Of a DNA stretch of 64,000 nucleotides, positions 1-64,000 are shown in pieces. Each line of letters starts with the position of its first letter. Position 1 is the first letter of the stretch. Under the pieces are notes generated by a model that was not told the origin of the DNA, made no database searches, and saw only the letters and a list, made by a program, of their open reading frames with translations. A program made the position numbers and the translations under genes. This DNA is from Catellatospora tritici (GTDB taxonomy: Bacteria > Actinomycetota > Actinomycetes > Mycobacteriales > Micromonosporaceae), in the NCBI RefSeq assembly GCF_019083965.1, contig NZ_JAHRCY010000012.1, positions 62,001 to 126,000 of the forward strand, read 5' to 3'.

Positions 1-2376
1 GGCGTACGCGCCGTGGCCGGTGTAGCGGTCGTGGGCCCAGCGCCAGGCCCGCTCGGCGGCGGCGCGACGACCCGCCGCGGCCAGGTAGCCGGCCCCCAGG
101 GCGGCGGCCCGCGCCGCCTCCAGCGGCAGCCCTGCCGCCTCGGCCAGGGACTGCGCGGTGGCGCACCCGGTGCTGGCCGCGGTCAGGTCGCCGCGCGCGG
201 CGCAGATCATGGCCTGTACCCGGGCGACCGCGGCCCGCGCCGACACCCGCGTGACCGGGCGGTTCGTGAACCGGTCCAGGGCCGCCTGCGCGGGTTCGAC
301 CTGTCCGGCACGGGCCAGCGCGTCGGCCAGCAGCGGTCCGAACAGGTGGGTGCCGGGCTCCCGGGAGTCGTACGCGTCCTCGAACGCGGTCGCGGCGGCC
401 AGCAGTCCGGCAGTGTCCCCGGCCGCGTCGCACACGGCGGCCCGCGCCAGCGCCGCGTAGGTCAGCGCCGCGCGAGAGCCGATCCGCCCGGCCCAGTCCC
501 GCGCCTGCTCCATGTGCCGGACCGCACCCGGATCGCCCTGCGCGGCCAGCGGATACGTCGCCAGGGCATGGACCAGCGAGTAGTCCCAGACCCGGGCGTT
601 GGCCTCGGCGTCGCCGACGGCCAGGGCCGTGTGCAGCACCGCCTCGGCCACGTTGCCGCGCCGGTACTCCGTCTCGCCGAGGTAGGCCAGCGCCTGCCCG
701 ACGCGCAGCGGCTCGCCGCGCACAGCCCGCTCGACCGCGCCGCTGAGGTCGACGTACGCGCCGTCGAGGTCGTCGGTCCACAGCCGCACCATGCCCCGGG
801 CCACCAGCCCGTCCAGGCCCGGCGGATCCGGTGGCAGCTCGGCCAGGGCCCGCTGCCCGTCACCGGTGAGCGCCAGCCCGACCGCGCGAGCGAACCACGC
901 GAACGAGGCCACCGCCGGTTCGCGGGCCGCTGCCAGCGCCGTCTGCCCGTGCCCGACCATGGCGTCGTAGTCGGTGTCGAGGATCGCGATGATCGCCAGC
1001 TGGGCCGCGACGCGGGCGGTCAGGTCGGCGGGAGCGTCGGCCAGGGCCCGTTCCAGCAACTGCGCGGCCTCGGTGGTGCGGCCGCTGACCAGCGCGTGAT
1101 AGCCGCACAGGTAGTCCCGCCACGGGTCGCGCGGCAGCGCCCGGATCTCGGCCGCGTAACCGTCGGCGCCGCGCAGGTCACCGGCGACCAGCAGTGCCTC
1201 GCACACGGCGAACAGGATCGGTGCGCGGGCCGGGCCCGGCGGGGTGAGGTCGGCGCTGTGCCGCAGGTACGCCGCGGCCTGGTGGGCCTGACCCTGCCCG
1301 GCGAGCATCGCCGCGTACGCGGCGACCTGCCGCGCCAGCTGCTCGTCCGGGCCGTCGGCGCCCGCGACCAGGTGCGCGACGGCGCGTGCGTGGTCGACCT
1401 CGGCCGCCCGGCGGTGTAGTTCCCGGCGCCGCCGCGCGTCGAGTCCGTGGTAGACGACGGAGCGCGACAGCGCGCCGGTGAAGGCCAGTTCGTGCCCACC
1501 CGTGCCGGGTGCCTCGGCGAGCAGCCGCCCGTCGACCGCTTCGGCCACCGCCTGCGCCACCGAGGTCAGCCCGGCCAGCTCTCTGGCGCGGTGCAGCGCG
1601 AACTCCGTGCCCAGCACTGCCCCGGCTTCGACCAGGCGTCGCGCGGGCGGGCTGAGCGCGGCGACCCGGTCGGCGATCACCGCCGACACACCTGCCGGGG
1701 CGGGCAGTGGCCCGTCACCGAGGGCGAGGATCCGTGGCGGCACCCGGTCCAGGACGTGCTGGGCGTGCAGTGGATGCCCAGCGGTGTGCTCGTGCAGGCG
1801 GGCCGCGCCCGCCGGAGACAGGTCCGGATGCCCGCAGACCAGCGCGAACCTGGTCAGCTCCGCCGCGTCCAGGCCCCGCAGCGGCAGCCGCTGGCCGCGG
1901 GCGCCGTCGACGATCCGGCGCCAGCCGTCGTCGACGGCCCAGCCCGAGTCGGGCTGGCTGGTGACGACGACCAGGACGGGCTCGGCGGTCATCGACCGCA
2001 CGGCCAGTCGCAGCGCGGTCAGCGACGGGTGGTCGGCCCAGTGTGTGTCGTCCACGATGAGCAGCAGTTCTCCGGCCCGGCCGAGCTCGCGGGCCAGCGC
2101 CCGTCCCGCGTATGCGACGTCCGTCGCCTCGACCGACGGGACCAGCTGCCCGAGCGTCGCCCACGGCAGGGCGCTCTCGTCGGGGTCACCGGAGGCCCAT
2201 CGGTGCTGGCGCGGACCGGCAAGGGCCAGGAAGTGGCGCAGCAGCGCGGTCTTGCCGATCCCGGCTTCGCCTTCGATCGCGACGACCCTGGTCTGGCCCT
2301 GCCGGACCGCGGCCCACGCGCGGTGCAGGGCTTGCAGTTCCGGTTTCCGGCCGACGAAGCGCGGGGCGTCGCGCAT
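1..2376 (-). CDS. Large AAA-ATPase transcriptional regulator, LuxR/MalT-like (3' end outside window)
   Basis: Partial gene of at least 792 codons, open to the window edge and therefore lacking its C-terminus. The start at 2376 is an ATG followed by MRDAPRFVGRKPELQAL, the usual N-terminus of this family. Residues 36-43 (GEAGIGKT) are a Walker A loop and LLLIVDDTHWAD near residue 105 is a Walker B; a conserved AAA lid follows. The rest is helical and TPR-like (for example AERAWRWAHDRYTGHGAYA at the edge). Family members normally run to about 900 residues and end in a LuxR-type helix-turn-helix, which would lie just outside the window, so DNA binding is inferred. It is transcribed away from the secretion locus; the signal peptidase gene upstream reads in the same direction with a gap of about 60 nt. 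The ligand and targets cannot be deduced. Confidence 0.85.
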   Translation of the reverse strand, partial: MRDAPRFVGRKPELQALHRAWAAVRQGQTRVVAIEGEAGIGKTALLRHFLALAGPRQHRWASGDPDESALPWATLGQLVPSVEATDVAYAGRALARELGRAGELLLIVDDTHWADHPSLTALRLAVRSMTAEPVLVVVTSQPDSGWAVDDGWRRIVDGARGQRLPLRGLDAAELTRFALVCGHPDLSPAGAARLHEHTAGHPLHAQHVLDRVPPRILALGDGPLPAPAGVSAVIADRVAALSPPARRLVEAGAVLGTEFALHRARELAGLTSVAQAVAEAVDGRLLAEAPGTGGHELAFTGALSRSVVYHGLDARRRRELHRRAAEVDHARAVAHLVAGADGPDEQLARQVAAYAAMLAGQGQAHQAAAYLRHSADLTPPGPARAPILFAVCEALLVAGDLRGADGYAAEIRALPRDPWRDYLCGYHALVSGRTTEAAQLLERALADAPADLTARVAAQLAIIAILDTDYDAMVGHGQTALAAAREPAVASFAWFARAVGLALTGDGQRALAELPPDPPGLDGLVARGMVRLWTDDLDGAYVDLSGAVERAVRGEPLRVGQALAYLGETEYRRGNVAEAVLHTALAVGDAEANARVWDYSLVHALATYPLAAQGDPGAVRHMEQARDWAGRIGSRAALTYAALARAAVCDAAGDTAGLLAAATAFEDAYDSREPGTHLFGPLLADALARAGQVEPAQAALDRFTNRPVTRVSARAAVARVQAMICAARGDLTAASTGCATAQSLAEAAGLPLEAARAAALGAGYLAAAGRRAAAERAWRWAHDRYTGHGAYA

Positions 2377-2434
2377 GAGCTCAGATGCTACACCGGGTCC
2401 AATGCCGACTCGGCTTCCCGCCGGGCGTCGCGCC

Positions 2435-3061
2435 CTACTGCCGCACGCCGTCGAACGTCTCGGGCGTGGTCAGCCACGTCGACCGGTCGAACGGCCAGAA
2501 CAGCACGAAGGCCCGGCCGATCACCGCATCAACCGGGATGGTGGCCTGCTGCAGATCATGCCCGTGGCTGTTGTAGTTGGCCAGGGAGTCGGCGGAGGCT
2601 TCCCGATGGTCGCCCATCACCCACAGCCTGCCCTCGGGCACGGTGATGTCGAATGCCGAGGGCGCCATCTTGTTGCCCGGGTACACATAGGGCTCGTCCA
2701 GCGGATGGCCGTTGACCGCTATGCGTCCCTGCGGATCGCAGCAGACCACCCGGTCGCCCGGAGCACCGATCACCCGCTTGATGAAGTCCTCGTGCTCCTG
2801 CACGTCGCGCCAGCTCTCGGGCGCTTCGAACACGATGATCTCGCCCGCCGCGGGCGTCCGGAAGTCATAGACGAGCTTGTTGACCAGCACGTGGTCGTTC
2901 CTGTCCAGGGTGTGCTCCATCGACTCCGACGGGATGAAGAACGTCTGCACCACGAACTGGCGCACCAGGAACGCCACGACCAGGGCGACGGCCAGCAGGA
3001 CCGGCAGTTCCCGCCAGAAGGAACCCGACTTGTTGCGCCTCTTGATCTGCTCGTCCGTCAC
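2435..3061 (-). CDS. lepB: Signal peptidase I (S26 family)
   Basis: 208 residues. A short basic N-terminus is followed by one membrane helix (about residues 18-37) and then the catalytic box PSESMEHTL with Ser47. The general base Lys95 lies in FIKRVIGAPGDRV, followed by the GDHREASADS box and the C-terminal IGRAFVLFWPFD. The order and spacing fit a type I leader peptidase that cleaves Sec and Tat signal peptides on the outer face of the membrane. The start is a GTG with no clear Shine-Dalgarno sequence, so initiation may be leaderless. It lies next to a T7SS locus and a genome region rich in exported hydrolases, but it is probably a general housekeeping or paralogous peptidase rather than a dedicated T7SS component. 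Confidence 0.93.
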   Translation of the reverse strand: MTDEQIKRRNKSGSFWRELPVLLAVALVVAFLVRQFVVQTFFIPSESMEHTLDRNDHVLVNKLVYDFRTPAAGEIIVFEAPESWRDVQEHEDFIKRVIGAPGDRVVCCDPQGRIAVNGHPLDEPYVYPGNKMAPSAFDITVPEGRLWVMGDHREASADSLANYNSHGHDLQQATIPVDAVIGRAFVLFWPFDRSTWLTTPETFDGVRQ

Positions 3062-3301
3062 AACCAGAAGTTACCGGTCCAGACGGCATCGAGGTGGACC
3101 GTTACCTGGGAATGTGCTGAGTGACGAATCCTGCCGCGGACCCCCGCTCACCGAGCCGACGCTCACTCATGGCCGGGGCGGCGCGTCACCCCCTGGCGCG
3201 CGTCCGGTGTGGATGCCCCGACGGTGGCCCGATGTCGGTACGCTGAGGCCTCTGCGGACGTCGATGCGGTCCGCACAGTCATTCCTCGTGGGGAGGCCCA
3301 G

Positions 3302-3622
3302 ATGGCCATTCGGGTCGACGCGGAGACGATCCGCGTCGCATCGCAGGACGTCAACGACACTCGCATAGCCCTCGATCAGGATCTCAAGGATCTCCAGGCG
3401 CTCGCCGAGCGGCTGGGCGGGAGTTGGCGCGGCAACGCCGCGCTGCGGTTCCAGGAGCTCATGACCGATTGGCACCAGGAGGCGACCCGGCTCACCGAAG
3501 CCGTCGGTGACATCGCCGAACTCCTCAAGAAGACGGCCGCCGGTCACAGCGCCAACGAGGAGGAGCAGGCCGCGTCCTTCTCCAAGATCTCATCCAACTC
3601 GATGCGCGGCGCGCGGGACTAG
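3302..3622 (+). CDS. WXG100 family protein (ESX secreted partner)
   Basis: 106 residues. The ATG at 3302 is preceded by a strong GGGGAGG; an upstream in-frame ATG at 3209 would add residues with no family similarity. The protein is predicted to be a helical hairpin whose turn is the diagnostic W-x-G motif (Trp42-Arg-Gly44 within GGSWRGNAALRF), and the length is normal for WXG100 proteins. A second WXG100 gene begins 10 nt downstream. Such pairs usually form EsxB/EsxA-like heterodimers exported by EccC. A TACGCT hexamer at 3239-3244 could be its -10 element. The two paralogues cannot be matched to EsxA or EsxB with confidence. Confidence 0.92.
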   Translation: MAIRVDAETIRVASQDVNDTRIALDQDLKDLQALAERLGGSWRGNAALRFQELMTDWHQEATRLTEAVGDIAELLKKTAAGHSANEEEQAASFSKISSNSMRGARD

Positions 3623-3631
3623 GAGCCTTCG

Positions 3632-3925
3632 ATGAGCGATCAGCCGGGAGTCATCGCCGTCGACTACGCGGCGATGGAGGAGGCGCAAGCCGGAATCCAG
3701 CGCAAGGTCTCCGAACTGGAGCAACGCCTCAACGACCTGAAGGGTCGGCTCGCCAAGCTCGAGTGGGACGGCAGCGACCGAGACGCCTACCAGGCGGCCT
3801 GGGACAAGATCGCCCGTGCCGTCAACGACGTCAAGGACACCATGGGCTTCATCGGCGGCGCGGTCGGTCAGACCCGCCAGTCCTACCAGGACACCGAGAG
3901 CGCCAACGCCAAGCGGTTCCAGTAG
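3632..3925 (+). CDS. WXG100 family protein (ESX secreted partner)
   Basis: 97 residues, typical for the family. It shows a helix, the turn motif Trp45-Asp-Gly47 (LEWDGSDRDAY) and a second helix with heptad-like spacing. It lies 10 nt after the preceding WXG100 gene, with an AGGAG-like ribosome site, so the two are almost certainly co-translated and their products probably pair for export through the EccC ATPase encoded nearby. The C-terminus (SANAKRFQ) lacks an obvious YxxxD/E export signal, so the partner or the folded dimer may carry the signal. Confidence 0.92.
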   Translation: MSDQPGVIAVDYAAMEEAQAGIQRKVSELEQRLNDLKGRLAKLEWDGSDRDAYQAAWDKIARAVNDVKDTMGFIGGAVGQTRQSYQDTESANAKRFQ

Positions 3926-3940
3926 CGCCGCCCCGTCGAT

Positions 3941-3986
3941 ACGTGCCCGAACGTGCGCTCGCGACCGCGGCGCACGGCGGGCACGT
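3941..3986. terminator. Nested inverted-repeat hairpin between convergent genes
   Basis: Outer arms ACGTGCCCG (3941-3949) and CGGGCACGT (3978-3986) are perfectly complementary. Inner arms GTGCGC (3953-3958) and GCGCAC (3970-3975) also pair. It sits between the WXG100 pair (+) and the EccB-like gene (-), whose stop codon starts at 3987, so a bidirectional terminator is likely. Confidence 0.6.
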
Positions 3987-4229
3987 TCACTGCTGCGGAC
4001 CGGACACGCAGTCGATCGTCGGCTGGGCGAAGCACTGATCGTGCTTGATCTGGCCGTACACGAACAGGCCGACGAGCAGCAGTCCCACCAGGAAGAGTCC
4101 GCCGATCAAGGCGGCGCCCGCCCGCGCCAGCGGCAGATCGAGCGCGTCGGGCTCACCCAGGATCAACGCGTTCTTGATCCGACGGATGACGAACCGGTGG
4201 GCGTGCACCTGCTCCTGTCGGCTGTACAA
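3987..4229 (-). CDS. EccB-like N-terminal fragment: cytosolic stub plus one membrane helix only
   Basis: 80 residues. The start is a TTG at 4229 with GGGAGGAG seven nt upstream. The first 35 residues (YSRQEQVHAHRFVIRRIKN) match the characteristic cytosolic N-terminus of the T7SS core component EccB, and residues 37-58 are the single membrane helix ending in FVYG, as in EccB. A normal EccB continues for about 400 residues with a periplasmic repeat domain. Here the protein stops 22 residues after the helix, in a short tail with two cysteines (Cys66, Cys74). No remnant of the missing domain lies in the 60 nt downstream, which instead hold a hairpin. It is either a natural minimal EccB or the maintained stump of a truncated gene; the intact ribosome site and reading frame favour maintenance. 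Confidence 0.7.
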   Translation of the reverse strand: MYSRQEQVHAHRFVIRRIKNALILGEPDALDLPLARAGAALIGGLFLVGLLLVGLFVYGQIKHDQCFAQPTIDCVSGPQQ

Positions 4230-4298
4230 GGGTTGCTCCTCCCATCGACCGGTTACACAATACTAATCTCTGGCACCCGGGACGGCTGAAGGGGAACG

Positions 4299-5450
4299 AT
4301 GGCCTCAGACACGGCCGGCGGGGCGACACGTGACGGTCTGACGCACGGCCCGCGAACCGGCTCGATCCTGGCCGTGACCGCCCTCTTCATCGCGACACTG
4401 GCGCAGGTGCCGGCGGGGGCCTACGTGACCGCCGCCGGAACGGCGCTGGTGACGGTCGCGGTGGCAGTCGTGCTGAACCCGTTCGGGGAAGCCTCGGTCC
4501 TAGCCGGACACAGCAGGGTGCGGACCGGCGGGTCACGCCAGTGGGCGCCCACCGACAACACGCAGCCCGGATCGGCGGTGACCGCGCTGATGCCGACCCT
4601 GTCGGTGCACGAGGCGCAGCACCGAGCCCTGAGTTTCGGGATCGCCCGCGACCACCACGGCTGGTTCAGCCTGCTGGAGGTCGAACCCGAACGCGGCATG
4701 AGCGGCCACCGCAGCGTCGAGGTCTCGATGGGGCGCCTGGCCCGGTTGCTCACTGACGACACGCTGCCGATCACGTCGATCCAACTCGTCGCGACCTCGG
4801 TCCCGGTGCTCGGCCAGCTGGACGGTTCACCCGCCGCGCAGTCCTACGCGGCACTGGCCCACGGGTCGGCCGCGCTGGCCGCGCACGCCACCTACGCCGC
4901 CGTACGCTTCGGCAACGAGCAGGCCGCGCGGGCCGCCGCCGCGCGCGGTGGCGGACGTGCCGGGCTGGAGCGGGCACTGGGGGCGGCGCTGGGCCGGGTC
5001 GCGGCCGCCTTCACCGAGGACGGCCACCCCTCGGCGCCGCTGAGTTCCGAGCAGCTCCGCACCGCCCTGGCCGACGCCGTGTTCCCCGACGGCACGGTGC
5101 CCCCGTCAGCGGTCCGCGACCACGGAAAGCACTGGATCGCCGGTGAGCTGGCCCACCGTACGTGGCAGCTGCGCAACGGCGCCGCGCTCCCGCTCGGCGA
5201 GGTGCACGACCGGCTGGTCACGACCGGCTGTCGGACCGCCGCCACCTCGGCGACCATGCGCCGATCCACGCACGGGGGCGACCCGACGGTGCAGGTGCTG
5301 GTGCGGGTCGCGGTCCACCCGACGGCGCTGGAGACGGTGTCACAGCACGTCGTCGCGCAGCTGCGCCAGGTCGGCGCTGAGCTCCGGAGCCTGGCGGGCC
5401 AGGCCGACGCCGTATACGCCAGCGCACCGACCGGAAGCGAGCTGTCGTGA
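4299..5450 (+). CDS. eccE: Type VII secretion protein EccE-like
   Basis: 383 residues, ATG with AAGGGGA upstream. Two closely spaced N-terminal membrane helices (roughly residues 20-37 and 40-62, ending in VLNPFG) are followed by a long soluble domain, which is the EccE layout. In the mycobacterial ESX membrane complex EccE lies at the periphery next to EccB, EccC and EccD. The assignment rests on topology, length and position, since primary sequence in this family is poorly conserved. Its stop overlaps the GTG of the next gene (GTGA), which indicates translational coupling. It is divergent from the EccB-like gene across a 69-nt AT-richer gap that probably contains both promoters. Confidence 0.75.
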   Translation: MASDTAGGATRDGLTHGPRTGSILAVTALFIATLAQVPAGAYVTAAGTALVTVAVAVVLNPFGEASVLAGHSRVRTGGSRQWAPTDNTQPGSAVTALMPTLSVHEAQHRALSFGIARDHHGWFSLLEVEPERGMSGHRSVEVSMGRLARLLTDDTLPITSIQLVATSVPVLGQLDGSPAAQSYAALAHGSAALAAHATYAAVRFGNEQAARAAAARGGGRAGLERALGAALGRVAAAFTEDGHPSAPLSSEQLRTALADAVFPDGTVPPSAVRDHGKHWIAGELAHRTWQLRNGAALPLGEVHDRLVTTGCRTAATSATMRRSTHGGDPTVQVLVRVAVHPTALETVSQHVVAQLRQVGAELRSLAGQADAVYASAPTGSELS

Positions 5451-6097
5451 GCCGACCCGCCACCGCCACCGCCCCGCACCTGCCGGTCCGTGGTGCGGGA
5501 CTGCTGCTGGGCACCGACAGCCGTCGGCACGCGCCGGTGCTGCTGCGGCTATTCCACCCGCGGCCACGCCGGGTGGCGGCGCTGGGGGACGACTGGCTCG
5601 CCCGTCTGCTGGTGTTCCGCGCCCTGGCCCTCGGCGCCAGGGTCTGGGTGCGTACGCCCGACCCGCGGCCGTGGCTGGAGTTCGGGGCACAGGCGACCGG
5701 CCGACCCGACCGGCTGCTGACGGTCGCGCCGCATCATGCGGTGGCCGCCGAGGGCGCTCCCGCGCGACCGGTGCTGGTGGTCGACGCGCACGCGCTGGAG
5801 TGCGCCGAGCAGCCGCTGGCGGCCTGGCACACCCAACTGCAGCTGCTGCCGGCGGTGCCCAGCCTCGCCGGCGACCTGATCCGGCAGGCCGACGTCGTCA
5901 TCTCCCGGCAGCTCGACGAGCGGGCGGCTCATGTCGTCGCCGACGCGCTGCGGCTGCGCCAGCACGAGACCGCCCGGCTGCAGGCCCTGTTCTCCGACAT
6001 CGTCGCGGTGTTCGGTGCCGACCTCAACCACCGGGTGACCATCGCGCTGACACCGCTCGAGCAGAGCCTGGTGGGCCTGCCCGGCCGGGTCGGCTGA
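5447..6097 (+). CDS. Unknown protein coupled to eccE in the T7SS locus
   Basis: 216 residues, GTG start overlapping the eccE stop by 4 nt. No membrane helix or signal peptide is apparent. The sequence looks like a compact alpha/beta protein: hydrophobic strands (RGAGLLLGTD, GARVWVRTPDP, RPVLVVDAHALEC, ADVVISRQLD) alternate with helices, loosely resembling a Rossmann or P-loop fold. There is no Walker A motif, so if it derives from the EccC-type ATPase domain it is inactive. Co-translation with EccE and a convergent arrangement with eccC (7-nt gap) argue for a cytosolic accessory role in secretion. I do not recognise a named family. Confidence 0.75.
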   Translation: MSRPATATAPHLPVRGAGLLLGTDSRRHAPVLLRLFHPRPRRVAALGDDWLARLLVFRALALGARVWVRTPDPRPWLEFGAQATGRPDRLLTVAPHHAVAAEGAPARPVLVVDAHALECAEQPLAAWHTQLQLLPAVPSLAGDLIRQADVVISRQLDERAAHVVADALRLRQHETARLQALFSDIVAVFGADLNHRVTIALTPLEQSLVGLPGRVG

Positions 6098-6104
6098 CCG
6101 GACA

Positions 6105-9100
6105 CTAGAGGAGTTCCTGCGGCTCACGCCAGACCGTCTGGATCAGTTGTGTGCCACCGGCCCGGCTGGTGAACCGCGCCCGACCCGCTGGCAGCGGCCC
6201 GTTGCGCAGCTTGCCGATGAACGGAAGCTCGTCGGGGTTGCCGGACATCAGCAGGGTCGGGCTCTCCATCAGGCGCATCTGGTTGACCAGCGCCTCGCCG
6301 ACGGCCCGGCCCCCGCCGCTGGCCCGGCGGGCCAGCGTGACGTGGAAGCCGATGTCGGCACCCTGCTGCAGGTACCTGGTCAGCGGCGCCAGCGGGCTGA
6401 GCGAGCCGGGGGCGACCAGGTCGTAGTCGTCGACGACGAGATGTACGGCGCTGCCCCGCCACCACGAGCGGTCGCGCAGCTGCGTCGGCGTGACGTCGGC
6501 CGGGGGCAGCCGCTCCTCCATGATCTCGGCCAGGTCGGCGACGGCACCGGGGATGTCGCCGACCGAGGTGAGATAGCGCAGCATGTACTGGTCCTGGGCG
6601 AACTCCAGCAGCGACCGCTTGATGTCGATCACGACTAGTTTGGCCGTACGCGGGGCGCGGGTGTTCGACAGGCGCGGGTCGCGCTGGTTGCGCTCGGTCG
6701 TCTCGCGGATGAGGTGCCGCAGCAGGTTCGTCTTGCCGCAGCCGCTGTCCCCGAAGATCAGCAGGTGCGGGTCCTGGCCGCTGTCGAGCAGCACCGGGGC
6801 CAGTCGGCGCTCGTTGATGCCGATCGGGGTGCCCGTCATCGTCTTGTCGACGGCCTGGTGGAGTTCGGCGACGGGCAGCACGGCGGGCAGCATCCGCACC
6901 CGGCGGGCGACCGGGCCAGTCCAGGCCGCCCCCACTCGGGCGACCAGATCGGCCAGCCCGTCGCCGACCGTGTCGGCCCGCTGGTCGCCGTCGACGCGCG
7001 GCAGGGCGGTGAGGTAGTGGTACGGCCCGGCGGCCAGGCCCCGACCGGGGCGGTCCAGCGGCACGTTGGGCGCCACCCGGCGGTCTATCTCGGAGTCGGT
7101 GGGGTCGCCCAGGCGCAGTTCGAGCCGCTTGGGCAGCAGCTCGCGCAGTCCCGCGCGCACGTCGACGTAGCGCAGCGCGGTGACGATGACGTGGATGCCG
7201 AAGTTGAAGCCGCGCCCGGCCAGCTCCGTAATCGCGGCCTCCTGCGCCTCGAACTGGTCGCGCAGCACGAACCAGCCGTCGACGAACAGGAACACGTCCC
7301 CGAACGGGTCGTCGGAGACCTCGCCGGAGGCGCGCAGCCGCCGCCACGTCGCCATCGAGTCGATGCCGCGCTCGGCGAACACGGCCTCGCGCTCGTCGAT
7401 GATCGCGGTGACCTCGTCAACGGTACGCCGGACCGCGTCGATGTCGCGGCGACCGGCCACCCCCGACACGTGCGGCAGGTCGCGCAGCGGCAGCAGGCCG
7501 CCACCGCCGAAGTCGAGGCAGAACACCTGCACCTCCTGCGGCGTATGCGTCAGGGCCAACGCCGCGACCATGGTGCGGACCAGGTTCGTCTTGCCCGACT
7601 GCGGACCGCCCACGATGAGCACGTTGCCGCCGACGCCGTCGAGGTTGAGCAGCAGCGGATCGTTGCGCTGCTCCTTGGGCCGGTCCTCGATGCCGATCGG
7701 GATGACCAGGTTGCCGCCCGTCGCCGCGCACAGCCCTCGCCGTGGGTCGACGGCCAGGCCGCCGAGCAGCCCGTCCAACGTCGGCGGGGTGACCAGGGGT
7801 GGCAGCCAGACGGCATGGGCGGGCTGGCCCTGGCCGCGCAGCCGCCGCAGGAACATCTCGTACACGGTGATCTGCTGGTCGACCGCGGGTTCGGCACCGG
7901 CGCTCTCGAAGCCGGGCTCGCCGCCCAGCCCCGGGTCGGCGGCGGGCTGCGGCGCGCTCACCGGCGCCGACTCGTACCGCACCACGTGCTGGCCGGCACT
8001 GGCGACCTCGCTCGGGGTGGCCAGCGCCCGTGGCCGCCGGAACGGACCGGAGATGTAGCCGCCGCGGAACCGCAGCAGGCTCGTCGCATCCGGCTTGAGG
8101 TAGCCGTGCCCGCCCTCACCCGGCAGCTCGTTGGCGATCGGGCTGCCGAGCACCGCCCGGCTGTCCTCCGGCTTGTCGGTCCGCAGGCCGATGCGGTAAC
8201 CGAGGTAGCTGTCCAGGCCGCGCAGCCGTCCCTCCTCCATCTTCTGCGTGGCCAGCAGCAGGTGGACGCCCAGCGCGCGGCCGATCGCACCGATCTTGAT
8301 GAAGATGTCGAGGAACTCCGGCCGGGCCTTGAGCAGCTCGGTGAACTCGTCGCAGATGATCATCAGGCTGGGCAGCGGCGCCAGCTGCGCCCCCTGCCTG
8401 CGCGCCCGCTCGTAGTCGTACCGGCTGGCGTAGTCGGCGACGCCGTTGACCTTCTTGCGCAGCACCTCCTGCCGCCGGTCCAACTCCCCCAGCACCGCGT
8501 CGGACATCCGCTCCACCAGCGCCAGCTCGCTGGCCAGGTTCGTGATGGTGGCGCTGGTGTGCTGCAGCACCTCCATCCCCGCGAACGTCGCCCCGCCCTT
8601 GAAATCCACCAGCACGAAGTTCAGGTCGGTCGGCGAGTGGGTCGCGGCCAACGCCGTCACGATCGTGCGCAGCAGCTCACTCTTGCCCGAACCGGTACCT
8701 CCGATCAGGATCCCGTGCGGGCCCATGCCGTGGTGCGCCGACTCCTTCAGGTCCAGGAACAGCAGCTCGCCCTCGGGCGTCAGCCCGATCGGGATGCGCA
8801 GCCGGTCCCGGTCCGAGCGGGCGCGCCAGGTCACCCTCGTGTCCAGCGCCTCGAGATCGCCGATACCCAGCATGGCGGGCAGGTCGCTGCTGACCGCGCT
8901 CGCCATCACCGGCCCGTCCTGCTCCACCAGCCGGAACGGCGAGATCTGCCGGGCCACCGCGGACGCCGCCGTGCGGCTCAGCCCGTCTGCGGCACCCTGC
9001 GGCGTGGCCACGTCGTCCTGCAGCCGGTTCAGGCTGCCGTCCGCCGCGACCTGCAGCGACAGGACCTTGCCCGCGTCGCGCACCAGCACGCCGCTCAGGT

Positions 9101-10112
9101 CGATCCGGGTGACCCCCGACATCGGCCGCCGCCGCAGCAGGGCGGTGCTGGGCGCGTCACCGCCGTCCACGATCACGACGGTGTGCGGCAGCAGGACGCC
9201 GCCGTGCCCCTCCCGCCCGGCCAGATCCTCGACCAGCAGCTCCTCCAGCGCCGACAGGCTCTCCACCACCAGCCGCACCGGACCCGCCGCGTCGAGGTCA
9301 CCGGGGTGCAGCGCGTGCGGCAACCACTTCAACCAGTCCCACTGCTCGCGCCTCTTGTCGCTGACGACCGCGGCCACCCGCAGCTCGGCCGGCGAGTGAA
9401 ACGCCGCCAGCTGGCACACGACGGCACGCACCAGCGCGGTCGCCCCCTCGGCCGCACCGCGCACCTGGATGCGATCGAACGCCTTCACGTCGATCGCGAT
9501 CGGCAGGCCGCTCACCCGGGAGTGCGCCCGCAGGAACCGGCCCAGCGCGATCGCCGACAGCGGCTCCAGATCCTCCAGCGGCTTCATCTCGGGACGCACC
9601 AGCCGCGCGGCCGAGTTCAGGGTCCCCACCGACACCCGGGCGTGCAGGAAGTCTGGATCGTCGGCGCGGCACTCCCACAGGCGACCCGCCGGCACCAGCG
9701 ACCACAGCCCCGACGGCTCCGGATGGCGCCAGCGCAGCGCCGCCAGCTGCTCCTGCGCCGAGCGTTCCACCACCCGCCGCGACTGGCCGAGGTGCCGCAG
9801 GTACTCCCGCCGCAGGTGATCCAGCTGGGCGCGGCGGCCGCTGCCGGCGACGACGCCGACCACCACGCCGACCAGCGACACGCCGAAGACGATCGCCGCG
9901 ATCCACATGCGACTACCGCCACCGCTGCCGCCGCTGGTCATCATCAGCAGCATGGCGCCCACGCCCGACAGGGTCGGGACGACGGTGAACATCTGCCCCA
10001 GCCCACGCGGCCCCTGCACCGCCAGCTCGATGGGCGGTTTGAGCTGCACCTCGTACTGCGGCCGCGGGGGGCCCTCGCGTCGGCCAGGACGCGACAAGGG
10101 AGTCGTCCCCAT
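6105..10112 (-). CDS. eccC: Type VII secretion FtsK/SpoIIIE-family ATPase EccC (fused Ca+Cb)
   Basis: 1335 residues, normal for an undivided EccC. Two membrane helices near residues 40-85 follow a short cytosolic N-terminus. Three tandem P-loop domains have Walker A motifs GGTGSGKSELLRT (about residue 470), VGGPQSGKTNLVRT (about 837) and FGDSGCGKTNLLRHL (about 1120). The corresponding Walker B regions read LMIICDEF, VFLFVDGW and VHLVVDDYD, so domain 2 lacks the acidic pair, which is common in EccC. This motor powers export of WXG100 and related substrates, and the third domain normally binds the substrate export signal. It is transcribed away from eccD across a short divergent promoter region and ends 7 nt from the convergent unknown gene. 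Confidence 0.97.
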   Translation of the reverse strand: MGTTPLSRPGRREGPPRPQYEVQLKPPIELAVQGPRGLGQMFTVVPTLSGVGAMLLMMTSGGSGGGSRMWIAAIVFGVSLVGVVVGVVAGSGRRAQLDHLRREYLRHLGQSRRVVERSAQEQLAALRWRHPEPSGLWSLVPAGRLWECRADDPDFLHARVSVGTLNSAARLVRPEMKPLEDLEPLSAIALGRFLRAHSRVSGLPIAIDVKAFDRIQVRGAAEGATALVRAVVCQLAAFHSPAELRVAAVVSDKRREQWDWLKWLPHALHPGDLDAAGPVRLVVESLSALEELLVEDLAGREGHGGVLLPHTVVIVDGGDAPSTALLRRRPMSGVTRIDLSGVLVRDAGKVLSLQVAADGSLNRLQDDVATPQGAADGLSRTAASAVARQISPFRLVEQDGPVMASAVSSDLPAMLGIGDLEALDTRVTWRARSDRDRLRIPIGLTPEGELLFLDLKESAHHGMGPHGILIGGTGSGKSELLRTIVTALAATHSPTDLNFVLVDFKGGATFAGMEVLQHTSATITNLASELALVERMSDAVLGELDRRQEVLRKKVNGVADYASRYDYERARRQGAQLAPLPSLMIICDEFTELLKARPEFLDIFIKIGAIGRALGVHLLLATQKMEEGRLRGLDSYLGYRIGLRTDKPEDSRAVLGSPIANELPGEGGHGYLKPDATSLLRFRGGYISGPFRRPRALATPSEVASAGQHVVRYESAPVSAPQPAADPGLGGEPGFESAGAEPAVDQQITVYEMFLRRLRGQGQPAHAVWLPPLVTPPTLDGLLGGLAVDPRRGLCAATGGNLVIPIGIEDRPKEQRNDPLLLNLDGVGGNVLIVGGPQSGKTNLVRTMVAALALTHTPQEVQVFCLDFGGGGLLPLRDLPHVSGVAGRRDIDAVRRTVDEVTAIIDEREAVFAERGIDSMATWRRLRASGEVSDDPFGDVFLFVDGWFVLRDQFEAQEAAITELAGRGFNFGIHVIVTALRYVDVRAGLRELLPKRLELRLGDPTDSEIDRRVAPNVPLDRPGRGLAAGPYHYLTALPRVDGDQRADTVGDGLADLVARVGAAWTGPVARRVRMLPAVLPVAELHQAVDKTMTGTPIGINERRLAPVLLDSGQDPHLLIFGDSGCGKTNLLRHLIRETTERNQRDPRLSNTRAPRTAKLVVIDIKRSLLEFAQDQYMLRYLTSVGDIPGAVADLAEIMEERLPPADVTPTQLRDRSWWRGSAVHLVVDDYDLVAPGSLSPLAPLTRYLQQGADIGFHVTLARRASGGGRAVGEALVNQMRLMESPTLLMSGNPDELPFIGKLRNGPLPAGRARFTSRAGGTQLIQTVWREPQELL

Positions 10113-10146
10113 CAGTCAACCACCCCGAACGACACCCCGCCGCGCA

Positions 10147-10174
10147 TCGACATGTGCGTAAGAATAGGTACTCT
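10147..10174 (+). promoter_or_regulatory. Predicted sigma70-type promoter for eccD
   Basis: TCGACA (10147-10152) and TACTCT (10169-10174) are separated by 16 nt in the eccC/eccD divergent gap, about 40 nt before the eccD start. The -35 matches consensus at five of six positions. This is a motif match only. Confidence 0.4.
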
Positions 10175-10213
10175 GCCGTGCAGCCGCGATACCCGACGGT
10201 CCCAGGAGTTCCC

Positions 10214-11581
10214 ATGGCAAACCCGGCCGCCACCGACACCAGCCACATCACCATCGTGGCGCCCAGCGCGCGCGTCGTGGACCTGGCACTTCCGTCGGCA
10301 CTGCCCCTCGCCCACGTGCTGCCGCGCCTGCTGGACCTGGTCGGCGGCATCACCCCGGACGGTGTCGGCGGCTGGACTCTGGCCCGATTCGGACAGTCCC
10401 CACTGGACCCCGACGGCTCGCTCACCGACCACCAGATCCGCGACGGAGAACTGCTCTACCTGCGCCGGCGCGAGCAGGCCGGCGCACCGGCCGTCTTCGA
10501 CGACGTCGTCGACGCCATCGTCATCGCCCAGCGCGACGCCGACAACTGGCACGCCCAGACCGCGAAGGCGTTCGCGGTCGCGTTCGCGGCCCTGGCCCTG
10601 CTCGGCGGCCTCGGCGGGCTGCTCGCCCAGCGCATCACCCCACCGCTGGGCGGCGTCGCCGCCGGGCTGATCGCGGTCGTACTGCTCATGTCGGCCGCCG
10701 TCACGGTCCGCAGCCCCGGCGCGACGACCGTCGCCCGCCTGCTGTCGGTCGCCGCGGTGCTATACGGTGGCGCCGCCGGCTTCCTGGCCGTCGAGGACAT
10801 CGCGTCACCGGATTCGGCGTCGCAGGTGCTCGTCGGCGCGACCGCGGCCGCGGTGCTGGCCGCGGTGACCAGCCTGGCTGTGCGCAGCCACGGCGCCATC
10901 ATGCTCCCGCTCGGCGTGGGCGCCATCGCCCTGGCAGTCGGCGTCGAGCTGCACATCCTCGCCGACCTGAGTGGGCCCACAGCCGCGGCCGTCATGCTCG
11001 TGCTCGGGCTGGCCGCGCTGCCCACACTGCCGATGCTGGCATTCCGGCTCGCGGGCCTGACCGTGCCGAGCGTCCCGACCGGGCCGCGCGACGTGCGCAA
11101 CGACACCGAGGAGATCGACGCCGCCGACGCGACCCGCCGCAGTGAGCAGGCCGGGCGGCTGCTGGCCGGTCTGCTGGCGGCGTTCGCGCTGGTGGAGACG
11201 GGTGCCGTCGTCGGGGTCGTGGCGGGTGGCGGCGGCTACGCCGTGGCGCTGGGGGCCACGGTGGCGCTGCTGCTGTGGTCGCGGTCGCGGGTGTTCCAGC
11301 TGCGCTGGCAGCGGATCCCGCTGCTGTGTGGCGCGTTCCTCGCCAGCGCCGCGACGGCCGTCGGCGCGGCGGCCGCGCTGCCGGACCCCGCCGGCGGCGC
11401 CGTGGCCGCGGCCATCGTCGCCTTCGTCGCGGTCGCCGCGCTCACCTACGCGGCGACGCCCGCCGGGCAGGGGCGGTCGCCGGTCTGGGGTCGCACGCTC
11501 GACCTGGTCGAGACGACCCTGACCGTCGCGGTCGTGCCGCTGGCCGCAGCGATCGCGGGAGTGTTCGCCGGTCAGTTCTGA
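10214..11581 (+). CDS. eccD: Type VII secretion integral membrane protein EccD
   Basis: 455 residues. The ATG at 10214 is chosen because AGGAG lies 5 nt upstream and the ubiquitin-like domain begins directly (ITIVAPSARVVDLALPSA); an in-frame ATG at 10154 would add 20 unlike residues. A YukD/ubiquitin-like domain (about residues 10-95, with GDGELLYLR near its end) is followed by roughly eleven membrane helices from residue 120 to the C-terminus (VAVVPLAAAIAGVFAGQF), the standard EccD architecture. In ESX systems EccD dimers form the membrane vestibule around EccB and EccC. Its last 10 nt overlap the 3' end of the convergent mycP gene. Confidence 0.95.
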   Translation: MANPAATDTSHITIVAPSARVVDLALPSALPLAHVLPRLLDLVGGITPDGVGGWTLARFGQSPLDPDGSLTDHQIRDGELLYLRRREQAGAPAVFDDVVDAIVIAQRDADNWHAQTAKAFAVAFAALALLGGLGGLLAQRITPPLGGVAAGLIAVVLLMSAAVTVRSPGATTVARLLSVAAVLYGGAAGFLAVEDIASPDSASQVLVGATAAAVLAAVTSLAVRSHGAIMLPLGVGAIALAVGVELHILADLSGPTAAAVMLVLGLAALPTLPMLAFRLAGLTVPSVPTGPRDVRNDTEEIDAADATRRSEQAGRLLAGLLAAFALVETGAVVGVVAGGGGYAVALGATVALLLWSRSRVFQLRWQRIPLLCGAFLASAATAVGAAAALPDPAGGAVAAAIVAFVAVAALTYAATPAGQGRSPVWGRTLDLVETTLTVAVVPLAAAIAGVFAGQF

Positions 11582-12732
11582 GGACGCCGGACGCCGCCGG
11601 TGAGGGCGCGCAACCCGAGCACCACGATCAGCAGGACCACACCCGCCAGGGAGATCCACACGGCGGTCCGGCGCCCGGTGCTCATCCCCGGCGCGTTGGC
11701 GGTCGTGCCGGACCCGACCAGACCCTGCACCGTCCGGTATGGGTTGACCAGTCCGGGGATGCCCGCCTCAGCGGGTTCGTCGGCCTCGTCCTTGAGCAGT
11801 CGCATCACCGCCGTGGCCGACAGCTGCGGCCGGTACGCGCGCACCAGCGCGGCGGTGCCGCTGACGTACGCGGCCGCGTAGCTGGTCCCGCCGAGTTCGG
11901 CCAAGGCCAGGTCGCCCCCGGCCAGCGGCCCCTCGATGTGCCAGCCCGGGGCGGCGATGTCCAGCCACGGCCCACGCAGCGATGACTCGATCATGCGGTC
12001 GTTGTACCCGGTCGCGGCAACCGACAGGACGGTGTCCTCGGCCGCGGGCCACACCTGGGCGCCGGCCTGCTGATCGCGGGTGACGTTTCCGCCGGCCACC
12101 ACGACCACGATGTCGTGCTGGGTGACCGCCTCCCGGATGGCCGCGCTCAGCTCCGGGCTGGGCACGCTCAGCTGCAACGACAGGTTGATCACGCGGACGT
12201 TCGGCTGGATCATCGCGTAGCGGACGGCCTCGGCGGCCCGCCGCGCCAGCACGTCGGCGGCCAGCTCCGCGTCGCTGCCCACCACTCGAATGGGCAGGAT
12301 CGTCGCGTCGGGCGCGACCCCGGCGAATCCGCCGTCCGGGGCACCGGCGATGATGCCGGCGATCAGGGTGCCGTGCCCCGCCTCGTCGCAGGTGCCGTCG
12401 CCGCCCGCCCCGGTCAGGTCCAGCCCCGGCAGCACCCGTGGCCGCAGCAGCCGATGCCCGCTGTCCACACCGGAGTCGATGACCGCCACGGTCACCCCGG
12501 CACCGCGCGTCAGCGGCCACACCCGTTGCGGGGCCAACCGCTTGAGCGGCCATGGCTGGCCGGCCGGTCGCGCCTCGGCCAGCTCCACGTTGGCCACCGG
12601 GTTGCAGGCGACCTGTTCACCGGCGGCCAGGGCCGGGGCGACCGGGACGGTGCCCAGCACCACCGACAACCCCGCGGCCGCCATCATGCTCCGCAGCATC
12701 ACGGTGAGAGCATACGGTCGTCGACGCTCCAC
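11572..12732 (-). CDS. mycP: Type VII secretion-associated subtilisin-like protease, mycosin
   Basis: 386 residues, GTG start; later in-frame GTG and ATG codons could also serve. The signal peptide (about residues 8-37, ending PALA/AGEQ) is followed by an S8 subtilisin domain with Asp86 (AVIDSGVD), His120 (EAGHGTLIAG), Asn215 (VAGGN) and Ser283 (GGTSYAAAYVSG). A C-terminal membrane helix at about 355-378 ends in a basic tail. This is the mycosin layout: an extracytoplasmic protease anchored by its C-terminus that stabilises the ESX membrane complex and clips substrates. It is convergent and overlapping with eccD, and divergent from the substrate-like operon starting at 12815. Confidence 0.95.
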   Translation of the reverse strand: MERRRPYALTVMLRSMMAAAGLSVVLGTVPVAPALAAGEQVACNPVANVELAEARPAGQPWPLKRLAPQRVWPLTRGAGVTVAVIDSGVDSGHRLLRPRVLPGLDLTGAGGDGTCDEAGHGTLIAGIIAGAPDGGFAGVAPDATILPIRVVGSDAELAADVLARRAAEAVRYAMIQPNVRVINLSLQLSVPSPELSAAIREAVTQHDIVVVVAGGNVTRDQQAGAQVWPAAEDTVLSVAATGYNDRMIESSLRGPWLDIAAPGWHIEGPLAGGDLALAELGGTSYAAAYVSGTAALVRAYRPQLSATAVMRLLKDEADEPAEAGIPGLVNPYRTVQGLVGSGTTANAPGMSTGRRTAVWISLAGVVLLIVVLGLRALTGGVRRPQN

Positions 12733-12758
12733 ACGAGCCCTCGGCGCTTGCGGCGACG

Positions 12759-12787
12759 TTGAACCATGGGCCTGTGCCGATTAGTCT
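12759..12787 (+). promoter_or_regulatory. Predicted promoter of the ESX substrate-like operon
   Basis: TTGAAC (12759-12764), a 17-nt spacer and TAGTCT (12782-12787) precede the gene at 12815, with GGGAGGGG as its ribosome site. Both hexamers and the spacing fit a primary-sigma promoter. It lies in the mycP divergent gap. Confidence 0.55.
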
Positions 12788-12814
12788 GCTGAGGCAGCGG
12801 GAGGGGACCGTCCG

Positions 12815-13159
12815 ATGACAGACAAGACCACTGTGGACCCGAAAGCATTGGACGATCACCATGCCAAGCTCGTCGGCTACGCCGATCGGGTCGAGCGTCT
12901 GCGCACCGCCCTGGGTCAGATCCGCGACTACATCCCGGAGGCCGCGGAGGGCAGCCCGACGTACGGTTGGCCGTTCGGCACCCTAAGCCGCGGCCAGGCC
13001 TTCTACGCGCAGCACGAGCGCCTCCACAAGAGCATCGACGACGCGCTCGCCCAGGCGGGCGTCGACATCGGCGAGCTGGCCGCGCGGCTCGAAGCCGCCG
13101 CCGCCGCGTATCGCAACGCCGACGACCACGGCGCCAGCGTATTCCGCAAGACGGCCTGA
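12815..13159 (+). CDS. EspC/WXG100-like T7SS substrate-type protein
   Basis: 114 residues, no signal peptide. It is predicted to be two long amphipathic helices (LDDHHAKLVGYADRVERLRTAL and the region FYAQHERLHKSIDDALAQAG) followed by a third helix rich in Ala (ARLEAAAAAYRNADD). This pattern is typical of the EspC-like (ESX secretion-associated) branch of helical-hairpin substrates. The C-terminal YRNADDHG fits a Yxxx(D/E)-type export signal. It is the first gene of a five-gene forward operon (12815-15866) preceded by a good promoter. Family placement is by pattern, not by alignment. Confidence 0.75.
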   Translation: MTDKTTVDPKALDDHHAKLVGYADRVERLRTALGQIRDYIPEAAEGSPTYGWPFGTLSRGQAFYAQHERLHKSIDDALAQAGVDIGELAARLEAAAAAYRNADDHGASVFRKTA

Positions 13160-13172
13160 TCGGCGGCCCGCG

Positions 13173-14180
13173 ATGAGTCAAGACCCCACCCACCGCGCCG
13201 TCCAGAAGTGGATCCCCGAGGGCGATCCCGACTGGGAGGACTGCGCCACCCGCGTCATCGTCATGGGCGCCCCGAACTACCTGCGTGAGGCCGGCCGGTT
13301 GTACTCCGACCTGCTGTTCAATCTGCGGTTCTTCATCGACGACATGCGGAATGACCTCGACGTGGTCAAGGCGAAATGGACCGGAACCGCGGCCGACCGG
13401 TTCCGCGACAAGACGCTGCAGATCATCGCCGCGCTGGAGCACATCGACGAGAAGATGATCGGGTACAGCGGCATCAAACCCAGTCTGGAGCTCGCCGCCG
13501 ACCAGCTGCAGCACGCACAGCGAGAGATGCCGGTGCCCGAGGACGTCGCCCAGGCGATCGTCGAGAGCCACAACATGGTGGTCAACGGCATCTGGACCGG
13601 CGTCGACGAGGGCGCGTTCCGATCCGCGCTGTCGGAACTGGACCAGGGCTTCTTCGCCGACGTGGCCAGCGACATCTTCGACAGCCCCGAGGGCGACGCG
13701 CAGGACCGGTACAACGACCTCAACCACCAGTACGTGGTGACCGCGTCGGGGATGCCCGAGGGATTCGCCCCCAGGACCGTCGGCTTCACCGACCCCAGAG
13801 ACATCCACGATCCCGTGCTGCTGCCACCCGGCAGCGGTTCGGGCCTGCGGGACGGCTTCGAGGCGCCGCCGGCCGACGTGCCGAAGCCACCGAACCTGAA
13901 GACCGGTCGAGGCGGTGGTGGCCTCGGCGGCGTCGGCGGGGTCGGCAGCCTCGCCGGCGCGGGCGGCTTCCCACCGACCGGTACGGCGTTCGGCAAGCCC
14001 GTCGCCACGGGCGCGTGGCCGAGTGGATTCGCCGGTGGTGCCCTCAGCGCCGGGTTCGGCGCCCCCGGCGGCGGCGCGGGCGGGCTCGGCGCGACGGGCA
14101 CCGAGTTCACCACCGACCTGGTCGAGGACGACGACCCGTGGCGCGACCTCGGGGAGGCCTCCGATGACGTCATGCGCTGA
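13173..14180 (+). CDS. WXG100-domain protein with Gly-rich C-terminal region (PPE-like layout)
   Basis: 335 residues. Residues 1-190 are helical and include a W-x-G turn (VKAKWTGTAADRFRDK, near residue 70), as in WXG100 and PPE-type T7SS proteins. Residues 190-245 are a Pro-rich linker. Residues 245-315 are a low-complexity Gly/Ala/Phe region (GGGGLGGVGGVGSLAGAGGF and similar), ending in an acidic tail (TTDLVEDDDPWRDLGEASDD). A helical T7SS targeting domain fused to a Gly-rich tail resembles mycobacterial PPE proteins, but the PPE motif itself is absent. It lies 13 nt after the EspC-like gene and is probably an exported surface or pore-associated protein. Which partner it needs is unknown. 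Confidence 0.75.
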   Translation: MSQDPTHRAVQKWIPEGDPDWEDCATRVIVMGAPNYLREAGRLYSDLLFNLRFFIDDMRNDLDVVKAKWTGTAADRFRDKTLQIIAALEHIDEKMIGYSGIKPSLELAADQLQHAQREMPVPEDVAQAIVESHNMVVNGIWTGVDEGAFRSALSELDQGFFADVASDIFDSPEGDAQDRYNDLNHQYVVTASGMPEGFAPRTVGFTDPRDIHDPVLLPPGSGSGLRDGFEAPPADVPKPPNLKTGRGGGGLGGVGGVGSLAGAGGFPPTGTAFGKPVATGAWPSGFAGGALSAGFGAPGGGAGGLGATGTEFTTDLVEDDDPWRDLGEASDDVMR

Positions 14181-14192
14181 CCGGACGAACGC

Positions 14193-14594
14193 ATGACCGC
14201 CCCCGGCGCGACCCCGGCGCCCTCCGGCCAGCCGGCTGCCACACCCCCGGCGGGGCCAGTGGGGACGGCCGGCGAGCCTGCCGCCGCACCGACGAAGCTG
14301 CTGGTGCACGTCGAGGCCCTGCGGGAGGCCCACCGCCGGCTGACCGGTCCTGCCACCGACCAGCTCGTCGAACTCCACCGCCGCATCGGCCGGATCGACA
14401 TCTCCTCCCCCGGGTTCGGTGTCATCGGCATCGGCGCCAACAAGAGTCACACCGCCAGCCAGGCCCAACTGTTGGACCAGGTGATCGCCCTCAACGATCG
14501 GCTGGCCGCGATCGCGACCGCGCTGAAGATCGCCGCGGACGCCTGGCAGGACACCGACAGCGACGGCATGGCGAATCGGGACACCCATGGTTGA
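14193..14594 (+). CDS. Small helical protein of the ESX substrate operon, unrecognised
   Basis: 133 residues. A disordered Ala/Pro-rich stretch (residues 1-33) is followed by a helical region (LLVHVEALREAHRRLTGPATDQ and QLLDQVIALNDRLAAIATAL). There is no membrane segment or signal peptide. Its stop overlaps the next start by 8 nt, indicating translational coupling. The helical composition and operon position suggest a WXG100-related partner or a cytosolic chaperone for the neighbouring substrates, but the W-x-G motif is missing, so the role is undetermined. Confidence 0.75.
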   Translation: MTAPGATPAPSGQPAATPPAGPVGTAGEPAAAPTKLLVHVEALREAHRRLTGPATDQLVELHRRIGRIDISSPGFGVIGIGANKSHTASQAQLLDQVIALNDRLAAIATALKIAADAWQDTDSDGMANRDTHG

Positions 14595-15393
14595 CACCAC
14601 CGGCGCAGCCACGTCCGCCGCCTCGACCGCCTCATCGACCGTCGCGACCCAGGCCGCCAAGAGCAGCGCCCCGACCGGTCACGGCAGCGGCGACCACGCC
14701 TCGGTGGCCGCCATGCTCACCGCGATCGCGGCCCTGGGCGTGTGCGTCGTGATCGAACGGCAGTTCGTCAAGGCTGCCATGTCCGCGGCGCTGGCGGTGG
14801 CGAACCCGGACGGCATCCAGACGGCCGCCCAGGACTGGAACGCACTGACGCTCACCGTCCGGCAGGCGAGCAACGCCGTCAGCCAGGCGCGCGCCGCCAC
14901 CGACCGGCGCTGGATCGGCGCCGACCAGGCGGCCTTCGCCGCGGCGGTGGAACGGCTGAACGCCGAGGTCAACCGGCTGGGTGAGGTCGCCGCCGGCATG
15001 AGCGACCTGCTCAAGCAGGCCGACTCCGCGTTCGCGGAACTCTACGAGATCGTCCTGACGATCTCGCTGATCAGCCTGGCCGCGCTGCTGCTGCTGACCG
15101 CCCTGCAGGCCACCCCGCTGGCCCCGATCGCCCGTGCCGCGATCACGATCATCGGCGCCACCGTCCCGCCGATCGTGGTGTCGCTGGTGGACAGCACCGG
15201 CACCGCCCTCACCCAGATCGGGCAGGCGATGACCACGCTCACCGGCGCACCCCAGCAGTCCGACGCCGTCGGGCGCGCCATCAGCACCGGGGTACGCGAG
15301 GGGTCGGCCGCCGCGGCCAACTACCAGGACAAGAAGGCGGACGACAAGAAGGCTCCGGTGCCCGCCACCGGCACCACCCCGGCCAAATCCTGA
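14587..15393 (+). CDS. WXG100-like membrane-interacting protein
   Basis: 268 residues. A Thr/Ser/Ala-rich N-terminus is followed by a helical pair with the turn RRWIGADQAAFAAAVERL (W-x-G, near residue 111), as in WXG100 proteins. Strongly hydrophobic segments follow at about 155-180 (IVLTISLISLAALLLLTAL) and 182-205 (APIARAAITIIGATVPPIVVSLV), and the C-terminus is Lys-rich (KKADDKKAPVPATG). The combination of a T7SS-type helical domain and a hydrophobic hairpin suggests an exported protein that inserts into a membrane or binds the secretion complex. It is coupled to the gene upstream by an 8-nt overlap. There is no named family. Confidence 0.7.
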   Translation: MVDTTGAATSAASTASSTVATQAAKSSAPTGHGSGDHASVAAMLTAIAALGVCVVIERQFVKAAMSAALAVANPDGIQTAAQDWNALTLTVRQASNAVSQARAATDRRWIGADQAAFAAAVERLNAEVNRLGEVAAGMSDLLKQADSAFAELYEIVLTISLISLAALLLLTALQATPLAPIARAAITIIGATVPPIVVSLVDSTGTALTQIGQAMTTLTGAPQQSDAVGRAISTGVREGSAAAANYQDKKADDKKAPVPATGTTPAKS

Positions 15394-15431
15394 CCGCACC
15401 ATCCGGCCGACCACACCTGAGGAGCACAGCG

Positions 15432-15866
15432 GTGACGCACGACGCGACCCGGCTGCCGTGGATGCGCCCGCAGGGCGAACTCGTCCAGGCGCTGACCGAC
15501 TTCACCACCGAGTTCGAACGCGTGACCGGCCACGGCACGGCAGCCGACGGCCTCGTCGAAGCATGGGTCGACCACACCAACGCGCTGACCCGGCTGACAA
15601 TCGACCCGCGCCTGATGCGCGGCACGAGCTCCGTCGAGCTGGCCGACTCCGTGCTCCAGGCCACCGCGGCGGCCGGTGCGGACCTGCGCCGCCAGCTGGA
15701 CCAGCTGGTCGGATCGGCCTTCGGCGTGGATCCCGCCGACGTCGACCCGCTGTCCACCGCACGCGACGCCATCGGCCACATCGAACTCGCCGGCGCCGAC
15801 CTCCGTCACTCGCTGGACGACATCATGAACCGGGTGCGGCGCATCCAGCAGGACGCCGCCGGCTGA
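15432..15866 (+). CDS. YbaB/EbfC-like protein in the ESX operon
   Basis: 144 residues, GTG start with TGAGGAG upstream. Residues 25-90 follow the YbaB/EbfC pattern: a long helix, then GHGTAADGLVEAWVDHTNALTRLTIDPRLMR forming the small beta sheet, then a helix (ADSVLQATAAAGADLRRQLDQLV). YbaB proteins are nucleoid-associated, but divergent copies are recurrent in actinobacterial T7SS loci, where their role is unknown. A C-terminal extension of about 45 residues (STARDAIGHIELAGADLRHS) is extra relative to classic YbaB. It is the last gene of the forward operon and ends 11 nt from the convergent SseB-like gene. Confidence 0.7.
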   Translation: MTHDATRLPWMRPQGELVQALTDFTTEFERVTGHGTAADGLVEAWVDHTNALTRLTIDPRLMRGTSSVELADSVLQATAAAGADLRRQLDQLVGSAFGVDPADVDPLSTARDAIGHIELAGADLRHSLDDIMNRVRRIQQDAAG

Positions 15867-15877
15867 CCGGGTTCGGC

Positions 15878-16663
15878 TCAGCCCGGCACGCCGTCCGACC
15901 CGGCCGAGGAGCGCAGCAGCTCGGTGTAGGCGCCGCTGCGCCAGATCGGCACGCCGTACGCGAGCACGGCGGCCACCGCCGGGTCGGTCACCGGCTCGCC
16001 CCACGCCGCCCCGACGACCCGCGCCGTGACCTCGGCCTGTGCCCTGCCCACGGCGTCCCGCACCGCCGCGACCTCGCCCGCGACCACGTACACCGGCCAC
16101 AGGCGCCCGCCCAGGCCCTCGATCCGCAGTTCCGCCCGCACCACCGCGTCCGCGCCACCGGCCGCCGCGGCGCGGGCGACCCGGACGTCGTCGACGGTCG
16201 TCTCGTCGGCCGCACCGGGCAGGACCCGCCACCGGTCGCTCGGCCCGAGCGCGAACGCTTCCACCACCGGCCGACCCGCGGCGAGCTCGCCGACGGTGCG
16301 CACCGCGGCGGCGGACAGCCCGAACTGCTCGCCGGTGCCCGGGTTGAGCAGCAGGCCGAGATCGGGCGGCCAGGTCGCCGCGAGCGGGGCGAGCCGGACC
16401 AGCCGCCACCGCGCGCCGTCGCCGTGCACTGCCGCCAGGTGGTCGTAGGACGTGTACAGCACCGCCGCGTCGGGCGGTCCGGCGACGACCGGCAGCTGAA
16501 CTCCCGGCCCGGCGTCGGGCGTCTGTGTCGGCGCATACAGCACCCCGGCGCTCAGCGCCCGCAGCAGGCCGGGCAGTGATCCGGTCAGTACGGCCGCCGC
16601 CACCGCCTCCCGCATGGCCGCGTCGACCGCCGCGGCCGTCTGGTCGAAGGTCCGCTCGCTCAT
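15878..16663 (-). CDS. SseB-like domain protein, possible immunity/partner of the upstream T7SS effector candidate
   Basis: 261 residues from the ATG at 16663, which overlaps the upstream stop as ATGA; an earlier in-frame start inside that gene is less likely. The N-terminal half fits the SseB N-terminal domain: a helix, then PGVQLPVVAGPPDAAVLYTS, a ...WRLVRLAPLAATWPPDLGLLLNPGTGEQFGLS block and a following helix. The C-terminal half has a second alpha/beta region (RAELRIEGLGGRLWPVYVV). There is no signal or membrane helix, so it is cytosolic. SseB-type domains are repeatedly found beside secreted toxins in actinobacteria, so an immunity or chaperone role is plausible but unproven. It is the last gene of a four-gene reverse operon with overlapping starts. 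Confidence 0.75.
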   Translation of the reverse strand: MSERTFDQTAAAVDAAMREAVAAAVLTGSLPGLLRALSAGVLYAPTQTPDAGPGVQLPVVAGPPDAAVLYTSYDHLAAVHGDGARWRLVRLAPLAATWPPDLGLLLNPGTGEQFGLSAAAVRTVGELAAGRPVVEAFALGPSDRWRVLPGAADETTVDDVRVARAAAAGGADAVVRAELRIEGLGGRLWPVYVVAGEVAAVRDAVGRAQAEVTARVVGAAWGEPVTDPAVAAVLAYGVPIWRSGAYTELLRSSAGSDGVPG

Positions 16664-18258
16664 CGTGACTCGTCTCGTGCCACGTCGTCGGCCCGCGCCG
16701 CACCGAACGTCGCGCCGCCCGTGGCCGCTCCGGCGGCGGTGACCGCCGGGTCGGAGACCCGCGTCCACGGCGGCGGTCCGACCCAGCTCATCGCGGGCAC
16801 GTCACGGCCCGGTCCGCCGCCGATCACCCACTGCTGCGCCCCGCCCGGATAGCTTTCCAGTGCGCCGGTCGCGTCGACTCGCGACGACGAGACCTGCCCG
16901 ATGATGCCGTCGCCACCGCTGCGCATCGGCATCGGGTCACCCGCGGTGAACTCGCGCACCAGCATCCGATCCCGCGGATGCACGACCCCGGCCGCGTCGG
17001 TGTCCCAGTCGTGCGGAATGGCGTAGTCGGTGCGGTACTTCGCCTCGCTCGACATGGTCAGCAGCTCACGCGACTCTCCGTAGTACGAGGCGGACGCGTA
17101 TCCGGTGTCGGTGTACACACTGCCCATCGTCATGTTCTTCGGCACCACCGGATGTTCGACGATCTTGGCTGGGTCCACGAACGAATCGGTGACATCGGGG
17201 CGGATGACGTTCGGATCGCGCGGAGGCTTGAACCCCAGCTCGTTGAGGGAGTGCGGCTGCATCGGCTCGCTGCGGCGCAGCACCGCGGCGGCCTCGCTGT
17301 CGCTGAGGGTGGCCACGTCCGCGACGCCGAGACCGGCGCGTTCGAGCGCGGTCGTGCCCCGGGTCATCGCGTTCCACCCGTGGCCGACGCGGTCCAACGC
17401 GTCCAGCCGGGAGGCGACCTCGGAACCCCGGGTCGCGGCCACGCTGGCACCGGCGCCCCCCGAGGCCACCGCGGCCACGGCGTCGGGGGCCAGGTGCCCG
17501 ATGGCACGGGCGGGACTGTGCCGCCAGGTGTCCCAGTCCAGCACGCCCTTGCCCACCCCGACCGCGAAGTCGTCGGGGTGCTCGACCGCCGCGTTGACGG
17601 CCTCGCGCAGCCCTCGCACCGCTCGGGCGTGGTCCTCGGGGCTGAGGACCGCGTTGACGATGCCGAGCCGGGAGGACGACACCGCCAGGTCGAGCAGGCC
17701 GGTGACGCTCTCGGCCACCCCGGTCCACAGTTCCAGGCGCTGGTGCTCGATCCAACTGAGGATGCTCTCCCGCGGCGCCCCGGCCGCCGCCGCCTTCAGT
17801 TGCCGTACGGCGGCCGCCACGGCTTCGGCGAACTCAGCCCGGGTCGACTGCTCCAGCGCGGCCGCGTCGCGGTCGGCCTGCTGTGCCGCCGCAGCCGCCT
17901 TGGCCTGCTCGGGGTCCTGCGGCGGCGCTCCGGCCACCGAGTAGTCCGGCACCCCGGTGGCTTCGCTCTGGCGGCGCAGCTCACGAGCCCGCGCCGCGCC
18001 CTGCTGTGCCCGTTGCAGCGCCTGCGCGTAGTCGGCCAGCGCCGCCGACGCCTCGCCGAACGCGTCCGCGCCCTGCCGCAACCGTGCGGGCAGCCTGCCC
18101 ACGCTGGTGCGGTACGCCTGCGCCGCGCGGCCGCTCCAGTGCTCCTCCCCCGCCGCCTCGTCCACGGCGGCGGCGGTGTCCCGGGCCAGGTCGGCGACGT
18201 CGCGCAGGGTCTGCGCCAGCGCCGCGACGGCGCGCGGATCGCCGCTGTCGGCCGTCAT
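16660..18258 (-). CDS. T7SS effector candidate: helical WXG-like N-domain plus distinct C-terminal domain
   Basis: 532 residues from the ATG at 18258 (CGGAGG upstream; overlaps the previous stop as ATGA). Residues 1-110 are a WXG100/EspA-type helical domain containing EEHWSGRAAQAYRTS. A long coiled-coil, Ala/Gln-rich helix (about 110-220) and a helical middle domain follow. The last 130 residues, from NELGFKPPRDP, change composition entirely: mixed alpha/beta with many aromatic and polar residues (MGSVYTDTGYASASYYGES, PHDWDTDAAGVVHPRDRM, ESYPGGAQQWVIGGG). This is the layout of polymorphic T7SS toxins. PGGAQQW faintly recalls the Gln-containing loop of TNT-type NADases, but the preceding sequence does not fit, so I leave the activity open. 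The flanking small genes are immunity or adaptor candidates. Confidence 0.7.
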   Translation of the reverse strand: MTADSGDPRAVAALAQTLRDVADLARDTAAAVDEAAGEEHWSGRAAQAYRTSVGRLPARLRQGADAFGEASAALADYAQALQRAQQGAARARELRRQSEATGVPDYSVAGAPPQDPEQAKAAAAAQQADRDAAALEQSTRAEFAEAVAAAVRQLKAAAAGAPRESILSWIEHQRLELWTGVAESVTGLLDLAVSSSRLGIVNAVLSPEDHARAVRGLREAVNAAVEHPDDFAVGVGKGVLDWDTWRHSPARAIGHLAPDAVAAVASGGAGASVAATRGSEVASRLDALDRVGHGWNAMTRGTTALERAGLGVADVATLSDSEAAAVLRRSEPMQPHSLNELGFKPPRDPNVIRPDVTDSFVDPAKIVEHPVVPKNMTMGSVYTDTGYASASYYGESRELLTMSSEAKYRTDYAIPHDWDTDAAGVVHPRDRMLVREFTAGDPMPMRSGGDGIIGQVSSSRVDATGALESYPGGAQQWVIGGGPGRDVPAMSWVGPPPWTRVSDPAVTAAGAATGGATFGAARADDVARDESR

Positions 18259-18692
18259 CGCGAACCTCCGTCCGGTTCCCGGAACTGCTGGTCGAGCTGG
18301 CGACTGCGCTGATCGCTGAGGCGGTTCACCCACGCGGTGAGGCTGCCCACCCCCTGGTGGGACTTCGGGTCCGGCGCGTCGGGGGCGTCGGCGTTGCCGA
18401 ACCGATCCGCGTCCACGTACGCCTTTGCTGTCGCGGCCAGCCGCTCTGCCATCTCCCTGGTGTCGCCGTGCACCAGCCGCATCGCGTAGCACCAGGCGTC
18501 GAGGAAGTCGTCGACCGCCGCCTCGACCTCGTCGGAGCCGAAGTCCGGCACGGTGTCCATCAGCTCCGGCTTGGCGTCCTTGATGCGACCCGACGCCGCG
18601 GCGAGCCGGTTCAGCCGGATCGCCGCGTCCGCCAGGCTCGCCGGTTCGACCCGGAACCCGTTGACCTGCCCGCCGACGACCGGCTCAGCCAC
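18255..18692 (-). CDS. Helical adaptor-type protein of the T7SS effector operon
   Basis: 145 residues from a GTG at 18692 that overlaps the preceding stop by 8 nt; its own stop overlaps the effector start as ATGA. It begins VAEPVVGGQVNGFRVEPASLADAAIRLNRLAAA, the usual opening of EspC-like proteins, and continues with helices (EVEAAVDDFLDAWCYAMRL, MAERLAATAKAYVDADRFG). YVDAD is a good Yxxx(D/E) export motif. Tight coupling with the effector gene suggests it is a co-secreted partner or targeting factor, as small WXG100-like proteins are for LXG and EspC-type toxins. No enzymatic motif is seen. Confidence 0.75.
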   Translation of the reverse strand: MAEPVVGGQVNGFRVEPASLADAAIRLNRLAAASGRIKDAKPELMDTVPDFGSDEVEAAVDDFLDAWCYAMRLVHGDTREMAERLAATAKAYVDADRFGNADAPDAPDPKSHQGVGSLTAWVNRLSDQRSRQLDQQFREPDGGSR

Positions 18693-19005
18693 CACGCACC
18701 ACCTGGGCCGCCGCCACCGTGGCGGCGGGATCGAGATACAGCTCGTGGTCCGAGCCGCGGTCGACGATGACCACACAGTCGCGCGGGAGCAGGCTGATGA
18801 AGTCGCTGCCACTGGTCGCGAACCAGTCGACCGAGCCGAGGCGGCGGCCCATCTCCTCCAGCGAGGAGTACACCTCGACGAACCTGCCCAGCGCGGTCTC
18901 CAGGACGAACACGCCGGGCCGGTGCGGCCGACGGGCGTACACGCGGCTGGTCAGGAACGCGCGGGCCAGACCGGGTTCCAGGCCCCCGAGGATGGTGTGC
19001 GCCAA
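18685..19005 (-). CDS. Small SAV_915/SseB-like protein, first gene of the effector operon
   Basis: 106 residues, TTG start at 19005 with AAGGAG seven nt upstream. The core VFVLETALGRFVEVYSSLEE plus the block ending in GSDFISLLPRDCVVIVDRG resembles small SAV_915/SseB-like alpha/beta proteins common in actinobacterial T7SS neighbourhoods. It has no signal peptide or membrane helix. It heads a four-gene operon (19005 to 15878) in which every junction overlaps. A cytosolic immunity or chaperone role is a reasonable guess. The family match is by pattern only. Confidence 0.65.
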   Translation of the reverse strand: MAHTILGGLEPGLARAFLTSRVYARRPHRPGVFVLETALGRFVEVYSSLEEMGRRLGSVDWFATSGSDFISLLPRDCVVIVDRGSDHELYLDPAATVAAAQVVRGG

Positions 19006-19044
19006 CTCAGTGCTCCTTCGTGCTCACCCGTGCTCACCCCGTGC

Positions 19045-21204
19045 TCAGCCGTGGGCCGCCGCGTACTGGGCGGCGATCTCCTCCCGGCTCAGCACCCGAT
19101 CGAAGTAGGCGAAGTCGCTGATCGCCCCGGCGAAGGTGCCCACGTCGCCCGAGGTCGCGACCCAGTGCGACCACTTGCCCGCACCCACGTACGCGTAGGA
19201 AGGCACGAGGTAACCGGGCCGACCCTTCATCCGCCGGGAACCGGCCTGCGCGCCGTCGAGGTACCAGACCTCGGTCATCCCGTCGGCGGACCTGCTGAGC
19301 GCCACGTGGTGCCAGCGACCGTCGTCCACCTTCGACAGCGAGGTCATGCTGCCCACCGGCAGGCCCGGGGTTCCGGTGTCGTAGTACCCGGCGTGCATGA
19401 GCCCGTCGGTGCCCACGTACAGCGACGGCTCCAGCCCGAATTCGAGGTACTCCAGCAGCGGCTTCTTCGACGTGCCGTACAGCACGCCCGGACCCGAGGC
19501 CCGGAACCACATGCTGACCGTGAGCGCCTTGCCCTGCACGAACGAGTCACGTCGCGGCAGCTCCACGAACCTGGTCCGGCCCGCCGGTCCGCCGTTGGTG
19601 TCGGCGAACGAGGGCGCCGAGGTCTGCGGCCCGAACGGCCCCTCGACGGCGGCGAGGCGCACGTCGTGGAACCGGGCCGGGGTCGCGGACGCCTGGTTGG
19701 TCGCCATGTCCTGGGTGGTCTCGCGCAGCGGGAAGTAGTCCAGCGGCCGCGCCGCCAGCACCGTCTCGGCGTACCTGTCGGCCAGGGACGCCTGCGTCGC
19801 CGACGGCGAGGACGGCGAGGACGGTCCGCTGGTCGCGGCCGCATCGGGCTCGGTGGGTCCCCGGTCGCCCGCGAGCTTGACCAGCGTCGCCGTGGTCACC
19901 ACGACGAGGCCGACCACCGCGGCGGCCGCGGCCAGCCACAGCCCCCACCGCCGACCGGGGCGCGCGGCACCTCCGCCGCCGACGGCGGCCGGGACCGGCG
20001 GCGGCACCGGGGCCGCACCGGCCGGGGCGGGCGGCATATGCGGGGTACGGGCCTCGCGCACCGGGACGGCCGCGGGCGCGTACACGGGCGTCGACGGCGG
20101 CCGGGTGCGCGGCGGCGCGGGCGGTGCCGCGGCGGGGGGTGCCGCCGGTGACATGCTCATCGTGACCGGATGCGGGATCGGCGGCGGCGCGTCCGGCCCC
20201 GCCGCGGACGCGGCCTCGACCGGCGTCCGGGCCGGACGGTCCGAACCGGCATCGCCCACCGGCCCGGCGGCCGCCACGACCGGCCCCGCCAGTACCGCCG
20301 GGGCCGCAGCCGGAGCGGGGGCGGGCACCGGATCGGCGGCCACTGCCCGCGGGGCCGCGTCGGCGGCGGCGTCGCGCGAGGCTGCCAGCAGCAGCTCCCG
20401 CGCCCGCTCCGGCCGCATCCGCTCGCGCGGGTCCTTCACCAGCAGGCCCTCGATGGCCTCCGCCAACCCGGCGGTGCCGGCGTTGACCGGCGGGGTATGC
20501 GGGCGTGACGCGCTGGCGAACATGCCGACCATCGGGTCGGTGTGGGAGAACGGCGCACCGCCCTCGACCAGGAAGTACAGCACCGCGCCCAGGCCGAAGT
20601 AGTCGCCCTCGGCGCCCACGCGGCCGGTGACGATCCGCTCCGGGGCCACGTATCCGGGCGAGCCGAACGCCAGGCCGGTGTGGCTGCGCGAGGTGTCGGG
20701 CACCACTCGGGCGATCGAGAAGTCCGTGACGAAGATCTGGCCCTGCGCGGTGATCAGCACGTTGGACGGTTTGACGTCGCGGTGCAGCACATGCTGGCTG
20801 TGGGCGTGCCCTAGGGCGTCGAGGATGGAGATCCCCACCCGTGCCGCGTGGTCCGGCGACATCGGCCCGTGGCGCTCGACGTACTGCTGGAGCGAGTCGC
20901 CCGGCACGTACTGCATCACGATCAGCGGTGTCGCGGTGTCGACGATGACGTCGTGGACGGTCACGATGGCCGCATGCGACAGCCGTGCCGCGGCTGTGGC
21001 CTCGGCGGCTGCCCGCGCCACCACCTCGTCGGCACCGGTCTCGCCCGCCGCCGCGAACAGCTCCTTGACGGCGACCGTCCGGCCAAGCAGCTGGTCGGTG
21101 GCGCGCCAGACCCGGCCCATGCCGCCCACACCGATGACCGTCTCGAGCAGATAGCGCCTGACGACCAGTTCGCCCTCGTGTAGCACCCCAACCCCCGGTA
21201 GCAC
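19045..21204 (-). CDS. Membrane Ser/Thr protein kinase with extracytoplasmic LamG-like domain
   Basis: 719 residues, GTG at 21204; another GTG six codons on is possible. The PknB-type kinase domain (about 14-275) has VIGVGGMGRVWRA (P-loop), VAVKELF (catalytic Lys), HRDVKPSNVLI (near 140), an activation segment starting VTDFSIARV instead of DFG, and GSPGYVAPERI. A Pro/Ala-rich juxtamembrane linker (280-410) and one membrane helix near 412-435 (WLAAAAAVVGLVVVTTATLV) follow. The outside part (about 490-715) is a concanavalin A/LamG fold (LTVSMWFRASGPG, WHHVALSRSADG, VWYLDGAQAG, AISDFAYFDRVLS). LamG domains bind glycans or surface proteins, so this kinase probably senses an external ligand. It sits between two T7SS effector-like cassettes and could regulate secretion. 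Confidence 0.9.
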   Translation of the reverse strand: MLPGVGVLHEGELVVRRYLLETVIGVGGMGRVWRATDQLLGRTVAVKELFAAAGETGADEVVARAAAEATAAARLSHAAIVTVHDVIVDTATPLIVMQYVPGDSLQQYVERHGPMSPDHAARVGISILDALGHAHSQHVLHRDVKPSNVLITAQGQIFVTDFSIARVVPDTSRSHTGLAFGSPGYVAPERIVTGRVGAEGDYFGLGAVLYFLVEGGAPFSHTDPMVGMFASASRPHTPPVNAGTAGLAEAIEGLLVKDPRERMRPERARELLLAASRDAAADAAPRAVAADPVPAPAPAAAPAVLAGPVVAAAGPVGDAGSDRPARTPVEAASAAGPDAPPPIPHPVTMSMSPAAPPAAAPPAPPRTRPPSTPVYAPAAVPVREARTPHMPPAPAGAAPVPPPVPAAVGGGGAARPGRRWGLWLAAAAAVVGLVVVTTATLVKLAGDRGPTEPDAAATSGPSSPSSPSATQASLADRYAETVLAARPLDYFPLRETTQDMATNQASATPARFHDVRLAAVEGPFGPQTSAPSFADTNGGPAGRTRFVELPRRDSFVQGKALTVSMWFRASGPGVLYGTSKKPLLEYLEFGLEPSLYVGTDGLMHAGYYDTGTPGLPVGSMTSLSKVDDGRWHHVALSRSADGMTEVWYLDGAQAGSRRMKGRPGYLVPSYAYVGAGKWSHWVATSGDVGTFAGAISDFAYFDRVLSREEIAAQYAAAHG

Positions 21205-21222
21205 GTCCGCCCAAGCGATCGG

Positions 21223-21252
21223 ATTGTCAGCGCCTCATTCGAACGCTGTCAA
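21223..21252 (-). promoter_or_regulatory. Consensus -35/-10 promoter of the kinase gene
   Basis: On the reverse strand, TTGACA (21252-21247) and GACAAT (21228-21223) are separated by 18 nt, ending about 19 nt before the kinase start codon. The -35 is a perfect consensus match, which is unusual in this GC-rich window. Confidence 0.6.
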
Positions 21253-21306
21253 CGTTTCACGACATCCGCCGTGGAGAGCCACAGCCCCGGCGGTTCATGT
21301 TGCACA

Positions 21307-21318
21307 GACTGTACAGTC
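21307..21318. promoter_or_regulatory. Palindrome upstream of the kinase promoter, operator candidate
   Basis: GACTGTACAGTC is a perfect 12-bp palindrome about 55 nt upstream of the -35 box of the kinase gene and 40 nt past the stop of the preceding cassette. The cognate regulator is unknown. Confidence 0.35.
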
Positions 21319-21357
21319 CGGCCGCGGTCGAGAATGGATCATCGACCGGGACGGCGC

Positions 21358-21699
21358 TCAGCCGCCGGTGACGGAGACCAGCAGCGCGACCGCGTCCAGC
21401 CACCGCGCGCACAGCTCGGCGCGGTCGAGGGAGTCACCCACCGACTCGGCGGCGGCGAGCCAGGACCGGGCCAGCTCGGTGCCTGGCCCGCCGGGCAGCG
21501 GTTCGGGCAGCTCGGCGGCGTACGCGATGCCGCCCCGCCGGACCACCTCCGCCAGGAACCACAACGCCGCCGGCGTGACGCCCAGCGCGTGCGCCTGGAC
21601 CGCGGCGATCGGCGCCGCCTCGCCCAGCAGCAGGTCACGCCCTCCGGGTTCGCTGAGCCCCGCCCGGATGAGCCCCGCCAGGTCACCGGTGCCGGTCAT
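21358..21699 (-). CDS. Small helical protein after the cysteine-peptidase-like effector, immunity candidate
   Basis: 113 residues, ATG at 21699 overlapping the upstream stop (ATGA). It is all-helical by composition (LAGLIRAGLSEPGGRDLLL, ALGVTPAALWFLAEVVRRGG, ELARSWLAAAESVGDSLD, CARWLDAVALLVSVTGG). No catalytic motif, signal or membrane segment is seen. Position directly after, and coupled to, a predicted toxin of the T7SS type makes an immunity function the leading idea. I find no family. Confidence 0.7.
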   Translation of the reverse strand: MTGTGDLAGLIRAGLSEPGGRDLLLGEAAPIAAVQAHALGVTPAALWFLAEVVRRGGIAYAAELPEPLPGGPGTELARSWLAAAESVGDSLDRAELCARWLDAVALLVSVTGG

Positions 21700-23249
21700 C
21701 GGGGCACCATCACGTGCGTGGCCTGGTCGAACGTCACCGTGTGCGGGGCCGCTCGGTGCATGTGTCCGTCCACGAACTCACTCTCGGTCACCCAGGTCGT
21801 CTCTCCCCACGGGTTGTATGCCTCCAGCCGGTCGCCCTGCCGGCGCAGGAACACCAGCGCGTGCGCGGATTTCGGCTCGTCGCCGACCCGCTCCCCGCCG
21901 AGCCGGATCGGGACCGGCTGGCCCCGGTCGAGCGCGCCCTCGATCTCGGCCAGGAGCTGGCGACGCTGCTGCGGCGTCCTGGCCTCAACCGTGGCGTAGT
22001 CGGCGCCCTGCGGCGCGCCCACCTCCGTGTCGACGACGTGCTCCCACGCCTTGAGGTTCAGGCCGTCGTGCTTGCCGAAGTCGCCGCGCGGCAGGCCGGC
22101 GTTGCGGTTCTGCTCGGCGAGGAACCGGTCCTGGAAAGCCGGTCCGCTGTCGCCGGCCGGGTCGTCGGGGCCGCCGGTGGTCAAGTACAGGGCGTACAGC
22201 GGATCGACCTCCGCGCGGGCGGTCACGGTGCTGGCGGCCGCGCAGGTGTAACCCTTCTGGCTGTATCCGTGCCCGGCGAACTCGACCGCGGTCCTGTCCT
22301 TCGCGGTCAGGCTGTCGCTGGGCGGCGTCGGGTTGAGGTGGGCCTGCAGCCAGGCCGGATCGCCGCCGTGCGGGTGGATGCGCGCGTCGAACCGCTCGAT
22401 CTGATCCATGGGACGTCCGGTCGCCAGCGCCTTGGTCAGGTATGCCCGCTCGTGCGGCGAGGCGGCGTCGTTCATGAGGCGGTCGAAGCGTTGGCGGTCG
22501 GCGTCGGACAGGCGCCGGTACTGCTCCGACGCCCGCCGCAGCGCGTGCGAGCCGACGATCGGCTCCTTGCTGCCGCCGCCGATGGTCGCCTCGACCATGC
22601 CCGCGACCTTGGCGGCCGGGAGCCCGGCGAACGCGGCCCGACTCAGCCGTGTCCCGTCCCGCAGCCCTCGGAACTCCCGCGACGCCTCCCAGCTGGCCTT
22701 CTCATAGCTCTCGAAAGCCTGTGCCCGCTGCCGGGCACCCTCCACCGCCGTGTTCCTGGCTTTCTCGAACATCGCCCTGTCCGGTGGCGACACGGCTTTG
22801 GCCCGCGCCGCCTCGCCGTCGGCGACCATCAGACCGAACATGCCCGACCGGTCCCACTCCTGTGCCTGCTGCAGGGCGTCGGCCAGGCGGCGTACCAATC
22901 CGTCCGCCCGCTCCATCACCTTCGCCAGGGCGTCCAGCTGGTGCGCCGTCAGCTCCAGCGCGTCGTGCGCGGCGGTCGCGGCCTGGCCGGTCCACGCCGA
23001 GCCCACCGCCTTCTCCGCCGACCGCAGCGGCGCCGAGAGGTGGCCTTCGGCGAACCGCGCGTCGGCCTGGTACGCGTCGGCCAGAGCGCGCAGCGCGGCC
23101 ACGTCACCGGTCAGTACGGGAACCCGCCGGGCCGCCCTGATCGCGCGGATCAGCCGGTCGATGTCGTCGGTGGTGCGGCAGGCCGCGCTCTCGGCGTGGC
23201 AGCGGCGCAGCTGCGCGGCGGAGCCGTCCGCGGCGGTCTGCCCCGTCAC
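21696..23249 (-). CDS. T7SS effector candidate with C-terminal papain-like cysteine peptidase domain
   Basis: 517 residues from the GTG at 23249, which overlaps the upstream stop as GTGA. Residues 1-230 are a helical T7SS targeting region with SAWTGQAATAAHDALEL (W-x-G, about residue 70), followed by a helical spacer with RLSDADRQRFDRLMNDAASP. Residues from about 290 form an alpha/beta domain: a Cys near 336 in KGYTCAAASTVTARA, a His near 463 in KSAHALVFLRRQG and Asn/Trp in YNPWGETTW. The Cys...His...Asn order, with Cys at the start of a helix, is that of papain-like and C39-like peptidases. It is followed by a coupled small gene (immunity candidate) and preceded by a coupled EspC-like gene, so it forms a complete effector cassette. 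Substrate unknown. Confidence 0.7.
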   Translation of the reverse strand: MTGQTAADGSAAQLRRCHAESAACRTTDDIDRLIRAIRAARRVPVLTGDVAALRALADAYQADARFAEGHLSAPLRSAEKAVGSAWTGQAATAAHDALELTAHQLDALAKVMERADGLVRRLADALQQAQEWDRSGMFGLMVADGEAARAKAVSPPDRAMFEKARNTAVEGARQRAQAFESYEKASWEASREFRGLRDGTRLSRAAFAGLPAAKVAGMVEATIGGGSKEPIVGSHALRRASEQYRRLSDADRQRFDRLMNDAASPHERAYLTKALATGRPMDQIERFDARIHPHGGDPAWLQAHLNPTPPSDSLTAKDRTAVEFAGHGYSQKGYTCAAASTVTARAEVDPLYALYLTTGGPDDPAGDSGPAFQDRFLAEQNRNAGLPRGDFGKHDGLNLKAWEHVVDTEVGAPQGADYATVEARTPQQRRQLLAEIEGALDRGQPVPIRLGGERVGDEPKSAHALVFLRRQGDRLEAYNPWGETTWVTESEFVDGHMHRAAPHTVTFDQATHVMVPR

Positions 23250-23626
23250 CGCGGCGTCCTGGGCCCGCGACGGTGCCGTTCCAGGGTCCGGACGGCGGCG
23301 GCCTCGGCCGCCCGGTACGCGGCGATCGACTCCTCCAGGCCCGTGGCCACGCGCGCGACCAGCGCGCTGATCGCCTTCATCTCGGCGACCCAGTCTCGGG
23401 CGAAGTCCAGATGCGCCGCGCCCGCGCCGAACGGGCCGAACGCCTGCGCGTCGACGGTGGCGTGCCCGTCGAGACGTCCCCGGTACACGTCGAGTCCGTG
23501 CTCGACCGAGCGGGTCTTCGCGGCGATGGCCGCGGCCTGGTCGGCGTGGATCCGGTACCCGCCGGCCGAAGCGGGTCCGGCGGCCCTGCCTCCGTTGATG
23601 GTGATCCCTCCAGGTGTGCGTGCCAC
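23246..23626 (-). CDS. EspC/WXG100-like partner, first gene of the cysteine-peptidase effector cassette
   Basis: 126 residues, GTG at 23626; the ribosome site is weak. ITINGGRAAGPASAGGYRIHADQAAAI is followed by long helices (LDFARDWVAEMKAISALVARVATGLEES, AAYRAAEAAAVRTLERH) in the hairpin pattern of ESX secretion-associated proteins. AYRAAE fits the Yxxx(D/E) export signal. Its stop overlaps the effector start. Pairing of such a protein with a large effector suggests it is the targeting partner. It is divergent from the mannanase gene over a 264-nt gap. Confidence 0.75.
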   Translation of the reverse strand: MARTPGGITINGGRAAGPASAGGYRIHADQAAAIAAKTRSVEHGLDVYRGRLDGHATVDAQAFGPFGAGAAHLDFARDWVAEMKAISALVARVATGLEESIAAYRAAEAAAVRTLERHRRGPRTPR

Positions 23627-23754
23627 TGGACCGACTGTCGTTTCCGGACAGGAGCCGACCGTCGTTCCCGGAACCGCTGTGCCCTGCCACGATACCGGCG
23701 CCGCACCACCGCGGGGCAGCGCCGGCGGGGGCCGAACCGGTCGGTGCGGGAAAG

Positions 23755-23783
23755 TTGCACGTCCATACGAATTCGCCTACGCT
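23755..23783 (+). promoter_or_regulatory. Promoter of the mannanase gene
   Basis: TTGCAC (23755-23760), a 17-nt AT-richer spacer and TACGCT (23778-23783) lie about 107 nt before the start at 23891, leaving a moderately long leader. Good spacing and near-consensus hexamers. Confidence 0.5.
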
Positions 23784-23890
23784 GATGGCCGCGCGGGTGA
23801 GTTGGGCAGCGACCAGCGGTCAGGCGTTCACGCCTTCGAACCGTCAGATGTCACGCCCCTGTCCTGGGGCCTTCCTGCCTGAGGTAGGTC

Positions 23891-25303
23891 ATGAGAAGAC
23901 TGCTCACCGCCATCGGCGTCGCCGTCGTGGCGTTCGCCGCGTCAGTACTGGTCGCCGTCAGCCCCGCCAGCGCGGCCGTCGGCCTGCACACCAGCGGCCG
24001 CGACATCGTCGAGGCCAACGGCCAGAAGTTCATCATGCGCGGCGTCAACCACGAGCACGTCTGGTTCACCGGCCAGACCAGCTCGTTCGCCAACATCAAG
24101 GCCAAGGGTGCCAACACCGTCCGCGTCGTGCTCGGCAGCGGCAAGCGGTGGGGACCGTCCAACGACGTCCCGGCCATCATCACCCTGTGCAAGCAGAACA
24201 AGCTGATCTGCGTGCTGGAGGTGCACGACACCACCGGGTACGGCGAGGACGGCGCCGCCGCCACCCTCGACGAGGCCGTCAACTACTGGATCACCCAGAA
24301 GGCGAACCTGGTCGGCCAGGAGAGCTACGTCGTCATCAACATCGGCAACGAGCCGATCGGCAACACCAACCCCGGCCAGTGGACCGCCGCGACCACCGCC
24401 GCGATCCAGAAGATGCGCACCAACGGCTTCGAGCACCTGCTCATGGTCGACGCGCCCAACTGGGGCCAGGACTGGCAGTACGTGATGCGCGACAACGCGC
24501 AGACCGTGCTCGACGCCGACACCAAGCACAACACGGTCCTGTCGATCCACATGTACGACGTGTTCAACACCGCCGCCTCGATCACCGACTACCTCAACCG
24601 GTTCCAGACCAACAACTGGCCGCTGGTCATCGGTGAGTTCGGCTGGCAGCGCTCCTCCAACAACGTCGACGACCAGACCATCCTGGCCGAGGCCAACGCG
24701 CGCGGACTGGGCTACCTGGGCTGGTCCTGGGCCGGCAACAACGATCCGTACCTGGACATGACCAACAACTTCGACCCCACCCAGCTCACCACCTGGGGTC
24801 TGCGGATCTTCAACGGCCCGAACGGCATCACGGCGACGTCGAAGGAAGCCACGATCTACGGCGGTACGACCAGCCCGTCGCCGTCGCCCTCGGCCAGCCG
24901 TTCGGCCTCGCCCAGCCCGTCGCCGTCGCCCAGCCGCTCGGCCTCGCCCAGCCCGTCCCGGTCGGCCAGTCCGTCGCCGAGCACCAGCCCGTCCTCCGGC
25001 ACCCGCTCCTGCACCGCCGGGTACACGATCGTCAACTCGTGGCAGGGCGGATTCCAGGCCGAGGTGAAGGTGACCGCCGGTTCGTCGGCGATCACCGGCT
25101 GGACCGTGAACTGGACCTACGCCAACGGGCAGACCGTCACGCAGTTCTGGAGCACCACGCTCACCCAGTCCGGTGCCGCGGTGACCGCCCGCAACGTCAG
25201 CTACAACGGCAGCCTGGCGGCGGGGGCCAACACCTCGTTCGGGTTCCTCGGCTCATGGAACGGCACCAACGGCGTCCCCACGCTGACCTGCGCCGCGAGC
25301 TGA
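23891..25303 (+). CDS. Secreted endo-beta-1,4-mannanase, GH5 (subfamily 8-like) with CBM2
   Basis: 470 residues. The signal peptide (1-28, cleavage after SPASA) precedes a GH5 catalytic domain (about 30-325). The acid/base Glu154 lies in NIGNEPIG and the nucleophile Glu249 in LVIGEFGW. MRGVNHEHVWF, NTVRVVL and HMYDVF also match bacterial GH5_8 mannanases. A Ser/Pro linker with SPSPS-type repeats (about 330-370) joins a CBM2 (about 375-470; TIVNSWQGGFQAEVKVT and NVSYNGSLAAG), which binds crystalline cellulose or xylan. The enzyme would hydrolyse plant mannans outside the cell while anchored to cellulose. A hairpin follows, then the SGNH esterase gene in the same direction with a related CBM2. 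Confidence 0.9.
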   Translation: MRRLLTAIGVAVVAFAASVLVAVSPASAAVGLHTSGRDIVEANGQKFIMRGVNHEHVWFTGQTSSFANIKAKGANTVRVVLGSGKRWGPSNDVPAIITLCKQNKLICVLEVHDTTGYGEDGAAATLDEAVNYWITQKANLVGQESYVVINIGNEPIGNTNPGQWTAATTAAIQKMRTNGFEHLLMVDAPNWGQDWQYVMRDNAQTVLDADTKHNTVLSIHMYDVFNTAASITDYLNRFQTNNWPLVIGEFGWQRSSNNVDDQTILAEANARGLGYLGWSWAGNNDPYLDMTNNFDPTQLTTWGLRIFNGPNGITATSKEATIYGGTTSPSPSPSASRSASPSPSPSPSRSASPSPSRSASPSPSTSPSSGTRSCTAGYTIVNSWQGGFQAEVKVTAGSSAITGWTVNWTYANGQTVTQFWSTTLTQSGAAVTARNVSYNGSLAAGANTSFGFLGSWNGTNGVPTLTCAAS

Positions 25304-25335
25304 ACCAGGCCCCGGCCCGCACCTGAACAGACGGT

Positions 25336-25357
25336 CCGGCACGGCTACCCGTGCCGG
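25336..25357 (+). terminator. Hairpin terminator after the mannanase gene
   Basis: CCGGCACGG (25336-25344), loop CTAC, CCGTGCCGG (25349-25357). The stem is perfect and lies 33 nt after the stop. No T tract follows, as is usual in high-GC actinobacteria. Confidence 0.6.
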
Positions 25358-25396
25358 GCCGCTCCCCCATCGGTCCCGCTCCCCTGAGGGGTCGCC

Positions 25397-26584
25397 ATGC
25401 TCCGCAAGTCCTCCCTGTACGCCGTCCTCGCCGCCCTGCTCGTCGCGGCCACGTTCGCGCTCGCCCGCCCGGCCCTGTCCGCGCCGACCCCGGTGCGGAT
25501 CATGCCGCTGGGCGACTCCATCACCGCCGGTCCTGGCTGCTGGCGGGCCATGCTCTGGCATCAGCTGCAGCTCGCCGGATATACGAACATCGACTTCGTC
25601 GGGGGCGTCTCCGACGGCGGCGGCTGCAACCCCGGTTACTCCTACGACTTCGACCACGAGGGCCATGGCGGCTACTCGGCCACCGGCATCGCCGACAACA
25701 ACCAGCTGCCGCCCTGGCTTACCGCCGCCCGTCCCGACATCGTCCTGGTGCACCTGGGCACCAACGACATGTGGGGCCACTACATCCCGACCGCGACCAA
25801 ACTGACCGCGTTCACCAAGCTGGTCGGGCAGATGCGGGCGAACAACCCGAACGTCAAGATCGTGGTCGCGCAGATCATCCCGATGACCGCCGCCGCCTGC
25901 TCGACCTGCCCCGCCGACATCATCGAGTTCAACAACGCGATCCCGGGTTGGGCCGCCGGTCTCACCACGGCGCAGTCCCCGATCACCGTCGTGGACCAGT
26001 GGACCGGCTTCGACGCCGCCGTCGACACCGGAGACGGGGTGCACCCGAACACCGGCGGGTTCCAGAAGATGGCCGACCGCTGGTATCCGGCGCTCAAGCG
26101 GGTGCTCGACGGGGTGACCCCCACGCCGTCGGCCAGCGCCTCGCCGAGCCGGTCGCCCAGTGCTTCTCCGTCGCCGAGTGCCTCTCCGTCGCCGAGTGCT
26201 TCGGCCTCGCCCAGCGTTTCGCCGTCGGCCAGCCCGAAGCCGTCGACCAGCCCCACGCCGTCGGCGTCGCCCGGCGCGACCGCCTGCACCGCGACCTACA
26301 AGATCGTCTCGCAGTGGGGCGGCAACTTCCAGGGTGAGGTGACCGTCCGCAACAGCTCCACGACCAGCCTGTCGGCGTGGACGACCGTCTTCACCTACGC
26401 CAACGGCCAGCAGCTCACCCAGTCGTGGAACGCCACCACGGTCCAGAGCGGGGCCACCGTCACCGCCCGCAACGTGAGCTACAACGGCAGCCTGGCGGCC
26501 GGAGCATCGACCACGTTCGGCTTCCTCGCCACCTGGAACAACACCACCAACGACACGCCCACCGTACGCTGCACGGCGAGCTGA
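25397..26584 (+). CDS. Secreted SGNH/GDSL carbohydrate esterase (CE3-like) with CBM2
   Basis: 395 residues. Signal peptide 1-28. The SGNH hydrolase domain (about 32-235) has block I PLGDSITAG with nucleophile Ser41, block III GTND (121-124) and block V DGVHPN with Asp213 and His216. It fits CE3-type acetyl xylan esterases and related deacetylases. A Ser/Pro linker (about 240-280) leads to a CBM2 (285-395; TYKIVSQWGGNFQGEVTVRN, NVSYNGSLAAG) that closely resembles the CBM2 of the neighbouring mannanase. It probably removes acetyl groups from hemicellulose next to the mannanase target. Specificity between CE3 and other SGNH families is inferred. Confidence 0.87.
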   Translation: MLRKSSLYAVLAALLVAATFALARPALSAPTPVRIMPLGDSITAGPGCWRAMLWHQLQLAGYTNIDFVGGVSDGGGCNPGYSYDFDHEGHGGYSATGIADNNQLPPWLTAARPDIVLVHLGTNDMWGHYIPTATKLTAFTKLVGQMRANNPNVKIVVAQIIPMTAAACSTCPADIIEFNNAIPGWAAGLTTAQSPITVVDQWTGFDAAVDTGDGVHPNTGGFQKMADRWYPALKRVLDGVTPTPSASASPSRSPSASPSPSASPSPSASASPSVSPSASPKPSTSPTPSASPGATACTATYKIVSQWGGNFQGEVTVRNSSTTSLSAWTTVFTYANGQQLTQSWNATTVQSGATVTARNVSYNGSLAAGASTTFGFLATWNNTTNDTPTVRCTAS

Positions 26585-26587
26585 GCC

Positions 26588-26656
26588 GAGCAGCGCCACC
26601 ACGCCCACCCGCGCGAACCCGCGCCCGGACCCACTGGGTCCGGGCACGGGCTGCTC
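26588..26656. terminator. Nested bidirectional hairpin between convergent genes
   Basis: Inner stem GCCCGGACCC (26623-26632) / GGGTCCGGGC (26636-26645) has a 3-nt loop. An outer stem GAGCAGC (26588-26594) / GCTGCTC (26650-26656) is followed by GTTTCCT. It sits between the esterase (+) and the permease (-). Confidence 0.75.
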
Positions 26657-26664
26657 GTTTCCTG

Positions 26665-27729
26665 TCAGTCCTGTCCAGGCTGGACCGGAGCGGGCGACGC
26701 GGGCAACGGGGCCGGTTGAGCGGCCGCCGGAGCGGAATCGAGCGGCACCGGCCCACTGATGCTCTCGATGAACCTGGTCACGGCCAGACCGACCAGCAGC
26801 GCCAGGCCGATGACCAGCGCCTGGACCCAGTACGGGGTGGCCTCGAGGGCCAGCAGCTGACCCACCGTGACCAACAGCACCGTGGCGAACAGGGTCCCGG
26901 TGACGCCACCGCGGCGCCCGAACACGCTCACCCCGCCGAGCGCCACGACCGCGAGCGCGCTGATGGTCAGCGACAGGCTGGTGCCCGGTGACATGCTCGC
27001 GTGCAGCCGGGTGGTCAGCGCCGCCCCGGCCACCCCGGCGAGCAGCCCGGAGCCGGTCAATCCGACGAGTGCGCCCAGGCCGGGCTTGAGCCCCGCCCAG
27101 CGGCCGGTGACCGCGGCCGCGCCGCGGCTGCCGCCGAGCCCGGCCCGTACGGCGGGCACGAGCCACAGCGCCCCACCGGCCAGGGTGACCAGTACGAACA
27201 GCGCGAACCACAGCCATTCGGCGAGTTCGATCCCGGTGGCGGCGACCAACTGGGCGTCCGTCGTGCCGAGCACCACCGCGTCGGCGATCGCGGCGGCGGC
27301 CAGTGTCGCCGCCCAGGCCGGAACGGACAGCAGCGCGACGACCACCCCGGTGACCAGGCCGATGACGGTCGTGGCGAGCACCGCCAGCAGCAGTGCCACG
27401 ACGAACGGGCGGCCATCGGCGGTCAGTCGCGCGCTGATCACGCTCGCGACCACCGCCAGTGAGCCGACCGACAGGTTCGGGGTGGCGGTGCGCAGCGACA
27501 GCGACAGCGCGCTGGCGACCAGGCCGCTGGTGCCGATCGCCGCCAACAGGTTCGGCAGCAGCCGGTTCGAGTCATGGCTGATCAGCAGGAACGCGACGAG
27601 GACGACGGCGACGACGGCGAGCACCGCCTCCCAGACGCCGTGCGCGAGCAGCGCCCGGCGGCCGGAGACAGGCTGGTGTGGCCGCACCACGGCTGGCGCG
27701 GTCCACGACGTGAGGGTGGGTTCGGTCAT
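26665..27729 (-). CDS. ABC transporter permease, RbsC-like (orphan)
   Basis: 354 residues from the ATG at 27729. Eight to ten hydrophobic helices include LLAAIGTSGLVASALSLSLRTATPNLSVGSLAVVASVI (written in the protein as one run over about 75-112), which carries the NLSVGS signature of the branched-chain/ribose permease family, and the C-terminal signature ALAVVALGGVSVFGRRGG. Such permeases pair with a periplasmic sugar-binding protein and a duplicated ATPase, and neither is encoded nearby. The C-terminal 30 residues are an Ala/Pro-rich tail (AAAQPAPLPASPAPVQPGQD), unusual for the family. It may use subunits encoded elsewhere. The neighbouring MFS gene is co-directional 80 nt upstream. Confidence 0.8.
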   Translation of the reverse strand: MTEPTLTSWTAPAVVRPHQPVSGRRALLAHGVWEAVLAVVAVVLVAFLLISHDSNRLLPNLLAAIGTSGLVASALSLSLRTATPNLSVGSLAVVASVISARLTADGRPFVVALLLAVLATTVIGLVTGVVVALLSVPAWAATLAAAAIADAVVLGTTDAQLVAATGIELAEWLWFALFVLVTLAGGALWLVPAVRAGLGGSRGAAAVTGRWAGLKPGLGALVGLTGSGLLAGVAGAALTTRLHASMSPGTSLSLTISALAVVALGGVSVFGRRGGVTGTLFATVLLVTVGQLLALEATPYWVQALVIGLALLVGLAVTRFIESISGPVPLDSAPAAAQPAPLPASPAPVQPGQD

Positions 27730-27809
27730 TGGTACATCGTGGATCACGGTCACCGATCCGGCACGCCGAGGACGGCGGGCCCGTGCGGCGCCCGTGGTCG
27801 CGCGGTGCG

Positions 27810-29036
27810 TCAGGCCAGGCGGTGCAGGCGTAGCTGGGTGGTCAGACCGGCGATGGCGGCCAGCACCGCGGCGGCGCTGTACCCGATCACGGTGACCGAC
27901 AGTCCGATGTGGGTGACCAGCTGACCGGCGATCAGGGCCGGGATACCGAGGGACAGGTACGCCACCAGCAGGACCGCCGCGAACAGTCCGCCCCGCTGGT
28001 GCGGCTGCGCCAGCGGCCCGACCAGCCGCAGCGCGCCGCTGAAGGACGCGCCGAATCCCAGGCCGCCGACCAGACCCCCGAGCCAGAAGACGGGCAGTTG
28101 GCCCACAGCCACCCCGACGGCGACGATCACTGTGCCGACCAGCAATGCGCCGGTGCCCAGCACCACCGACCAGCGGGCAGACTGGCGGCCCGTCAGGATG
28201 CCCGCCAGCGCGGCCGCGCCCGGAGGAAGGAAGGCGGTGAAGCCGTTGAACAGGCCGCTGTCGAGATGGAAGACGCCCCGGACGATGCTCGGCCCGAGGC
28301 CCAGGAACAGGGCGGCCACCATCCAGGCGGGCAGGTGCACCGGAATCGCGGCGAAGAACTCCCGCCGGGCGGGGTGCGGCACGCTGACGCGGGGCACCAG
28401 CGACCCGAGCGCACCGGGCCGACGGCTGGTCGTCTCGGCGGAGCGGTACAGCACGACCACGCCCAGGGCCATGACCGCCGACAGCACGCCGAACACGATG
28501 AGGCTCGCCGAGTGGGTGAACTGGACCGCCACCCCGGTCAGCAGGGCGCCCAGGCCGAGGCCGCCCGCCGGAGCCGCGCTGCCGATGATCGCGCCGAGCC
28601 GCTTGTGCCGGTCGGGGGCCAGTTCGAGCAGCGCCGCGGTGAAGGCGCTGCTGGCCGCACCGGTGGCCAGGCCCTGCACGACCCGGGCGGCGATGACCCA
28701 GCCGAGGTTCGGCGCGTACGCGAACATCAGCATCGCGGCGAACTCGACGACCAGCGCGCCCACCAGCACCGGGCGGCGCCCAACGTAGTCCGACAGCGAG
28801 CCCGCCACCAGCAGCGCGGCGAGCAGCGCGAAGGCGTACGCGGCGAAGGCGACGGCGAGCATCAGCGGCGGGAAGCCCCACTGGCGCTGGAACAGCACCA
28901 GCAGCGGGCTGGGTGCCCCGGCGGCCAGGTAGAGCGAGGCGAAGGCCAGGGCGGCGCCGGTGAAGGCGACCTCCGGGGTAAGGGTCCGGCGAGGGGTGCC
29001 GTGCCGCGGCGCGTACTGCTGGGTCAGGGTGACCAT
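27810..29036 (-). CDS. MFS transporter, TetR-controlled efflux type
   Basis: 408 residues, twelve predicted membrane helices. The MFS loop 2-3 motif reads GSLSDYVGRRPVLVG, and VIAARVVQGLATGAASSA matches motif C-like sequences of drug exporters. ATG at 29036 with AGGAG upstream. It is divergent from the TetR gene at 29135 across a 98-nt gap holding two GCAAA-type palindromes, the classic arrangement for a repressor-controlled efflux pump. Substrate unknown. Confidence 0.9.
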   Translation of the reverse strand: MVTLTQQYAPRHGTPRRTLTPEVAFTGAALAFASLYLAAGAPSPLLVLFQRQWGFPPLMLAVAFAAYAFALLAALLVAGSLSDYVGRRPVLVGALVVEFAAMLMFAYAPNLGWVIAARVVQGLATGAASSAFTAALLELAPDRHKRLGAIIGSAAPAGGLGLGALLTGVAVQFTHSASLIVFGVLSAVMALGVVVLYRSAETTSRRPGALGSLVPRVSVPHPARREFFAAIPVHLPAWMVAALFLGLGPSIVRGVFHLDSGLFNGFTAFLPPGAAALAGILTGRQSARWSVVLGTGALLVGTVIVAVGVAVGQLPVFWLGGLVGGLGFGASFSGALRLVGPLAQPHQRGGLFAAVLLVAYLSLGIPALIAGQLVTHIGLSVTVIGYSAAAVLAAIAGLTTQLRLHRLA

Positions 29037-29053
29037 GAGGCTCGGCTCCTAAG

Positions 29054-29119
29054 GCAAAGATCTTTGCTTTATTGCGGGGACGAGGGCCACAGCACGGAAT
29101 TTAAAGCAAATATTTCTGC
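29054..29119. promoter_or_regulatory. Two operator-like palindromes in the mfs/tetR divergent promoter
   Basis: GCAAAGATCTTTGC (29054-29067) is a perfect 14-bp palindrome. GCAAATATTTCTGC (29106-29119) is an imperfect second copy with the same half-site GCAAA. They flank the AT-rich centre of the 98-nt gap, the second ending 15 nt before the tetR start, so binding could repress both genes. Confidence 0.65.
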
Positions 29120-29134
29120 GTTAAGGTAGGCGTT

Positions 29135-29680
29135 ATGACCGTCACATCGCCGCACCGTCGGACCGGGGGCCGCAGCGCCGCCGTGCTGAACGCCGTCCGC
29201 GAGGCGGTCGAGGAGCTGGTACGCGAGCGCGGCAGCGAGCGGGTGACCATCCCGATGGTGGCCGAGCGGGCGGGAGTCAACCCGACCAGCATCTACCGAC
29301 GCTGGGGCGACGCACCCACCATGATCAACGATCTGGCCACCCGCCGCCTGTCCCCGGACCGGCCGCTACCCGACACCGGTGACCTGCGCACCGACCTGAC
29401 CCAGTGGGCGCGCGAGATCGTGGTCCACTTCCGTGACCCGGGCGCCGCGGCGCTGCTGCGCGGGGGCGCCGCCGCGGCGGGCACCGACGAGTCGGACTGC
29501 CTGCGCCACCGCCGGGCGGAGGCCACCGTACTGATCGAGCGTGCCCCGATGTCGATCACCGTCGACGAGGTGCTCGACGTCGTGATCGCCCCGATCGTCT
29601 ACCGGGTCCTGTTCCAGCCCGCGACCCTCGTCGACGAGCTGGCCCCGAACCTGGTCGACCGCCTGTTCAGGCAGCACTGA
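29135..29680 (+). CDS. TetR family repressor, divergent from the MFS gene
   Basis: 181 residues. The N-terminal helix-turn-helix spans about 20-65 (ERVTIPMVAERAGVNPTSIYRRWGD), with a helical ligand-binding domain after it (IVVHFRDPGAAALLRGGAAAAG, VLDVVIAPIVYRVLF). The divergent arrangement and the intergenic palindromes indicate that it represses itself and the MFS pump. The last codons and the stop form part of a long hairpin (29654-29693). Confidence 0.92.
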   Translation: MTVTSPHRRTGGRSAAVLNAVREAVEELVRERGSERVTIPMVAERAGVNPTSIYRRWGDAPTMINDLATRRLSPDRPLPDTGDLRTDLTQWAREIVVHFRDPGAAALLRGGAAAAGTDESDCLRHRRAEATVLIERAPMSITVDEVLDVVIAPIVYRVLFQPATLVDELAPNLVDRLFRQH

Positions 29681-29693
29681 ACAGGCGGTCGAC
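29654..29693. terminator. Perfect 16-bp hairpin overlapping the tetR stop codon
   Basis: Arms GTCGACCGCCTGTTCA (29654-29669) and TGAACAGGCGGTCGAC (29678-29693) with an 8-nt loop. The stop TGA of tetR is the first triplet of the right arm, so part of the stem encodes the last residues of the repressor. The convergent GH5 gene ends 7 nt further on, so this is probably a bidirectional terminator. Confidence 0.75.
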
Positions 29694-29699
29694 GCGGGG

Positions 29700-32273
29700 T
29701 CAGGGCGTGACGGTGACCGAGTAGCGGCCCTGCGCGCAGCCGGTGAGCCGCCAGCCGCCGGGCACCCGCACCGTCGCCGGCTCCTCCACCCCGTCGACGA
29801 AGATGGTCGGCGCCGCGTCGCCGGGCACCCACACCTCCAGGTGGCAGTCCGCGTCCGGGTCGGCGACCGCGACGAGGGCCAGCCCTCGCCCGTCCCCGCT
29901 GGATTCCCACCCGTCGACGTGCCCGGGGAAGATCTTCGGGTACGCCCGGGACAGCGGCTGGGCGAACCCGGCCGGAGGGGCGATCGAGGCGCCGGTCGCG
30001 CAGTCGACCCTGACCAGGTTGCCCGAGGTCACGGCGTCGTCGCCGGTCTCCGGCGAGCCGCAGCCCTGCCGCCACACCCAGAACGCACCGCCGATGCCCA
30101 GCCGGTCCTGCGCCGCCGCGAACCGCCGCACCTTCGCGCCGTCCACGGCCGGATCGCCGAACCAGCCCCACTCACCGGTCCACAGCGCGGCACCGTAGGA
30201 CTCGGCGGCGCGCGCGGAGACCGTCAGGTTCCGCTCGATCGACGCGATGGTCAGCCCCAGACTCTGATCCATCGTGATCGACTCGCTGTACGGGTGCGGC
30301 GCGAAGACCAGCTCGCGGTCGTCGGTGAAGCCGGGCGGCGGCGTGACGTCGAAGGCCAGCCCCGACCAGAGCACGCTCGGCTCGAAGAAGACCAGGTGGG
30401 GGTATCCCCCACCGGCGCGCTCGGCCTGCCGGATCGCCGTGATGGCCGCGTCGTAGTACCGCCCCAGCAGCAGCCCCGAGGTGGTCGGCGGCAGCGCCCC
30501 GATGCCCGGCTCGTTGAACAGGTCGAACCCGGCCACGGCCGGTTCGTTCGCGAACGCCCTGGCCACCCACGCCCAGGTGCGCACCAGCTCGGACTGGATG
30601 CCGTCCCGGTCGGTGTAGAAGTTGGCGTACGCCGTGGCCGCCGCGGGGGCCAGGTCGCGGGCCATGAACTGGCAGTGCAGCGTGCCGTCGGTGATCGTGG
30701 CCCAGGCGGGGGCGCCGTCCCAGCCCGTGGTGGGCGAGGTGCCGCCGTCGCACCGCTGCGACGGCTTGGCCAGCGCGTTGCCCCAGGCGTCGGAGTGCAT
30801 GTCGAGCACGGTGTACATGCCGTGCGCCTTGGCCGAGGCCACCGCCGCGGTGATCTGCCGCAGGTACGCCTCGTCGAACACACCCCGCTGCGGCTCCAGC
30901 CGCGACCAGGACATGCCCAGCCGCACCACGCTGAAGCCCATCGCGGCCATCTGCGCGAAGTCGTCGTCGGTCAGCGGCTGCGTGGCGGGCTTGCCCGGAT
31001 CGCGCAGGTAGTAGTCGATCAGCTGGTTCACGTTGACCCCGCGCAGCACCACCTGCCGCCCGGTGACGTCGCCGATGACGGGCAGACCGGTCCCATCCCG
31101 GCCCGGCAGCAGCCGCAGCCGCTCCAGACCGCCAGCGGGGGTTGCCCGCTCGGCGGAGGCGGGTCCAGGCGCGGGAGTCGTGCCGGTGATCAGCACGATC
31201 GCGATCAGCAGCATCGCCAGCGTGGCCACCTGCCACGCACGCGGCGTGCGGCTAGGTTCGGTCCACCTGTGCCGCAGTCGCCACACCAGACCCGCGAACG
31301 GTGCCCCGAGCAGTCCGACCGTGACCCCGAAGCCGAGTCCGGTCGCGACGCTGAGCAGCGTGGTGCTGATCCACCAGTCGTCCGGACCGGCCTGCGGCGG
31401 CGCGTCGGTCAGCAGGGCGGCGACCAGAGCGTCGACCACGCCGAGCACGAGTCCGGCCGCGACCGCGGCCAGCCATACGGAGGCCGCCACGGCCACCGGT
31501 GCCGACGCGGCCAGCCGCCGGTGCAGGGCTCGCAGCGTGACCCAGAGCGCACCCAGGAACAGGGCGGTGCCCGCGAGGAAGCCGAGCACCCCGGCGGCCA
31601 CGGTGGGCGCGATGAGCGGCCCTGTGAACGCGTAGCCGACCGGGCCGCCGCGCCACCACCGCGCGCCGAACTCGGCCGCGACGATGCCCACCACGGCGAG
31701 GACGACCGTCATGGCGCCACCGGTCGCCCCGGCGGGCTGGTCGCTGTCGGGATCGGCCGCGCGCCGTGGCCCGATCCGGAACGCCAGCGCGGCCGCTCCG
31801 GCGACCAGCGGGCCGACCAGCAGGAACTTCATGGCCGCGAAGCCGCTGGTGGCCAGCGCGAACCGCAGTGCCGACTCGGCGGACAGATGCGACCCGAGCA
31901 GAGGGAAGGCAGCGGCGAGCCCGGTCGCGGCGGCGGCCGTCGCGGCGGCGCCCACCACGGCCGCCCAGGCCGCGGCGAAGACCCACCGCGCCGTGGCCCC
32001 GGCCCGACCGGCGAGCACGGCCACCGGCACGCCCGTACCGGCGAGCAGGATCGGCAGGCCGACCAGCAGCGGGGCCCACTGGTACACGCCACCGGTGCCC
32101 ACCAGCGGCAGTCCGCGTCCGCCGACGGTCGCGAGCAGGCCGGACGGATCCAGGGCGGCGCCCGCCGCGACGACGGCCAGGACGACCGTCATGGCCGCCA
32201 CGCCGGCGCGGAACTCGGGACGGTGCAGGAACGAGCGCCGCGGGGTCGGGGGCGCTGAGGCGAGAGGGGTCAT
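29700..32273 (-). CDS. Membrane-anchored GH5 endoglycosylceramidase-like glycosidase
   Basis: 857 residues from the ATG at 32273; in-frame ATGs at 32300 and 32351 would add up to 26 residues. About the first 370 residues form 8-9 membrane helices, then a GH5 domain (about 395-780) starts with VVLRGVNVNQLIDYYL and contains GFSVVRLGMSWSRLEP, YTVLDMHSDAWGNAL, the acid/base Glu588 in FDLFNEPG and the nucleophile Glu701 in LWTGEWGW. These match endoglycosylceramidases and related GH5 enzymes. A small C-terminal beta domain (about 780-857) follows. Such enzymes are usually secreted, so fusion to a polytopic N-terminus is odd. Whether the substrate is a glycolipid is inferred from the family. Confidence 0.8.
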   Translation of the reverse strand: MTPLASAPPTPRRSFLHRPEFRAGVAAMTVVLAVVAAGAALDPSGLLATVGGRGLPLVGTGGVYQWAPLLVGLPILLAGTGVPVAVLAGRAGATARWVFAAAWAAVVGAAATAAAATGLAAAFPLLGSHLSAESALRFALATSGFAAMKFLLVGPLVAGAAALAFRIGPRRAADPDSDQPAGATGGAMTVVLAVVGIVAAEFGARWWRGGPVGYAFTGPLIAPTVAAGVLGFLAGTALFLGALWVTLRALHRRLAASAPVAVAASVWLAAVAAGLVLGVVDALVAALLTDAPPQAGPDDWWISTTLLSVATGLGFGVTVGLLGAPFAGLVWRLRHRWTEPSRTPRAWQVATLAMLLIAIVLITGTTPAPGPASAERATPAGGLERLRLLPGRDGTGLPVIGDVTGRQVVLRGVNVNQLIDYYLRDPGKPATQPLTDDDFAQMAAMGFSVVRLGMSWSRLEPQRGVFDEAYLRQITAAVASAKAHGMYTVLDMHSDAWGNALAKPSQRCDGGTSPTTGWDGAPAWATITDGTLHCQFMARDLAPAAATAYANFYTDRDGIQSELVRTWAWVARAFANEPAVAGFDLFNEPGIGALPPTTSGLLLGRYYDAAITAIRQAERAGGGYPHLVFFEPSVLWSGLAFDVTPPPGFTDDRELVFAPHPYSESITMDQSLGLTIASIERNLTVSARAAESYGAALWTGEWGWFGDPAVDGAKVRRFAAAQDRLGIGGAFWVWRQGCGSPETGDDAVTSGNLVRVDCATGASIAPPAGFAQPLSRAYPKIFPGHVDGWESSGDGRGLALVAVADPDADCHLEVWVPGDAAPTIFVDGVEEPATVRVPGGWRLTGCAQGRYSVTVTP

Positions 32274-32423
32274 AGTGATCGTGAAGCGTAGTCGCCGCAT
32301 CGGGTACGGCCAGTACTCGATCGGCTGAGTGATCAATAACCGTTGCGTCACCGCCGGTCGCCGAACGGTCGGCCGCCCGACTCCCCTATCGCGGCCTGGA
32401 CCGCACCCGCCATACTCGTCGCC

Positions 32424-32810
32424 GTGACGATGACCCCGCCTACCCGGGCCACGCTGCGCACGGTCGCCCTGGCGATGCTGGTGTCGCTGGCGGTGGCGTT
32501 CGGCTTCGGACGCACCGGGTCCGCTGACGACATCGCGTCCTGGTGGGACGCCGGGGCGCGGCTGTCGCCCGAGACGCTGACCGCGCGACTGGGCGACTTC
32601 TACGGCGACGACGCGGTCAGCCGCCTGTTCGCCTGGCTCACCGACCTGCTCGCCCAGCCGGGCCTGGCACTGTGGAACGCGGTCACCTCCAGCGTGCTGG
32701 GCCGCTGGCTGGTGCTCGGCGTGGCCGGTGCGGTCGCGGTCGACTCGGTCAAGAACGGCCTGGGCTACCTGCTGCGCAAGCCCGAGCCGAAGGAGCCCCC
32801 GGCCGCCTGA
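32424..32810 (+). CDS. Small membrane protein, unrecognised
   Basis: 128 residues from a GTG at 32424; an ATG two codons later is an alternative start. An N-terminal membrane helix (VALAMLVSLAVAFGFGR) is followed by a soluble stretch with SWWDAGARLSPETLTARLGDFYGDD and a second hydrophobic segment near the C-terminus (GRWLVLGVAGAVAVDSV). The tail is acidic/Pro (KPEPKEPPAA). It ends 50 nt before the TetR gene and is divergent from the GH5 gene. No family is recognised. Confidence 0.6.
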   Translation: MTMTPPTRATLRTVALAMLVSLAVAFGFGRTGSADDIASWWDAGARLSPETLTARLGDFYGDDAVSRLFAWLTDLLAQPGLALWNAVTSSVLGRWLVLGVAGAVAVDSVKNGLGYLLRKPEPKEPPAA

Positions 32811-32860
32811 GCGCCCGGCACACCGCCCCCCGCCCGCCTGCCTTGTACGATGACCTGCGA

Positions 32861-33568
32861 GTGAAGGGTCTGATGTCGTTGGCTACCCGTGGCAGGCGCG
32901 CCGAGTCGCGGACACCGCTGAGCCGGGAACTGGTGCTGCGTACCGCGGTCAGGCTCGCCGACGAGGGCGGCATCGCGACCGTGACGATGCGTCGGCTCGC
33001 CGAGGAGCTCGGTGCCGAGGCGATGTCGCTCTACCACCACGTGGCCAACAAGGAGCAGATTCTCGACGGCGTCGTCGACGCGGTCACCGCGGAGATCAAC
33101 GAGGCTGTCGGGCACCTGCGTCTGCCGACGACCGGTGCGGCCTGGAAGGCCGCGGCGCGCGAGCGCATCCTCACCGCCCGGCAGGCGATGCTGCGCCACC
33201 CGTGGGCGCCCGCGGTGTTCGACACGCGCAAGGCCACCAGCCCCGAGGTGCTGCTCTACTTCGACGGCCTGATCGGCATCATGCGCGACGGCGGTTTCTC
33301 CAACGACCTGGCCCACCACGCGATGCACGCACTGGGCAGCCGGGCGTTGGGCTTCACCCAGGAGCTGTTCACCCCCGGCGACGGCCCGACCACGGGTGAG
33401 CCGGACCCGGTCGCGGTCGCCATGGCCCCCCGGCTGCCCAACCTCATCGGCATGCTGGCGGAGGTCGTGCACGACGATCCCGACTCGACGGTCGGCTGGT
33501 GCGACGACCAGACCGAGTTCGAGTTCGGGCTGGACATCATCCTGGACGGCCTCGACCGCCTGCGCTGA
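32861..33568 (+). CDS. TetR family regulator (TetR_C type)
   Basis: 235 residues from a GTG at 32861; the ATG at 32873 is an alternative with GAAGGG upstream. A TACGAT hexamer (32846-32851) 9 nt before the GTG would give a leaderless mRNA. The helix-turn-helix (about 20-65: GIATVTMRRLAEELGAEAMSLYHHVANKEQI) is followed by the C-terminal domain typical of tetracycline-repressor-like proteins (AARERILTARQAMLRHPWAPAV, ...FEFGLDIILDGLDRL). The three operator-like boxes just downstream, before the oxidoreductase gene, are a likely target. Confidence 0.9.
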   Translation: MKGLMSLATRGRRAESRTPLSRELVLRTAVRLADEGGIATVTMRRLAEELGAEAMSLYHHVANKEQILDGVVDAVTAEINEAVGHLRLPTTGAAWKAAARERILTARQAMLRHPWAPAVFDTRKATSPEVLLYFDGLIGIMRDGGFSNDLAHHAMHALGSRALGFTQELFTPGDGPTTGEPDPVAVAMAPRLPNLIGMLAEVVHDDPDSTVGWCDDQTEFEFGLDIILDGLDRLR

Positions 33569-33617
33569 CCGCGCTCCACTCCGCGTCTGTCGGCGATCCA
33601 TCACCCGCCTTGACTCC

Positions 33618-33662
33618 CTTACGGCGTAAGGCTACCTTACGGCGTAAGACTTACTACGTAAG
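33618..33662. promoter_or_regulatory. Three tandem CTTAC-N3-GTAAG operator-like palindromes
   Basis: CTTACGGCGTAAG (33618-33630), CTTACGGCGTAAG (33636-33648) and CTTACTACGTAAG (33650-33662) lie between the TetR gene and the oxidoreductase start at 33677. The first two boxes are identical, 18 nt apart start to start, and the third is 14 nt on, overlapping the likely promoter and ending 15 nt before the start codon. Confidence 0.75.
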
Positions 33663-33676
33663 GTCAGGAGTTTTCG

Positions 33677-34663
33677 ATGAAGGCATATCTGCTCGGCTCC
33701 TTCGGGCCGCCGGAGAACCTGCAGCTCAGCGAGGTCGAGGCGCCGGTGCCCGGCCAGGGCGAAGTGCTGGTCCGGGTCCGGGCGACCTCGATCAACCCGT
33801 ACGACTGGCACCACATGCGCGGCGAGCCCGTCATCGCGCGATACATGGGCAATGGGCTCGGGCGCCGCCCCACCCGTCCGATCATCGGCTGCGACGTGGC
33901 GGGCGAGGTCGCGGCGGTCGGACCCGGCGTCACCCGCTTCCGCCCCGGCGACGCGGTCTACACCCTCGTCTCCCACGGAGCCTTCGCCGAGTACGTCCGC
34001 GTGGCCGAGACCCAGCTCGCCACCAAACCGCAGCTCCTGACCTTCGAGCAGGCGGCCACGGTGCCGATGGCCGCGGTGACGGCGCTGGTGGCGTTGCGCG
34101 ACAACGCCAAGACCGAGGCCGGGCAGCGGATCCTCGTCAACGGGGCCTCCGGCGGCGTCGGCACGTTCGCGGTACAACTTGCCCGCGCCTTCGGAGCCGA
34201 GGTCACCGGCGTCTGCAGTGGACGCAACGTCGAGCTGGTCCGGTCCATCGGGGCCGCCCAGGTCATCGACTACACGACGCAGAGCTTCACCCGCTCCGCC
34301 CGGGGCTTCGACGCTCTGATCGACATAGCGGGCAGCCCGTCGGTGTGGGCGGCCCGCCGGGTACTGCGGCCCGGGGGCGCCTACGTCGTGGTCGGCGGCG
34401 ACGCCGGGCGCTGGGTCCGGCCGGTCGACCACCTGATCGCCGCCACCGCCATGGGCAAGCTGTCCAGGCAGCCGGTGGCCGTGACCGACGTCGGCATCGG
34501 CGCCGACAGCGCCCGCAACCTGGCCGAGCTCACCGCGCTGATCGACAGCGGCAAGGTCACCCCGGTCGTCGCCCGCCGCTACCCGTTCGCCGAACTGCCC
34601 GACGCCGTGCGCTTCGTCGAGCAGGGGCACGCGCCGGGCAAGGTCGTGGTGACCGTCGAATGA
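33677..34663 (+). CDS. NAD(P)-dependent quinone/alkene oxidoreductase (MDR, zinc-free)
   Basis: 328 residues, AGGAG upstream of the ATG. Medium-chain dehydrogenase fold: a GroES-like N-domain (MKAYLLGSFGPPENLQL, VRVRATSINPYDWHHMRGE) and a Rossmann domain with the cofactor motif VNGASGGVGTFAVQLA (about 155-170). There are no structural or catalytic zinc ligands, so it belongs to the quinone oxidoreductase-like branch that reduces quinones or activated alkenes. Regulation is probably by the TetR protein upstream through the triple operator. The 3' end is partly duplicated in tandem (34649-34720). Confidence 0.9.
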   Translation: MKAYLLGSFGPPENLQLSEVEAPVPGQGEVLVRVRATSINPYDWHHMRGEPVIARYMGNGLGRRPTRPIIGCDVAGEVAAVGPGVTRFRPGDAVYTLVSHGAFAEYVRVAETQLATKPQLLTFEQAATVPMAAVTALVALRDNAKTEAGQRILVNGASGGVGTFAVQLARAFGAEVTGVCSGRNVELVRSIGAAQVIDYTTQSFTRSARGFDALIDIAGSPSVWAARRVLRPGGAYVVVGGDAGRWVRPVDHLIAATAMGKLSRQPVAVTDVGIGADSARNLAELTALIDSGKVTPVVARRYPFAELPDAVRFVEQGHAPGKVVVTVE

Positions 34664-34720
34664 GCGCTCTGCCCAGGTAGAAGTGTGACCGTCGAATAAG
34701 CGCTCTACCCAGGTTGAAGC
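34649..34720 (+). repeat. Tandem duplication of the 3' end of the oxidoreductase gene
   Basis: Two 36-nt copies (34649-34684 and 34685-34720) match at 32 of 36 positions. The first contains the last codons and stop of the oxidoreductase (VTVE, TGA); the second repeats VTVE with a TAA. Both contain AGCGCT. The copies are adjacent without a spacer. Confidence 0.8.
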
Positions 34721-34721
34721 C

Positions 34722-34802
34722 CTAGAAGGCCGCCGTGAACCGTTCGATCGTCCGCGCGGGCACGCCCGTCACTCGCGCGACGTCCCCAGCGGCGCTGGTC
34801 AT
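34722..34802 (-). pseudogene. C-terminal remnant of an NmrA/NAD(P)-binding family gene
   Basis: A 26-codon frame (MTSAAGDVARVTGVPARTIERFTAAF, longer in the reading frame but only this part is informative) resembles the last residues of NmrA-type NAD(P)-binding proteins, which end in D-x-x-R-V-T-G-x-P-A-R-T...AAF. The rest of the gene is missing: upstream, on the reverse strand, lies the complete VOC gene. Probably a deletion remnant. Confidence 0.4.
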
Positions 34803-34839
34803 GGCGGACCGTGCGCACGGCCGGTTCCCGAAGCGCCGG

Positions 34840-35283
34840 TCACACGACGCAGAACTCGTTGCCCTCCGGGTCCGCCAGCGTCGCCGCGTAGTGGTCGACC
34901 GTGTCGCCGTCATGTCGGTACAGCACGGTGGCGCCGAGCCGCACCAACTGCTCCACCTTGGCGTCGACCCGTTGGCGGCGGATCGCCACCGGAACCGAGC
35001 GACCACCACCGACCAGCACGTCGAGATGCAGCCGGTTCTTGAGTGTCTTCTGCTCAGGCACGATCTGGAACCAGATGGCGGGCCCGCCACCGGCTGGATC
35101 GACGAGCCGGTCGGCGCAGTCGCCGTCGCCGAGCTCCTCGGCCGGCACACCCACACTCAAGTAGAAATCCCGCCAGGTGGCGTGCCCCTCGGGCGGATCC
35201 TGCGCGCGATAACCCAGCGCGGCTGCCCAGAAGCCAACCAGGCGCGCAGGGTCGGCACAGTCGATGGTGAGCTGAAACCCCAT
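34840..35283 (-). CDS. VOC (glyoxalase/bleomycin-resistance fold) protein
   Basis: 147 residues, ATG at 35283. Two beta-alpha-beta-beta-beta modules are apparent: MGFQLTIDCADPARLVGFWAAALGY at the start, and RLHLDVLV...VDAKVEQLVRLGATVLYRH...YAATLADPEGNEFCVV at the end. The pattern (FW.AALGY, DPEGNEFCV) is the Glyoxalase_6-like VOC subgroup common in actinobacteria. Metal ligands are probably His and Glu, but the substrate is unknown. Convergent with the oxidoreductase block and next to an MFS exporter gene in the same direction. Confidence 0.9.
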   Translation of the reverse strand: MGFQLTIDCADPARLVGFWAAALGYRAQDPPEGHATWRDFYLSVGVPAEELGDGDCADRLVDPAGGGPAIWFQIVPEQKTLKNRLHLDVLVGGGRSVPVAIRRQRVDAKVEQLVRLGATVLYRHDGDTVDHYAATLADPEGNEFCVV

Positions 35284-35346
35284 GGGCGAGATCCTGCCCC
35301 AAGGGCCCGACAGTTTCCGGACCAGTCGGGCGCGGCCCGCTCACGC

Positions 35347-36528
35347 TCAGGCCGTGACGCGACCGGCCGCCGTCGGCCTCGTGCCCAGCACATACAGGGC
35401 CATCCCGACCGCGACCAGGGCCACGCCCAGCGGCGGGATCCCGCCCAGACCCCACGTGTCCAGCGTGAACGCACCGACCAGGGCGCCACCGGCAACCCCG
35501 ACGTTGTACGCGCTGGCGTTGATCCCCGACGCCTGCTCGGTGTGCTGCGGCGCCACCGTCAAGGTCGCGGCCTGCATGAAGATCGGCAGCAGGCCCATCC
35601 CGAACCCGAACAGGATCACCGCCGTCACCGCCGCCCAGCCGGCACTGCCCTGCCACCACAGCAGCACCAGCGCCGTCGCCAGCAGCCCGCCCGCGACGAC
35701 GACTCCGGCGCGCAGGCGTCGGTCGGCGACCCAACCGGCGATCGGCAGCATCAGCGTTCCCGCCAGCCCATTGGCGAACAGGACCGGCGCGATCTGGGTC
35801 TCGCGCAGCCCGGCGTGGTGCAGCAGCGGGGCCGTGTAGGTGATCATCAGGTACGCCCCGAGCATGGTCACCGCGGTCATCGCCACGATCGGCGGGAAGC
35901 TGGCCACCCGCAGCACCTCCCGCATCGGCGTACGGACCTCGGCACTGCTGCCCGGCACCTGCGGCAGCAGCCACCACGCCAGCAGGGTGAGCCCCACCGC
36001 GACCGCCGTCAGCAGCGCGAACGCGACACGCCAGCCCAGCGCGGTGCCGAGGCTGGTGCCCGCGGGCACCCCGATCAGCACCGCCATGCTGCCACCGGAG
36101 GAGACCACGGTGACCGCCCGGCCGACCTGGTCCGGGCGCACCAGGCGCGCGGCGAACCCGCCGACGACCGCCCAGAACAGCCCGTGGGTGACCCCGCCGA
36201 GCAGCCGCGCCGCGAACGCGACCGGGTAGTTGGGGGCCACCAGCATGATCGCATTGCTGGCCGTGTACGCCGCCAGCGCCGCCACCAGCAGTCGCTTGCG
36301 CGGCATCCGCGCGGTGAGGGTGCCCAGCGGGGCGGCGAACAGCGCCACCATCGCCGCGTAGCCGGTGACCAGCAGTCCGAGCCGGGACGGGGACACCCCC
36401 AGGTCCCGACTCATCCCCAGCAGCAGCCCGGTCGGGACCAGTTCCGTGGTCACCGACACGAAGACGGCCAGACTCAGCAGCAGCAACGATGGCCAGGGCC
36501 ACGACGACTTGCGGATCACGCGCGGCAT
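35347..36528 (-). CDS. MFS transporter, AraJ-like sugar/drug exporter
   Basis: 393 residues, twelve helices. TTELVPTGLLLGMSRDLGVS, GYAAMVALFAAPLGTLTARMPRKRLLV and LGGVTHGLFWAVVGG match the AraJ/YdhP subgroup of the DHA1 family, which exports sugars or small drugs. ATG at 36528. It is the upstream neighbour of the VOC gene in the same direction (63-nt gap), a pairing seen in detoxification units. No regulator is adjacent. Confidence 0.9.
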   Translation of the reverse strand: MPRVIRKSSWPWPSLLLLSLAVFVSVTTELVPTGLLLGMSRDLGVSPSRLGLLVTGYAAMVALFAAPLGTLTARMPRKRLLVAALAAYTASNAIMLVAPNYPVAFAARLLGGVTHGLFWAVVGGFAARLVRPDQVGRAVTVVSSGGSMAVLIGVPAGTSLGTALGWRVAFALLTAVAVGLTLLAWWLLPQVPGSSAEVRTPMREVLRVASFPPIVAMTAVTMLGAYLMITYTAPLLHHAGLRETQIAPVLFANGLAGTLMLPIAGWVADRRLRAGVVVAGGLLATALVLLWWQGSAGWAAVTAVILFGFGMGLLPIFMQAATLTVAPQHTEQASGINASAYNVGVAGGALVGAFTLDTWGLGGIPPLGVALVAVGMALYVLGTRPTAAGRVTA

Positions 36529-36643
36529 CCTTCAGCACCGCGCGGCACGCGCGCAAACGCGTTCCCACCGGCGCGAGCGCCGGAAGCGACCGCCCGGGGG
36601 CAGCAGCTTCCAGCGCTCGCATGGTGCGCGGGTGACCCTCCCG

Positions 36644-37078
36644 TCAGGACTTGGCGGGCACCGGAAGCTGGGTCGGACCGTTCGGATCCGGCAGCACCGG
36701 CAGGCCGTCCCCGCCCGGCACGGGCCAGACCTCCACGCCGGGCGGAACCGGGCGGCCCGGCCCGCCCTGCGGCACCGGATACACCCGCCGCGGCCCTCGC
36801 TCGTCGCCGTCACGTCGGAAGTGGTCGCCCCGGTCGTGCCGCCGGAAGTCGCCCCGATCGTCGCCGTGGTGGGCCACCGCGACCACGGCCGCCCCGACGC
36901 ACGCGGTGCAGACCGCTCCGGCCAGGAACGCCCCCGCCAGCGCCAGCACGACCCGACCCGACGGGCGCCGCGACGCCGCCGGACGGACGGGCTCGGCGGC
37001 GGGCGGCGGCGCGGGCGGTGCGGGCGCCGCGACCACGGTGGGGTCTTCGTCTGCTGCCTTGTCAGGCTCTGTCGTCAT
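36644..37078 (-). CDS. Small single-pass membrane protein with His/Asp-rich and Pro-rich tail
   Basis: 144 residues from the ATG at 37078. A disordered acidic/Pro N-terminus (about 1-40) is followed by one membrane helix (VVLALAGAFLAGAVCTACVGAAV) and an exterior tail: HHGDDRGDFRRHDRGDHFRR followed by PVPQGGPGRPVPPG. The His/Asp-rich stretch could bind metal. The gene lies 23 nt downstream of the MprB-like kinase gene in the same direction, so it may be an accessory target or sensor partner. No family is recognised. Confidence 0.7.
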   Translation of the reverse strand: MTTEPDKAADEDPTVVAAPAPPAPPPAAEPVRPAASRRPSGRVVLALAGAFLAGAVCTACVGAAVVAVAHHGDDRGDFRRHDRGDHFRRDGDERGPRRVYPVPQGGPGRPVPPGVEVWPVPGGDGLPVLPDPNGPTQLPVPAKS

Positions 37079-37101
37079 GCAGCACACGGTCGCGCGGCGA
37101 G

Positions 37102-38502
37102 CTAAAACGCGCCACCCTCTTGGATAAGAAAATGCGATGAGTTCGACGGCAGCAGCACGCGCAGCAGCGCCCCGCCCTCCGGCGCCCCCTCGGCGGTGAC
37201 GGCGCCGCCGTGCTGCGCCACCGTCTGCGCCACGATCGCCAGGCCCAGCCCTGATCCCGGCATCGACCGTGCGGCCGGAGCCCGGTAGAACCGCTCGAAC
37301 ACCCGAGGTCGGTCCGCCTCGTCGATCCCCGGCCCGTCGTCGGCGACGGTCAGCTCGATCAGCTCCCCGTCCGCGCGCAGCCGCACCCGCACCCGGCCGC
37401 CGGGCGGGCTCCACTTCGCGGCGTTGTCCAGCAGGTTGAGCACCATCCGCTCCAGCGCGGCCGGACGGCCGACCAACCCGGCCGAGACCACGTCGACGTC
37501 GATCGGCACGCTCGCCCGCACGCGGCAGCGATCGACGGCGGCGGCGACCACGTCGGCCAGGTCGACCGACTCAGCCAGCTCGGCGCTGGTCTCCTCCCGC
37601 GCCAGGTCCACCAGCTCGTTGGTGAGCTGGGTCAGCTCCACCACCTGGGTCTGCAGGTCCTGCATGAGCCGGGCGCGGTCCTGCGGTGGCAGCACCCGGC
37701 CAGAGGACGGTTCCTGCTCGGCGCGGGCCAGCAGCTCGATGTTGGTACGCAGACTCGTCAGCGGCGTACGCAGCTCGTGTCCGGCGTCCTCGACCAGCGC
37801 CCGCTGCGCCGCCCGCGACTCGGTCAACGCGCCGAGCATCCGGTTGAACGCCCGCGACAGCCGCGCCACCTCGTCCTGCCCGTGTACCGGGATCGCGGTG
37901 AGCAGGTCGCCGGTCTCGGTGACCCGCTCCACGGCGCCGGTCAGCTGGTGGATCGGGGCCAGCCCGGCGCGGGCCACACTGCGTCCGAGCAGCGCCGCCA
38001 GCGCCACCCCGCCGAGGCAGCCGACCGCCAGCAGCGCCGCGAGCCGGGCCAGGGTGTGCTGCACGGGTTCGAGCGGCTGGGCCATCTGGACGGCGCCGCC
38101 ACCGGACACCGGCACCGTCATCATCCGAAGCTGCGCGCCGTCGACGTGGATGATCTCGATACGGCGTCCGGCCCGGCCGGTCGCCACGGCGAGCGCGCCG
38201 TCGGTGACCGGCAGCGCCGGGGCGTACGGCCGCCCGTCAGGGCTGAGTACCTGCCAGCGGGGCCCGAGGTCGCTCTCGTCGAAGCCGTGTCGCTGCCTCG
38301 ACGGCACCGGCACGGGGCCGGGCAGTTGGACGATCCAGCGCTCCGGCTCAGTGGCCACGGTCCGGGCGTCGCTGGCCAGTTGGGCGTCGAGCTGCCGGTA
38401 CAGCTCCTCGCGGACCAGCACGAACGCCAGCGCGCTGACGCCGACGACCGCCACCGCGACCGCCCCGGCCGCGATGGTGCCCAGACGGGTCGTGAGGTTC
38501 AC
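37102..38502 (-). CDS. Sensor histidine kinase, MprB-like
   Basis: 466 residues from a GTG at 38502 overlapping the response regulator stop (GTGA). Two membrane helices (about 7-29 and 155-180) flank an extracytoplasmic sensor domain. HAMP (about 182-235) is followed by the H-box [15 protein letters not shown] (His near 240), N-box [15 protein letters not shown] and GSGLGLAIV. The sequence and pairing resemble MprB of actinobacteria, which monitors envelope stress. The C-terminus ends in an unusual hydrophobic tail ([12 protein letters not shown]). Confidence 0.93.
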
Positions 38503-39188
38503 AGCGGCGTCTCCCGCAGCACGTAGCCGACCCCGCGTACGGTGTGCAGCAGCCGGGCCTGCCCGTCGGCCTCCAACTTGCGGCGCAGGTAGCCGAGGTA
38601 GACGTGCAGGCTGTTGGAGCCCTCGCCGAAGTCGTAGCCCCAGACCTGCTCGAACAGGGCGGTGCGGGTGAGCACCTGGCGCGGGTGGCGCAGGAACACC
38701 TCCAGGATGCTGAACTCCGTACGGGTGAGCCGCAGCGGCTGCCCGGCGAAGGTCACCTCGCGGGTGACCGGGTTCATCGCGATGCCCGCGAAGCGCAGCA
38801 CCTCCTCGGCGACGCCCGCGGCGCTGAGCACCGCACGGCGCAGCAGGGCGCGCAGCCGGGCCAGCAGTTCCTGCAAGGCGAAGGGTTTGACCAGGTAGTC
38901 GTCGGCACCCGCGTCGAGTCCGGCCACCCGGTCGCCGACGCTGTCGCGGGCGGTGAGCATCAGCACGGGCACCACGATGCCGCGTTCGCGCAGCGTCTGG
39001 CACACCTGGACGCCGTCGACGCCGGGCATCATCACGTCCAGGACGACGGCGTCGGGTTCGGCGTCGGCGATCGCGGCCAGCGCCTCGATGCCGTCGGCGG
39101 CGGTGTCCACCGCGTAGCCCTCGAACCGCAGGCTGCGCGCGAGCGAGTCGCGGACCGCCGCGTCGTCGTCGACCACCAAGATCCGCAC
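38499..39188 (-). CDS. Response regulator, OmpR/PhoB family, MprA-like
   Basis: 229 residues, GTG at 39188. Receiver domain (1-120) with the acidic pocket DDD and phospho-acceptor Asp51 in [15 protein letters not shown] and [13 protein letters not shown]. The winged-helix output domain (about 130-225) has [22 protein letters not shown] and [25 protein letters not shown]. It is co-translated with the kinase. The 250-nt gap to the divergent M23 gene may hold an autoregulated promoter. Confidence 0.95.
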
Positions 39189-39330
39189 GCCGTCCTCCTC
39201 GGGCCAGCCACATCCTCGCCGCCGCGGATAAGAGGACGCGAAGCGAAACCTAAGAACTGCGGCGCCATGGTACGCAGCCCGGCCACCCGGCCCGCCACGA
39301 CCTGCCCCGGTACGCCCGCCCCCGTACGCG

Positions 39331-39359
39331 TTGCATCGTTAAATCTATGTTTTTAAGAT
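39331..39359 (+). promoter_or_regulatory. Promoter of the M23 peptidase gene
   Basis: TTGCAT (39331-39336), 17-nt AT-rich spacer, TAAGAT (39354-39359), about 80 nt before the ATG at 39440. This is one of the few AT-rich stretches in the window. Confidence 0.6.
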
Positions 39360-39439
39360 TATGGCTCGAATGTGTCGGCGACCGCCGACCGCCAGGCCGG
39401 GTGCGCCACACCCCAGCGCCCGGCGCGAAGGAGGCCCCC

Positions 39440-40612
39440 ATGACCCGAACCCTCCGCCTGAGCATCGGCGGCCTGCTGGCCGCCTGCCTCACCGCCATGG
39501 CACCGCCCGCCGCCCATGCCGGTCCCGCCGACCTCGGCAGCACTGTGACGGCCAGGCTGCAGACCTACGCGAAAGCCGCCGACCAGCGCGGCCTCGCCCC
39601 GACCGCCCAGGTCAACGTGCTGCGCCAGAGCGCGTCCGGCTGGGCGTTCGGCTCGGCCGTGCTCACCGCGTCGCACACCGAGGACGCCCATCCGCTCGGC
39701 TGGCTGTTCCTCGCCCGCCGTGACGCCGGGACCTGGCAGGTCGCGTTCGAGGGCGAACCGGCGTTCGCGCGGCTCAGCCAGCAGACGCCGCTGGCCGACA
39801 CCACGGAGAAGCGCCTGTTCGGCCAGTTGGGCGGCAACGCACCGGCCTTCGCGGGCGGCGACTACCGCACCGGCATGCGCCTGCCGTTCGCGGTGGGCCA
39901 GTCCTGGTACATGGCGGGCGGCCCGCACGGCTGGGCCGGGAGCGACACCCCGTACAGCTCGATCGACCTGTCCGGCGGTGACGGCCGGGTGCTCGCGGCA
40001 CGGGCCGGCACCGCGTACACGATGTGCGGCAACGGCAAAGGCTGGATCCGCGTGATCCACGACCGCGGCTACGCGACCGACTACTACCACCTGTTCAACA
40101 ACATCGCCGCCAACGGACTGGCGGTGTCCGAGGGCACTTTCCTGGGCAACACCGGCACCGACGTCTCCTGCGGCGGCTCGGCCAACGGCGCCCACGTCCA
40201 CTTCGCCCTGCGCCAGAACTCCGCGTACGTCGCGGTCTCCGGGCACAACTACGGCAAGTGGGTGCTCAGCCAGGGCGGCTCGGCCTACGCCGGGTACGCG
40301 CTGCACGGCAGCACCCAGGTCAACGCAGGGGGTGCCCTCTACAACTACGGCGCCCTCGCCCTGAACCAGGGCATCGTCGACACGTTCGGCGGCGGCACCG
40401 TCAACCGCCGATCCGGGCCGGGCACCGGCTACGCCGTGGTCGGGTCGATCGCCGACGGCGCCACCTTCACCGTGGCGTGCTCGGCCAACGGCACCTCGCA
40501 CACCGGCCGCTGGGGCACCACCGCACTGTGGAACAGGATGTCCGACGGCACCTGGATCAGCGACGCCTTCGCCTGGACCGGCATGTCCGGCCCGATCAAC
40601 GGCTGGTGCTGA
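39440..40612 (+). CDS. Secreted M23 (LasA/lysostaphin-fold) metallopeptidase
   Basis: 390 residues from the ATG at 39440 (GAAGGAGG upstream). The signal peptide ends near PAAHA. The catalytic M23 domain has GWAGSDTPYSSIDLSGGDG with the first zinc ligands His and Asp, and ANGAHVHFALRQN with the HxH pair. The closest layout is the LasA-type subgroup. A C-terminal SH3-like repeat (TVNRRSGPGTGYAVVGSIADG) follows. It would cleave peptidoglycan cross-bridges, for wall remodelling or lysis of competitors. The divergent MprAB-like system suggests envelope-stress control, but this is inference. Confidence 0.88.
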   Translation: MTRTLRLSIGGLLAACLTAMAPPAAHAGPADLGSTVTARLQTYAKAADQRGLAPTAQVNVLRQSASGWAFGSAVLTASHTEDAHPLGWLFLARRDAGTWQVAFEGEPAFARLSQQTPLADTTEKRLFGQLGGNAPAFAGGDYRTGMRLPFAVGQSWYMAGGPHGWAGSDTPYSSIDLSGGDGRVLAARAGTAYTMCGNGKGWIRVIHDRGYATDYYHLFNNIAANGLAVSEGTFLGNTGTDVSCGGSANGAHVHFALRQNSAYVAVSGHNYGKWVLSQGGSAYAGYALHGSTQVNAGGALYNYGALALNQGIVDTFGGGTVNRRSGPGTGYAVVGSIADGATFTVACSANGTSHTGRWGTTALWNRMSDGTWISDAFAWTGMSGPINGWC

Positions 40613-40625
40613 CCGGCACCACCCG

Positions 40626-40662
40626 CGCCCCAGACCTTTCGGCTTCCCGAGGATCTGGGGCG
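40626..40662 (+). terminator. Hairpin after the M23 gene
   Basis: CGCCCCAGA (40626-40634) and TCTGGGGCG (40654-40662) pair perfectly 14 nt after the stop; a small inner stem is possible in the 19-nt loop. Confidence 0.55.
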
Positions 40663-40825
40663 TATCGGCGTCTGTGTCCGGTACGGGCGGGGTGTTACTC
40701 CTGCGCGGTAGGCGTGCCCATGTTCACCGGCCTCGATTTCCGATACGCGCGAATTGCTCGCTTTCAGGTTTTTGTCGGATAGGCTGGCGGCTCATGTGCC
40801 ACCAGCCGACGCCGGAGGAGGCGAT

Positions 40826-42916
40826 GTGACTCCGCTGCCAGTGGCGCTGACGCCACTAACACAACGGACGGCAGCCCTGCGACGAGCGGCGATCCCGACC
40901 ACTTTCATCGCGACCGCGGTGGTCCTGACGATCGTCACGATCGACCAGGTGCCGTCGGCCCTGCACAAGACCCCGTTCTGGGTGATGACCGCGCTGGCAC
41001 TGGCCGCGGCGGCGGTGACCTACCTGCCGCCGGGCAGATCGGTCCGCGGCATGGTGGTCAGCCCGTCGCTGTGCTTCACCTTCGCGATCCTGCTCTGCTG
41101 GGACCTCGGTCCCGCGATCGTGGTCCAGTCGCTCACGGTCGCGATCATCGCGGTACGCGCCCGCCAGAGCCTGCCCGAGGCGGTGCTCAGCGGCGCCCGC
41201 TTCACCGTCGCCCTCGGCGCGGCCTACGTCGTGCTGCTCATCGGCGAGCCCGACCCGTTCCACAACTCCTCGCTGGCCGACCTGGCCAACGACACCGCGG
41301 CCGTCACGATCGCGTCGCTCGCCTTCACCGCCGCCTACGGCTGGGCGGTGCTGGCCAGCGGATCGCAGTCTCCGGGCACCGGCAGTCTGCGGGAACGGCT
41401 CGCGGGGCTGAGGGATCCCGCCGTACACCTGACCGCGCTGACCATGCTCAGCCCGGTGCTCGCGGTGACGGGCCACGTCAGTCTCGGCTTCGTGCCGCTG
41501 GTGATCGTGCCGCTCTACGCCGTACAGCGGATGGCCCGGCTCTCCCAGGACCGCCAGCGCGCCGCGCACACCGACGCCCTGACCGGCCTGGGCAACCGGG
41601 CCAGTCTGCAGACCGCGTTCGCCCGGATCCGGGCCGACCGCCCGCGCCACCGCCGCGGCCCGTCGCTGCTGCTGATGGACCTGGACGGGTTCAAGTACGT
41701 CAACGACGCCCTGGGCCACGACACCGGCGATCAGATGCTCACCGCCGTCGCGCAACGGCTGACCGCCGCGCTGCCCGAGGGCGCGCTCGCGGCCAGGCTC
41801 GGCGGCGACGAGTTCGGCGTGCTGCTGCGCGAGGCCGACGCGGGCAACGCCCGCCGCACGGCCGAGCTGATCAGCGCGGCCGTGAACGGGCCGGTGCAGC
41901 TCGGCGGGCTGGAGGTCGAGGTCGCCGCGGCCGTCGGCGTCGCGGTCAGTCCGCAGCACGGCGTCGACTTCGCCGCCCTGATGCGCCACGCCGACATCGC
42001 CATGTACGACGCCAAGCGCGACCACGGGGGCGTCGCCCTGTACCAGCCCGGCACCGACCGCCACGCCCAGCGGCTGGAGGTGCTGGACCAGGTCCGGCAC
42101 GCGATCGTGACCGAGGACCGCGCCGCCGTCGCGCTGCACTACCAGCCGCAGGCCGACCTGCGCACCGGCGAGATCGTCGGCGTCGAGGCGCTGCTGCGCT
42201 GGACCGGACCGGACGGGCGCCCGGTGCCACCGGACGCGCTGATCTCCATGATCGAGCACAGCCCGGTCATGCACCAGCTCACCGACCGGGTCATCGACGA
42301 CGCCTTCGCCCAGACCGCCCGCTGGCGCGCGGCCGGGCTGCTGCTGCGTACCTCGGTCAATGTCAGCATCCGGGACCTGTTCCGCGACGACCTGGTCGCG
42401 AGCCTGCGCCGCAGCGCGGCCACGCACCGGCTTCCCGCCGGATCGGTGCAGCTCGAGATCACCGAGAGCGCGCTCATGGCCGATCCGACCCGGGCCATGC
42501 GCACCATCACGGCGCTGCGCGAGATCGGGGTGGGCCTGGCCCTGGACGACTTCGGCACCGGGTTCTCGTCACTGCAGCACCTGCGGCACATCCCGCTCGA
42601 CGAAATCAAGATCGATAAGTCGTTCGTCGGCGGGATGACCACCAACCGGCACGACGACGCGATCGCGACCTCGGTCATCGCGCTCGCGCGCACCCTCGGA
42701 CTGCGTACCGTCGCCGAGGGCATCGAGGACGAGCAGACCCGCGAACAGCTGCGCGCCGCAGGCTGTGGCGTGATGCAGGGCTGGCTGCTCTCCCCCGCCG
42801 TCCCGGCCGACGACATCCCGCGCCTGGTCACCGCCGCCGCGGCCCGACCGGCGCCAACGCCGACGCACGCGACCGCGCCGCTTCACCTCGGCACCCCGGT
42901 CAGCTGCGCCTCCTGA
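40826..42916 (+). CDS. Membrane GGDEF-EAL protein (c-di-GMP turnover)
   Basis: 696 residues from a GTG at 40826, chosen because GGAGGAG lies 6 nt upstream. Six or more N-terminal membrane helices (about 15-245) precede a GGDEF domain (about 255-415) with an intact GGDEF motif near 329 (LAARLGGDEFGVLL) and MDLDGFKYVNDALGHDTGD. The EAL domain (about 425-675) has GVEALLRW, LEITESALM, LALDDFGTGFSSL and IKIDKSFV. Both domains keep catalytic residues, so it may synthesise or degrade c-di-GMP. In actinomycetes this messenger controls development. Confidence 0.93.
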   Translation: MTPLPVALTPLTQRTAALRRAAIPTTFIATAVVLTIVTIDQVPSALHKTPFWVMTALALAAAAVTYLPPGRSVRGMVVSPSLCFTFAILLCWDLGPAIVVQSLTVAIIAVRARQSLPEAVLSGARFTVALGAAYVVLLIGEPDPFHNSSLADLANDTAAVTIASLAFTAAYGWAVLASGSQSPGTGSLRERLAGLRDPAVHLTALTMLSPVLAVTGHVSLGFVPLVIVPLYAVQRMARLSQDRQRAAHTDALTGLGNRASLQTAFARIRADRPRHRRGPSLLLMDLDGFKYVNDALGHDTGDQMLTAVAQRLTAALPEGALAARLGGDEFGVLLREADAGNARRTAELISAAVNGPVQLGGLEVEVAAAVGVAVSPQHGVDFAALMRHADIAMYDAKRDHGGVALYQPGTDRHAQRLEVLDQVRHAIVTEDRAAVALHYQPQADLRTGEIVGVEALLRWTGPDGRPVPPDALISMIEHSPVMHQLTDRVIDDAFAQTARWRAAGLLLRTSVNVSIRDLFRDDLVASLRRSAATHRLPAGSVQLEITESALMADPTRAMRTITALREIGVGLALDDFGTGFSSLQHLRHIPLDEIKIDKSFVGGMTTNRHDDAIATSVIALARTLGLRTVAEGIEDEQTREQLRAAGCGVMQGWLLSPAVPADDIPRLVTAAAARPAPTPTHATAPLHLGTPVSCAS

Positions 42917-42946
42917 CGCCCGGAGGGCGCGCGGAGCGGGAGACGC

Positions 42947-43174
42947 GTGGGCGCCGTGGGGAACGCCGATCAGGCGGCCGCGGCCCAACCCGGGTCGCGG
43001 CCACGAGGCGCCGGCGCAGGCGTCGCCGGAGGTGGACTGGGCCGGCTGGCCGCCGACCTGGGCTTCAGTGGCCAGGCCCACCTGGTCCGCGACTTCACCG
43101 CCACGGTCGGCATGGCACCGGCCGCCTACGCCGCCGCCTGCGCGGTGCCCGACTCGTCGCGTTCGGCGAAGTAG
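42947..43174 (+). pseudogene. C-terminal remnant of an AraC-family regulator
   Basis: An open frame from 42947 to 43174 carries, at about 43037-43135, LGRLAADLGFSGQAHLVRDF and TATVGMAPAAYAA, a good match to the second helix-turn-helix and C-terminus of AraC/XylS regulators. The N-terminal domain and first HTH are missing and the preceding sequence is low complexity. Its 3' end overlaps the convergent Nudix gene by 49 nt. Probably a decayed gene. Confidence 0.6.
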
Positions 43175-43644
43175 CGTGCCGCGACGGCGGTGTGCAGGCT
43201 GAACGCGAGCGGGGTGGCCGCGGTGACCAGCTCCCAACCGGCCGATTCGGCGTTGGCTGTCGACGGCGGCAGCTCGGCTGGCTCGCGCGGTGGCAGCAGG
43301 CCGAACACCAGCAGGGTGCCGTCGGGCGCGCTGAGGGTGTCGTAGAGCCTGACGTCGGCGGCGGCGGCGCGTACGCCGGTCTCCTCCCACAGCTCACGCA
43401 CGACCGCTTCCTGCCACGCTTCACCGAGGTCGATGAACCCGCCGGGCAGCGCCACCCGGCCCGCGCCCGGCGGGATGGTGCGCCGCACGCCGAGCAGCCC
43501 GTCCCCCACGGGCAGCACGGCGACCGCGACCGGCACCGGGTTCAGGTAGCTGACCTGCTCGCACGTGGCGCACCGGCGCGGCCAGGGCAGGTCGGCGGTG
43601 AAGGCGTTCCCGCAGTAGGAGCAGTGAGAGTGGCGCACCGGCAT
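43126..43644 (-). CDS. Nudix hydrolase with N-terminal zinc ribbon
   Basis: 172 residues. Cys-x2-Cys pairs (HCSYCGN, RCATCEQ) form a zinc ribbon in residues 7-30. The Nudix box at about 66-88 starts GGFIDLGEAWQEAVVREL and continues WEETG, fitting the GX5EX7REUXEEXGU consensus. The ribbon plus box resembles NADH pyrophosphatase and ADP-ribose pyrophosphatase relatives. It would hydrolyse a nucleoside diphosphate derivative. The remnant of an AraC gene overlaps its 3' end. Confidence 0.92.
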   Translation of the reverse strand: MPVRHSHCSYCGNAFTADLPWPRRCATCEQVSYLNPVPVAVAVLPVGDGLLGVRRTIPPGAGRVALPGGFIDLGEAWQEAVVRELWEETGVRAAAADVRLYDTLSAPDGTLLVFGLLPPREPAELPPSTANAESAGWELVTAATPLAFSLHTAVAARYFAERDESGTAQAAA

Positions 43645-43714
43645 GCGCCCACGCTAGCGGCAGCGGGCGAGGACGGCCCGGCACGCCGCGACGGCCTGCC
43701 GGGCCCAACCCCGA

Positions 43715-44350
43715 TCAGGGCGTGTACGGCTCGTCGGTGTGCGACAGCTCCTTGAGGATGCCGCCGTCGGCGATGTACACGGCGGTCCGCTTCACGGCGA
43801 CTCCGGCGGAGGCACCATCGGCGGGCCGGGTCAGGTACACCAGGGTGAGCTTGTGGTCGGCGATGGCGACGGACTCGATCGGGTCGCGGTCGTCGAGCAT
43901 GAAGTGGACGGTGCACTGGGCCCGGTCGGCGGGCTTGGTGCACACCATCACCGCCCAGTAGCGGCCGGTGGTGTCTACCACGCTGCTCATGATGGTGCCG
44001 ACGGTGACGTTGCCCAGTTCCCCGCCGAGGTCCCCGGTGGCGCAGGGCTGCTGCACGGCCAGGACCAGTCCGTCCTCGCCCGCGTGCTGACCTTCGAGCA
44101 GCGGCGCCCCGTCGTCGCCGAAGGCGTAGTAGGGGTCGATCAGGCCGCGTACCACGGCGTCGCGGACCTCGGCGCAGGTCGGCGCGGGCACTTTCGGCGC
44201 GGCCGGGCTCGCGGCGGGCGACTGGCTGACCACGGTGACCGCGGACGGCGCGGCGGCGGGCTGGTCGGTGTTCTTGCAGGCGGCCAGCGGGCTCAGCAGC
44301 AGAGCCGACGCGAGCAGCAGGCGGACGGTGCGCCGACGGGGGTGCGGCAT
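43715..44350 (-). CDS. Lipoprotein, unrecognised
   Basis: 211 residues, ATG at 44350. Signal peptide with lipobox LSPLAAC (Cys25 becomes lipidated), then a Ser/Ala/Pro linker and a soluble domain from about residue 58 (PTCAEVRDAVVRGLIDPYYAFG) with four further Cys that may form disulphides (CAEV, QQPCATG, VMVCTKP, AQCTVHF). C-terminal beta-rich stretch (AVYIADGGILKELSH). Extracytoplasmic, function unknown. Confidence 0.82.
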   Translation of the reverse strand: MPHPRRRTVRLLLASALLLSPLAACKNTDQPAAAPSAVTVVSQSPAASPAAPKVPAPTCAEVRDAVVRGLIDPYYAFGDDGAPLLEGQHAGEDGLVLAVQQPCATGDLGGELGNVTVGTIMSSVVDTTGRYWAVMVCTKPADRAQCTVHFMLDDRDPIESVAIADHKLTLVYLTRPADGASAGVAVKRTAVYIADGGILKELSHTDEPYTP

Positions 44351-44459
44351 GGGTGGTGCCCTTCAGTGCGATGGCGATGGGTCACCGCACCTTATGGCGA
44401 TGATCGGCTGCGGTGATCGCGGAGTCGCCACCGCGACAGCGCCGCAGTCCGAACGGTAA

Positions 44460-44505
44460 GGAAGGGCACCTTCTTATCGCATTCCGACGAAGAAGGTGCC
44501 CTTCC
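44460..44505. repeat. Perfect 16-bp inverted repeat, intergenic
   Basis: GGAAGGGCACCTTCTT (44460-44475), 14-nt loop, AAGAAGGTGCCCTTCC (44490-44505). It lies in the divergent gap between the lipoprotein and the ion-channel gene, about 110 nt upstream of the lipoprotein start and 170 nt upstream of the channel start, so it cannot terminate either gene's own transcription from the 3' side. Confidence 0.8.
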
Positions 44506-44672
44506 AAACCGCCGGGTTCGGGACGAACCGCCGAGTCCGGCTTGGACGGCCGGGTGGGTTCCGTACCGGCCGCTTCGCCACCGGTGCGCGGGTTGATAGG
44601 TTCTTGCGGTCGTGACGCGCCCGGAGACTACCGGCACTGCCGTCAGCGAGGGACACCGGCGCGGGAGGCGAC

Positions 44673-46538
44673 GTGAAGATGCGAACGCGTGACCGGTTGC
44701 GGTCGTGGTTCGACTCCACCATGGACCGCGGCACTCCCGCCCTGATCGGCTGGCTGGGCATCGCGTCGCTGACGCTGATCGTCGTGGTCACGCTCGTGGC
44801 CTGGCTGCTGACCGGCGATGACGTCGCGGCCAACAAGGGCTGGCTGGGCGTGCTGTGGATGAGCCTGCTGCGCACGCTCGACCCGGGCACGATGGGTGCC
44901 GACACCGGCAGCGCGCCGTTTCTGGCGCTGATGCTGGTGGTGACCATCGGCGGCATCTTCCTCGTCTCGTCGCTGATCGGCGTGCTGACGACCGGATTGG
45001 ACAACCAGATCACCCAGCTGCGTCGGGGCCGGTCGCGGGTGATCGAGCGCGGCCATACCGTCATCCTCGGCTGGTCCGACCAGGTGTTCACGGTGATCGC
45101 CGAACTGGCGCGGGCCAACGCGGGCCGGACCAGGTCGGCGGTGGTGGTCCTCGCCGACCACGACAAGATCGACATGGAGGAGCAGATCCGGGTACGGGTC
45201 GGCGACACCGGACGCACCCGGGTCATCTGCCGTTCCGGCAGCCCACTCAAGCGCGCGGCGCTGGACCTGACCAGCCTGGACACGGCCCGGTCGGTGATCG
45301 TGATGACCCCGCCCGGCCGGGACCCCGACATCGACGTCATCAAGGTCCTGCTGCTGCTCAACAACCGCCCCTGGCCGACCGGCCGACCCCATGTCGTCGC
45401 CGCGGTCCAGGAGTCGGCCAACATCGCCGCCGCGCGCCTGGCCGGTGGTCCGCTCGCGCACATCATCGACGCCGACGACATCGCGGTACGCATGGTCGCC
45501 CAGTCCCATCGGCAGTCGGGACTGTCGGCGGTCTGCACCGACCTGCTCGACTTCGCCGGCAACGAGATCTACCTGCGCGCCGAGCCGCGCCTGGCGGGCC
45601 GGACCTACGGCGAGGCGCTGGACTACTTCGAGCTCGGCGCACCGATCGGGCTGTGCCGCGCCGACGGCGATGTCGTGCTCAACCCGCCGATGGACACCGC
45701 CGTCGAGGCGGGCGACCAGATCGTGCTGATCGCCGAGGACGACCTGCTGATCAAACCCGCCCTGGAGGCGGTGCCGGTCGCCACCGCGGCGATCGTCGCC
45801 GAGCCGGTCGGCCGGGCCCAGCCCGACCGTACGCTGCTGGTCGGCTGGAACGACCGCGCCGAGAAGATCATCAACCTGCTGGACCGCAACGCCATCCCCG
45901 ACTCCATCGTGGACGTCGCCGCGCCGCAGCCGCCCGAGAACACGTTCGACCAGCTCAAACACCTGACCGTGGGCTACAAGCGGTGCGAGCCGGCCAGCCG
46001 CCGTTCGCTGGAGACGCTGGACCCCGGCAGCTACACCCGCATCGTCGTGCTGGCCGACGACTCGGCCGACCCCGACCGGGCCGACGACCGGACGCTGGTC
46101 ACCCTGCTGCACCTGCGTGACATCGAGGACCGGCTGGGCGACCCGTACTCGATCGTCACCGAGATGAACGACGACTCCAACCGCGAGGTCGCCCAGGTCA
46201 CCCGCGCCGACGACTTCATCGTCTCCGCCCGGCTGATCAGCCTGCTGATGACCCAGCTGGCGGAGAACCCGCACCTGCTGTCGGTCTTCGCCGACCTGTT
46301 CGACCCGGAGGGCTCGGAGATCCACCTCAAGCCCGCCGCCGACTACATCACCGCGGGCACGCCCGTCACGTACGCGACCGTGATCGAGGCCGCCCGGCGC
46401 CGCGGCGAGACCCCCATCGGCTACCGCATCGCCCGTGCCGACACCGAGTCCGGCGACCGGGTCGTGCTCAACCCCGCGAAGGCGGAGCTGGTCACCTTCA
46501 CGGCCGAGGACAGCGTCATCGTCGTCGCCGAGGACTGA
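44673..46538 (+). CDS. CASTOR/POLLUX-type ion channel with tandem RCK-like domains
   Basis: 621 residues, GTG with GGGAGG upstream. Residues 15-115 hold two membrane helices and a pore-like segment (LGVLWMSLLRTLDPGTMGADTG), then IGVLTTGLDNQITQLRRGRSRVIERGHTVILGWSDQVFTVIAEL, the CASTOR/POLLUX (SYM8) signature, followed by two Rossmann-like RCK domains (about 125-360 and 385-620; VVVLADHD, HIIDADDIAVRMVAQ, LLVGWNDRAEKIINLLD). Plant relatives are nuclear cation channels for calcium signalling, and bacterial ones are poorly known. It probably forms a calcium- or ligand-gated tetramer. The next gene is also a large membrane protein. Confidence 0.87.
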   Translation: MKMRTRDRLRSWFDSTMDRGTPALIGWLGIASLTLIVVVTLVAWLLTGDDVAANKGWLGVLWMSLLRTLDPGTMGADTGSAPFLALMLVVTIGGIFLVSSLIGVLTTGLDNQITQLRRGRSRVIERGHTVILGWSDQVFTVIAELARANAGRTRSAVVVLADHDKIDMEEQIRVRVGDTGRTRVICRSGSPLKRAALDLTSLDTARSVIVMTPPGRDPDIDVIKVLLLLNNRPWPTGRPHVVAAVQESANIAAARLAGGPLAHIIDADDIAVRMVAQSHRQSGLSAVCTDLLDFAGNEIYLRAEPRLAGRTYGEALDYFELGAPIGLCRADGDVVLNPPMDTAVEAGDQIVLIAEDDLLIKPALEAVPVATAAIVAEPVGRAQPDRTLLVGWNDRAEKIINLLDRNAIPDSIVDVAAPQPPENTFDQLKHLTVGYKRCEPASRRSLETLDPGSYTRIVVLADDSADPDRADDRTLVTLLHLRDIEDRLGDPYSIVTEMNDDSNREVAQVTRADDFIVSARLISLLMTQLAENPHLLSVFADLFDPEGSEIHLKPAADYITAGTPVTYATVIEAARRRGETPIGYRIARADTESGDRVVLNPAKAELVTFTAEDSVIVVAED

Positions 46539-46645
46539 CCACCCGATCGATCGTCCACAAACGATTCGACGATGCTGTCGCGTGGACACCCACCGTTACC
46601 ATGAGCACTCATGTCGTTACATGATTGCGAGAGGGCCGGGCCAGG

Positions 46646-48886
46646 ATGGACTCCACCGACGCGACGACGACCAGCCCCCTGCGCCGACTGACGGTCGTCG
46701 CCACCTCGGCCTGGCTCGTGTCCGCCGACGGCGTGACCGGCGGCGACCCGCCGTCACGGCTGCGCGAGCTGCTGCAGCGCCTGCTGCACGGCAGCCCGCA
46801 CGGGCAGGCCTTCCTCTGCGCCGACCCCCGCGTCGGCACCGACGACCCCGCCCAGGTCCCCTACCTCACCGGCGACGAGGCCGACGCGCAGGTCGAGGTG
46901 CTGGTGGAGCGGCTGGGCCGGGTGCTCGCGGAGCTGCCGGGCAGCGAATCCGTCCAGGACACCCATACCGCCGTGGCCCAGCTGCGGCACCGGGTCTACC
47001 TGGACGCGACCCGGTTCGCCGCCCTCACCGGCCTCGACACCCACCCTGACATCCGCTATGTCACCTTCGACCTGCGGCTGTACCAGATCCGCACCGACCT
47101 GCGCTGGCACGCGAGCATCTCCATCGACAGCAGGCTCGCCCACCACCCCCAGCACCGCCCGCAGGAGCTGACCGAGGACGGCCCGCAGCTGGTCACCGGC
47201 TCGGCCGCCGAGTGTCGCCAGCGGTTCGCCCGCGCCGCGCGCAAGGCCGAGGACCTGCTGCGCGACTTCCTCGACCACGCCACGTTCCGGGTCCTCGACC
47301 GGACCTACCTGCAGGCCGACTTCTGGATCGGCGTACCGGCGGACACCGCCGCCGACCCGGCCGCCTACATCGAAGACCCCGTCTACACCGCCACGATCAA
47401 CGAGCTGACCCGCAAGGTGCTCATGGTCGGCGACATGCGCGACGACGTCGTCACCACCTCGGTGCTCAACGGCGACTTCCTCACCCTGCGCCGCATCAGC
47501 CGCAAACCCGGCCCGAACGACCCCGAGTACGCCCCGCTGTACCTGATCGTCCCGGCCGCCTGCGGCGGCGCCGACGCCGACGTCGAGCACGGCGTGCACC
47601 GGCTGGTCCTCAAGCTCGCCGACCTGGAGGCGCGCGCCGGAGACCTGCTCGATGACGTCCAGCACGACCTCTATGTCTGGCGCAACCACCTCGACGTCTA
47701 CCAGACCGTCGCCGGCCGGGGCGCCCGGCTGTGGGACTCCCTGGCCACGCACCTGCCGGTGCTCCAGTGGCGCAAGCTGGGCAAGGTGCACGGCTCCATG
47801 GACCTGATGCACCAGGTGCTGCTGCAGGGCATCGCCGACCTGTCCCACCTGGCCGGACGGACGCAGAGCTGCCGGGCCCAGATCAGCGCCACCGCCGCCG
47901 CGCTCGGCGACATCTACGACGACGCGATCACCGAACGGCACCTGACCGGCCAGACCGGCGGCGTGCGGGCCGCCCTCACCGAGACCGGCCTGATCAGCAA
48001 GCTGGTACGCGGCAGTGACGAGGTCGCCGCCCAGGCCATCGTCGTGCAGCGCAACTACCAGAGCCTGCTCGACGCGATCACCAAGGCCTTCGACGAGCGC
48101 CGGGTCCGCGAGGGCGACGCGCTGCAGCGCGCGAGCATGCTGTTCGGCATCAGCATCGCCCTGGTCGGTGTGGTCACCGTCGCCGACGCCACCGTCGACA
48201 TGAAGCCGGTGTCCTGGCTGGCAGGCGACGGCGTGGCCAGGTGGTCGGCCGGGCTGAGCCTGTTCCTCGGCGCGCTGCTGCTCGCCTCCGCGCTGCTGAT
48301 GCTCGGCTGGCTGCTGCGGGTGGGGCGGCTGGGCACCAGCCGGTTCCGCACCAGCTATGACGAGCTGTGGCACTTCATGCGCGACTCCTCCACCGAGAGC
48401 CTGGAAGAGTTCAGCACCAGCGACCGGGCGACGCCGCAGTCCTGGGCCGCGCGCGACCTGGACCTGTCCCAGCGCTTCGCGCGGCTCTGGGACAGGGCCA
48501 CCGACATGCCCGTCGGCAACCCCACCAGCCGCGACATCCGCGACCTGTCCCGCCGCATCGAGCAGTGGTCCCTGCACGCGCTGCTGGCCACCGAGCGCGC
48601 CCGCCGCCTGTACGACTACCGGCTGCCCCTGCTCACCTGCCTCTACCGCTGCGCCGCCCGCCTGCCCGGATCGTTCTTCGAGCTCGGCTATCTCAGCCCG
48701 ACACCGAACCAGGTCAACCTGGTCTCGGTCGAGGAGTTCGCCCGGACCATGCGGGAGAGTCTCGGCCTGCCCCGGCCGCGGGCCCGCCAGGTCGACGAAC
48801 AGTGCGCCCAGGAGCCCCTGACCAGCGCTCAGCACGCGCTGGAGTTCGTGACGGAGGTCCTCGATCAGGCCCGTCGACAGCGCTGA
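46646..48886 (+). CDS. Large membrane protein of unknown family, downstream of the channel gene
   Basis: 746 residues from the ATG at 46646 (CCAGG upstream). An alpha/beta N-terminal region (about 15-290; LRRLTVVATSAWLVSADGV, FDLRLYQIRTDLRWHASISI, VPAACGGADADVEHG) is followed by a long helical region (about 320-500) with VYLDATRF-like and DVYQTVAGRGARLWDSL stretches. Two membrane helices (about 505-525 and 540-565: LFGISIALVGVVTVADAT, LSLFLGALLLASALLMLGWL) and a C-terminal helical domain complete it. The long helix then two helices recalls CorA, but the GMN motif is absent and the C-terminal domain is extra. A relation to actinobacterial CATRA-type conflict proteins crossed my mind but is unproven. 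Confidence 0.75.
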   Translation: MDSTDATTTSPLRRLTVVATSAWLVSADGVTGGDPPSRLRELLQRLLHGSPHGQAFLCADPRVGTDDPAQVPYLTGDEADAQVEVLVERLGRVLAELPGSESVQDTHTAVAQLRHRVYLDATRFAALTGLDTHPDIRYVTFDLRLYQIRTDLRWHASISIDSRLAHHPQHRPQELTEDGPQLVTGSAAECRQRFARAARKAEDLLRDFLDHATFRVLDRTYLQADFWIGVPADTAADPAAYIEDPVYTATINELTRKVLMVGDMRDDVVTTSVLNGDFLTLRRISRKPGPNDPEYAPLYLIVPAACGGADADVEHGVHRLVLKLADLEARAGDLLDDVQHDLYVWRNHLDVYQTVAGRGARLWDSLATHLPVLQWRKLGKVHGSMDLMHQVLLQGIADLSHLAGRTQSCRAQISATAAALGDIYDDAITERHLTGQTGGVRAALTETGLISKLVRGSDEVAAQAIVVQRNYQSLLDAITKAFDERRVREGDALQRASMLFGISIALVGVVTVADATVDMKPVSWLAGDGVARWSAGLSLFLGALLLASALLMLGWLLRVGRLGTSRFRTSYDELWHFMRDSSTESLEEFSTSDRATPQSWAARDLDLSQRFARLWDRATDMPVGNPTSRDIRDLSRRIEQWSLHALLATERARRLYDYRLPLLTCLYRCAARLPGSFFELGYLSPTPNQVNLVSVEEFARTMRESLGLPRPRARQVDEQCAQEPLTSAQHALEFVTEVLDQARRQR

Positions 48887-48980
48887 CCACGGTGGTGGCC
48901 TGGGCCTACTCTTGCGTAAGCCGTCGCCACCGGCGCCTGACCGGCGACAATTGCCGTGTCGCCGCGACGAGGAGGTCACC

Positions 48981-49169
48981 ATGGACGTTGCGACGTTGAC
49001 CGAGCTGCTGCGCGAGGCCGAGGAGCACCACGGCGCGTACGAGGCGGTCGCGCCGAAGCACCACTGGTCGGACTGGTACGCGCCGTACATCGTGGCGCGG
49101 TCCGAGGGCAGGACTTCGGACGAGGCGGTCACGGCCGCCGGGCACCACATGGACGAACTGCGCGGCTGA
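48981..49169 (+). CDS. Small conserved-type protein often linked to VOC domains
   Basis: 62 residues, ATG at 48981 with GAGGAGG upstream. DVATLTELLREAEEHHGAYE and HHWSDWYAPYIVARSEGRT form a pattern I recognise from short actinobacterial proteins that are sometimes fused to glyoxalase/bleomycin-resistance domains. Helical, cytosolic, no catalytic motif. Adjacent to, but probably independent of, the membrane protein upstream. Confidence 0.75.
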   Translation: MDVATLTELLREAEEHHGAYEAVAPKHHWSDWYAPYIVARSEGRTSDEAVTAAGHHMDELRG

Positions 49170-49178
49170 ACCCGCCCG

Positions 49179-49343
49179 TCAGCCGCCGACGAGTCTGTCG
49201 TATCCGATGATCACCGCGCAGTCCGCGAGCAGCAGCGTCGCGGCCACCACCAGCCAGCCTCGGCGGCGGGTGCTGAGGTAAGCGACCATCGAGGTCAAGC
49301 CGCTCAGCGTGACGGCCGCGAACAGTGCGACACCGGCCAGCAT
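49179..49343 (-). CDS. Two-helix small membrane protein
   Basis: 54 residues from an ATG at 49343, too short for many gene finders. Two hydrophobic helices (AGVALFAAVTLSGLTSMVAYL and WLVVAATLLLADCAVIIGY, both within residues 3-50) are joined by the basic turn STRRRG. It begins just after the end of the CE15 pseudogene on the same strand and converges with the 62-residue gene. It could be a real small protein or part of the decayed locus. Confidence 0.45.
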   Translation of the reverse strand: MLAGVALFAAVTLSGLTSMVAYLSTRRRGWLVVAATLLLADCAVIIGYDRLVGG

Positions 49344-49368
49344 GGCGGCCAGCAACGTCCCGGTCGAC

Positions 49369-50599
49369 TCATGCTCCGGCGGAAGAGTCGGCCAGGTTGC
49401 CGGACTTCAGGCTCGAGATCCGGAAGGTGCCCGCCGCGTTACCCGTCTTGAGCAGGAACTTCTGCAGGTTCTGCTGCAGCGGGGTGCGCCATTCGGATCG
49501 CACCGCGCAGTGGGTGCCGTCCGCGACGTCGGACCAGTAGGTGATGTTGTCAGCAGCGCCCAGCGCCTTGTAGACCTCGGCCCCGGCCAGCGCCGACACA
49601 CTGCCGGAGCGCGCCGCCAGCCAGTCGATGCGCGGGTTCTCCATGATGAACAGATCATGGCCACGGTCTCGTGCGTGTCCACCGGCAACCCCGCCGGACT
49701 TCCCGTGTACGACCCGAACGCGTCCCCCAGCCCAGGCTGCTCCGAGTAAGTGCTGCTGAGCGGCTGGGCGCCGGACTCTCCCGCGATGCCGCGGAAGACG
49801 GGCGCACCGCCGCTGCCCGACTCGATCGGATGGTCAGCGCGATGCGCTGGTCGAAGGCGCCGATCGCGAAGGCACCCTTGCCGTAGCGCGAGCAGCCCGT
49901 GACGCCCAGCGCGTCGGCCTTGAGGACGGTGCCGCCCGACTGCTCGATGACGTCGATGATGCGGCTGACGCCCCAGGCCCACGCGGCCAGCTACCCGGTG
50001 CTGCTCGTCGCGCCGTACACGGAGTAGAAGGCGCCCTGCTTGTTGTTGCGGGCGGTGCCCTCCTTGCCGACCGAGAGCGGGTCGTAGTTGATGACGGCGA
50101 CCCCGGCCGCCTGGATGGTCGCCGTGTCGGCGCCGAGCCCGCCGACGACCACCACGGCCGGGAAGGGTCCGGTGCCGCTGGGCACGCTGACGCCGGCCGA
50201 GAAGCTGGCGCTGCGGCCGCTGTCGGACACGTTCACGGTGATGCCGGTCCGGGAGACCGTGCCGGTGACGCTGGCCGGTCTGGCGGGTTTGGTGCCGTAG
50301 ACGTACCGCTCGGCCAGCTTCTTGATCTCCTCGCGCCGACAGCGCCAGTCGGATCACGTGGCGATCCGAGTGCCGTCGATCTTCTTGAAGAGATCGGGAA
50401 GTTTGGCGTTGGCCGTAGCGGAGCCGGGCAGGTTCACGGCGCAGTCGGCGCCGTCGTCCTCGACGCCGACAGCGAGTGGAGCGGCCGCCGCGGCTGATGT
50501 GGACCGGGCGACTGTCACCGCTCCCGCGAACGCGAGCGCCGACACCGTCGGTGCGACGACCGCCGATCGGATGCGGGAACGGTCCGAGTTGCTGGTCAT
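49369..50599 (-). pseudogene. Glucuronoyl methylesterase (CE15) pseudogene with four lesions
   Basis: The start (ATG at 50599, AGGAGG upstream) and signal peptide are intact and the frame reads to KKIDGTRIAT, then TGA (50354-50356). The same frame resumes (SDWRCRREEIKKLAERYVYG) and runs to SVYGATSSTG before TAG (49991-49993). It resumes with LAAWAWGVSRIIDV and the catalytic motif GCSRYGKGAFAIG, until a 1-nt deletion near 49829 (expected TIPIESGSGG). The +1-shifted frame carries ESGSGGAP and HETVAMI until a deletion of about 13 nt near 49654, after which MENPRIDWLAARSG and DGTHCAV (catalytic His) read to 49371. CE15 enzymes cleave lignin-glucuronoxylan esters. The lesions are few relative to the intact sequence, so decay is recent. 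Confidence 0.87.
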
Positions 50600-51149
50600 T
50601 GAAGCCTCCTTCCGGGCAGTGGAAGCGGCATCTGCAATCGATGTACACGGATGCCATGGCATGCCCAAGGGTCGATTAGGACGCCCGGACACGTCAACGT
50701 GTTCCGGAAACTCTCGGTCCCAGCCACCGATACTTCTCACTGTCGCGGCGGGACGGACCGGGCGAGGCACGGCACCCATGTGAGCGGTAACAGGCGTTCG
50801 CTGATCGATTCGGTACAGCCCGTGTTTCGCAAACGAACAGCCGAATCAGGGCCGACCTCAAATCGAGGATATTTGATCATTGCGAAAAGATTTCGGGTCG
50901 GTTATGTTAACGCTCACACGCGGCCGCGCTCCTTGTCTGGGGGCCCGACCCGTGGTGCGCCGGCGACCCCCTCGAAGGGAGGAACTCACCCAGCCGTCGA
51001 GCCGCCGCACCCGTTGATCACTTCGCTCTCGCCGCCGCGAACCCGTACTGATGGACCAGCCTTGGCCTGCCCGCGCGCCTCCCTACGGCGTGCCGGTGCA
51101 CCGTGCCCGGCGACGGTCCCCGGTCCCCACCGCAACGGAAGAGGTAGCA
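50600..51149. other. 550-nt intergenic region with AT-rich promoter segment
   Basis: No credible gene is seen. The 5' half is ordinary GC-rich sequence. The centre, about 50820-50920, is unusually AT-rich, with the arms TCAAAT (50858) and ATTTGA (50871) and a LacI-type palindrome at 50905. It drives the GH54 gene forward and the CE15 pseudogene in reverse. Confidence 0.6.
50905..50918. promoter_or_regulatory. LacI-family-type operator upstream of the arabinofuranosidase
   Basis: TGTTAACGCTCACA is an imperfect palindrome centred on CG, the form bound by LacI-family repressors that control polysaccharide genes in actinobacteria. It lies about 230 nt before the GH54 start. Confidence 0.4.
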
Positions 51150-52709
51150 ATGGCACTGCAGCTCAAACATCGACCCCTGCGCCTGGCCGCCCTGGCCGTG
51201 GCCACCACGGGCGCGCTCGTCGCGAGCGTCCTGACCGGCGCGGGCACCTCGCAGGCCGCGACGACGCAGCCGTGCGACATCTACGCCACCGGCGGCACGC
51301 CCTGCGTCGCCGCGCACAGCACCACCCGGGCGCTGTACGGCACCTACAACGGCTCGCTGTACCAGGTCCGGCGCGCGTCCGACAACGCCACGCAGAACAT
51401 CGGCCTGCTCAGCGCGGGCGGCTACGCCAACGCCGCGGCGCAGGACTCGTTCTGCGCCAACACCAGCTGCCTGATCACCATCATCTACGACCAGTCCGGT
51501 CGCGGTAACCACCTCACCCAGGCGCCGCCCGGCGGGTTCAACGGCCCGGCCGCGGGCGGCTACGACAACCTCGCCGTCGCCAACGCGGCCCCGGTGACCG
51601 TCGGCGGCAACAAGGCGTACGGCGTGTTCGTGGCCCCCGGCACCGGCTACCGCAACAACAGCACCAACGGCATCGCCCGAGGTGACGCGGCCGAGGGAAT
51701 GTACGCCATCTTCGACGGCACGCACTACAACAACGGCTGCTGCTTCGACTACGGCAACGCCGAGACCAACAGCCGCGACAACGGCAACGGCACGATGGAA
51801 GCCATCTACTTCGGCAACATCACCGCCTGGGGCCGGGGCAGCGGCAACGGCCCGTGGGTCATGGCCGACCTGGAGAACGGCCTGTTCTCCGGCGTCAACG
51901 CGGGCCAGAACACCAACGACCCGACGGTGACGCACCGGTTCCTGACCGCGATCGTCAAGGGCGAGCCGAACCACTGGTCGATCCGGGCGGGCAACGCACG
52001 CTCGGGCGGCCTGTCCACCTACTACAACGGCGTGCGGCCCAACGTGGCGGGCTACAACCCGATGAAGAAGGAGGGCGCGATCATCCTCGGCATCGGCGGC
52101 GACAACAGCAACAGCTCCGCCGGCACCTTCTACGAGGGCGTGATGACCTCGGGCTACCCGAGCGACGCCACTGAGAACTCGGTGCAGGCCAACATCGTCG
52201 CCGCCGGTTACGCCCCCGGCCTGTCCGGCAACAGCGCGCTGACGGCGGGCGCGACCGTCTCGCTGCGCGCCACCACTGCCTGCTGCACCACCCGGTACAT
52301 CACCCACTCCGGCACCAGCGTCTCCACCGCGGTGGTCAGCTCCTCCAGTTCGGCCACGGACAAGGCCAACGCATCCTGGATCGTGCGCGCCGGTCTGGCC
52401 AACCCCTCCTGCGTGTCGTTCGAGTCCAAGAACACCGCGGGCAGCTTCCTACGGCACTCGAACTATCAGGTCTACGCACAGGCCAACGACGGCAGCGCGC
52501 TGTTCGCCAGCGACGCGACGTTCTGCACTCGGGTGAGCAAGAACGGCCAGGGCAACTCGCTCGCCTCGGTCAACTTCTCCACCCGCTACCTGCGCCACTA
52601 CAACAACCTGGTCTACATCGCCAGCAACGGCGGCTCGAACGCGTTCGACGCCACCGGCCTGTGGGGTGACGACGTGAGCTGGGTCGTCACCGCACCCTGG
52701 ACGCCGTAA
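51150..52709 (+). CDS. Secreted alpha-L-arabinofuranosidase, GH54 with CBM42
   Basis: 519 residues from the ATG at 51150. Signal peptide (to about 36, SQAATTQPCD). The GH54 catalytic domain (about 38-360) starts CDIYATGGTPCVAAHSTTRAL as in AbfB, and contains the probable nucleophile Glu in CCFDYGNAETNS (near 207) and the probable acid/base Asp in WVMADLENGLFSG. CBM42 (about 370-519) binds arabinofuranose side chains (RYITHSG, SFLRHSNYQV, RYLRHYNNLVYIA with repeated His/Asp pockets). It releases arabinose from arabinoxylan and arabinan. A hairpin terminator follows. Confidence 0.93.
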   Translation: MALQLKHRPLRLAALAVATTGALVASVLTGAGTSQAATTQPCDIYATGGTPCVAAHSTTRALYGTYNGSLYQVRRASDNATQNIGLLSAGGYANAAAQDSFCANTSCLITIIYDQSGRGNHLTQAPPGGFNGPAAGGYDNLAVANAAPVTVGGNKAYGVFVAPGTGYRNNSTNGIARGDAAEGMYAIFDGTHYNNGCCFDYGNAETNSRDNGNGTMEAIYFGNITAWGRGSGNGPWVMADLENGLFSGVNAGQNTNDPTVTHRFLTAIVKGEPNHWSIRAGNARSGGLSTYYNGVRPNVAGYNPMKKEGAIILGIGGDNSNSSAGTFYEGVMTSGYPSDATENSVQANIVAAGYAPGLSGNSALTAGATVSLRATTACCTTRYITHSGTSVSTAVVSSSSSATDKANASWIVRAGLANPSCVSFESKNTAGSFLRHSNYQVYAQANDGSALFASDATFCTRVSKNGQGNSLASVNFSTRYLRHYNNLVYIASNGGSNAFDATGLWGDDVSWVVTAPWTP

Positions 52710-52720
52710 CCGGAAAGGCG

Positions 52721-52744
52721 GCCGCCCCGCTCAGGCGGGGCGGC
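52721..52744 (+). terminator. Hairpin terminator after the arabinofuranosidase
   Basis: GCCGCCCCGC (52721-52730), loop TCAG, GCGGGGCGGC (52735-52744): perfect stem 12 nt after the stop. Confidence 0.75.
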
Positions 52745-52899
52745 TGTCACGGCTGAGGTGCGCACGCGCCCACACGCTCGCCGGTAGGGCACGACCCGCG
52801 CTTCGACACCTTCGGCTGCCGGCCGGTCGCGGCCGAACGCGGCCAGGTGCGGCGCTTGGCCCACGACGTCGTCCCGCTGGTGCGCGAACCGGCCGACGC

Positions 52900-55116
52900 C
52901 TAAAGCAACAGCTGGTCGATGGTGATCGGCAGGCCGCGCAGGCGGCGGCCGGTGGCGTGGAAGACCGCGTTGCCGATCGCCGCCGCCACCCCGACCAGCC
53001 CGATCTCGCCCACGCCCTTGGTCCCGGCCGGGCTGAACCGGTCCGGCCCGCCCACGAACAGGACCTCCACGTCGGGCACGTCGGCACAGGAGGCGATCAG
53101 ATAGTCGCCGAATGTCCCGTTGGCGACCCGACCGGTGTCCGGATCGGTCACCGTCTCCTCGAACATCGCCATGCCGATGCCGCCGACCGTGCCGCCGATG
53201 ATCTGGCTGCGGGCCAGCTTCGGATTGAGGATGCGCCCGGCGTCGGTGGCGCTGACGATCCGCCGCACCCGCAGCCGGCCGATCAGCGGATCGATCGCCA
53301 CCTCGACGTACCGGGCTCCGAACCCGCCCGCCTGGTGCATCCCCGCCTGCTGCGGATCGGGCAGGCGGACCCGGCCCTCGGCCGACAGCTGGTTCAGCCC
53401 GCCCCGGGTGAGCAGGTCGCCGAACGAGATCCGGGCCGACGGGTCGGCGTCGCGGCACAGCGCGCCGTCGCGGCAGACGACCTCGTCCGGGGAGGCGCCG
53501 CGCAGCGGCGAGGCCGGGTCGAGCAGACCGAGCAGGCCGCCGCGCAGGTTCGCGACGGCGTCCATGACGGCGGCCGACAGCGACGAGGCCAGCCCAGACC
53601 CGCCGGACTGGGCCGAGTCGGGCAGGTCGCTGTCGCCGAGCCGGAAGTCGACCTGGCGTGGCTGAAGCCCCAGCAGGTCGGCGGCCAACTGCGTGATCAC
53701 CGTGTACGTCCCGGTGCCGATGTCGGTCCCGGCGGCGCGCACCGCGGCGGTGCCGTCGGCGTACAGGGTGACCCGGGCGGTGGAGACGGGCAGGTACGCG
53801 CCGTAGAAGGCGGTGGCCATCCCCCAGCCCAGCAGCAGGTCCCCGTCCGACATGGACCCCGGTCGCGGGTCACGTCGCGACCAGCCGAACACCTCCGCGC
53901 CGACCCGGCAGCACTCGACCAGCGCGTTGCTGGACCAGGGCAGCCCTGAGCCCGGATGCACCAGCGCGGAGATGTTGCGCAGCCGCAGCTCCAGCGGGTC
54001 CAGGCCGAGTTCGTAGGCGAGTTCGTCCAGCGCGGTCTCGATCGCCCAGTTGCCCTCGGCCTCGCCGGGGCCGCGCATCGCGGCCGGGTAGCGGCGGTTC
54101 AGCCGGACGGTACGCTCGACGGTGGTGACGTTCGGGCAGGCGTACACCTGGCTGGTCGCGGCGGTGAGCAGCCCCAGCGCGGGCTTGTCCAGCGCGCCCA
54201 TCGACCGGGCGCGGTGCTCGATCGCGGTGAGCGTGCCGTCGCGGCGCGCGGCCAGGCGCACCCGATGCTCGGTGTCGGGCCGGTGCCCGACCAGCTTGAA
54301 CATCTGCGGTCGGGTCAGCATCAGCTTGACCGGGCGGTCCAGCACCCGGGCCGCACCCGCGCACAGGATCTTGTACGGCCAGGTGTTCAACCCCGCGCCG
54401 AAACCCCCGCCGAGGTACGGCACCAGCACCCGCACCCCCGACTCCGGCACCCCGAACATGGCGGCCAGGATCTTGCGAACCGCGACCGGCCACTGGGTCG
54501 AGTCGTGGAAGTCCAGGTGGTCGCCGTCCCACACGGCGACCGACCCCATCAGGCCGAGCGGATTGTTGACGTTCTCCGCGGTGGTGTAGGTGGCGCCCAC
54601 CCTGGCGTCGGCGTTGGCCCAGCCCGCGTCCACGTCGCCGCGCCGCACGTCGGGCAGGTACGGCAGCGGCTCCTCAACCCCGTCGGACCAGTCCAGCCGC
54701 GCCGGCTCCTGGGCGTAGGTGATCTCGATGAGCCGCGCCGCCTCCACCGCCTCCTGCGGGGTGTCCGCGACGACCAGCGCCACCTCCTGGCCGTGGAAGC
54801 TGATCCGCGCGTCCTGCAGCGGCATCGCCGGAGCATCGCCGAACGCCACCACCGGTGGCTCGTTCAGCCTCGGGAAGTTCTCGTGCGTGAACACCGCCCG
54901 GACCCCGGGCAGGGTCAGCAACGCGCTGGTGTCGATCTTCGTGATGCTGCCCGCCGGCACGGTCGAGGTCACCACCATCGCGTGCAGCATCCCGGGCATG
55001 GTCACGTCGCTGGGGTACGGCGCGGTCCCGGTCACCTTGTGCGGACCGTCGACCCGGTCCAGGCCCTGCCCCACCCAGGTGTCCGGCGAGCCGGGCCGCG
55101 AATGCGTGGCGGTCAT
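52900..55116 (-). CDS. Molybdenum hydroxylase, molybdopterin-binding (large) subunit
   Basis: 738 residues from the ATG at 55116, overlapping the stop of the FAD subunit (ATGA). Residues 1-140 are the Ald_Xan_dh_C domain (VDGPHKVTGTAPYPSDVTMPGMLHAMVV), then the MoCo-binding part with GGGFGAGLNTWPYK, YPAAMRGPGEAEGNWA, SDLPDSAQSGGSG, and the catalytic Glu near 703 in TKGVGEIGLVGVAAAIG. This is the xanthine dehydrogenase/aldehyde oxidase family; the closest layout is PaoC. It hydroxylates an aldehyde or N-heterocycle. The other two subunits are encoded directly upstream. Substrate not determinable. Confidence 0.93.
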   Translation of the reverse strand: MTATHSRPGSPDTWVGQGLDRVDGPHKVTGTAPYPSDVTMPGMLHAMVVTSTVPAGSITKIDTSALLTLPGVRAVFTHENFPRLNEPPVVAFGDAPAMPLQDARISFHGQEVALVVADTPQEAVEAARLIEITYAQEPARLDWSDGVEEPLPYLPDVRRGDVDAGWANADARVGATYTTAENVNNPLGLMGSVAVWDGDHLDFHDSTQWPVAVRKILAAMFGVPESGVRVLVPYLGGGFGAGLNTWPYKILCAGAARVLDRPVKLMLTRPQMFKLVGHRPDTEHRVRLAARRDGTLTAIEHRARSMGALDKPALGLLTAATSQVYACPNVTTVERTVRLNRRYPAAMRGPGEAEGNWAIETALDELAYELGLDPLELRLRNISALVHPGSGLPWSSNALVECCRVGAEVFGWSRRDPRPGSMSDGDLLLGWGMATAFYGAYLPVSTARVTLYADGTAAVRAAGTDIGTGTYTVITQLAADLLGLQPRQVDFRLGDSDLPDSAQSGGSGLASSLSAAVMDAVANLRGGLLGLLDPASPLRGASPDEVVCRDGALCRDADPSARISFGDLLTRGGLNQLSAEGRVRLPDPQQAGMHQAGGFGARYVEVAIDPLIGRLRVRRIVSATDAGRILNPKLARSQIIGGTVGGIGMAMFEETVTDPDTGRVANGTFGDYLIASCADVPDVEVLFVGGPDRFSPAGTKGVGEIGLVGVAAAIGNAVFHATGRRLRGLPITIDQLLL

Positions 55117-56105
55117 CGCGTCGCCGCCGAGGTCATGGCGATCAGTTGCCGGGTCAGGGTGCGCACCGCCAGATCGACCTTGAACGCGGTCCCGGGCAGC
55201 GTGTACGCGCCCGCCATCACCGCTCGGCCCGCCCGCTCGAACAGCGTCGGCTCGGGTTGGGTGCCGCGCAGCAGGTCCTCGGCCTGCCAGGCCCGCCACG
55301 GCACCGAGCCGACACCGCCGAGGGCGATCCGGCAGTCCCCGATCACCCCGCTGTCCATGCGCAGCGCCACCGCCGCGCTGGTCAGCGCGAACTCGTACGA
55401 CGCCCGGTCCCGCACCTTCAGATACCCCGACGTCCAACCCTCGGGTAACAACGGGATCCGCACCTCGGTGATCAGCTCGCCGTGGCCGAGCACGTTCTCG
55501 ATCGACGGCCCCTCGTCGGCCCGTACCCAGAACTCCGTCAGCGGGATCTGCCGCTCACCCTTCGCCCCCAGGACCGTCACCGCCGCACCGACGGCTACCA
55601 GCGGCACCGCGACGTCGGATGCGTGTAGGGCCACGCACCGCTCGTCGACGCCGAGGACCGCGTGCATGCGCGCGGTGTTGGCCACGGCCGCGCAGCCCGA
55701 GTCGGGGCAGCGCCGGTTGCAGGCGGCCACCGTCGGGTCGCGGAAGTAACGGCAGCGGGTGCGCTGCAGCAGGTTGCCGCCGATGGTGGCCATGTTGCGC
55801 AGCTGCGTCGACGCCCCGGCCAGCAGCGCCTCCCGGACGAACCGCAGCCGCCGCGCGACGACCGGTTCGGCCGCCAACTGCTCCATCGTCGTCAGCGCCC
55901 CCACCCGCAGCAGCTGGCCCTCGGTCATCATGCCGCGCAGCGGCAGGCGGGAGATGTCGACCAGCCGGTCCGGGGTCCACACCCCGTCCTTCATCAGGTC
56001 CAGCTGGGTGGTGCCCCCGGCCAGGAACGCCGCCTGCGGGTCGGCGGTCACCGTGGCGACGGCCTGCTCGACCCGGGTGGGCCGGTCGTAGACGAACGCC
56101 CGCAT
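55113..56105 (-). CDS. Molybdenum hydroxylase, FAD-binding subunit with extra Cys cluster
   Basis: 330 residues from the ATG at 56105, which overlaps the upstream stop (TGATG). FAD-binding signatures FLAGGTTQLDLMKDG and MATIGGNLLQRTRCRYFRD. Between residues 125 and 145 four Cys (TRCRYF, AACNRRCPDSGC) match the additional [4Fe-4S] site of PaoB/4-hydroxybenzoyl-CoA reductase-type subunits. It passes electrons from the Mo site to the acceptor. Middle gene of the FeS-FAD-Mo operon. Confidence 0.93.
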   Translation of the reverse strand: MRAFVYDRPTRVEQAVATVTADPQAAFLAGGTTQLDLMKDGVWTPDRLVDISRLPLRGMMTEGQLLRVGALTTMEQLAAEPVVARRLRFVREALLAGASTQLRNMATIGGNLLQRTRCRYFRDPTVAACNRRCPDSGCAAVANTARMHAVLGVDERCVALHASDVAVPLVAVGAAVTVLGAKGERQIPLTEFWVRADEGPSIENVLGHGELITEVRIPLLPEGWTSGYLKVRDRASYEFALTSAAVALRMDSGVIGDCRIALGGVGSVPWRAWQAEDLLRGTQPEPTLFERAGRAVMAGAYTLPGTAFKVDLAVRTLTRQLIAMTSAATR

Positions 56106-56635
56106 CAGGCACCGCCCTCGGCACGATCTGCGGCGGCGACCTCGCGTATCGCGGCGACGATGTTGTCGTACGCCCCGCAACGGCACAGGTTGCCCGCCAT
56201 GAACTCGCGGATGTCGGCGTCGCTGCCCGTGCGACCCTCGCCGACCAGGCACGCGGCCGACATGAGCTGGCCGGGAGTGCAGAAGCCGCACTGGAACGCG
56301 TCGTGGCGTACGAACGCCTCCTGCAGCGGATGCAGGCCCGGACCGTCGGCCAACCCCTCGACCGTGGTGACCGAGCGGCCGTCGACCTGGGCGGCCAGCA
56401 TCAGGCAGGCCAGCACGCGTGCGCCGTCGACGTGGACCGTGCACGCGCCGCAGGCGCCCTGGTCGCATCCGCGCTTGGTGCCGGTGAGCCCGGCGGTGTC
56501 ACGCAGCGCCTCCAGCAGCGTGGTGCGGGTGTCGACCCGCCACTGGTGCGGAGCGCCGTTGACCACGGTCAGGATGTCGACGAAGTACTCATCCTGCACC
56601 GATGGGGTGCGTGTGGGCGTTCGGGTGGTTTTCAT
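56105..56635 (-). CDS. Molybdenum hydroxylase, [2Fe-2S] subunit
   Basis: 176 residues from the ATG at 56635. The plant-type [2Fe-2S] domain has Cys57, 62, 65 and 77 (RGCDQGACGACTVHVDG), and the second cluster Cys116, 119, 151, 153 (FQCGFCTPGQLM, GNLCRCGAYDNI). No Tat signal, so the enzyme is probably cytosolic, unlike PaoABC of E. coli. First gene of the operon; the 281-nt gap upstream presumably contains the promoter, with nothing else recognised in it. Confidence 0.95.
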   Translation of the reverse strand: MKTTRTPTRTPSVQDEYFVDILTVVNGAPHQWRVDTRTTLLEALRDTAGLTGTKRGCDQGACGACTVHVDGARVLACLMLAAQVDGRSVTTVEGLADGPGLHPLQEAFVRHDAFQCGFCTPGQLMSAACLVGEGRTGSDADIREFMAGNLCRCGAYDNIVAAIREVAAADRAEGGA

Positions 56636-56916
56636 CGCGTCCTCCAGGCGCGACCACGGCGCCGTGGATGTGGTCGCCGCTGACCGGCGAACGTGGTGCG
56701 GACACCTCAGAATCCCACCGGGCGACGCTCGGCTGCGCCGGTTCCCGGCATTCCGCGCCCACTCGGGTGCGAGCTCGGGGCGGATGCGCGTGACCAAGGC
56801 GCCGCCACCAACGGTGGAAACCTGCCAGTCGGTCGCGGCGAGTCGAGCACGGGTGAGATGCGAAGCGAGGGGCACCGGCGACGAGCCGATGCCCCTGCGC
56901 TGTTCGGAACCGCCGA

Positions 56917-59349
56917 TCAGTGGGCGGTCAGGTTGAGGGGCAGACCGGTGCCGGAGGCGTTGAAGCCGAAGCTCTCCTCCTGGCCAGGGGCGATGTCGCC
57001 GTTGTAGGAGAGGTTGGTGAAAGTGTGGTGCTGGCCGGTCGAGGTGCGTACCGAGCTCCATGAGTTGCTGACGCTGGTGCCGGTGGGCAGATCGAACTCG
57101 ACCGTCCAGGTGACCGTCGCCTGGGCGCAGTTGTTCTTGACGAACACGTCCATGCCGTACCCGGTGCTCCACGACGAGGTCTGCACGGTCCGCACCGTCA
57201 CGCATCCCGCCGGAGCACTCGGCGAAGCCGAGGGCGAGGCGGACGGTGACGACGAGGGCGAGGCGGACGGTGACGACGAGGGCGAGGCGGACGGTGACGA
57301 CGAGGGCGAGGCCGACGGTGACGACGAGGGCGAGGCCGACGGTGACGGGGAGGCCGACCGCGAGGGCGAGGGCGACGGGGAGGCCGGGGAGCTGGCCGAC
57401 GGCGACGGGCTGGGCACGCCGGTCAGGGACTTGAGGAACAGCGACGGGCCCGCATCGGTACGGGTCGCGTCCACGCCGTGCCCGCCGGTGTAGTCCAACT
57501 GCTCGCGCCCGGACCAGTCCGGGATCGCCGTGCCGCCGCTGTCGAGGTGCTTCCAGCCGGTGCCGTTCCAGCCGAACTGGTAGACGCGCTGATGGTCGGC
57601 GTAGTACGGGGTGTACGCGGCACCCGCGGTGGTCTGCTTGCTCATCGAGTTGTTGAAGAACACGTTGCGCGGCCCGCTGGAGCCGGACCACTTGACGGCC
57701 TTCTTGCCCGCCGCCCACCAGATCGGGAACCAGGTGGAGGCGTCCGGACCGCCGCCGCCCTCCTCGCCGCAGTTGGCGGTGCAGCTGGCCGAACGGTGCT
57801 CGTACGGCACCGTCACCGTGTTCAGTTCGATGAGGTTGTTGCGCTCCCAGCCGCCGTGCAGGTTGATGTCGGAGTCGAAGTCGTTGCCGATCACGACGTT
57901 GCCCGACGCCGACCACTGGAAGGTGAAGTGGCGCAGGTTGCGCGAGGTGTTCCCCGCGTAGAGGGAGTCCCAGACGCGCGAGCCGCGGAAGTAGCCGTTG
58001 CCGCCCTTGCCCTTGTTCCACGCGCCGTCGAAGCTGTTGCCGACGATCTGCAGGTGGTACGCCTCCTCGGAGACGATCGGGTGTGAGCCGGTCATGCTGG
58101 TGCTGATGCCGCGCACCCAGGAGTTGGCGGCCCATTTGAAGACGATGCCGTGCATCTCCTCGGCCGGGGCCATGTTGCCGTAGTTGTGCACGGCGTCGGC
58201 CGGGTTGAGGCCGGGCATGTCCTGGGTGAGGGAGAAGTTCTCGAAGCCGACGCCGAGCACCGGGTCGACCAGCGGGGCGGCCTTGGAGTCGTAGACGGTG
58301 CCGCCGATGGCGGCCGAGCCGTCGGACGTGGAGTTGACGGGGACGTCGTACTCCAGCGGCTTGTCCAGGGTGATGGTGCGGTTGGTGGTGTCGACCGCCG
58401 TGATGGTGAAGATCTGCTGGCGCATGTGGATGTTCTGCAGGGTGCCGTCGGCGGGCGTGATGTCCTGCTGGGCGTAGAAGTTCACCGAGTTCGCGGCGCG
58501 AATGTTGACCAGGCCGCCGACCGTGAACGCGCTGAGTGAACCGCTGGTGGCCAGGTGGACGACGGTGTCGCCGGTGCGGGCGGCGAAGGCGGTGTCACCG
58601 GTCTTGCCGCGCAGTTTCAGCCCGGCCTTCCAGTGCACGTTGACGGTGCCCTCGAACAGGTCCTTGCGGTTGGCGGGCGCCGCGGCGTACTCGCTGGCGT
58701 AGCTGGTGTGCACGGCGCGCGACTGCACCCGGAACAGGCCGCGGCCGGGCCAGATCCAGCCGCCCGTGCCCGACCCGGAGGTCATGCCGTCCTCGTCCCA
58801 GTCGGAGCCGTCGGCGGTGAGCGCGTCGTAGCGGGTGTTGGCATCGGGACGGAAGACGAACCGGGTGCCGCCGGTGCCGCTGCCCGCACCGCGGATGATC
58901 AGGTAGTCGGCGTCGACGCCGAGCTGCCGGGACACGTTGAGGGTGCCCGCGGGCAGGGTGATCAGCGACAGCTTGGTGTAGCTCGCGGTGGGCGAGCAGC
59001 CGGTGCGGATCGCGTCGATGGCGGCCTGGAGACCGGCCGAGTCGTCGACGTTGTCGTCGGGCGTGACGGCGTACTGGGCGGCCAGCTCGGCGGGGGTGAG
59101 CTGGCAGGCGGCGTCGGGGTTCGTCTCGGCGGCGCCGGGCAGGTTGGCGCCGCCACGGTAACCGGCCTTGGACCAGTCGTAGAGGCCCACGATCGGGGCG
59201 CGGCGGTTGGCGGCGGACAGGTCGAGGGTGGTGAGGGCGGCGGCCGGGCTGAGCTGCGGGCGGGCGGGTGCCAGGGCCAGGGTGGTCGCGGCGAGCGCGG
59301 CGACCGTGAGACCGGCCAGCAGGGGTACGGGGGCGGAACGTCGAGACAT
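56917..59349 (-). CDS. Secreted right-handed beta-helix polysaccharide enzyme with CBM2
   Basis: 810 residues from the ATG at 59349. Signal peptide to about residue 30. A catalytic region of about 610 residues opens with a pectate-lyase-superfamily start (NVDDSAGLQAAIDAIRTGC, LITLPAGTLNVSRQL) and shows repeating short strands (ENFSLTQDM, NSFDGAWNKG, NVVIGNDFDSD), a right-handed beta helix. A Ser/Pro linker (about 645-715) made of tandem octapeptides leads to a CBM2 (about 718-810; NLSYNGDIAPGQEES). Family between GH55/PL-type and others is undecided, so the substrate is left open. The linker is encoded by a 24-bp tandem repeat. Confidence 0.75.
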   Translation of the reverse strand: MSRRSAPVPLLAGLTVAALAATTLALAPARPQLSPAAALTTLDLSAANRRAPIVGLYDWSKAGYRGGANLPGAAETNPDAACQLTPAELAAQYAVTPDDNVDDSAGLQAAIDAIRTGCSPTASYTKLSLITLPAGTLNVSRQLGVDADYLIIRGAGSGTGGTRFVFRPDANTRYDALTADGSDWDEDGMTSGSGTGGWIWPGRGLFRVQSRAVHTSYASEYAAAPANRKDLFEGTVNVHWKAGLKLRGKTGDTAFAARTGDTVVHLATSGSLSAFTVGGLVNIRAANSVNFYAQQDITPADGTLQNIHMRQQIFTITAVDTTNRTITLDKPLEYDVPVNSTSDGSAAIGGTVYDSKAAPLVDPVLGVGFENFSLTQDMPGLNPADAVHNYGNMAPAEEMHGIVFKWAANSWVRGISTSMTGSHPIVSEEAYHLQIVGNSFDGAWNKGKGGNGYFRGSRVWDSLYAGNTSRNLRHFTFQWSASGNVVIGNDFDSDINLHGGWERNNLIELNTVTVPYEHRSASCTANCGEEGGGGPDASTWFPIWWAAGKKAVKWSGSSGPRNVFFNNSMSKQTTAGAAYTPYYADHQRVYQFGWNGTGWKHLDSGGTAIPDWSGREQLDYTGGHGVDATRTDAGPSLFLKSLTGVPSPSPSASSPASPSPSPSRSASPSPSASPSSSPSASPSSSPSASPSSSPSASPSSSPSASPSASPSAPAGCVTVRTVQTSSWSTGYGMDVFVKNNCAQATVTWTVEFDLPTGTSVSNSWSSVRTSTGQHHTFTNLSYNGDIAPGQEESFGFNASGTGLPLNLTAH
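57235..57354 (+). repeat. 24-bp tandem repeat encoding the Ser/Pro linker
   Basis: Five units of 24 bp (57235-57258, 57259-57282, 57283-57306, 57307-57330 and a diverged 57331-57354). The first three are identical, the fourth differs by one base. The reverse strand encodes the octapeptide SPSASPSS repeatedly. Expected to vary in copy number. Confidence 0.9.
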
Positions 59350-59440
59350 CACTGCTCCGAGGGGACGGGTGTCTGCTGTGGATTCCTGTGATCGCCCATT
59401 CTGCTGACACGTATCCAACAGGTCAATAGCATGTTACAAA

Positions 59441-59476
59441 CTGGCATGGCGTCCATGTATGTGGACGCCATGCCAG
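59441..59476 (-). terminator. Hairpin terminator after the semialdehyde dehydrogenase
   Basis: CTGGCATGGCGTCCA (59441-59455), 6-nt loop, TGGACGCCATGCCAG (59462-59476): perfect 15-bp stem, 23 nt after the dehydrogenase stop on the reverse strand and followed there by TTTGT. Confidence 0.75.
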
Positions 59477-59499
59477 AGTGATCAATCGGGAGCGACGGC

Positions 59500-60789
59500 T
59501 CAGGGCAGCAGCTCCGGCGGCAGACCCTGCAGGGCCACCGGCCGCCGGAACCGCTCGACCGCCTCCGTACCCACCGACGTCGACCAGGACGCCGACGTGG
59601 CGGGCCACGGACCGCCATGCTGCATCGCGTCGCACACCGCGACGCCGGTCGGCACACCGTTCCAGACGATCCGACCGGCCCGTGCCAGCAGCTCAGGCAG
59701 CAGCGCGCGAGCCTCGTCGCGGTCATCATCGGCGGCGAAGACCGACGCGGTCAGCGATCCCGCCAACCGGCCCAGGATGTCCGCCGCCACGCCGACGCCG
59801 ATCACCACCGACGGTCCGAAGTGCTCCTCCAGCAGCTCCCCCGCCAGTTCCGCCGCGTCGACGACCACCGCGAACGGCGCCGGATCACCGTCGCCCGCAA
59901 CCACCCGGTGCCGCGTCGAGGAGTCGGCCCGCCAGCGCCGGTGCGCTTCGGCCATCGGCTCGGTCAGCATCCGGTGCACGGACGTCGACGCCACGGCCGC
60001 GGCGAGCTCATCCGCGAACGCGGCCGACTCGGTCAACACCAGGCCCGGCTTGGTGCACAGCTGCCCGGCCGAACCGGTCACCGCCGCCGCGAGCGCCCCG
60101 ACCGTCGCCGCACCGGTCGCGCCGGGCAGCACCAGCACCGGGTTGAGCGAGCCCATCTCCGCGTACACCGGGATCGGGTCGGGCCGGGCCGCCGCCACGT
60201 CCATCAGCGCCCGGCCGCCCTGCAGCGACCCGGTGAACCCGACCGCCTTCACCCCGGGCGCCCGCACCAACTCCAACGACACCTCCGGACCGCCCGCGAC
60301 CAGCGAGAACGTCCCCTCGGGCAGGGTACGGGCCAGCAGCGCCCCCAGCAGCTCGCCGGTACGCGGCTGCGCCGGATGCGCCTTGACCACCACCGGGCAG
60401 CCCGCCGCCAGCGCTGACGCGGTGTCGCCGCCGCTGACTCCGAACGCCAGCGGGAAGTTCGACGCGGCGAACACCGCGACCGGCCCGACCGGCACCGGCA
60501 CGGTGACCACGTCCGCGCCTCCCGCCGCGACCCCGGCCGAAACCCGTCGCCACGGCTTGGCCGCGTGGTCGCCGAGCAACCGGAACTGGTTGGCGGTCCG
60601 GTCGAGTTCACCGCGCAGCCGCGCCTCGGTCAGCCCCGTCTCGGCCATCGCGGTGGCGACGACCTCGTCCCCGGCCGCGAGCACCGCGTCGGCGCACGCG
60701 TACAGCATGTCCCGCCGGGCATCGCCGCTCATCGCCGCCATCGACGGCGCGGCCCCGACGGCCCGCGCCACCGCATCCATGACATCCAT
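59500..60789 (-). CDS. 2-oxoglutarate semialdehyde dehydrogenase (aldehyde dehydrogenase family)
   Basis: 429 residues, ATG at 60789 with AGGAG upstream. ALDH fold: VFAASNFPLAFGVSGGDTAS (cofactor site), GFTGSLQGGRAL, Glu211 in VYAEMGSLNP and catalytic Cys245 in AGQLCTKPGLV. The NFPLAF...SGGDT sequence and the length are those of the NADP-dependent 2,5-dioxovalerate (alpha-ketoglutarate semialdehyde) dehydrogenases. It would finish D-glucarate catabolism by making 2-oxoglutarate. It is separated from the other pathway genes by 354 nt carrying two large hairpins, so it may be differently expressed. Confidence 0.9.
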   Translation of the reverse strand: MDVMDAVARAVGAAPSMAAMSGDARRDMLYACADAVLAAGDEVVATAMAETGLTEARLRGELDRTANQFRLLGDHAAKPWRRVSAGVAAGGADVVTVPVPVGPVAVFAASNFPLAFGVSGGDTASALAAGCPVVVKAHPAQPRTGELLGALLARTLPEGTFSLVAGGPEVSLELVRAPGVKAVGFTGSLQGGRALMDVAAARPDPIPVYAEMGSLNPVLVLPGATGAATVGALAAAVTGSAGQLCTKPGLVLTESAAFADELAAAVASTSVHRMLTEPMAEAHRRWRADSSTRHRVVAGDGDPAPFAVVVDAAELAGELLEEHFGPSVVIGVGVAADILGRLAGSLTASVFAADDDRDEARALLPELLARAGRIVWNGVPTGVAVCDAMQHGGPWPATSASWSTSVGTEAVERFRRPVALQGLPPELLP

Positions 60790-60830
60790 CGGAATCTCCT
60801 ATCGCGATCCCGACCCCGCGCGTCCCAGCG

Positions 60831-60892
60831 TGCAGTTTCGAGGAAAGTGCAGGAATGGGACCGCATGTTGCCGCACTTTCCCTGAAACTGCA
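60831..60892. repeat. Large hairpin, copy 1 (20-nt arms, 22-nt loop)
   Basis: TGCAGTTTCGAGGAAAGTGC (60831-60850) and GCACTTTCCCTGAAACTGCA (60873-60892) pair with two mismatches. Same arms and loop length as copy 2 at 61029. Confidence 0.9.
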
Positions 60893-60975
60893 CCGTCCGC
60901 GAGCGCATCGACTGGCAGCGGAGGTCGGTGGTTGATGTGGTCGTCGTCCCGCGCACCGGGGCACGGCGCAGCATC

Positions 60976-61024
60976 GCGCTGGCGCACGCCCGCCGGACCA
61001 TGCGCTGGCGCACGCCCGCCGGAC
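60976..61024 (+). repeat. 23-bp direct repeat between the hairpins
   Basis: A 23-bp unit beginning GCGCTGGCGCACGCC occurs at 60976-60998 and again at 61002-61024, 26 nt apart start to start, in the spacer between the two hairpins. Confidence 0.85.
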
Positions 61025-61028
61025 GCCG

Positions 61029-61090
61029 TGCAGTTTCGGGGAAAGTGCACGAATCCGAGCCTGAACTCACGCACTTTCCCCGAAACTGCA
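61029..61090. repeat. Large hairpin, copy 2 (perfect 20-nt arms, 22-nt loop)
   Basis: TGCAGTTTCGGGGAAAGTGC (61029-61048) and GCACTTTCCCCGAAACTGCA (61071-61090) are perfectly complementary. The loop sequence differs from copy 1 but the length is identical. The element lies between the unknown gene at 61144 and the dehydrogenase. Confidence 0.9.
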
Positions 61091-61143
61091 GCTCCGTAGC
61101 GGAGCACGGCCCGCCCGCAGCCGCAGGCGGCGGGGCGTTGCGC

Positions 61144-62262
61144 TCAGGTGCGGAAGTGCTTGGCCAGGGTATTCAAGAGGGGCTGGCGGTCGGCCGGGGC
61201 CAGGCCGAGGTGGTAGAGGCTGAGCCGGTTCGCCCCGGCGTCGCGGAGCCGGGCCACGTGGTCGGGCAACTGGTCGGCCTGGGCAGGTGGCAGCACCGTC
61301 ACATAGGCATCCACAGTGGTCCGGTCTGCCAGCGCCGAGACCAGTTCGGCCGTGGCCGGGTCTGTCGGCCAACACGGGATCAGCACATTGTCCACCTCGG
61401 ACAGCAGTTCGGGCACCAGACCAGGCGACGGTCCGGCGGCCCACGGGTCGGGATGGGCGTGCAGGGTGATCGAGGCCTGCGGGGCGTGTTCGCGCACCGC
61501 CGCGAGGACCTCGGCCACCAGCGTGGTCGTCGCCGCCTGACGGGTCGCGAGCAGCGCGGACGCGAGGTCGTCGGGCAGCCAGGTCGCCGAGCGGGCGGCC
61601 TCGCGCAGCGCGGCGGTGACCTGGGCCGGGTCGAGTCCGCGCGCGGTCCAGGACGCGGCGCAGGCGTCGCAGCAGCAGACGCTGAGCGCCCGCTGGACCA
61701 GCGGCGGGAAAGCGCCGTCGGTCTTCTCGTGGCAGCCGATGTGCGCCACGCCCATCTGCCCGGCCGACTCCAGCGACACCCCGTCGACAGGCAGTCCGCG
61801 CAGCGCCTCGGCGGCCAGCACCGCACAGTGCTCGCGCACCTGCGGCCGCGCCGGGCACAGGGCGTACGGGTAGTGCTCGCCGAAGCAGTTGACCACGCTC
61901 AGGTCGGGGTGGGCCAGGCCGAGCCGGGTGCTGTGGGCCAGCACGACCCAGGCGTTGACCGGGATACCGGCGGCACGCAGCAGTTCGACCGCGGCACCGG
62001 CGGGGTCGTCGTGGCCCGGGATCCAGTCCGGTGCCTGCGGCACCAGGCGCCGACCGGCCCAGGCCTGCTCGCGTACGGGGCGATACAGCGCGGCGTACCG
62101 GGCGTCGACCAGCCGCCGCGACGGGTGCAGCGGCGTCGCCGCCCGCGTCGAGTGGTACGACACGGCCAGCGTCACCGCGTCGGCACCGGTCCGCGCGAAC
62201 CGGTCGACGAACCCGGGATCGCCCAGCACGTCCCACGGGAACGCGTGCACGCTGATCACCAT
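61144..62262 (-). CDS. Unknown protein in the glucarate operon, TIM-barrel-like
   Basis: 372 residues from the ATG at 62262, 7 nt inside the gudD end. The sequence alternates strands and helices as in a TIM barrel (MVISVHAFPWDVLGDPGFVD, GADAVTLAVSYHSTRAATPL, GVSLESAGQMGVAHIGCHEK, ITLHAHPDPW, NVLIPCWPT, TVDAYVTVLPPAQ). A cluster CCCDACAASW lies near residue 210. No catalytic signature is recognised; the strand-borne Glu and Asp residues could form a glycosidase-type site. It is translationally linked to gudD, so it probably acts on an aldarate or oligouronide. Confidence 0.7.
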   Translation of the reverse strand: MVISVHAFPWDVLGDPGFVDRFARTGADAVTLAVSYHSTRAATPLHPSRRLVDARYAALYRPVREQAWAGRRLVPQAPDWIPGHDDPAGAAVELLRAAGIPVNAWVVLAHSTRLGLAHPDLSVVNCFGEHYPYALCPARPQVREHCAVLAAEALRGLPVDGVSLESAGQMGVAHIGCHEKTDGAFPPLVQRALSVCCCDACAASWTARGLDPAQVTAALREAARSATWLPDDLASALLATRQAATTTLVAEVLAAVREHAPQASITLHAHPDPWAAGPSPGLVPELLSEVDNVLIPCWPTDPATAELVSALADRTTVDAYVTVLPPAQADQLPDHVARLRDAGANRLSLYHLGLAPADRQPLLNTLAKHFRT

Positions 62263-63548
62263 CGCGGCCTCCGCTTGGTGTACTCGGGCTCGAAGATCCG
62301 CCGGTACGACGTGTCGTCCCGCTCCCGGATCGCGCACCGCAGGTAGTTCTCGTGCAGCCGCGCCAGCGCGTCCCGGTCCAGGCTCACGCCCAGGCCGGGC
62401 GTGTCCGGCACGGTGACCGCCCCGCCGGTGATCGGCAGCGGCCGCTCCAGCACGTCGACGCCGCACTGCCAGGGCGTGTGCGTGTCGGCGGCGTACGTCA
62501 GCTCCGGCAGCGCCGCGCCGAGCTGCGTCATCGCGGCCAGGCTGATGCCCAGGTGGCTGTTGGAGTGCATCGACACCCCGACGCCCCAGGTCCGGCAGAT
62601 CGCGGCGAGTTCGGCGCTGCGCCGCAGCCCACCCCAGTAGTGGTGGTCGGACAGCACCACCCCGACCGCGCCCTGGCCGAACCCGGGCGGGATGTCGGCG
62701 GGGCTGACCACGCACATGTTGGTGGCCAACGGCATCGGTGCCGCCTTGGCGACCTCGGCCATACCGGGGATGCCGGGCGTCGGGTCCTCCAGGTACTCCA
62801 GCAGCCCTTCGGTCTCCCGGGCGACCCGGACCGAGGTCTCCACGCTCCACGCGGCGTTGGGGTCCAGCCGCAGCGGCAGGTCGGGGAACGCCTCACGCAG
62901 GGCCCGGATCGCGGCGATCTCCTCGTCGGGCGGGAACACGCCGCCCTTGAGCTTGATCGAGCCGAACCCGTACTCGTCGATCAGCTGCCGGGCCTGGGCG
63001 ACGATCCCGGCCGGGTCGAGGGCGGCCGGGTACGGGTCGTCGACCGGCGGCAGCCCGCCGACCAGCGACGCCGGGCCGTCGGCGGTCGGGTGGACAGCCC
63101 ACTTGTAGAACAGGTACGCCGAGAACGGCACCCGCTCGCGCACCTTCCCACCGAGCAGATCCGCCACCGGCCGCCCGGTCAGGTGCCCCTGCAGGTCGAG
63201 GCAGGCGACCTCGAACGGGGCGAACACCCGCAGCGCCGTCTTCTGCGGGCTGGAGTCGCCGGTCAGCCCGTGCCGGTCGGGTGAGTCGGCACCGCCCAGC
63301 ACCCGGCACACCCGGCGCCACAGCCGGTTGGTGTCGAACGGGTCCAGCCCGACCAGCGTCGCTCCGGCGGCACGCAGCAGCTCCAGGTGCGGGGCGTCGC
63401 CGTAGGTCTCGCCCAGCCCGACCAGGCCGTCGCCGCAGCGCAGCTCGACGATGGCGCGCAGCGCCCACGGCTGGTGCACCCCGGCGGAGTTGAGCAGCGG
63501 CGGGTCCGGGAACGCCACCGGCGTGACCACGACCTCGCGGATCCTCAT
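62256..63548 (-). CDS. gudD: Glucarate dehydratase (enolase superfamily)
   Basis: 430 residues, ATG at 63548 overlapping the kdgD stop. The N-terminal capping domain starts MRIREVVVTPVAFPDPPLLN; the barrel has the Lys motif GSIKLKGGVFPPDEE near 200, the metal ligands in RLDPNAAW, LEYLEDPT and SDHHYWGGL, and His in SMHSNSHLGIS near 328. These match D-glucarate dehydratases, which remove water from D-glucarate to give 5-dehydro-4-deoxy-D-glucarate, the substrate of kdgD. Partner residues are intact. Confidence 0.94.
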   Translation of the reverse strand: MRIREVVVTPVAFPDPPLLNSAGVHQPWALRAIVELRCGDGLVGLGETYGDAPHLELLRAAGATLVGLDPFDTNRLWRRVCRVLGGADSPDRHGLTGDSSPQKTALRVFAPFEVACLDLQGHLTGRPVADLLGGKVRERVPFSAYLFYKWAVHPTADGPASLVGGLPPVDDPYPAALDPAGIVAQARQLIDEYGFGSIKLKGGVFPPDEEIAAIRALREAFPDLPLRLDPNAAWSVETSVRVARETEGLLEYLEDPTPGIPGMAEVAKAAPMPLATNMCVVSPADIPPGFGQGAVGVVLSDHHYWGGLRRSAELAAICRTWGVGVSMHSNSHLGISLAAMTQLGAALPELTYAADTHTPWQCGVDVLERPLPITGGAVTVPDTPGLGVSLDRDALARLHENYLRCAIRERDDTSYRRIFEPEYTKRRPRW

Positions 63549-64000
63549 GCGGTCGCCTCGGCAGGTGCGGTCGCCTCGGCAGGTGCGATGGTCTCGGCCA
63601 GGGCGGCGCGGCCGCGCGCGATGATGGCGGCCAGCTCGGCTTCGTGCTCGGGCGTGATGTCGACCAGCGGCGGGCGCACGTGCCCCATCGCCTGCCCGTC
63701 CAGCCGCGCCCCGGCCTTGACCAGCGCGACGGCGTAGCCGGGCACCTTGTCGCGCAGGGCCACCAGCGGCAGGTAGAACGCGGTGAGCAGCTTCGCGACG
63801 ACGGCCCTGTCTGCGGCGCGGACGGCCCGGTAGAAGGCGGTGGCGATGTCGGGGGCGAAGCAGAGCACGGCCGAGGAGTAGCTGTCCACGCCGATGGCCT
63901 CGTACGCCTGGACGGACATCTCGGCGGTGGGCAGCCCGTTGAGGAACCCGAACTCGGCGGCGCGGGGGTGGCCGGACTCGCGTACCGCCACGACCAGGCG
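63545..64000 (-). CDS. kdgD: 5-dehydro-4-deoxyglucarate dehydratase, DapA family (5' end outside window)
   Basis: At least 151 residues; the N-terminal part, with the Schiff-base Lys, lies beyond the window. The visible part has FLNGLPTAEMSVQAYEAIGVDSYSS (continuing from 20 residues at a time), AVLCFAPDIATAFYRAV and YAVALVKAGARL...VRPPLVDIT, matching the C-terminal two thirds of KdgD. It converts 5-dehydro-4-deoxy-D-glucarate to 2-oxoglutarate semialdehyde with loss of CO2 and water. A short repeat (PAEATAPAEATA) ends the protein. ATGA overlap with gudD shows they are coupled. Confidence 0.9.
   Translation of the reverse strand, partial: RLVVAVRESGHPRAAEFGFLNGLPTAEMSVQAYEAIGVDSYSSAVLCFAPDIATAFYRAVRAADRAVVAKLLTAFYLPLVALRDKVPGYAVALVKAGARLDGQAMGHVRPPLVDITPEHEAELAAIIARGRAALAETIAPAEATAPAEATA

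What the first reader, a model, noticed from the sequence alone, without database searches (positions are those of the whole stretch)
3987..4229. A minimal EccB: only the cytosolic stub and membrane helix remain in the T7SS locus
The 80-residue product matches the conserved N-terminus of EccB (YSRQEQVHAHRF plus one helix) but lacks the large periplasmic domain that normally links the ESX protomers outside the membrane. The start, ribosome site and frame are intact, the tail has two Cys, and a terminator-like hairpin follows directly, so it reads as a maintained gene. No full EccB is in the window although EccC, EccD, EccE and MycP are present. Either the complex works without the periplasmic domain, or a full-length EccB is encoded elsewhere and this is a regulatory or competing anchor.
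Basis: partly seen in the sequence, partly recalled or inferred. Interest (0 to 1): 0.72.

Follow-up and report, generated by a model that had tools for sequence, protein, structure and literature searches.

The report
Secretion anchor without its outer domain
A soil actinomycete carries a type VII protein-export machine whose EccB part has been cut down to its membrane anchor; a relative in another genus keeps the same short version and a more distant genus made similar cuts on its own, which suggests that the machine's outer chamber, thought important in mycobacteria, can be done without.

Summary
Confirmed and extended. Window 3987-4229 (-) encodes an 80-residue protein that matches only positions 4-66 of the 474-position EccB profile (PF05108, 43 bits, cut-off 27): a cytosolic helix and one membrane helix, no periplasmic domain. 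It sits in the usual eccB place of an ESX locus with EccC, EccD, EccE, MycP and a WXG100 pair. It is not a random local truncation: Rhizocola hellebori, another genus of the family, has the same locus with an 80-residue orthologue (62% identity, same TTG start, two conserved cysteines); neutral drift does not explain that identity. In a second genus, two of four species carry 62-63-residue versions where siblings carry full-length EccB; an EccC tree makes this three losses, each just behind the membrane helix. The 35 other EccB genes measured have 447-543 residues. The genome's one full-length EccB lies in another locus and appears to serve a second EccC. Published structures give ring-building contacts to the retained part, but stabilising ones to the lost part too. 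Best reading: a maintained 'mini-EccB' that clamps the EccC/EccD ring of an ESX system without the extracellular EccB chamber. Function is inferred; I have no expression or secretion data. I found no published description in the searches made.

The parts
3987..4229 (-). mini-eccB: 80 aa, cytosolic N-terminal part (about 1-36), membrane helix (39-57), tail with Cys66 and Cys74
   Evidence: ORF; PF05108 43.2 bits, positions 4-66/474; orthologue L063:9421-9660 62.5% identical over 80 of 80 residues; hydropathy
4236..4242 (-). ribosome-binding site GGAGGAG; R. hellebori has GAGGAGGAGCAAGCC before the same TTG
   Evidence: sequence
3941..3986 (.). hairpin between the convergent WXG100 and mini-eccB genes; not a typical intrinsic terminator (no T run)
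   Evidence: fold (17 of 200 shuffles as good); scan
3302..3622 (+). WXG100 protein a (probable secreted partner)
   Evidence: PF06013 58.5 bits
3632..3925 (+). WXG100 protein b (probable secreted partner)
   Evidence: PF06013 50.4 bits
4299..5450 (+). eccE, divergent from mini-eccB as in the full-EccB loci that have eccE
   Evidence: PF11203 44.7 bits, cut-off 23.7; arrangement
5447..6097 (+). o216, conserved ESX-locus protein of unknown family
   Evidence: 28-43% identity in 11 other loci; no family match, no significant PDB match
6105..10112 (-). eccC, EccCa and EccCb parts, three Walker A motifs present
   Evidence: TIGR03924 818 bits, TIGR03925 782 bits; motifs
10154..11581 (+). eccD
   Evidence: PF19053 200 bits, PF08817 65 bits
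11572..12732 (-). mycP, subtilisin-like; shortened between the catalytic Ser and the membrane helix
   Evidence: PF00082 129 bits; spacing
12815..15393 (+). four genes (EspC-like, o335, o133, o268) with EspC/WXG100-type similarity; relatives of all four lie beside the R. hellebori locus

Best explanation
The gene is a retained, shortened EccB that keeps the part working inside and under the membrane and has lost the part that builds the extracellular chamber. Shown here: it is homologous to the N-terminus of full-length EccBs of the EccE-linked ESX type; it stands in the eccB slot; its sequence is conserved across two genera; similar losses arose three times in the tree; its genome has as many EccB genes as clear ESX EccC genes. 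Taken from published structures: the EccB N-terminal tail and helix run along the inner face of the membrane and couple neighbouring EccD barrels, and the ring of EccB membrane helices forms a basket that holds the EccC membrane helices. Inferred: mini-EccB does the same here, so the EccC/EccD/EccE ring assembles and exports WXG100-type substrates without the EccB chamber, while MycP sits nearer the membrane on a shorter tether. The two tail cysteines may pair neighbouring tails outside the membrane (speculative).
For: Only the N-terminal part matches EccB, and a profile of it hits ESX-3 EccB3 records 6umm, 6sgz, 6sgw and 6sgx, which hold just that part. Slot: in 29 of 29 fetched loci with both a full EccB and EccE the two are divergent; mini-EccB has the same place in the window and in L063. 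Orthologue of exactly 80 codons in R. hellebori (NZ_BONY01000101.1): 62% identical against 58% EccC, 55% MycP, 48-49% WXG, 46% EccD, 43% o216, 40% EccE; dN/dS 0.36, and 0.29 for residues 1-60; neutral simulation reached that identity in 0 of 20,000 runs at distances 0.6 and 0.83 and in 7 of 20,000 at 0.4. Recurrence: G048 (63 aa) and G379 (62 aa) against full-length siblings G378 and G380; EccC tree needs 3 changes; EccC, EccD and the WXG pair of those two loci are open and 73-98% identical to G378. Nonsynonymous changes on the two short branches: 8 of 25, neutral fraction 0.74, p 1e-5. Clear ESX EccC and EccB numbers match in G000, G369, G048 and G379. Roles of the retained part: PMC8131196, PMC8232910, PMC6986878 passages. 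MycP of both mini loci is shorter between Ser and the VNP motif (47 and 42, against 51-52 in all 24 others that could be measured).
Against: No expression, assembly or secretion data. The selection test on the pair is modest by itself (codon-position chi-square p 0.054; tail dN/dS 0.54). The EccC branches of the mini pair are long (stem 0.68, window 0.88), as relaxed constraint would also give, and the tree tool warns that the place of long rows is unsure; short EccB is not clustered on the tree (82 of 500 shuffles as low). The full-length sister branch shows 0 nonsynonymous of 3 changes, so the short branches may be somewhat relaxed, and the losses there could be recent. The G048 and G379 loci gave no EccE match (nor did their full-length siblings) and no mycosin beside them, so they are a different ESX type. 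The MycP difference rests on two related sequences, and 17 mycosin hits could not be measured. [quoted passage not shown]
Confidence: 0.66

Rival explanations
1. First step of decay: the ESX system is being lost, the periplasmic domain went first and the remnant has not yet eroded.
For: Long EccC branches of the mini pair; G048 and G379 are single species beside full-length siblings; none of the ten other genomes of the window's genus had a match to this EccE at E 1e-8 or better.
Against: Shared by two genera at about 0.8 synonymous changes per site with 62% protein identity; the other Ecc genes of the window locus are open and the three Walker A motifs present; EccC, EccD and the WXG pair of the G048 and G379 loci are open.
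Confidence: 0.15
2. Mixed ring: full-length EccB from the second ESX system enters the complex in trans, and mini-EccB tunes or competes with it.
For: A full-length EccB exists in all four mini genomes.
Against: Clear ESX EccC and EccB numbers match in each genome. The full EccB of G000 lies with WXG, MycP and o216 genes, while EccC, EccD and MycP of the second system lie on another contig with no EccB found; R. hellebori shows the same split. The mini N-terminus is 38-49% identical to EccBs of EccE-linked loci, 37-41% to two EccE-less ones and 31% to the C45 protein.
Confidence: 0.12
3. Another protein of the locus replaces the lost domain, for example the WXG100-like membrane protein o268 or the neighbouring EspC-like genes, perhaps linked through the two tail cysteines.
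For: Relatives of o268 and o133 were found only in the window and R. hellebori loci among the stretches compared; both tail cysteines are conserved.
Against: The pair is one evolutionary case; G048 and G379 have no cysteine tail; family scans and hydropathy of the locus proteins show no new large extracellular domain, though o216, o335 and the tails of others have no fold assigned.
Confidence: 0.06

Closest known systems
EccB of actinobacterial ESX/T7SSa systems (PF05108, TIGR03919; structures of EccB3 and EccB5)
   Same: N-terminal cytosolic part and single membrane helix; place in the ESX locus next to EccE
   Different: The whole periplasmic domain (about 400 residues) is missing; a short tail with two cysteines follows the helix in the window and R. 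hellebori
ESX-5 complex without MycP5 (PMC8131196, passages and section 7)
   Same: The membrane and cytosolic ring is largely kept while the EccB periplasmic assembly is disordered, the nearest studied state to a chamberless ring
   Different: There EccB is still full-length; here the domain is not encoded and MycP is present
T7SSb of Firmicutes (recalled, not tested)
   Same: EssC-driven WXG100 export without an EccB periplasmic chamber
   Different: T7SSb has EssA/EssB/EsaA and no EccB, EccE or mycosin of this kind; the window system has EccC, EccD, EccE and a mycosin

Membership tests
EccB (PF05108) | Match above the curated Pfam cut-off | tested here: met
   43.2 bits against 27
EccB (TIGR03919 equivalog) | Match above the curated NCBIfam cut-off for the full protein | tested here: not met
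   43.6 bits against 154, positions 2-60 of 457
EccB | N-terminal linker helix and single membrane helix | tested here: met
   Profile of the stub and seven relatives hits EccB3 and EccB5 chains over this part; hydropathy 39-57
EccB | Periplasmic domain that forms the chamber | tested here: not met
   Match ends at profile position 66 of 474; no second EccB match in the window
EccB | Assembles with EccC and EccD in the membrane ring | not testable with these tools
ESX/T7SSa system | EccC (EccCa+EccCb), EccD, EccE and a WXG100 pair in one locus | tested here: met
   TIGR03924/03925, TIGR03920, PF11203, PF06013 all above cut-off
ESX/T7SSa system | Mycosin (TIGR03921 equivalog cut-off) | tested here: inconclusive
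   227.6 bits against 278.75; subtilase PF00082 above cut-off
Pseudogene of eccB | Sequence drifting neutrally, not shared with relatives | tested here: not met
   Orthologue of equal length in another genus; identity reached in 0 of 20,000 neutral runs at d 0.6 and 0.83, 7 of 20,000 at d 0.4

The most novel reading that the evidence does not exclude
Some actinomycetes run chamberless ESX systems: a mini-EccB clamps the EccC/EccD ring and MycP sits close to the membrane, so the EccB-MycP extracellular chamber is an optional addition and not part of the minimal translocation engine. This state arose at least three times by loss of the domain just behind the membrane helix.
Probability: 0.45. 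Interest if true: 0.75.

Novelty: new variant of a known kind. Interest (0 to 1): 0.6.

Why it matters
Whether substrates pass through the EccB-MycP chamber, and whether the EccB periplasmic domain is needed to assemble or run a type VII machine, is open. Structural papers propose a conduit (PMC8131196) and an oligomerisation role (PMC6986878) from the shape of the complex; deleting the whole eccB5 gene abolishes secretion (PMC10597459, table passage) but removes anchor and chamber together. Natural ESX loci that keep the anchor and lack the chamber separate the two functions, in soil organisms where this can be tested.

Tried and rejected
Rejected: (1) sequencing or assembly error, because R. 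hellebori carries the same short gene in a syntenic locus. (2) Periplasmic domain encoded apart: PF05108 searched over six genomes at E up to 0.1 gave, besides the EccBs described, only G369:C17 (E 0.003, stop inside) and G048:C1:4970644 (E 0.09), both below the cut-off and not near the loci; not looked into further. (3) Short EccBs (open frame under 300 aa) as a common form: in samples that overlap, 1 of 52 matches (128 genomes), 3 of 116 (111 genomes) and 1 of 141 (296 genomes) were short, all of them cases described here. The family listings are capped; among the rows shown, the only others under 300 aa were G061:C62, G348:C103 and G377:C155, which lie at contig ends. L065 is that cut G061 gene and was not counted as a mini. 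(4) Plasmid origin: no match in the plasmid collection.

Led nowhere: genome-contig scan with the single protein (nothing confirmed); PDB search for EccE and o216 (best E 0.51); structure prediction (jobs interrupted, then tool off). MycP spacing: the first script mis-parsed L075 and L121; one search gives 52 for both. In one search, 22 non-mini mycosins have a 51 or 52 from the script and two second mycosins (L072, L065) were counted by eye (52); 17 hits could not be measured, among them the mycosins of G048, G379 and G378 (18-21 kb from the two short eccB genes) and of the L076, L077, L150 and L151 loci. L065 and L079 are among the 24 although no whole EccB was seen in the fetched stretch. 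Tether lengths (26-36) come from 17 rows and for L075 (40). Library searches for a description of short EccB; none seen in the listings; most subscription papers are not held.

Full report
What is there. The ORF at 3987-4229 (-) is real, 80 aa, TTG start, with a good ribosome site. Its one match above a curated cut-off is the N-terminus of EccB: PF05108 43.2 bits against 27, profile positions 4-66 of 474; the full-length model TIGR03919 is hit at 43.6 bits against 154. A profile of the stub and seven relatives hits EccB3 and EccB5 chains in the PDB over the linker helix and membrane helix. The membrane helix is at 39-57; a tail with two cysteines (66, 74) follows. Around it lie two WXG100 genes, eccE, o216, eccC, eccD and mycP; three Walker A motifs are present in EccC. 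Window = G000:C4:62001-126000; the genome has one other EccB, full-length, at C45:114451-115803.

Is it only here? A search of 354 genomes of the family with this EccE gave as best relative G369:C101. That locus (L063) has the same genes around a stub of exactly 80 codons, 62.5% identical. A named scan identifies it as Rhizocola hellebori NBRC 109834, NZ_BONY01000101.1, Micromonosporaceae. Both genes start with TTG behind GGAGGAG-type sites and share KxDxCxAxPxxxCVxxxQQ in the tail. None of the ten other genomes of the window's genus had a match to this EccE at E 1e-8 or better.

Is it constrained? Window against R. hellebori: dS 0.83, dN 0.30, ratio 0.36 (0.29 for residues 1-60, 0.54 for the tail); differences by codon position 26/16/33, chi-square p 0.054. 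At protein level the stub (62%) is the best conserved of eight compared genes: EccC 58, MycP 55, WXG 48-49, EccD 46, o216 43, EccE 40. Neutral simulation gave mean identities of 43, 31 and 22% at distances 0.4, 0.6 and 0.83; 7, 0 and 0 of 20,000 runs reached 62.5%. So the gene is maintained, though the test on 80 codons is modest.

Ancestry and recurrence. Of 37 fetched loci with a full-length EccB, 29 also have EccE, and in all 29 the two genes are divergent; the 35 EccBs measured have 447-543 residues from the N-terminal match. Mini-EccB has the same place. In a second genus (g39, family f13, four genomes plus one of another genus searched) the same slot holds 63 residues in G048 and 62 in G379, but 457 and 470 in G378 and G380; the N-terminal parts are 90-95% identical and translations downstream show no remnant. 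These loci gave no EccE match, the full-length ones included. The EccC tree of 33 proteins puts G379 with full-length G378 (100/98) and the window with R. hellebori (100/100), and needs three changes (long rows flagged as unsure; 82 of 500 shuffles as low). Because the full EccBs of G378 and G380 are 69% identical throughout, regain is unlikely; I read three losses. EccC (84-91%), EccD (73-82%) and the two WXG proteins (85-98% and 79-93%) of the short loci are open and close to G378. On the short branches 8 of 25 polarised changes are nonsynonymous, neutral fraction 0.743, p 1e-5; the full-length sister branch has 0 of 3, and the date of the loss is unknown. Elsewhere short forms were not found: 1 of 52, 3 of 116 and 1 of 141 matches, all already described.

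Could another EccB stand in? EccC searches show two clear ESX EccCs in G000 (C4, C3), three in G369 (C101, C74, C48), two each in G048 and G379, and as many EccBs over the cut-off. Weaker EccC-like hits (32-38%) in G000 and G369 were not counted as ESX EccC. The C3 locus of G000 has EccC, EccD and MycP without EccB; the C45 locus has EccB, WXG, MycP and o216 without EccC; R. hellebori shows the same split (C48, C134). So the full EccB most likely serves the other system. This is counting, not proof.

Mechanism. [quoted passage not shown] EccB and EccC membrane helices interlock neighbouring protomers (PMC8232910, passages). [quoted passage not shown] Without MycP5 the periplasmic EccB5 assembly is disrupted while membrane and cytosolic regions stay more similar. 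The retained 60 residues are therefore a ring-building part. In ESX-5 MycP caps the EccB chamber and touches its R4 domain (section 7 read). In the two mini systems MycP is shorter between catalytic Ser and the VNP motif (47 and 42 residues; 51-52 in all 24 others that could be measured, 17 could not) and has a tether of 22-24 residues to the membrane helix (26-40 in 18 others). This agrees with a cap lowered onto the membrane, but it is one evolutionary case.

Verdict. It is EccB-derived by ancestry but fails one defining feature of EccB, so I call it mini-EccB and file it as a new variant of a known kind. I saw no published description of natural EccB proteins lacking the periplasmic domain (searches listed under Tried and rejected). 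Papers: passages of PMC6986878, PMC8131196 (plus its section 7), PMC8232910, PMC4791881 and PMC10597459; of all others only search listings were seen.

Noticed in passing
window 5447-6097 (+): o216, a protein without Pfam, NCBIfam or significant PDB match, conserved beside EccE in many of the fetched Micromonosporaceae ESX loci: an unnamed ESX component.
   Followed up: partly
window 16660-18492 (-): ORF with a T7SS_signal domain (PF21725, 29.3 bits) and an unmatched C-terminal part: candidate exported effector of this system.
   Followed up: partly
window 21696-23690 (-): Long ORF with a weak WXG100 N-part (PF06013, E 0.0015, below cut-off); by eye the C-terminal part looks like a cysteine peptidase: second candidate effector.
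   Followed up: no
G000:C3 (L150) and G000:C45 (L075); R. hellebori C48 (L151) and C134 (L121): The second ESX system is split over two places: EccC-EccD-MycP without EccB, and EccB-WXG-MycP-o216 without EccC.
   Followed up: partly
window 12815-15393 (+): EspC-like, o335, o133, o268 genes; relatives of o133 and o268 were seen only in the R. hellebori locus among the stretches compared; o268 has a WXG100-like part (below cut-off) and three hydrophobic segments.
   Followed up: partly
L082:7997-8926 (-): A SUKH-3 immunity-type gene (PF14433) between EccD and EccB in G048 of the second genus.
   Followed up: no
window 19045-21204 (-): Serine/threonine kinase fused to a concanavalin-like lectin domain near the T7SS genes (PF00069, PF13385).
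   Followed up: no
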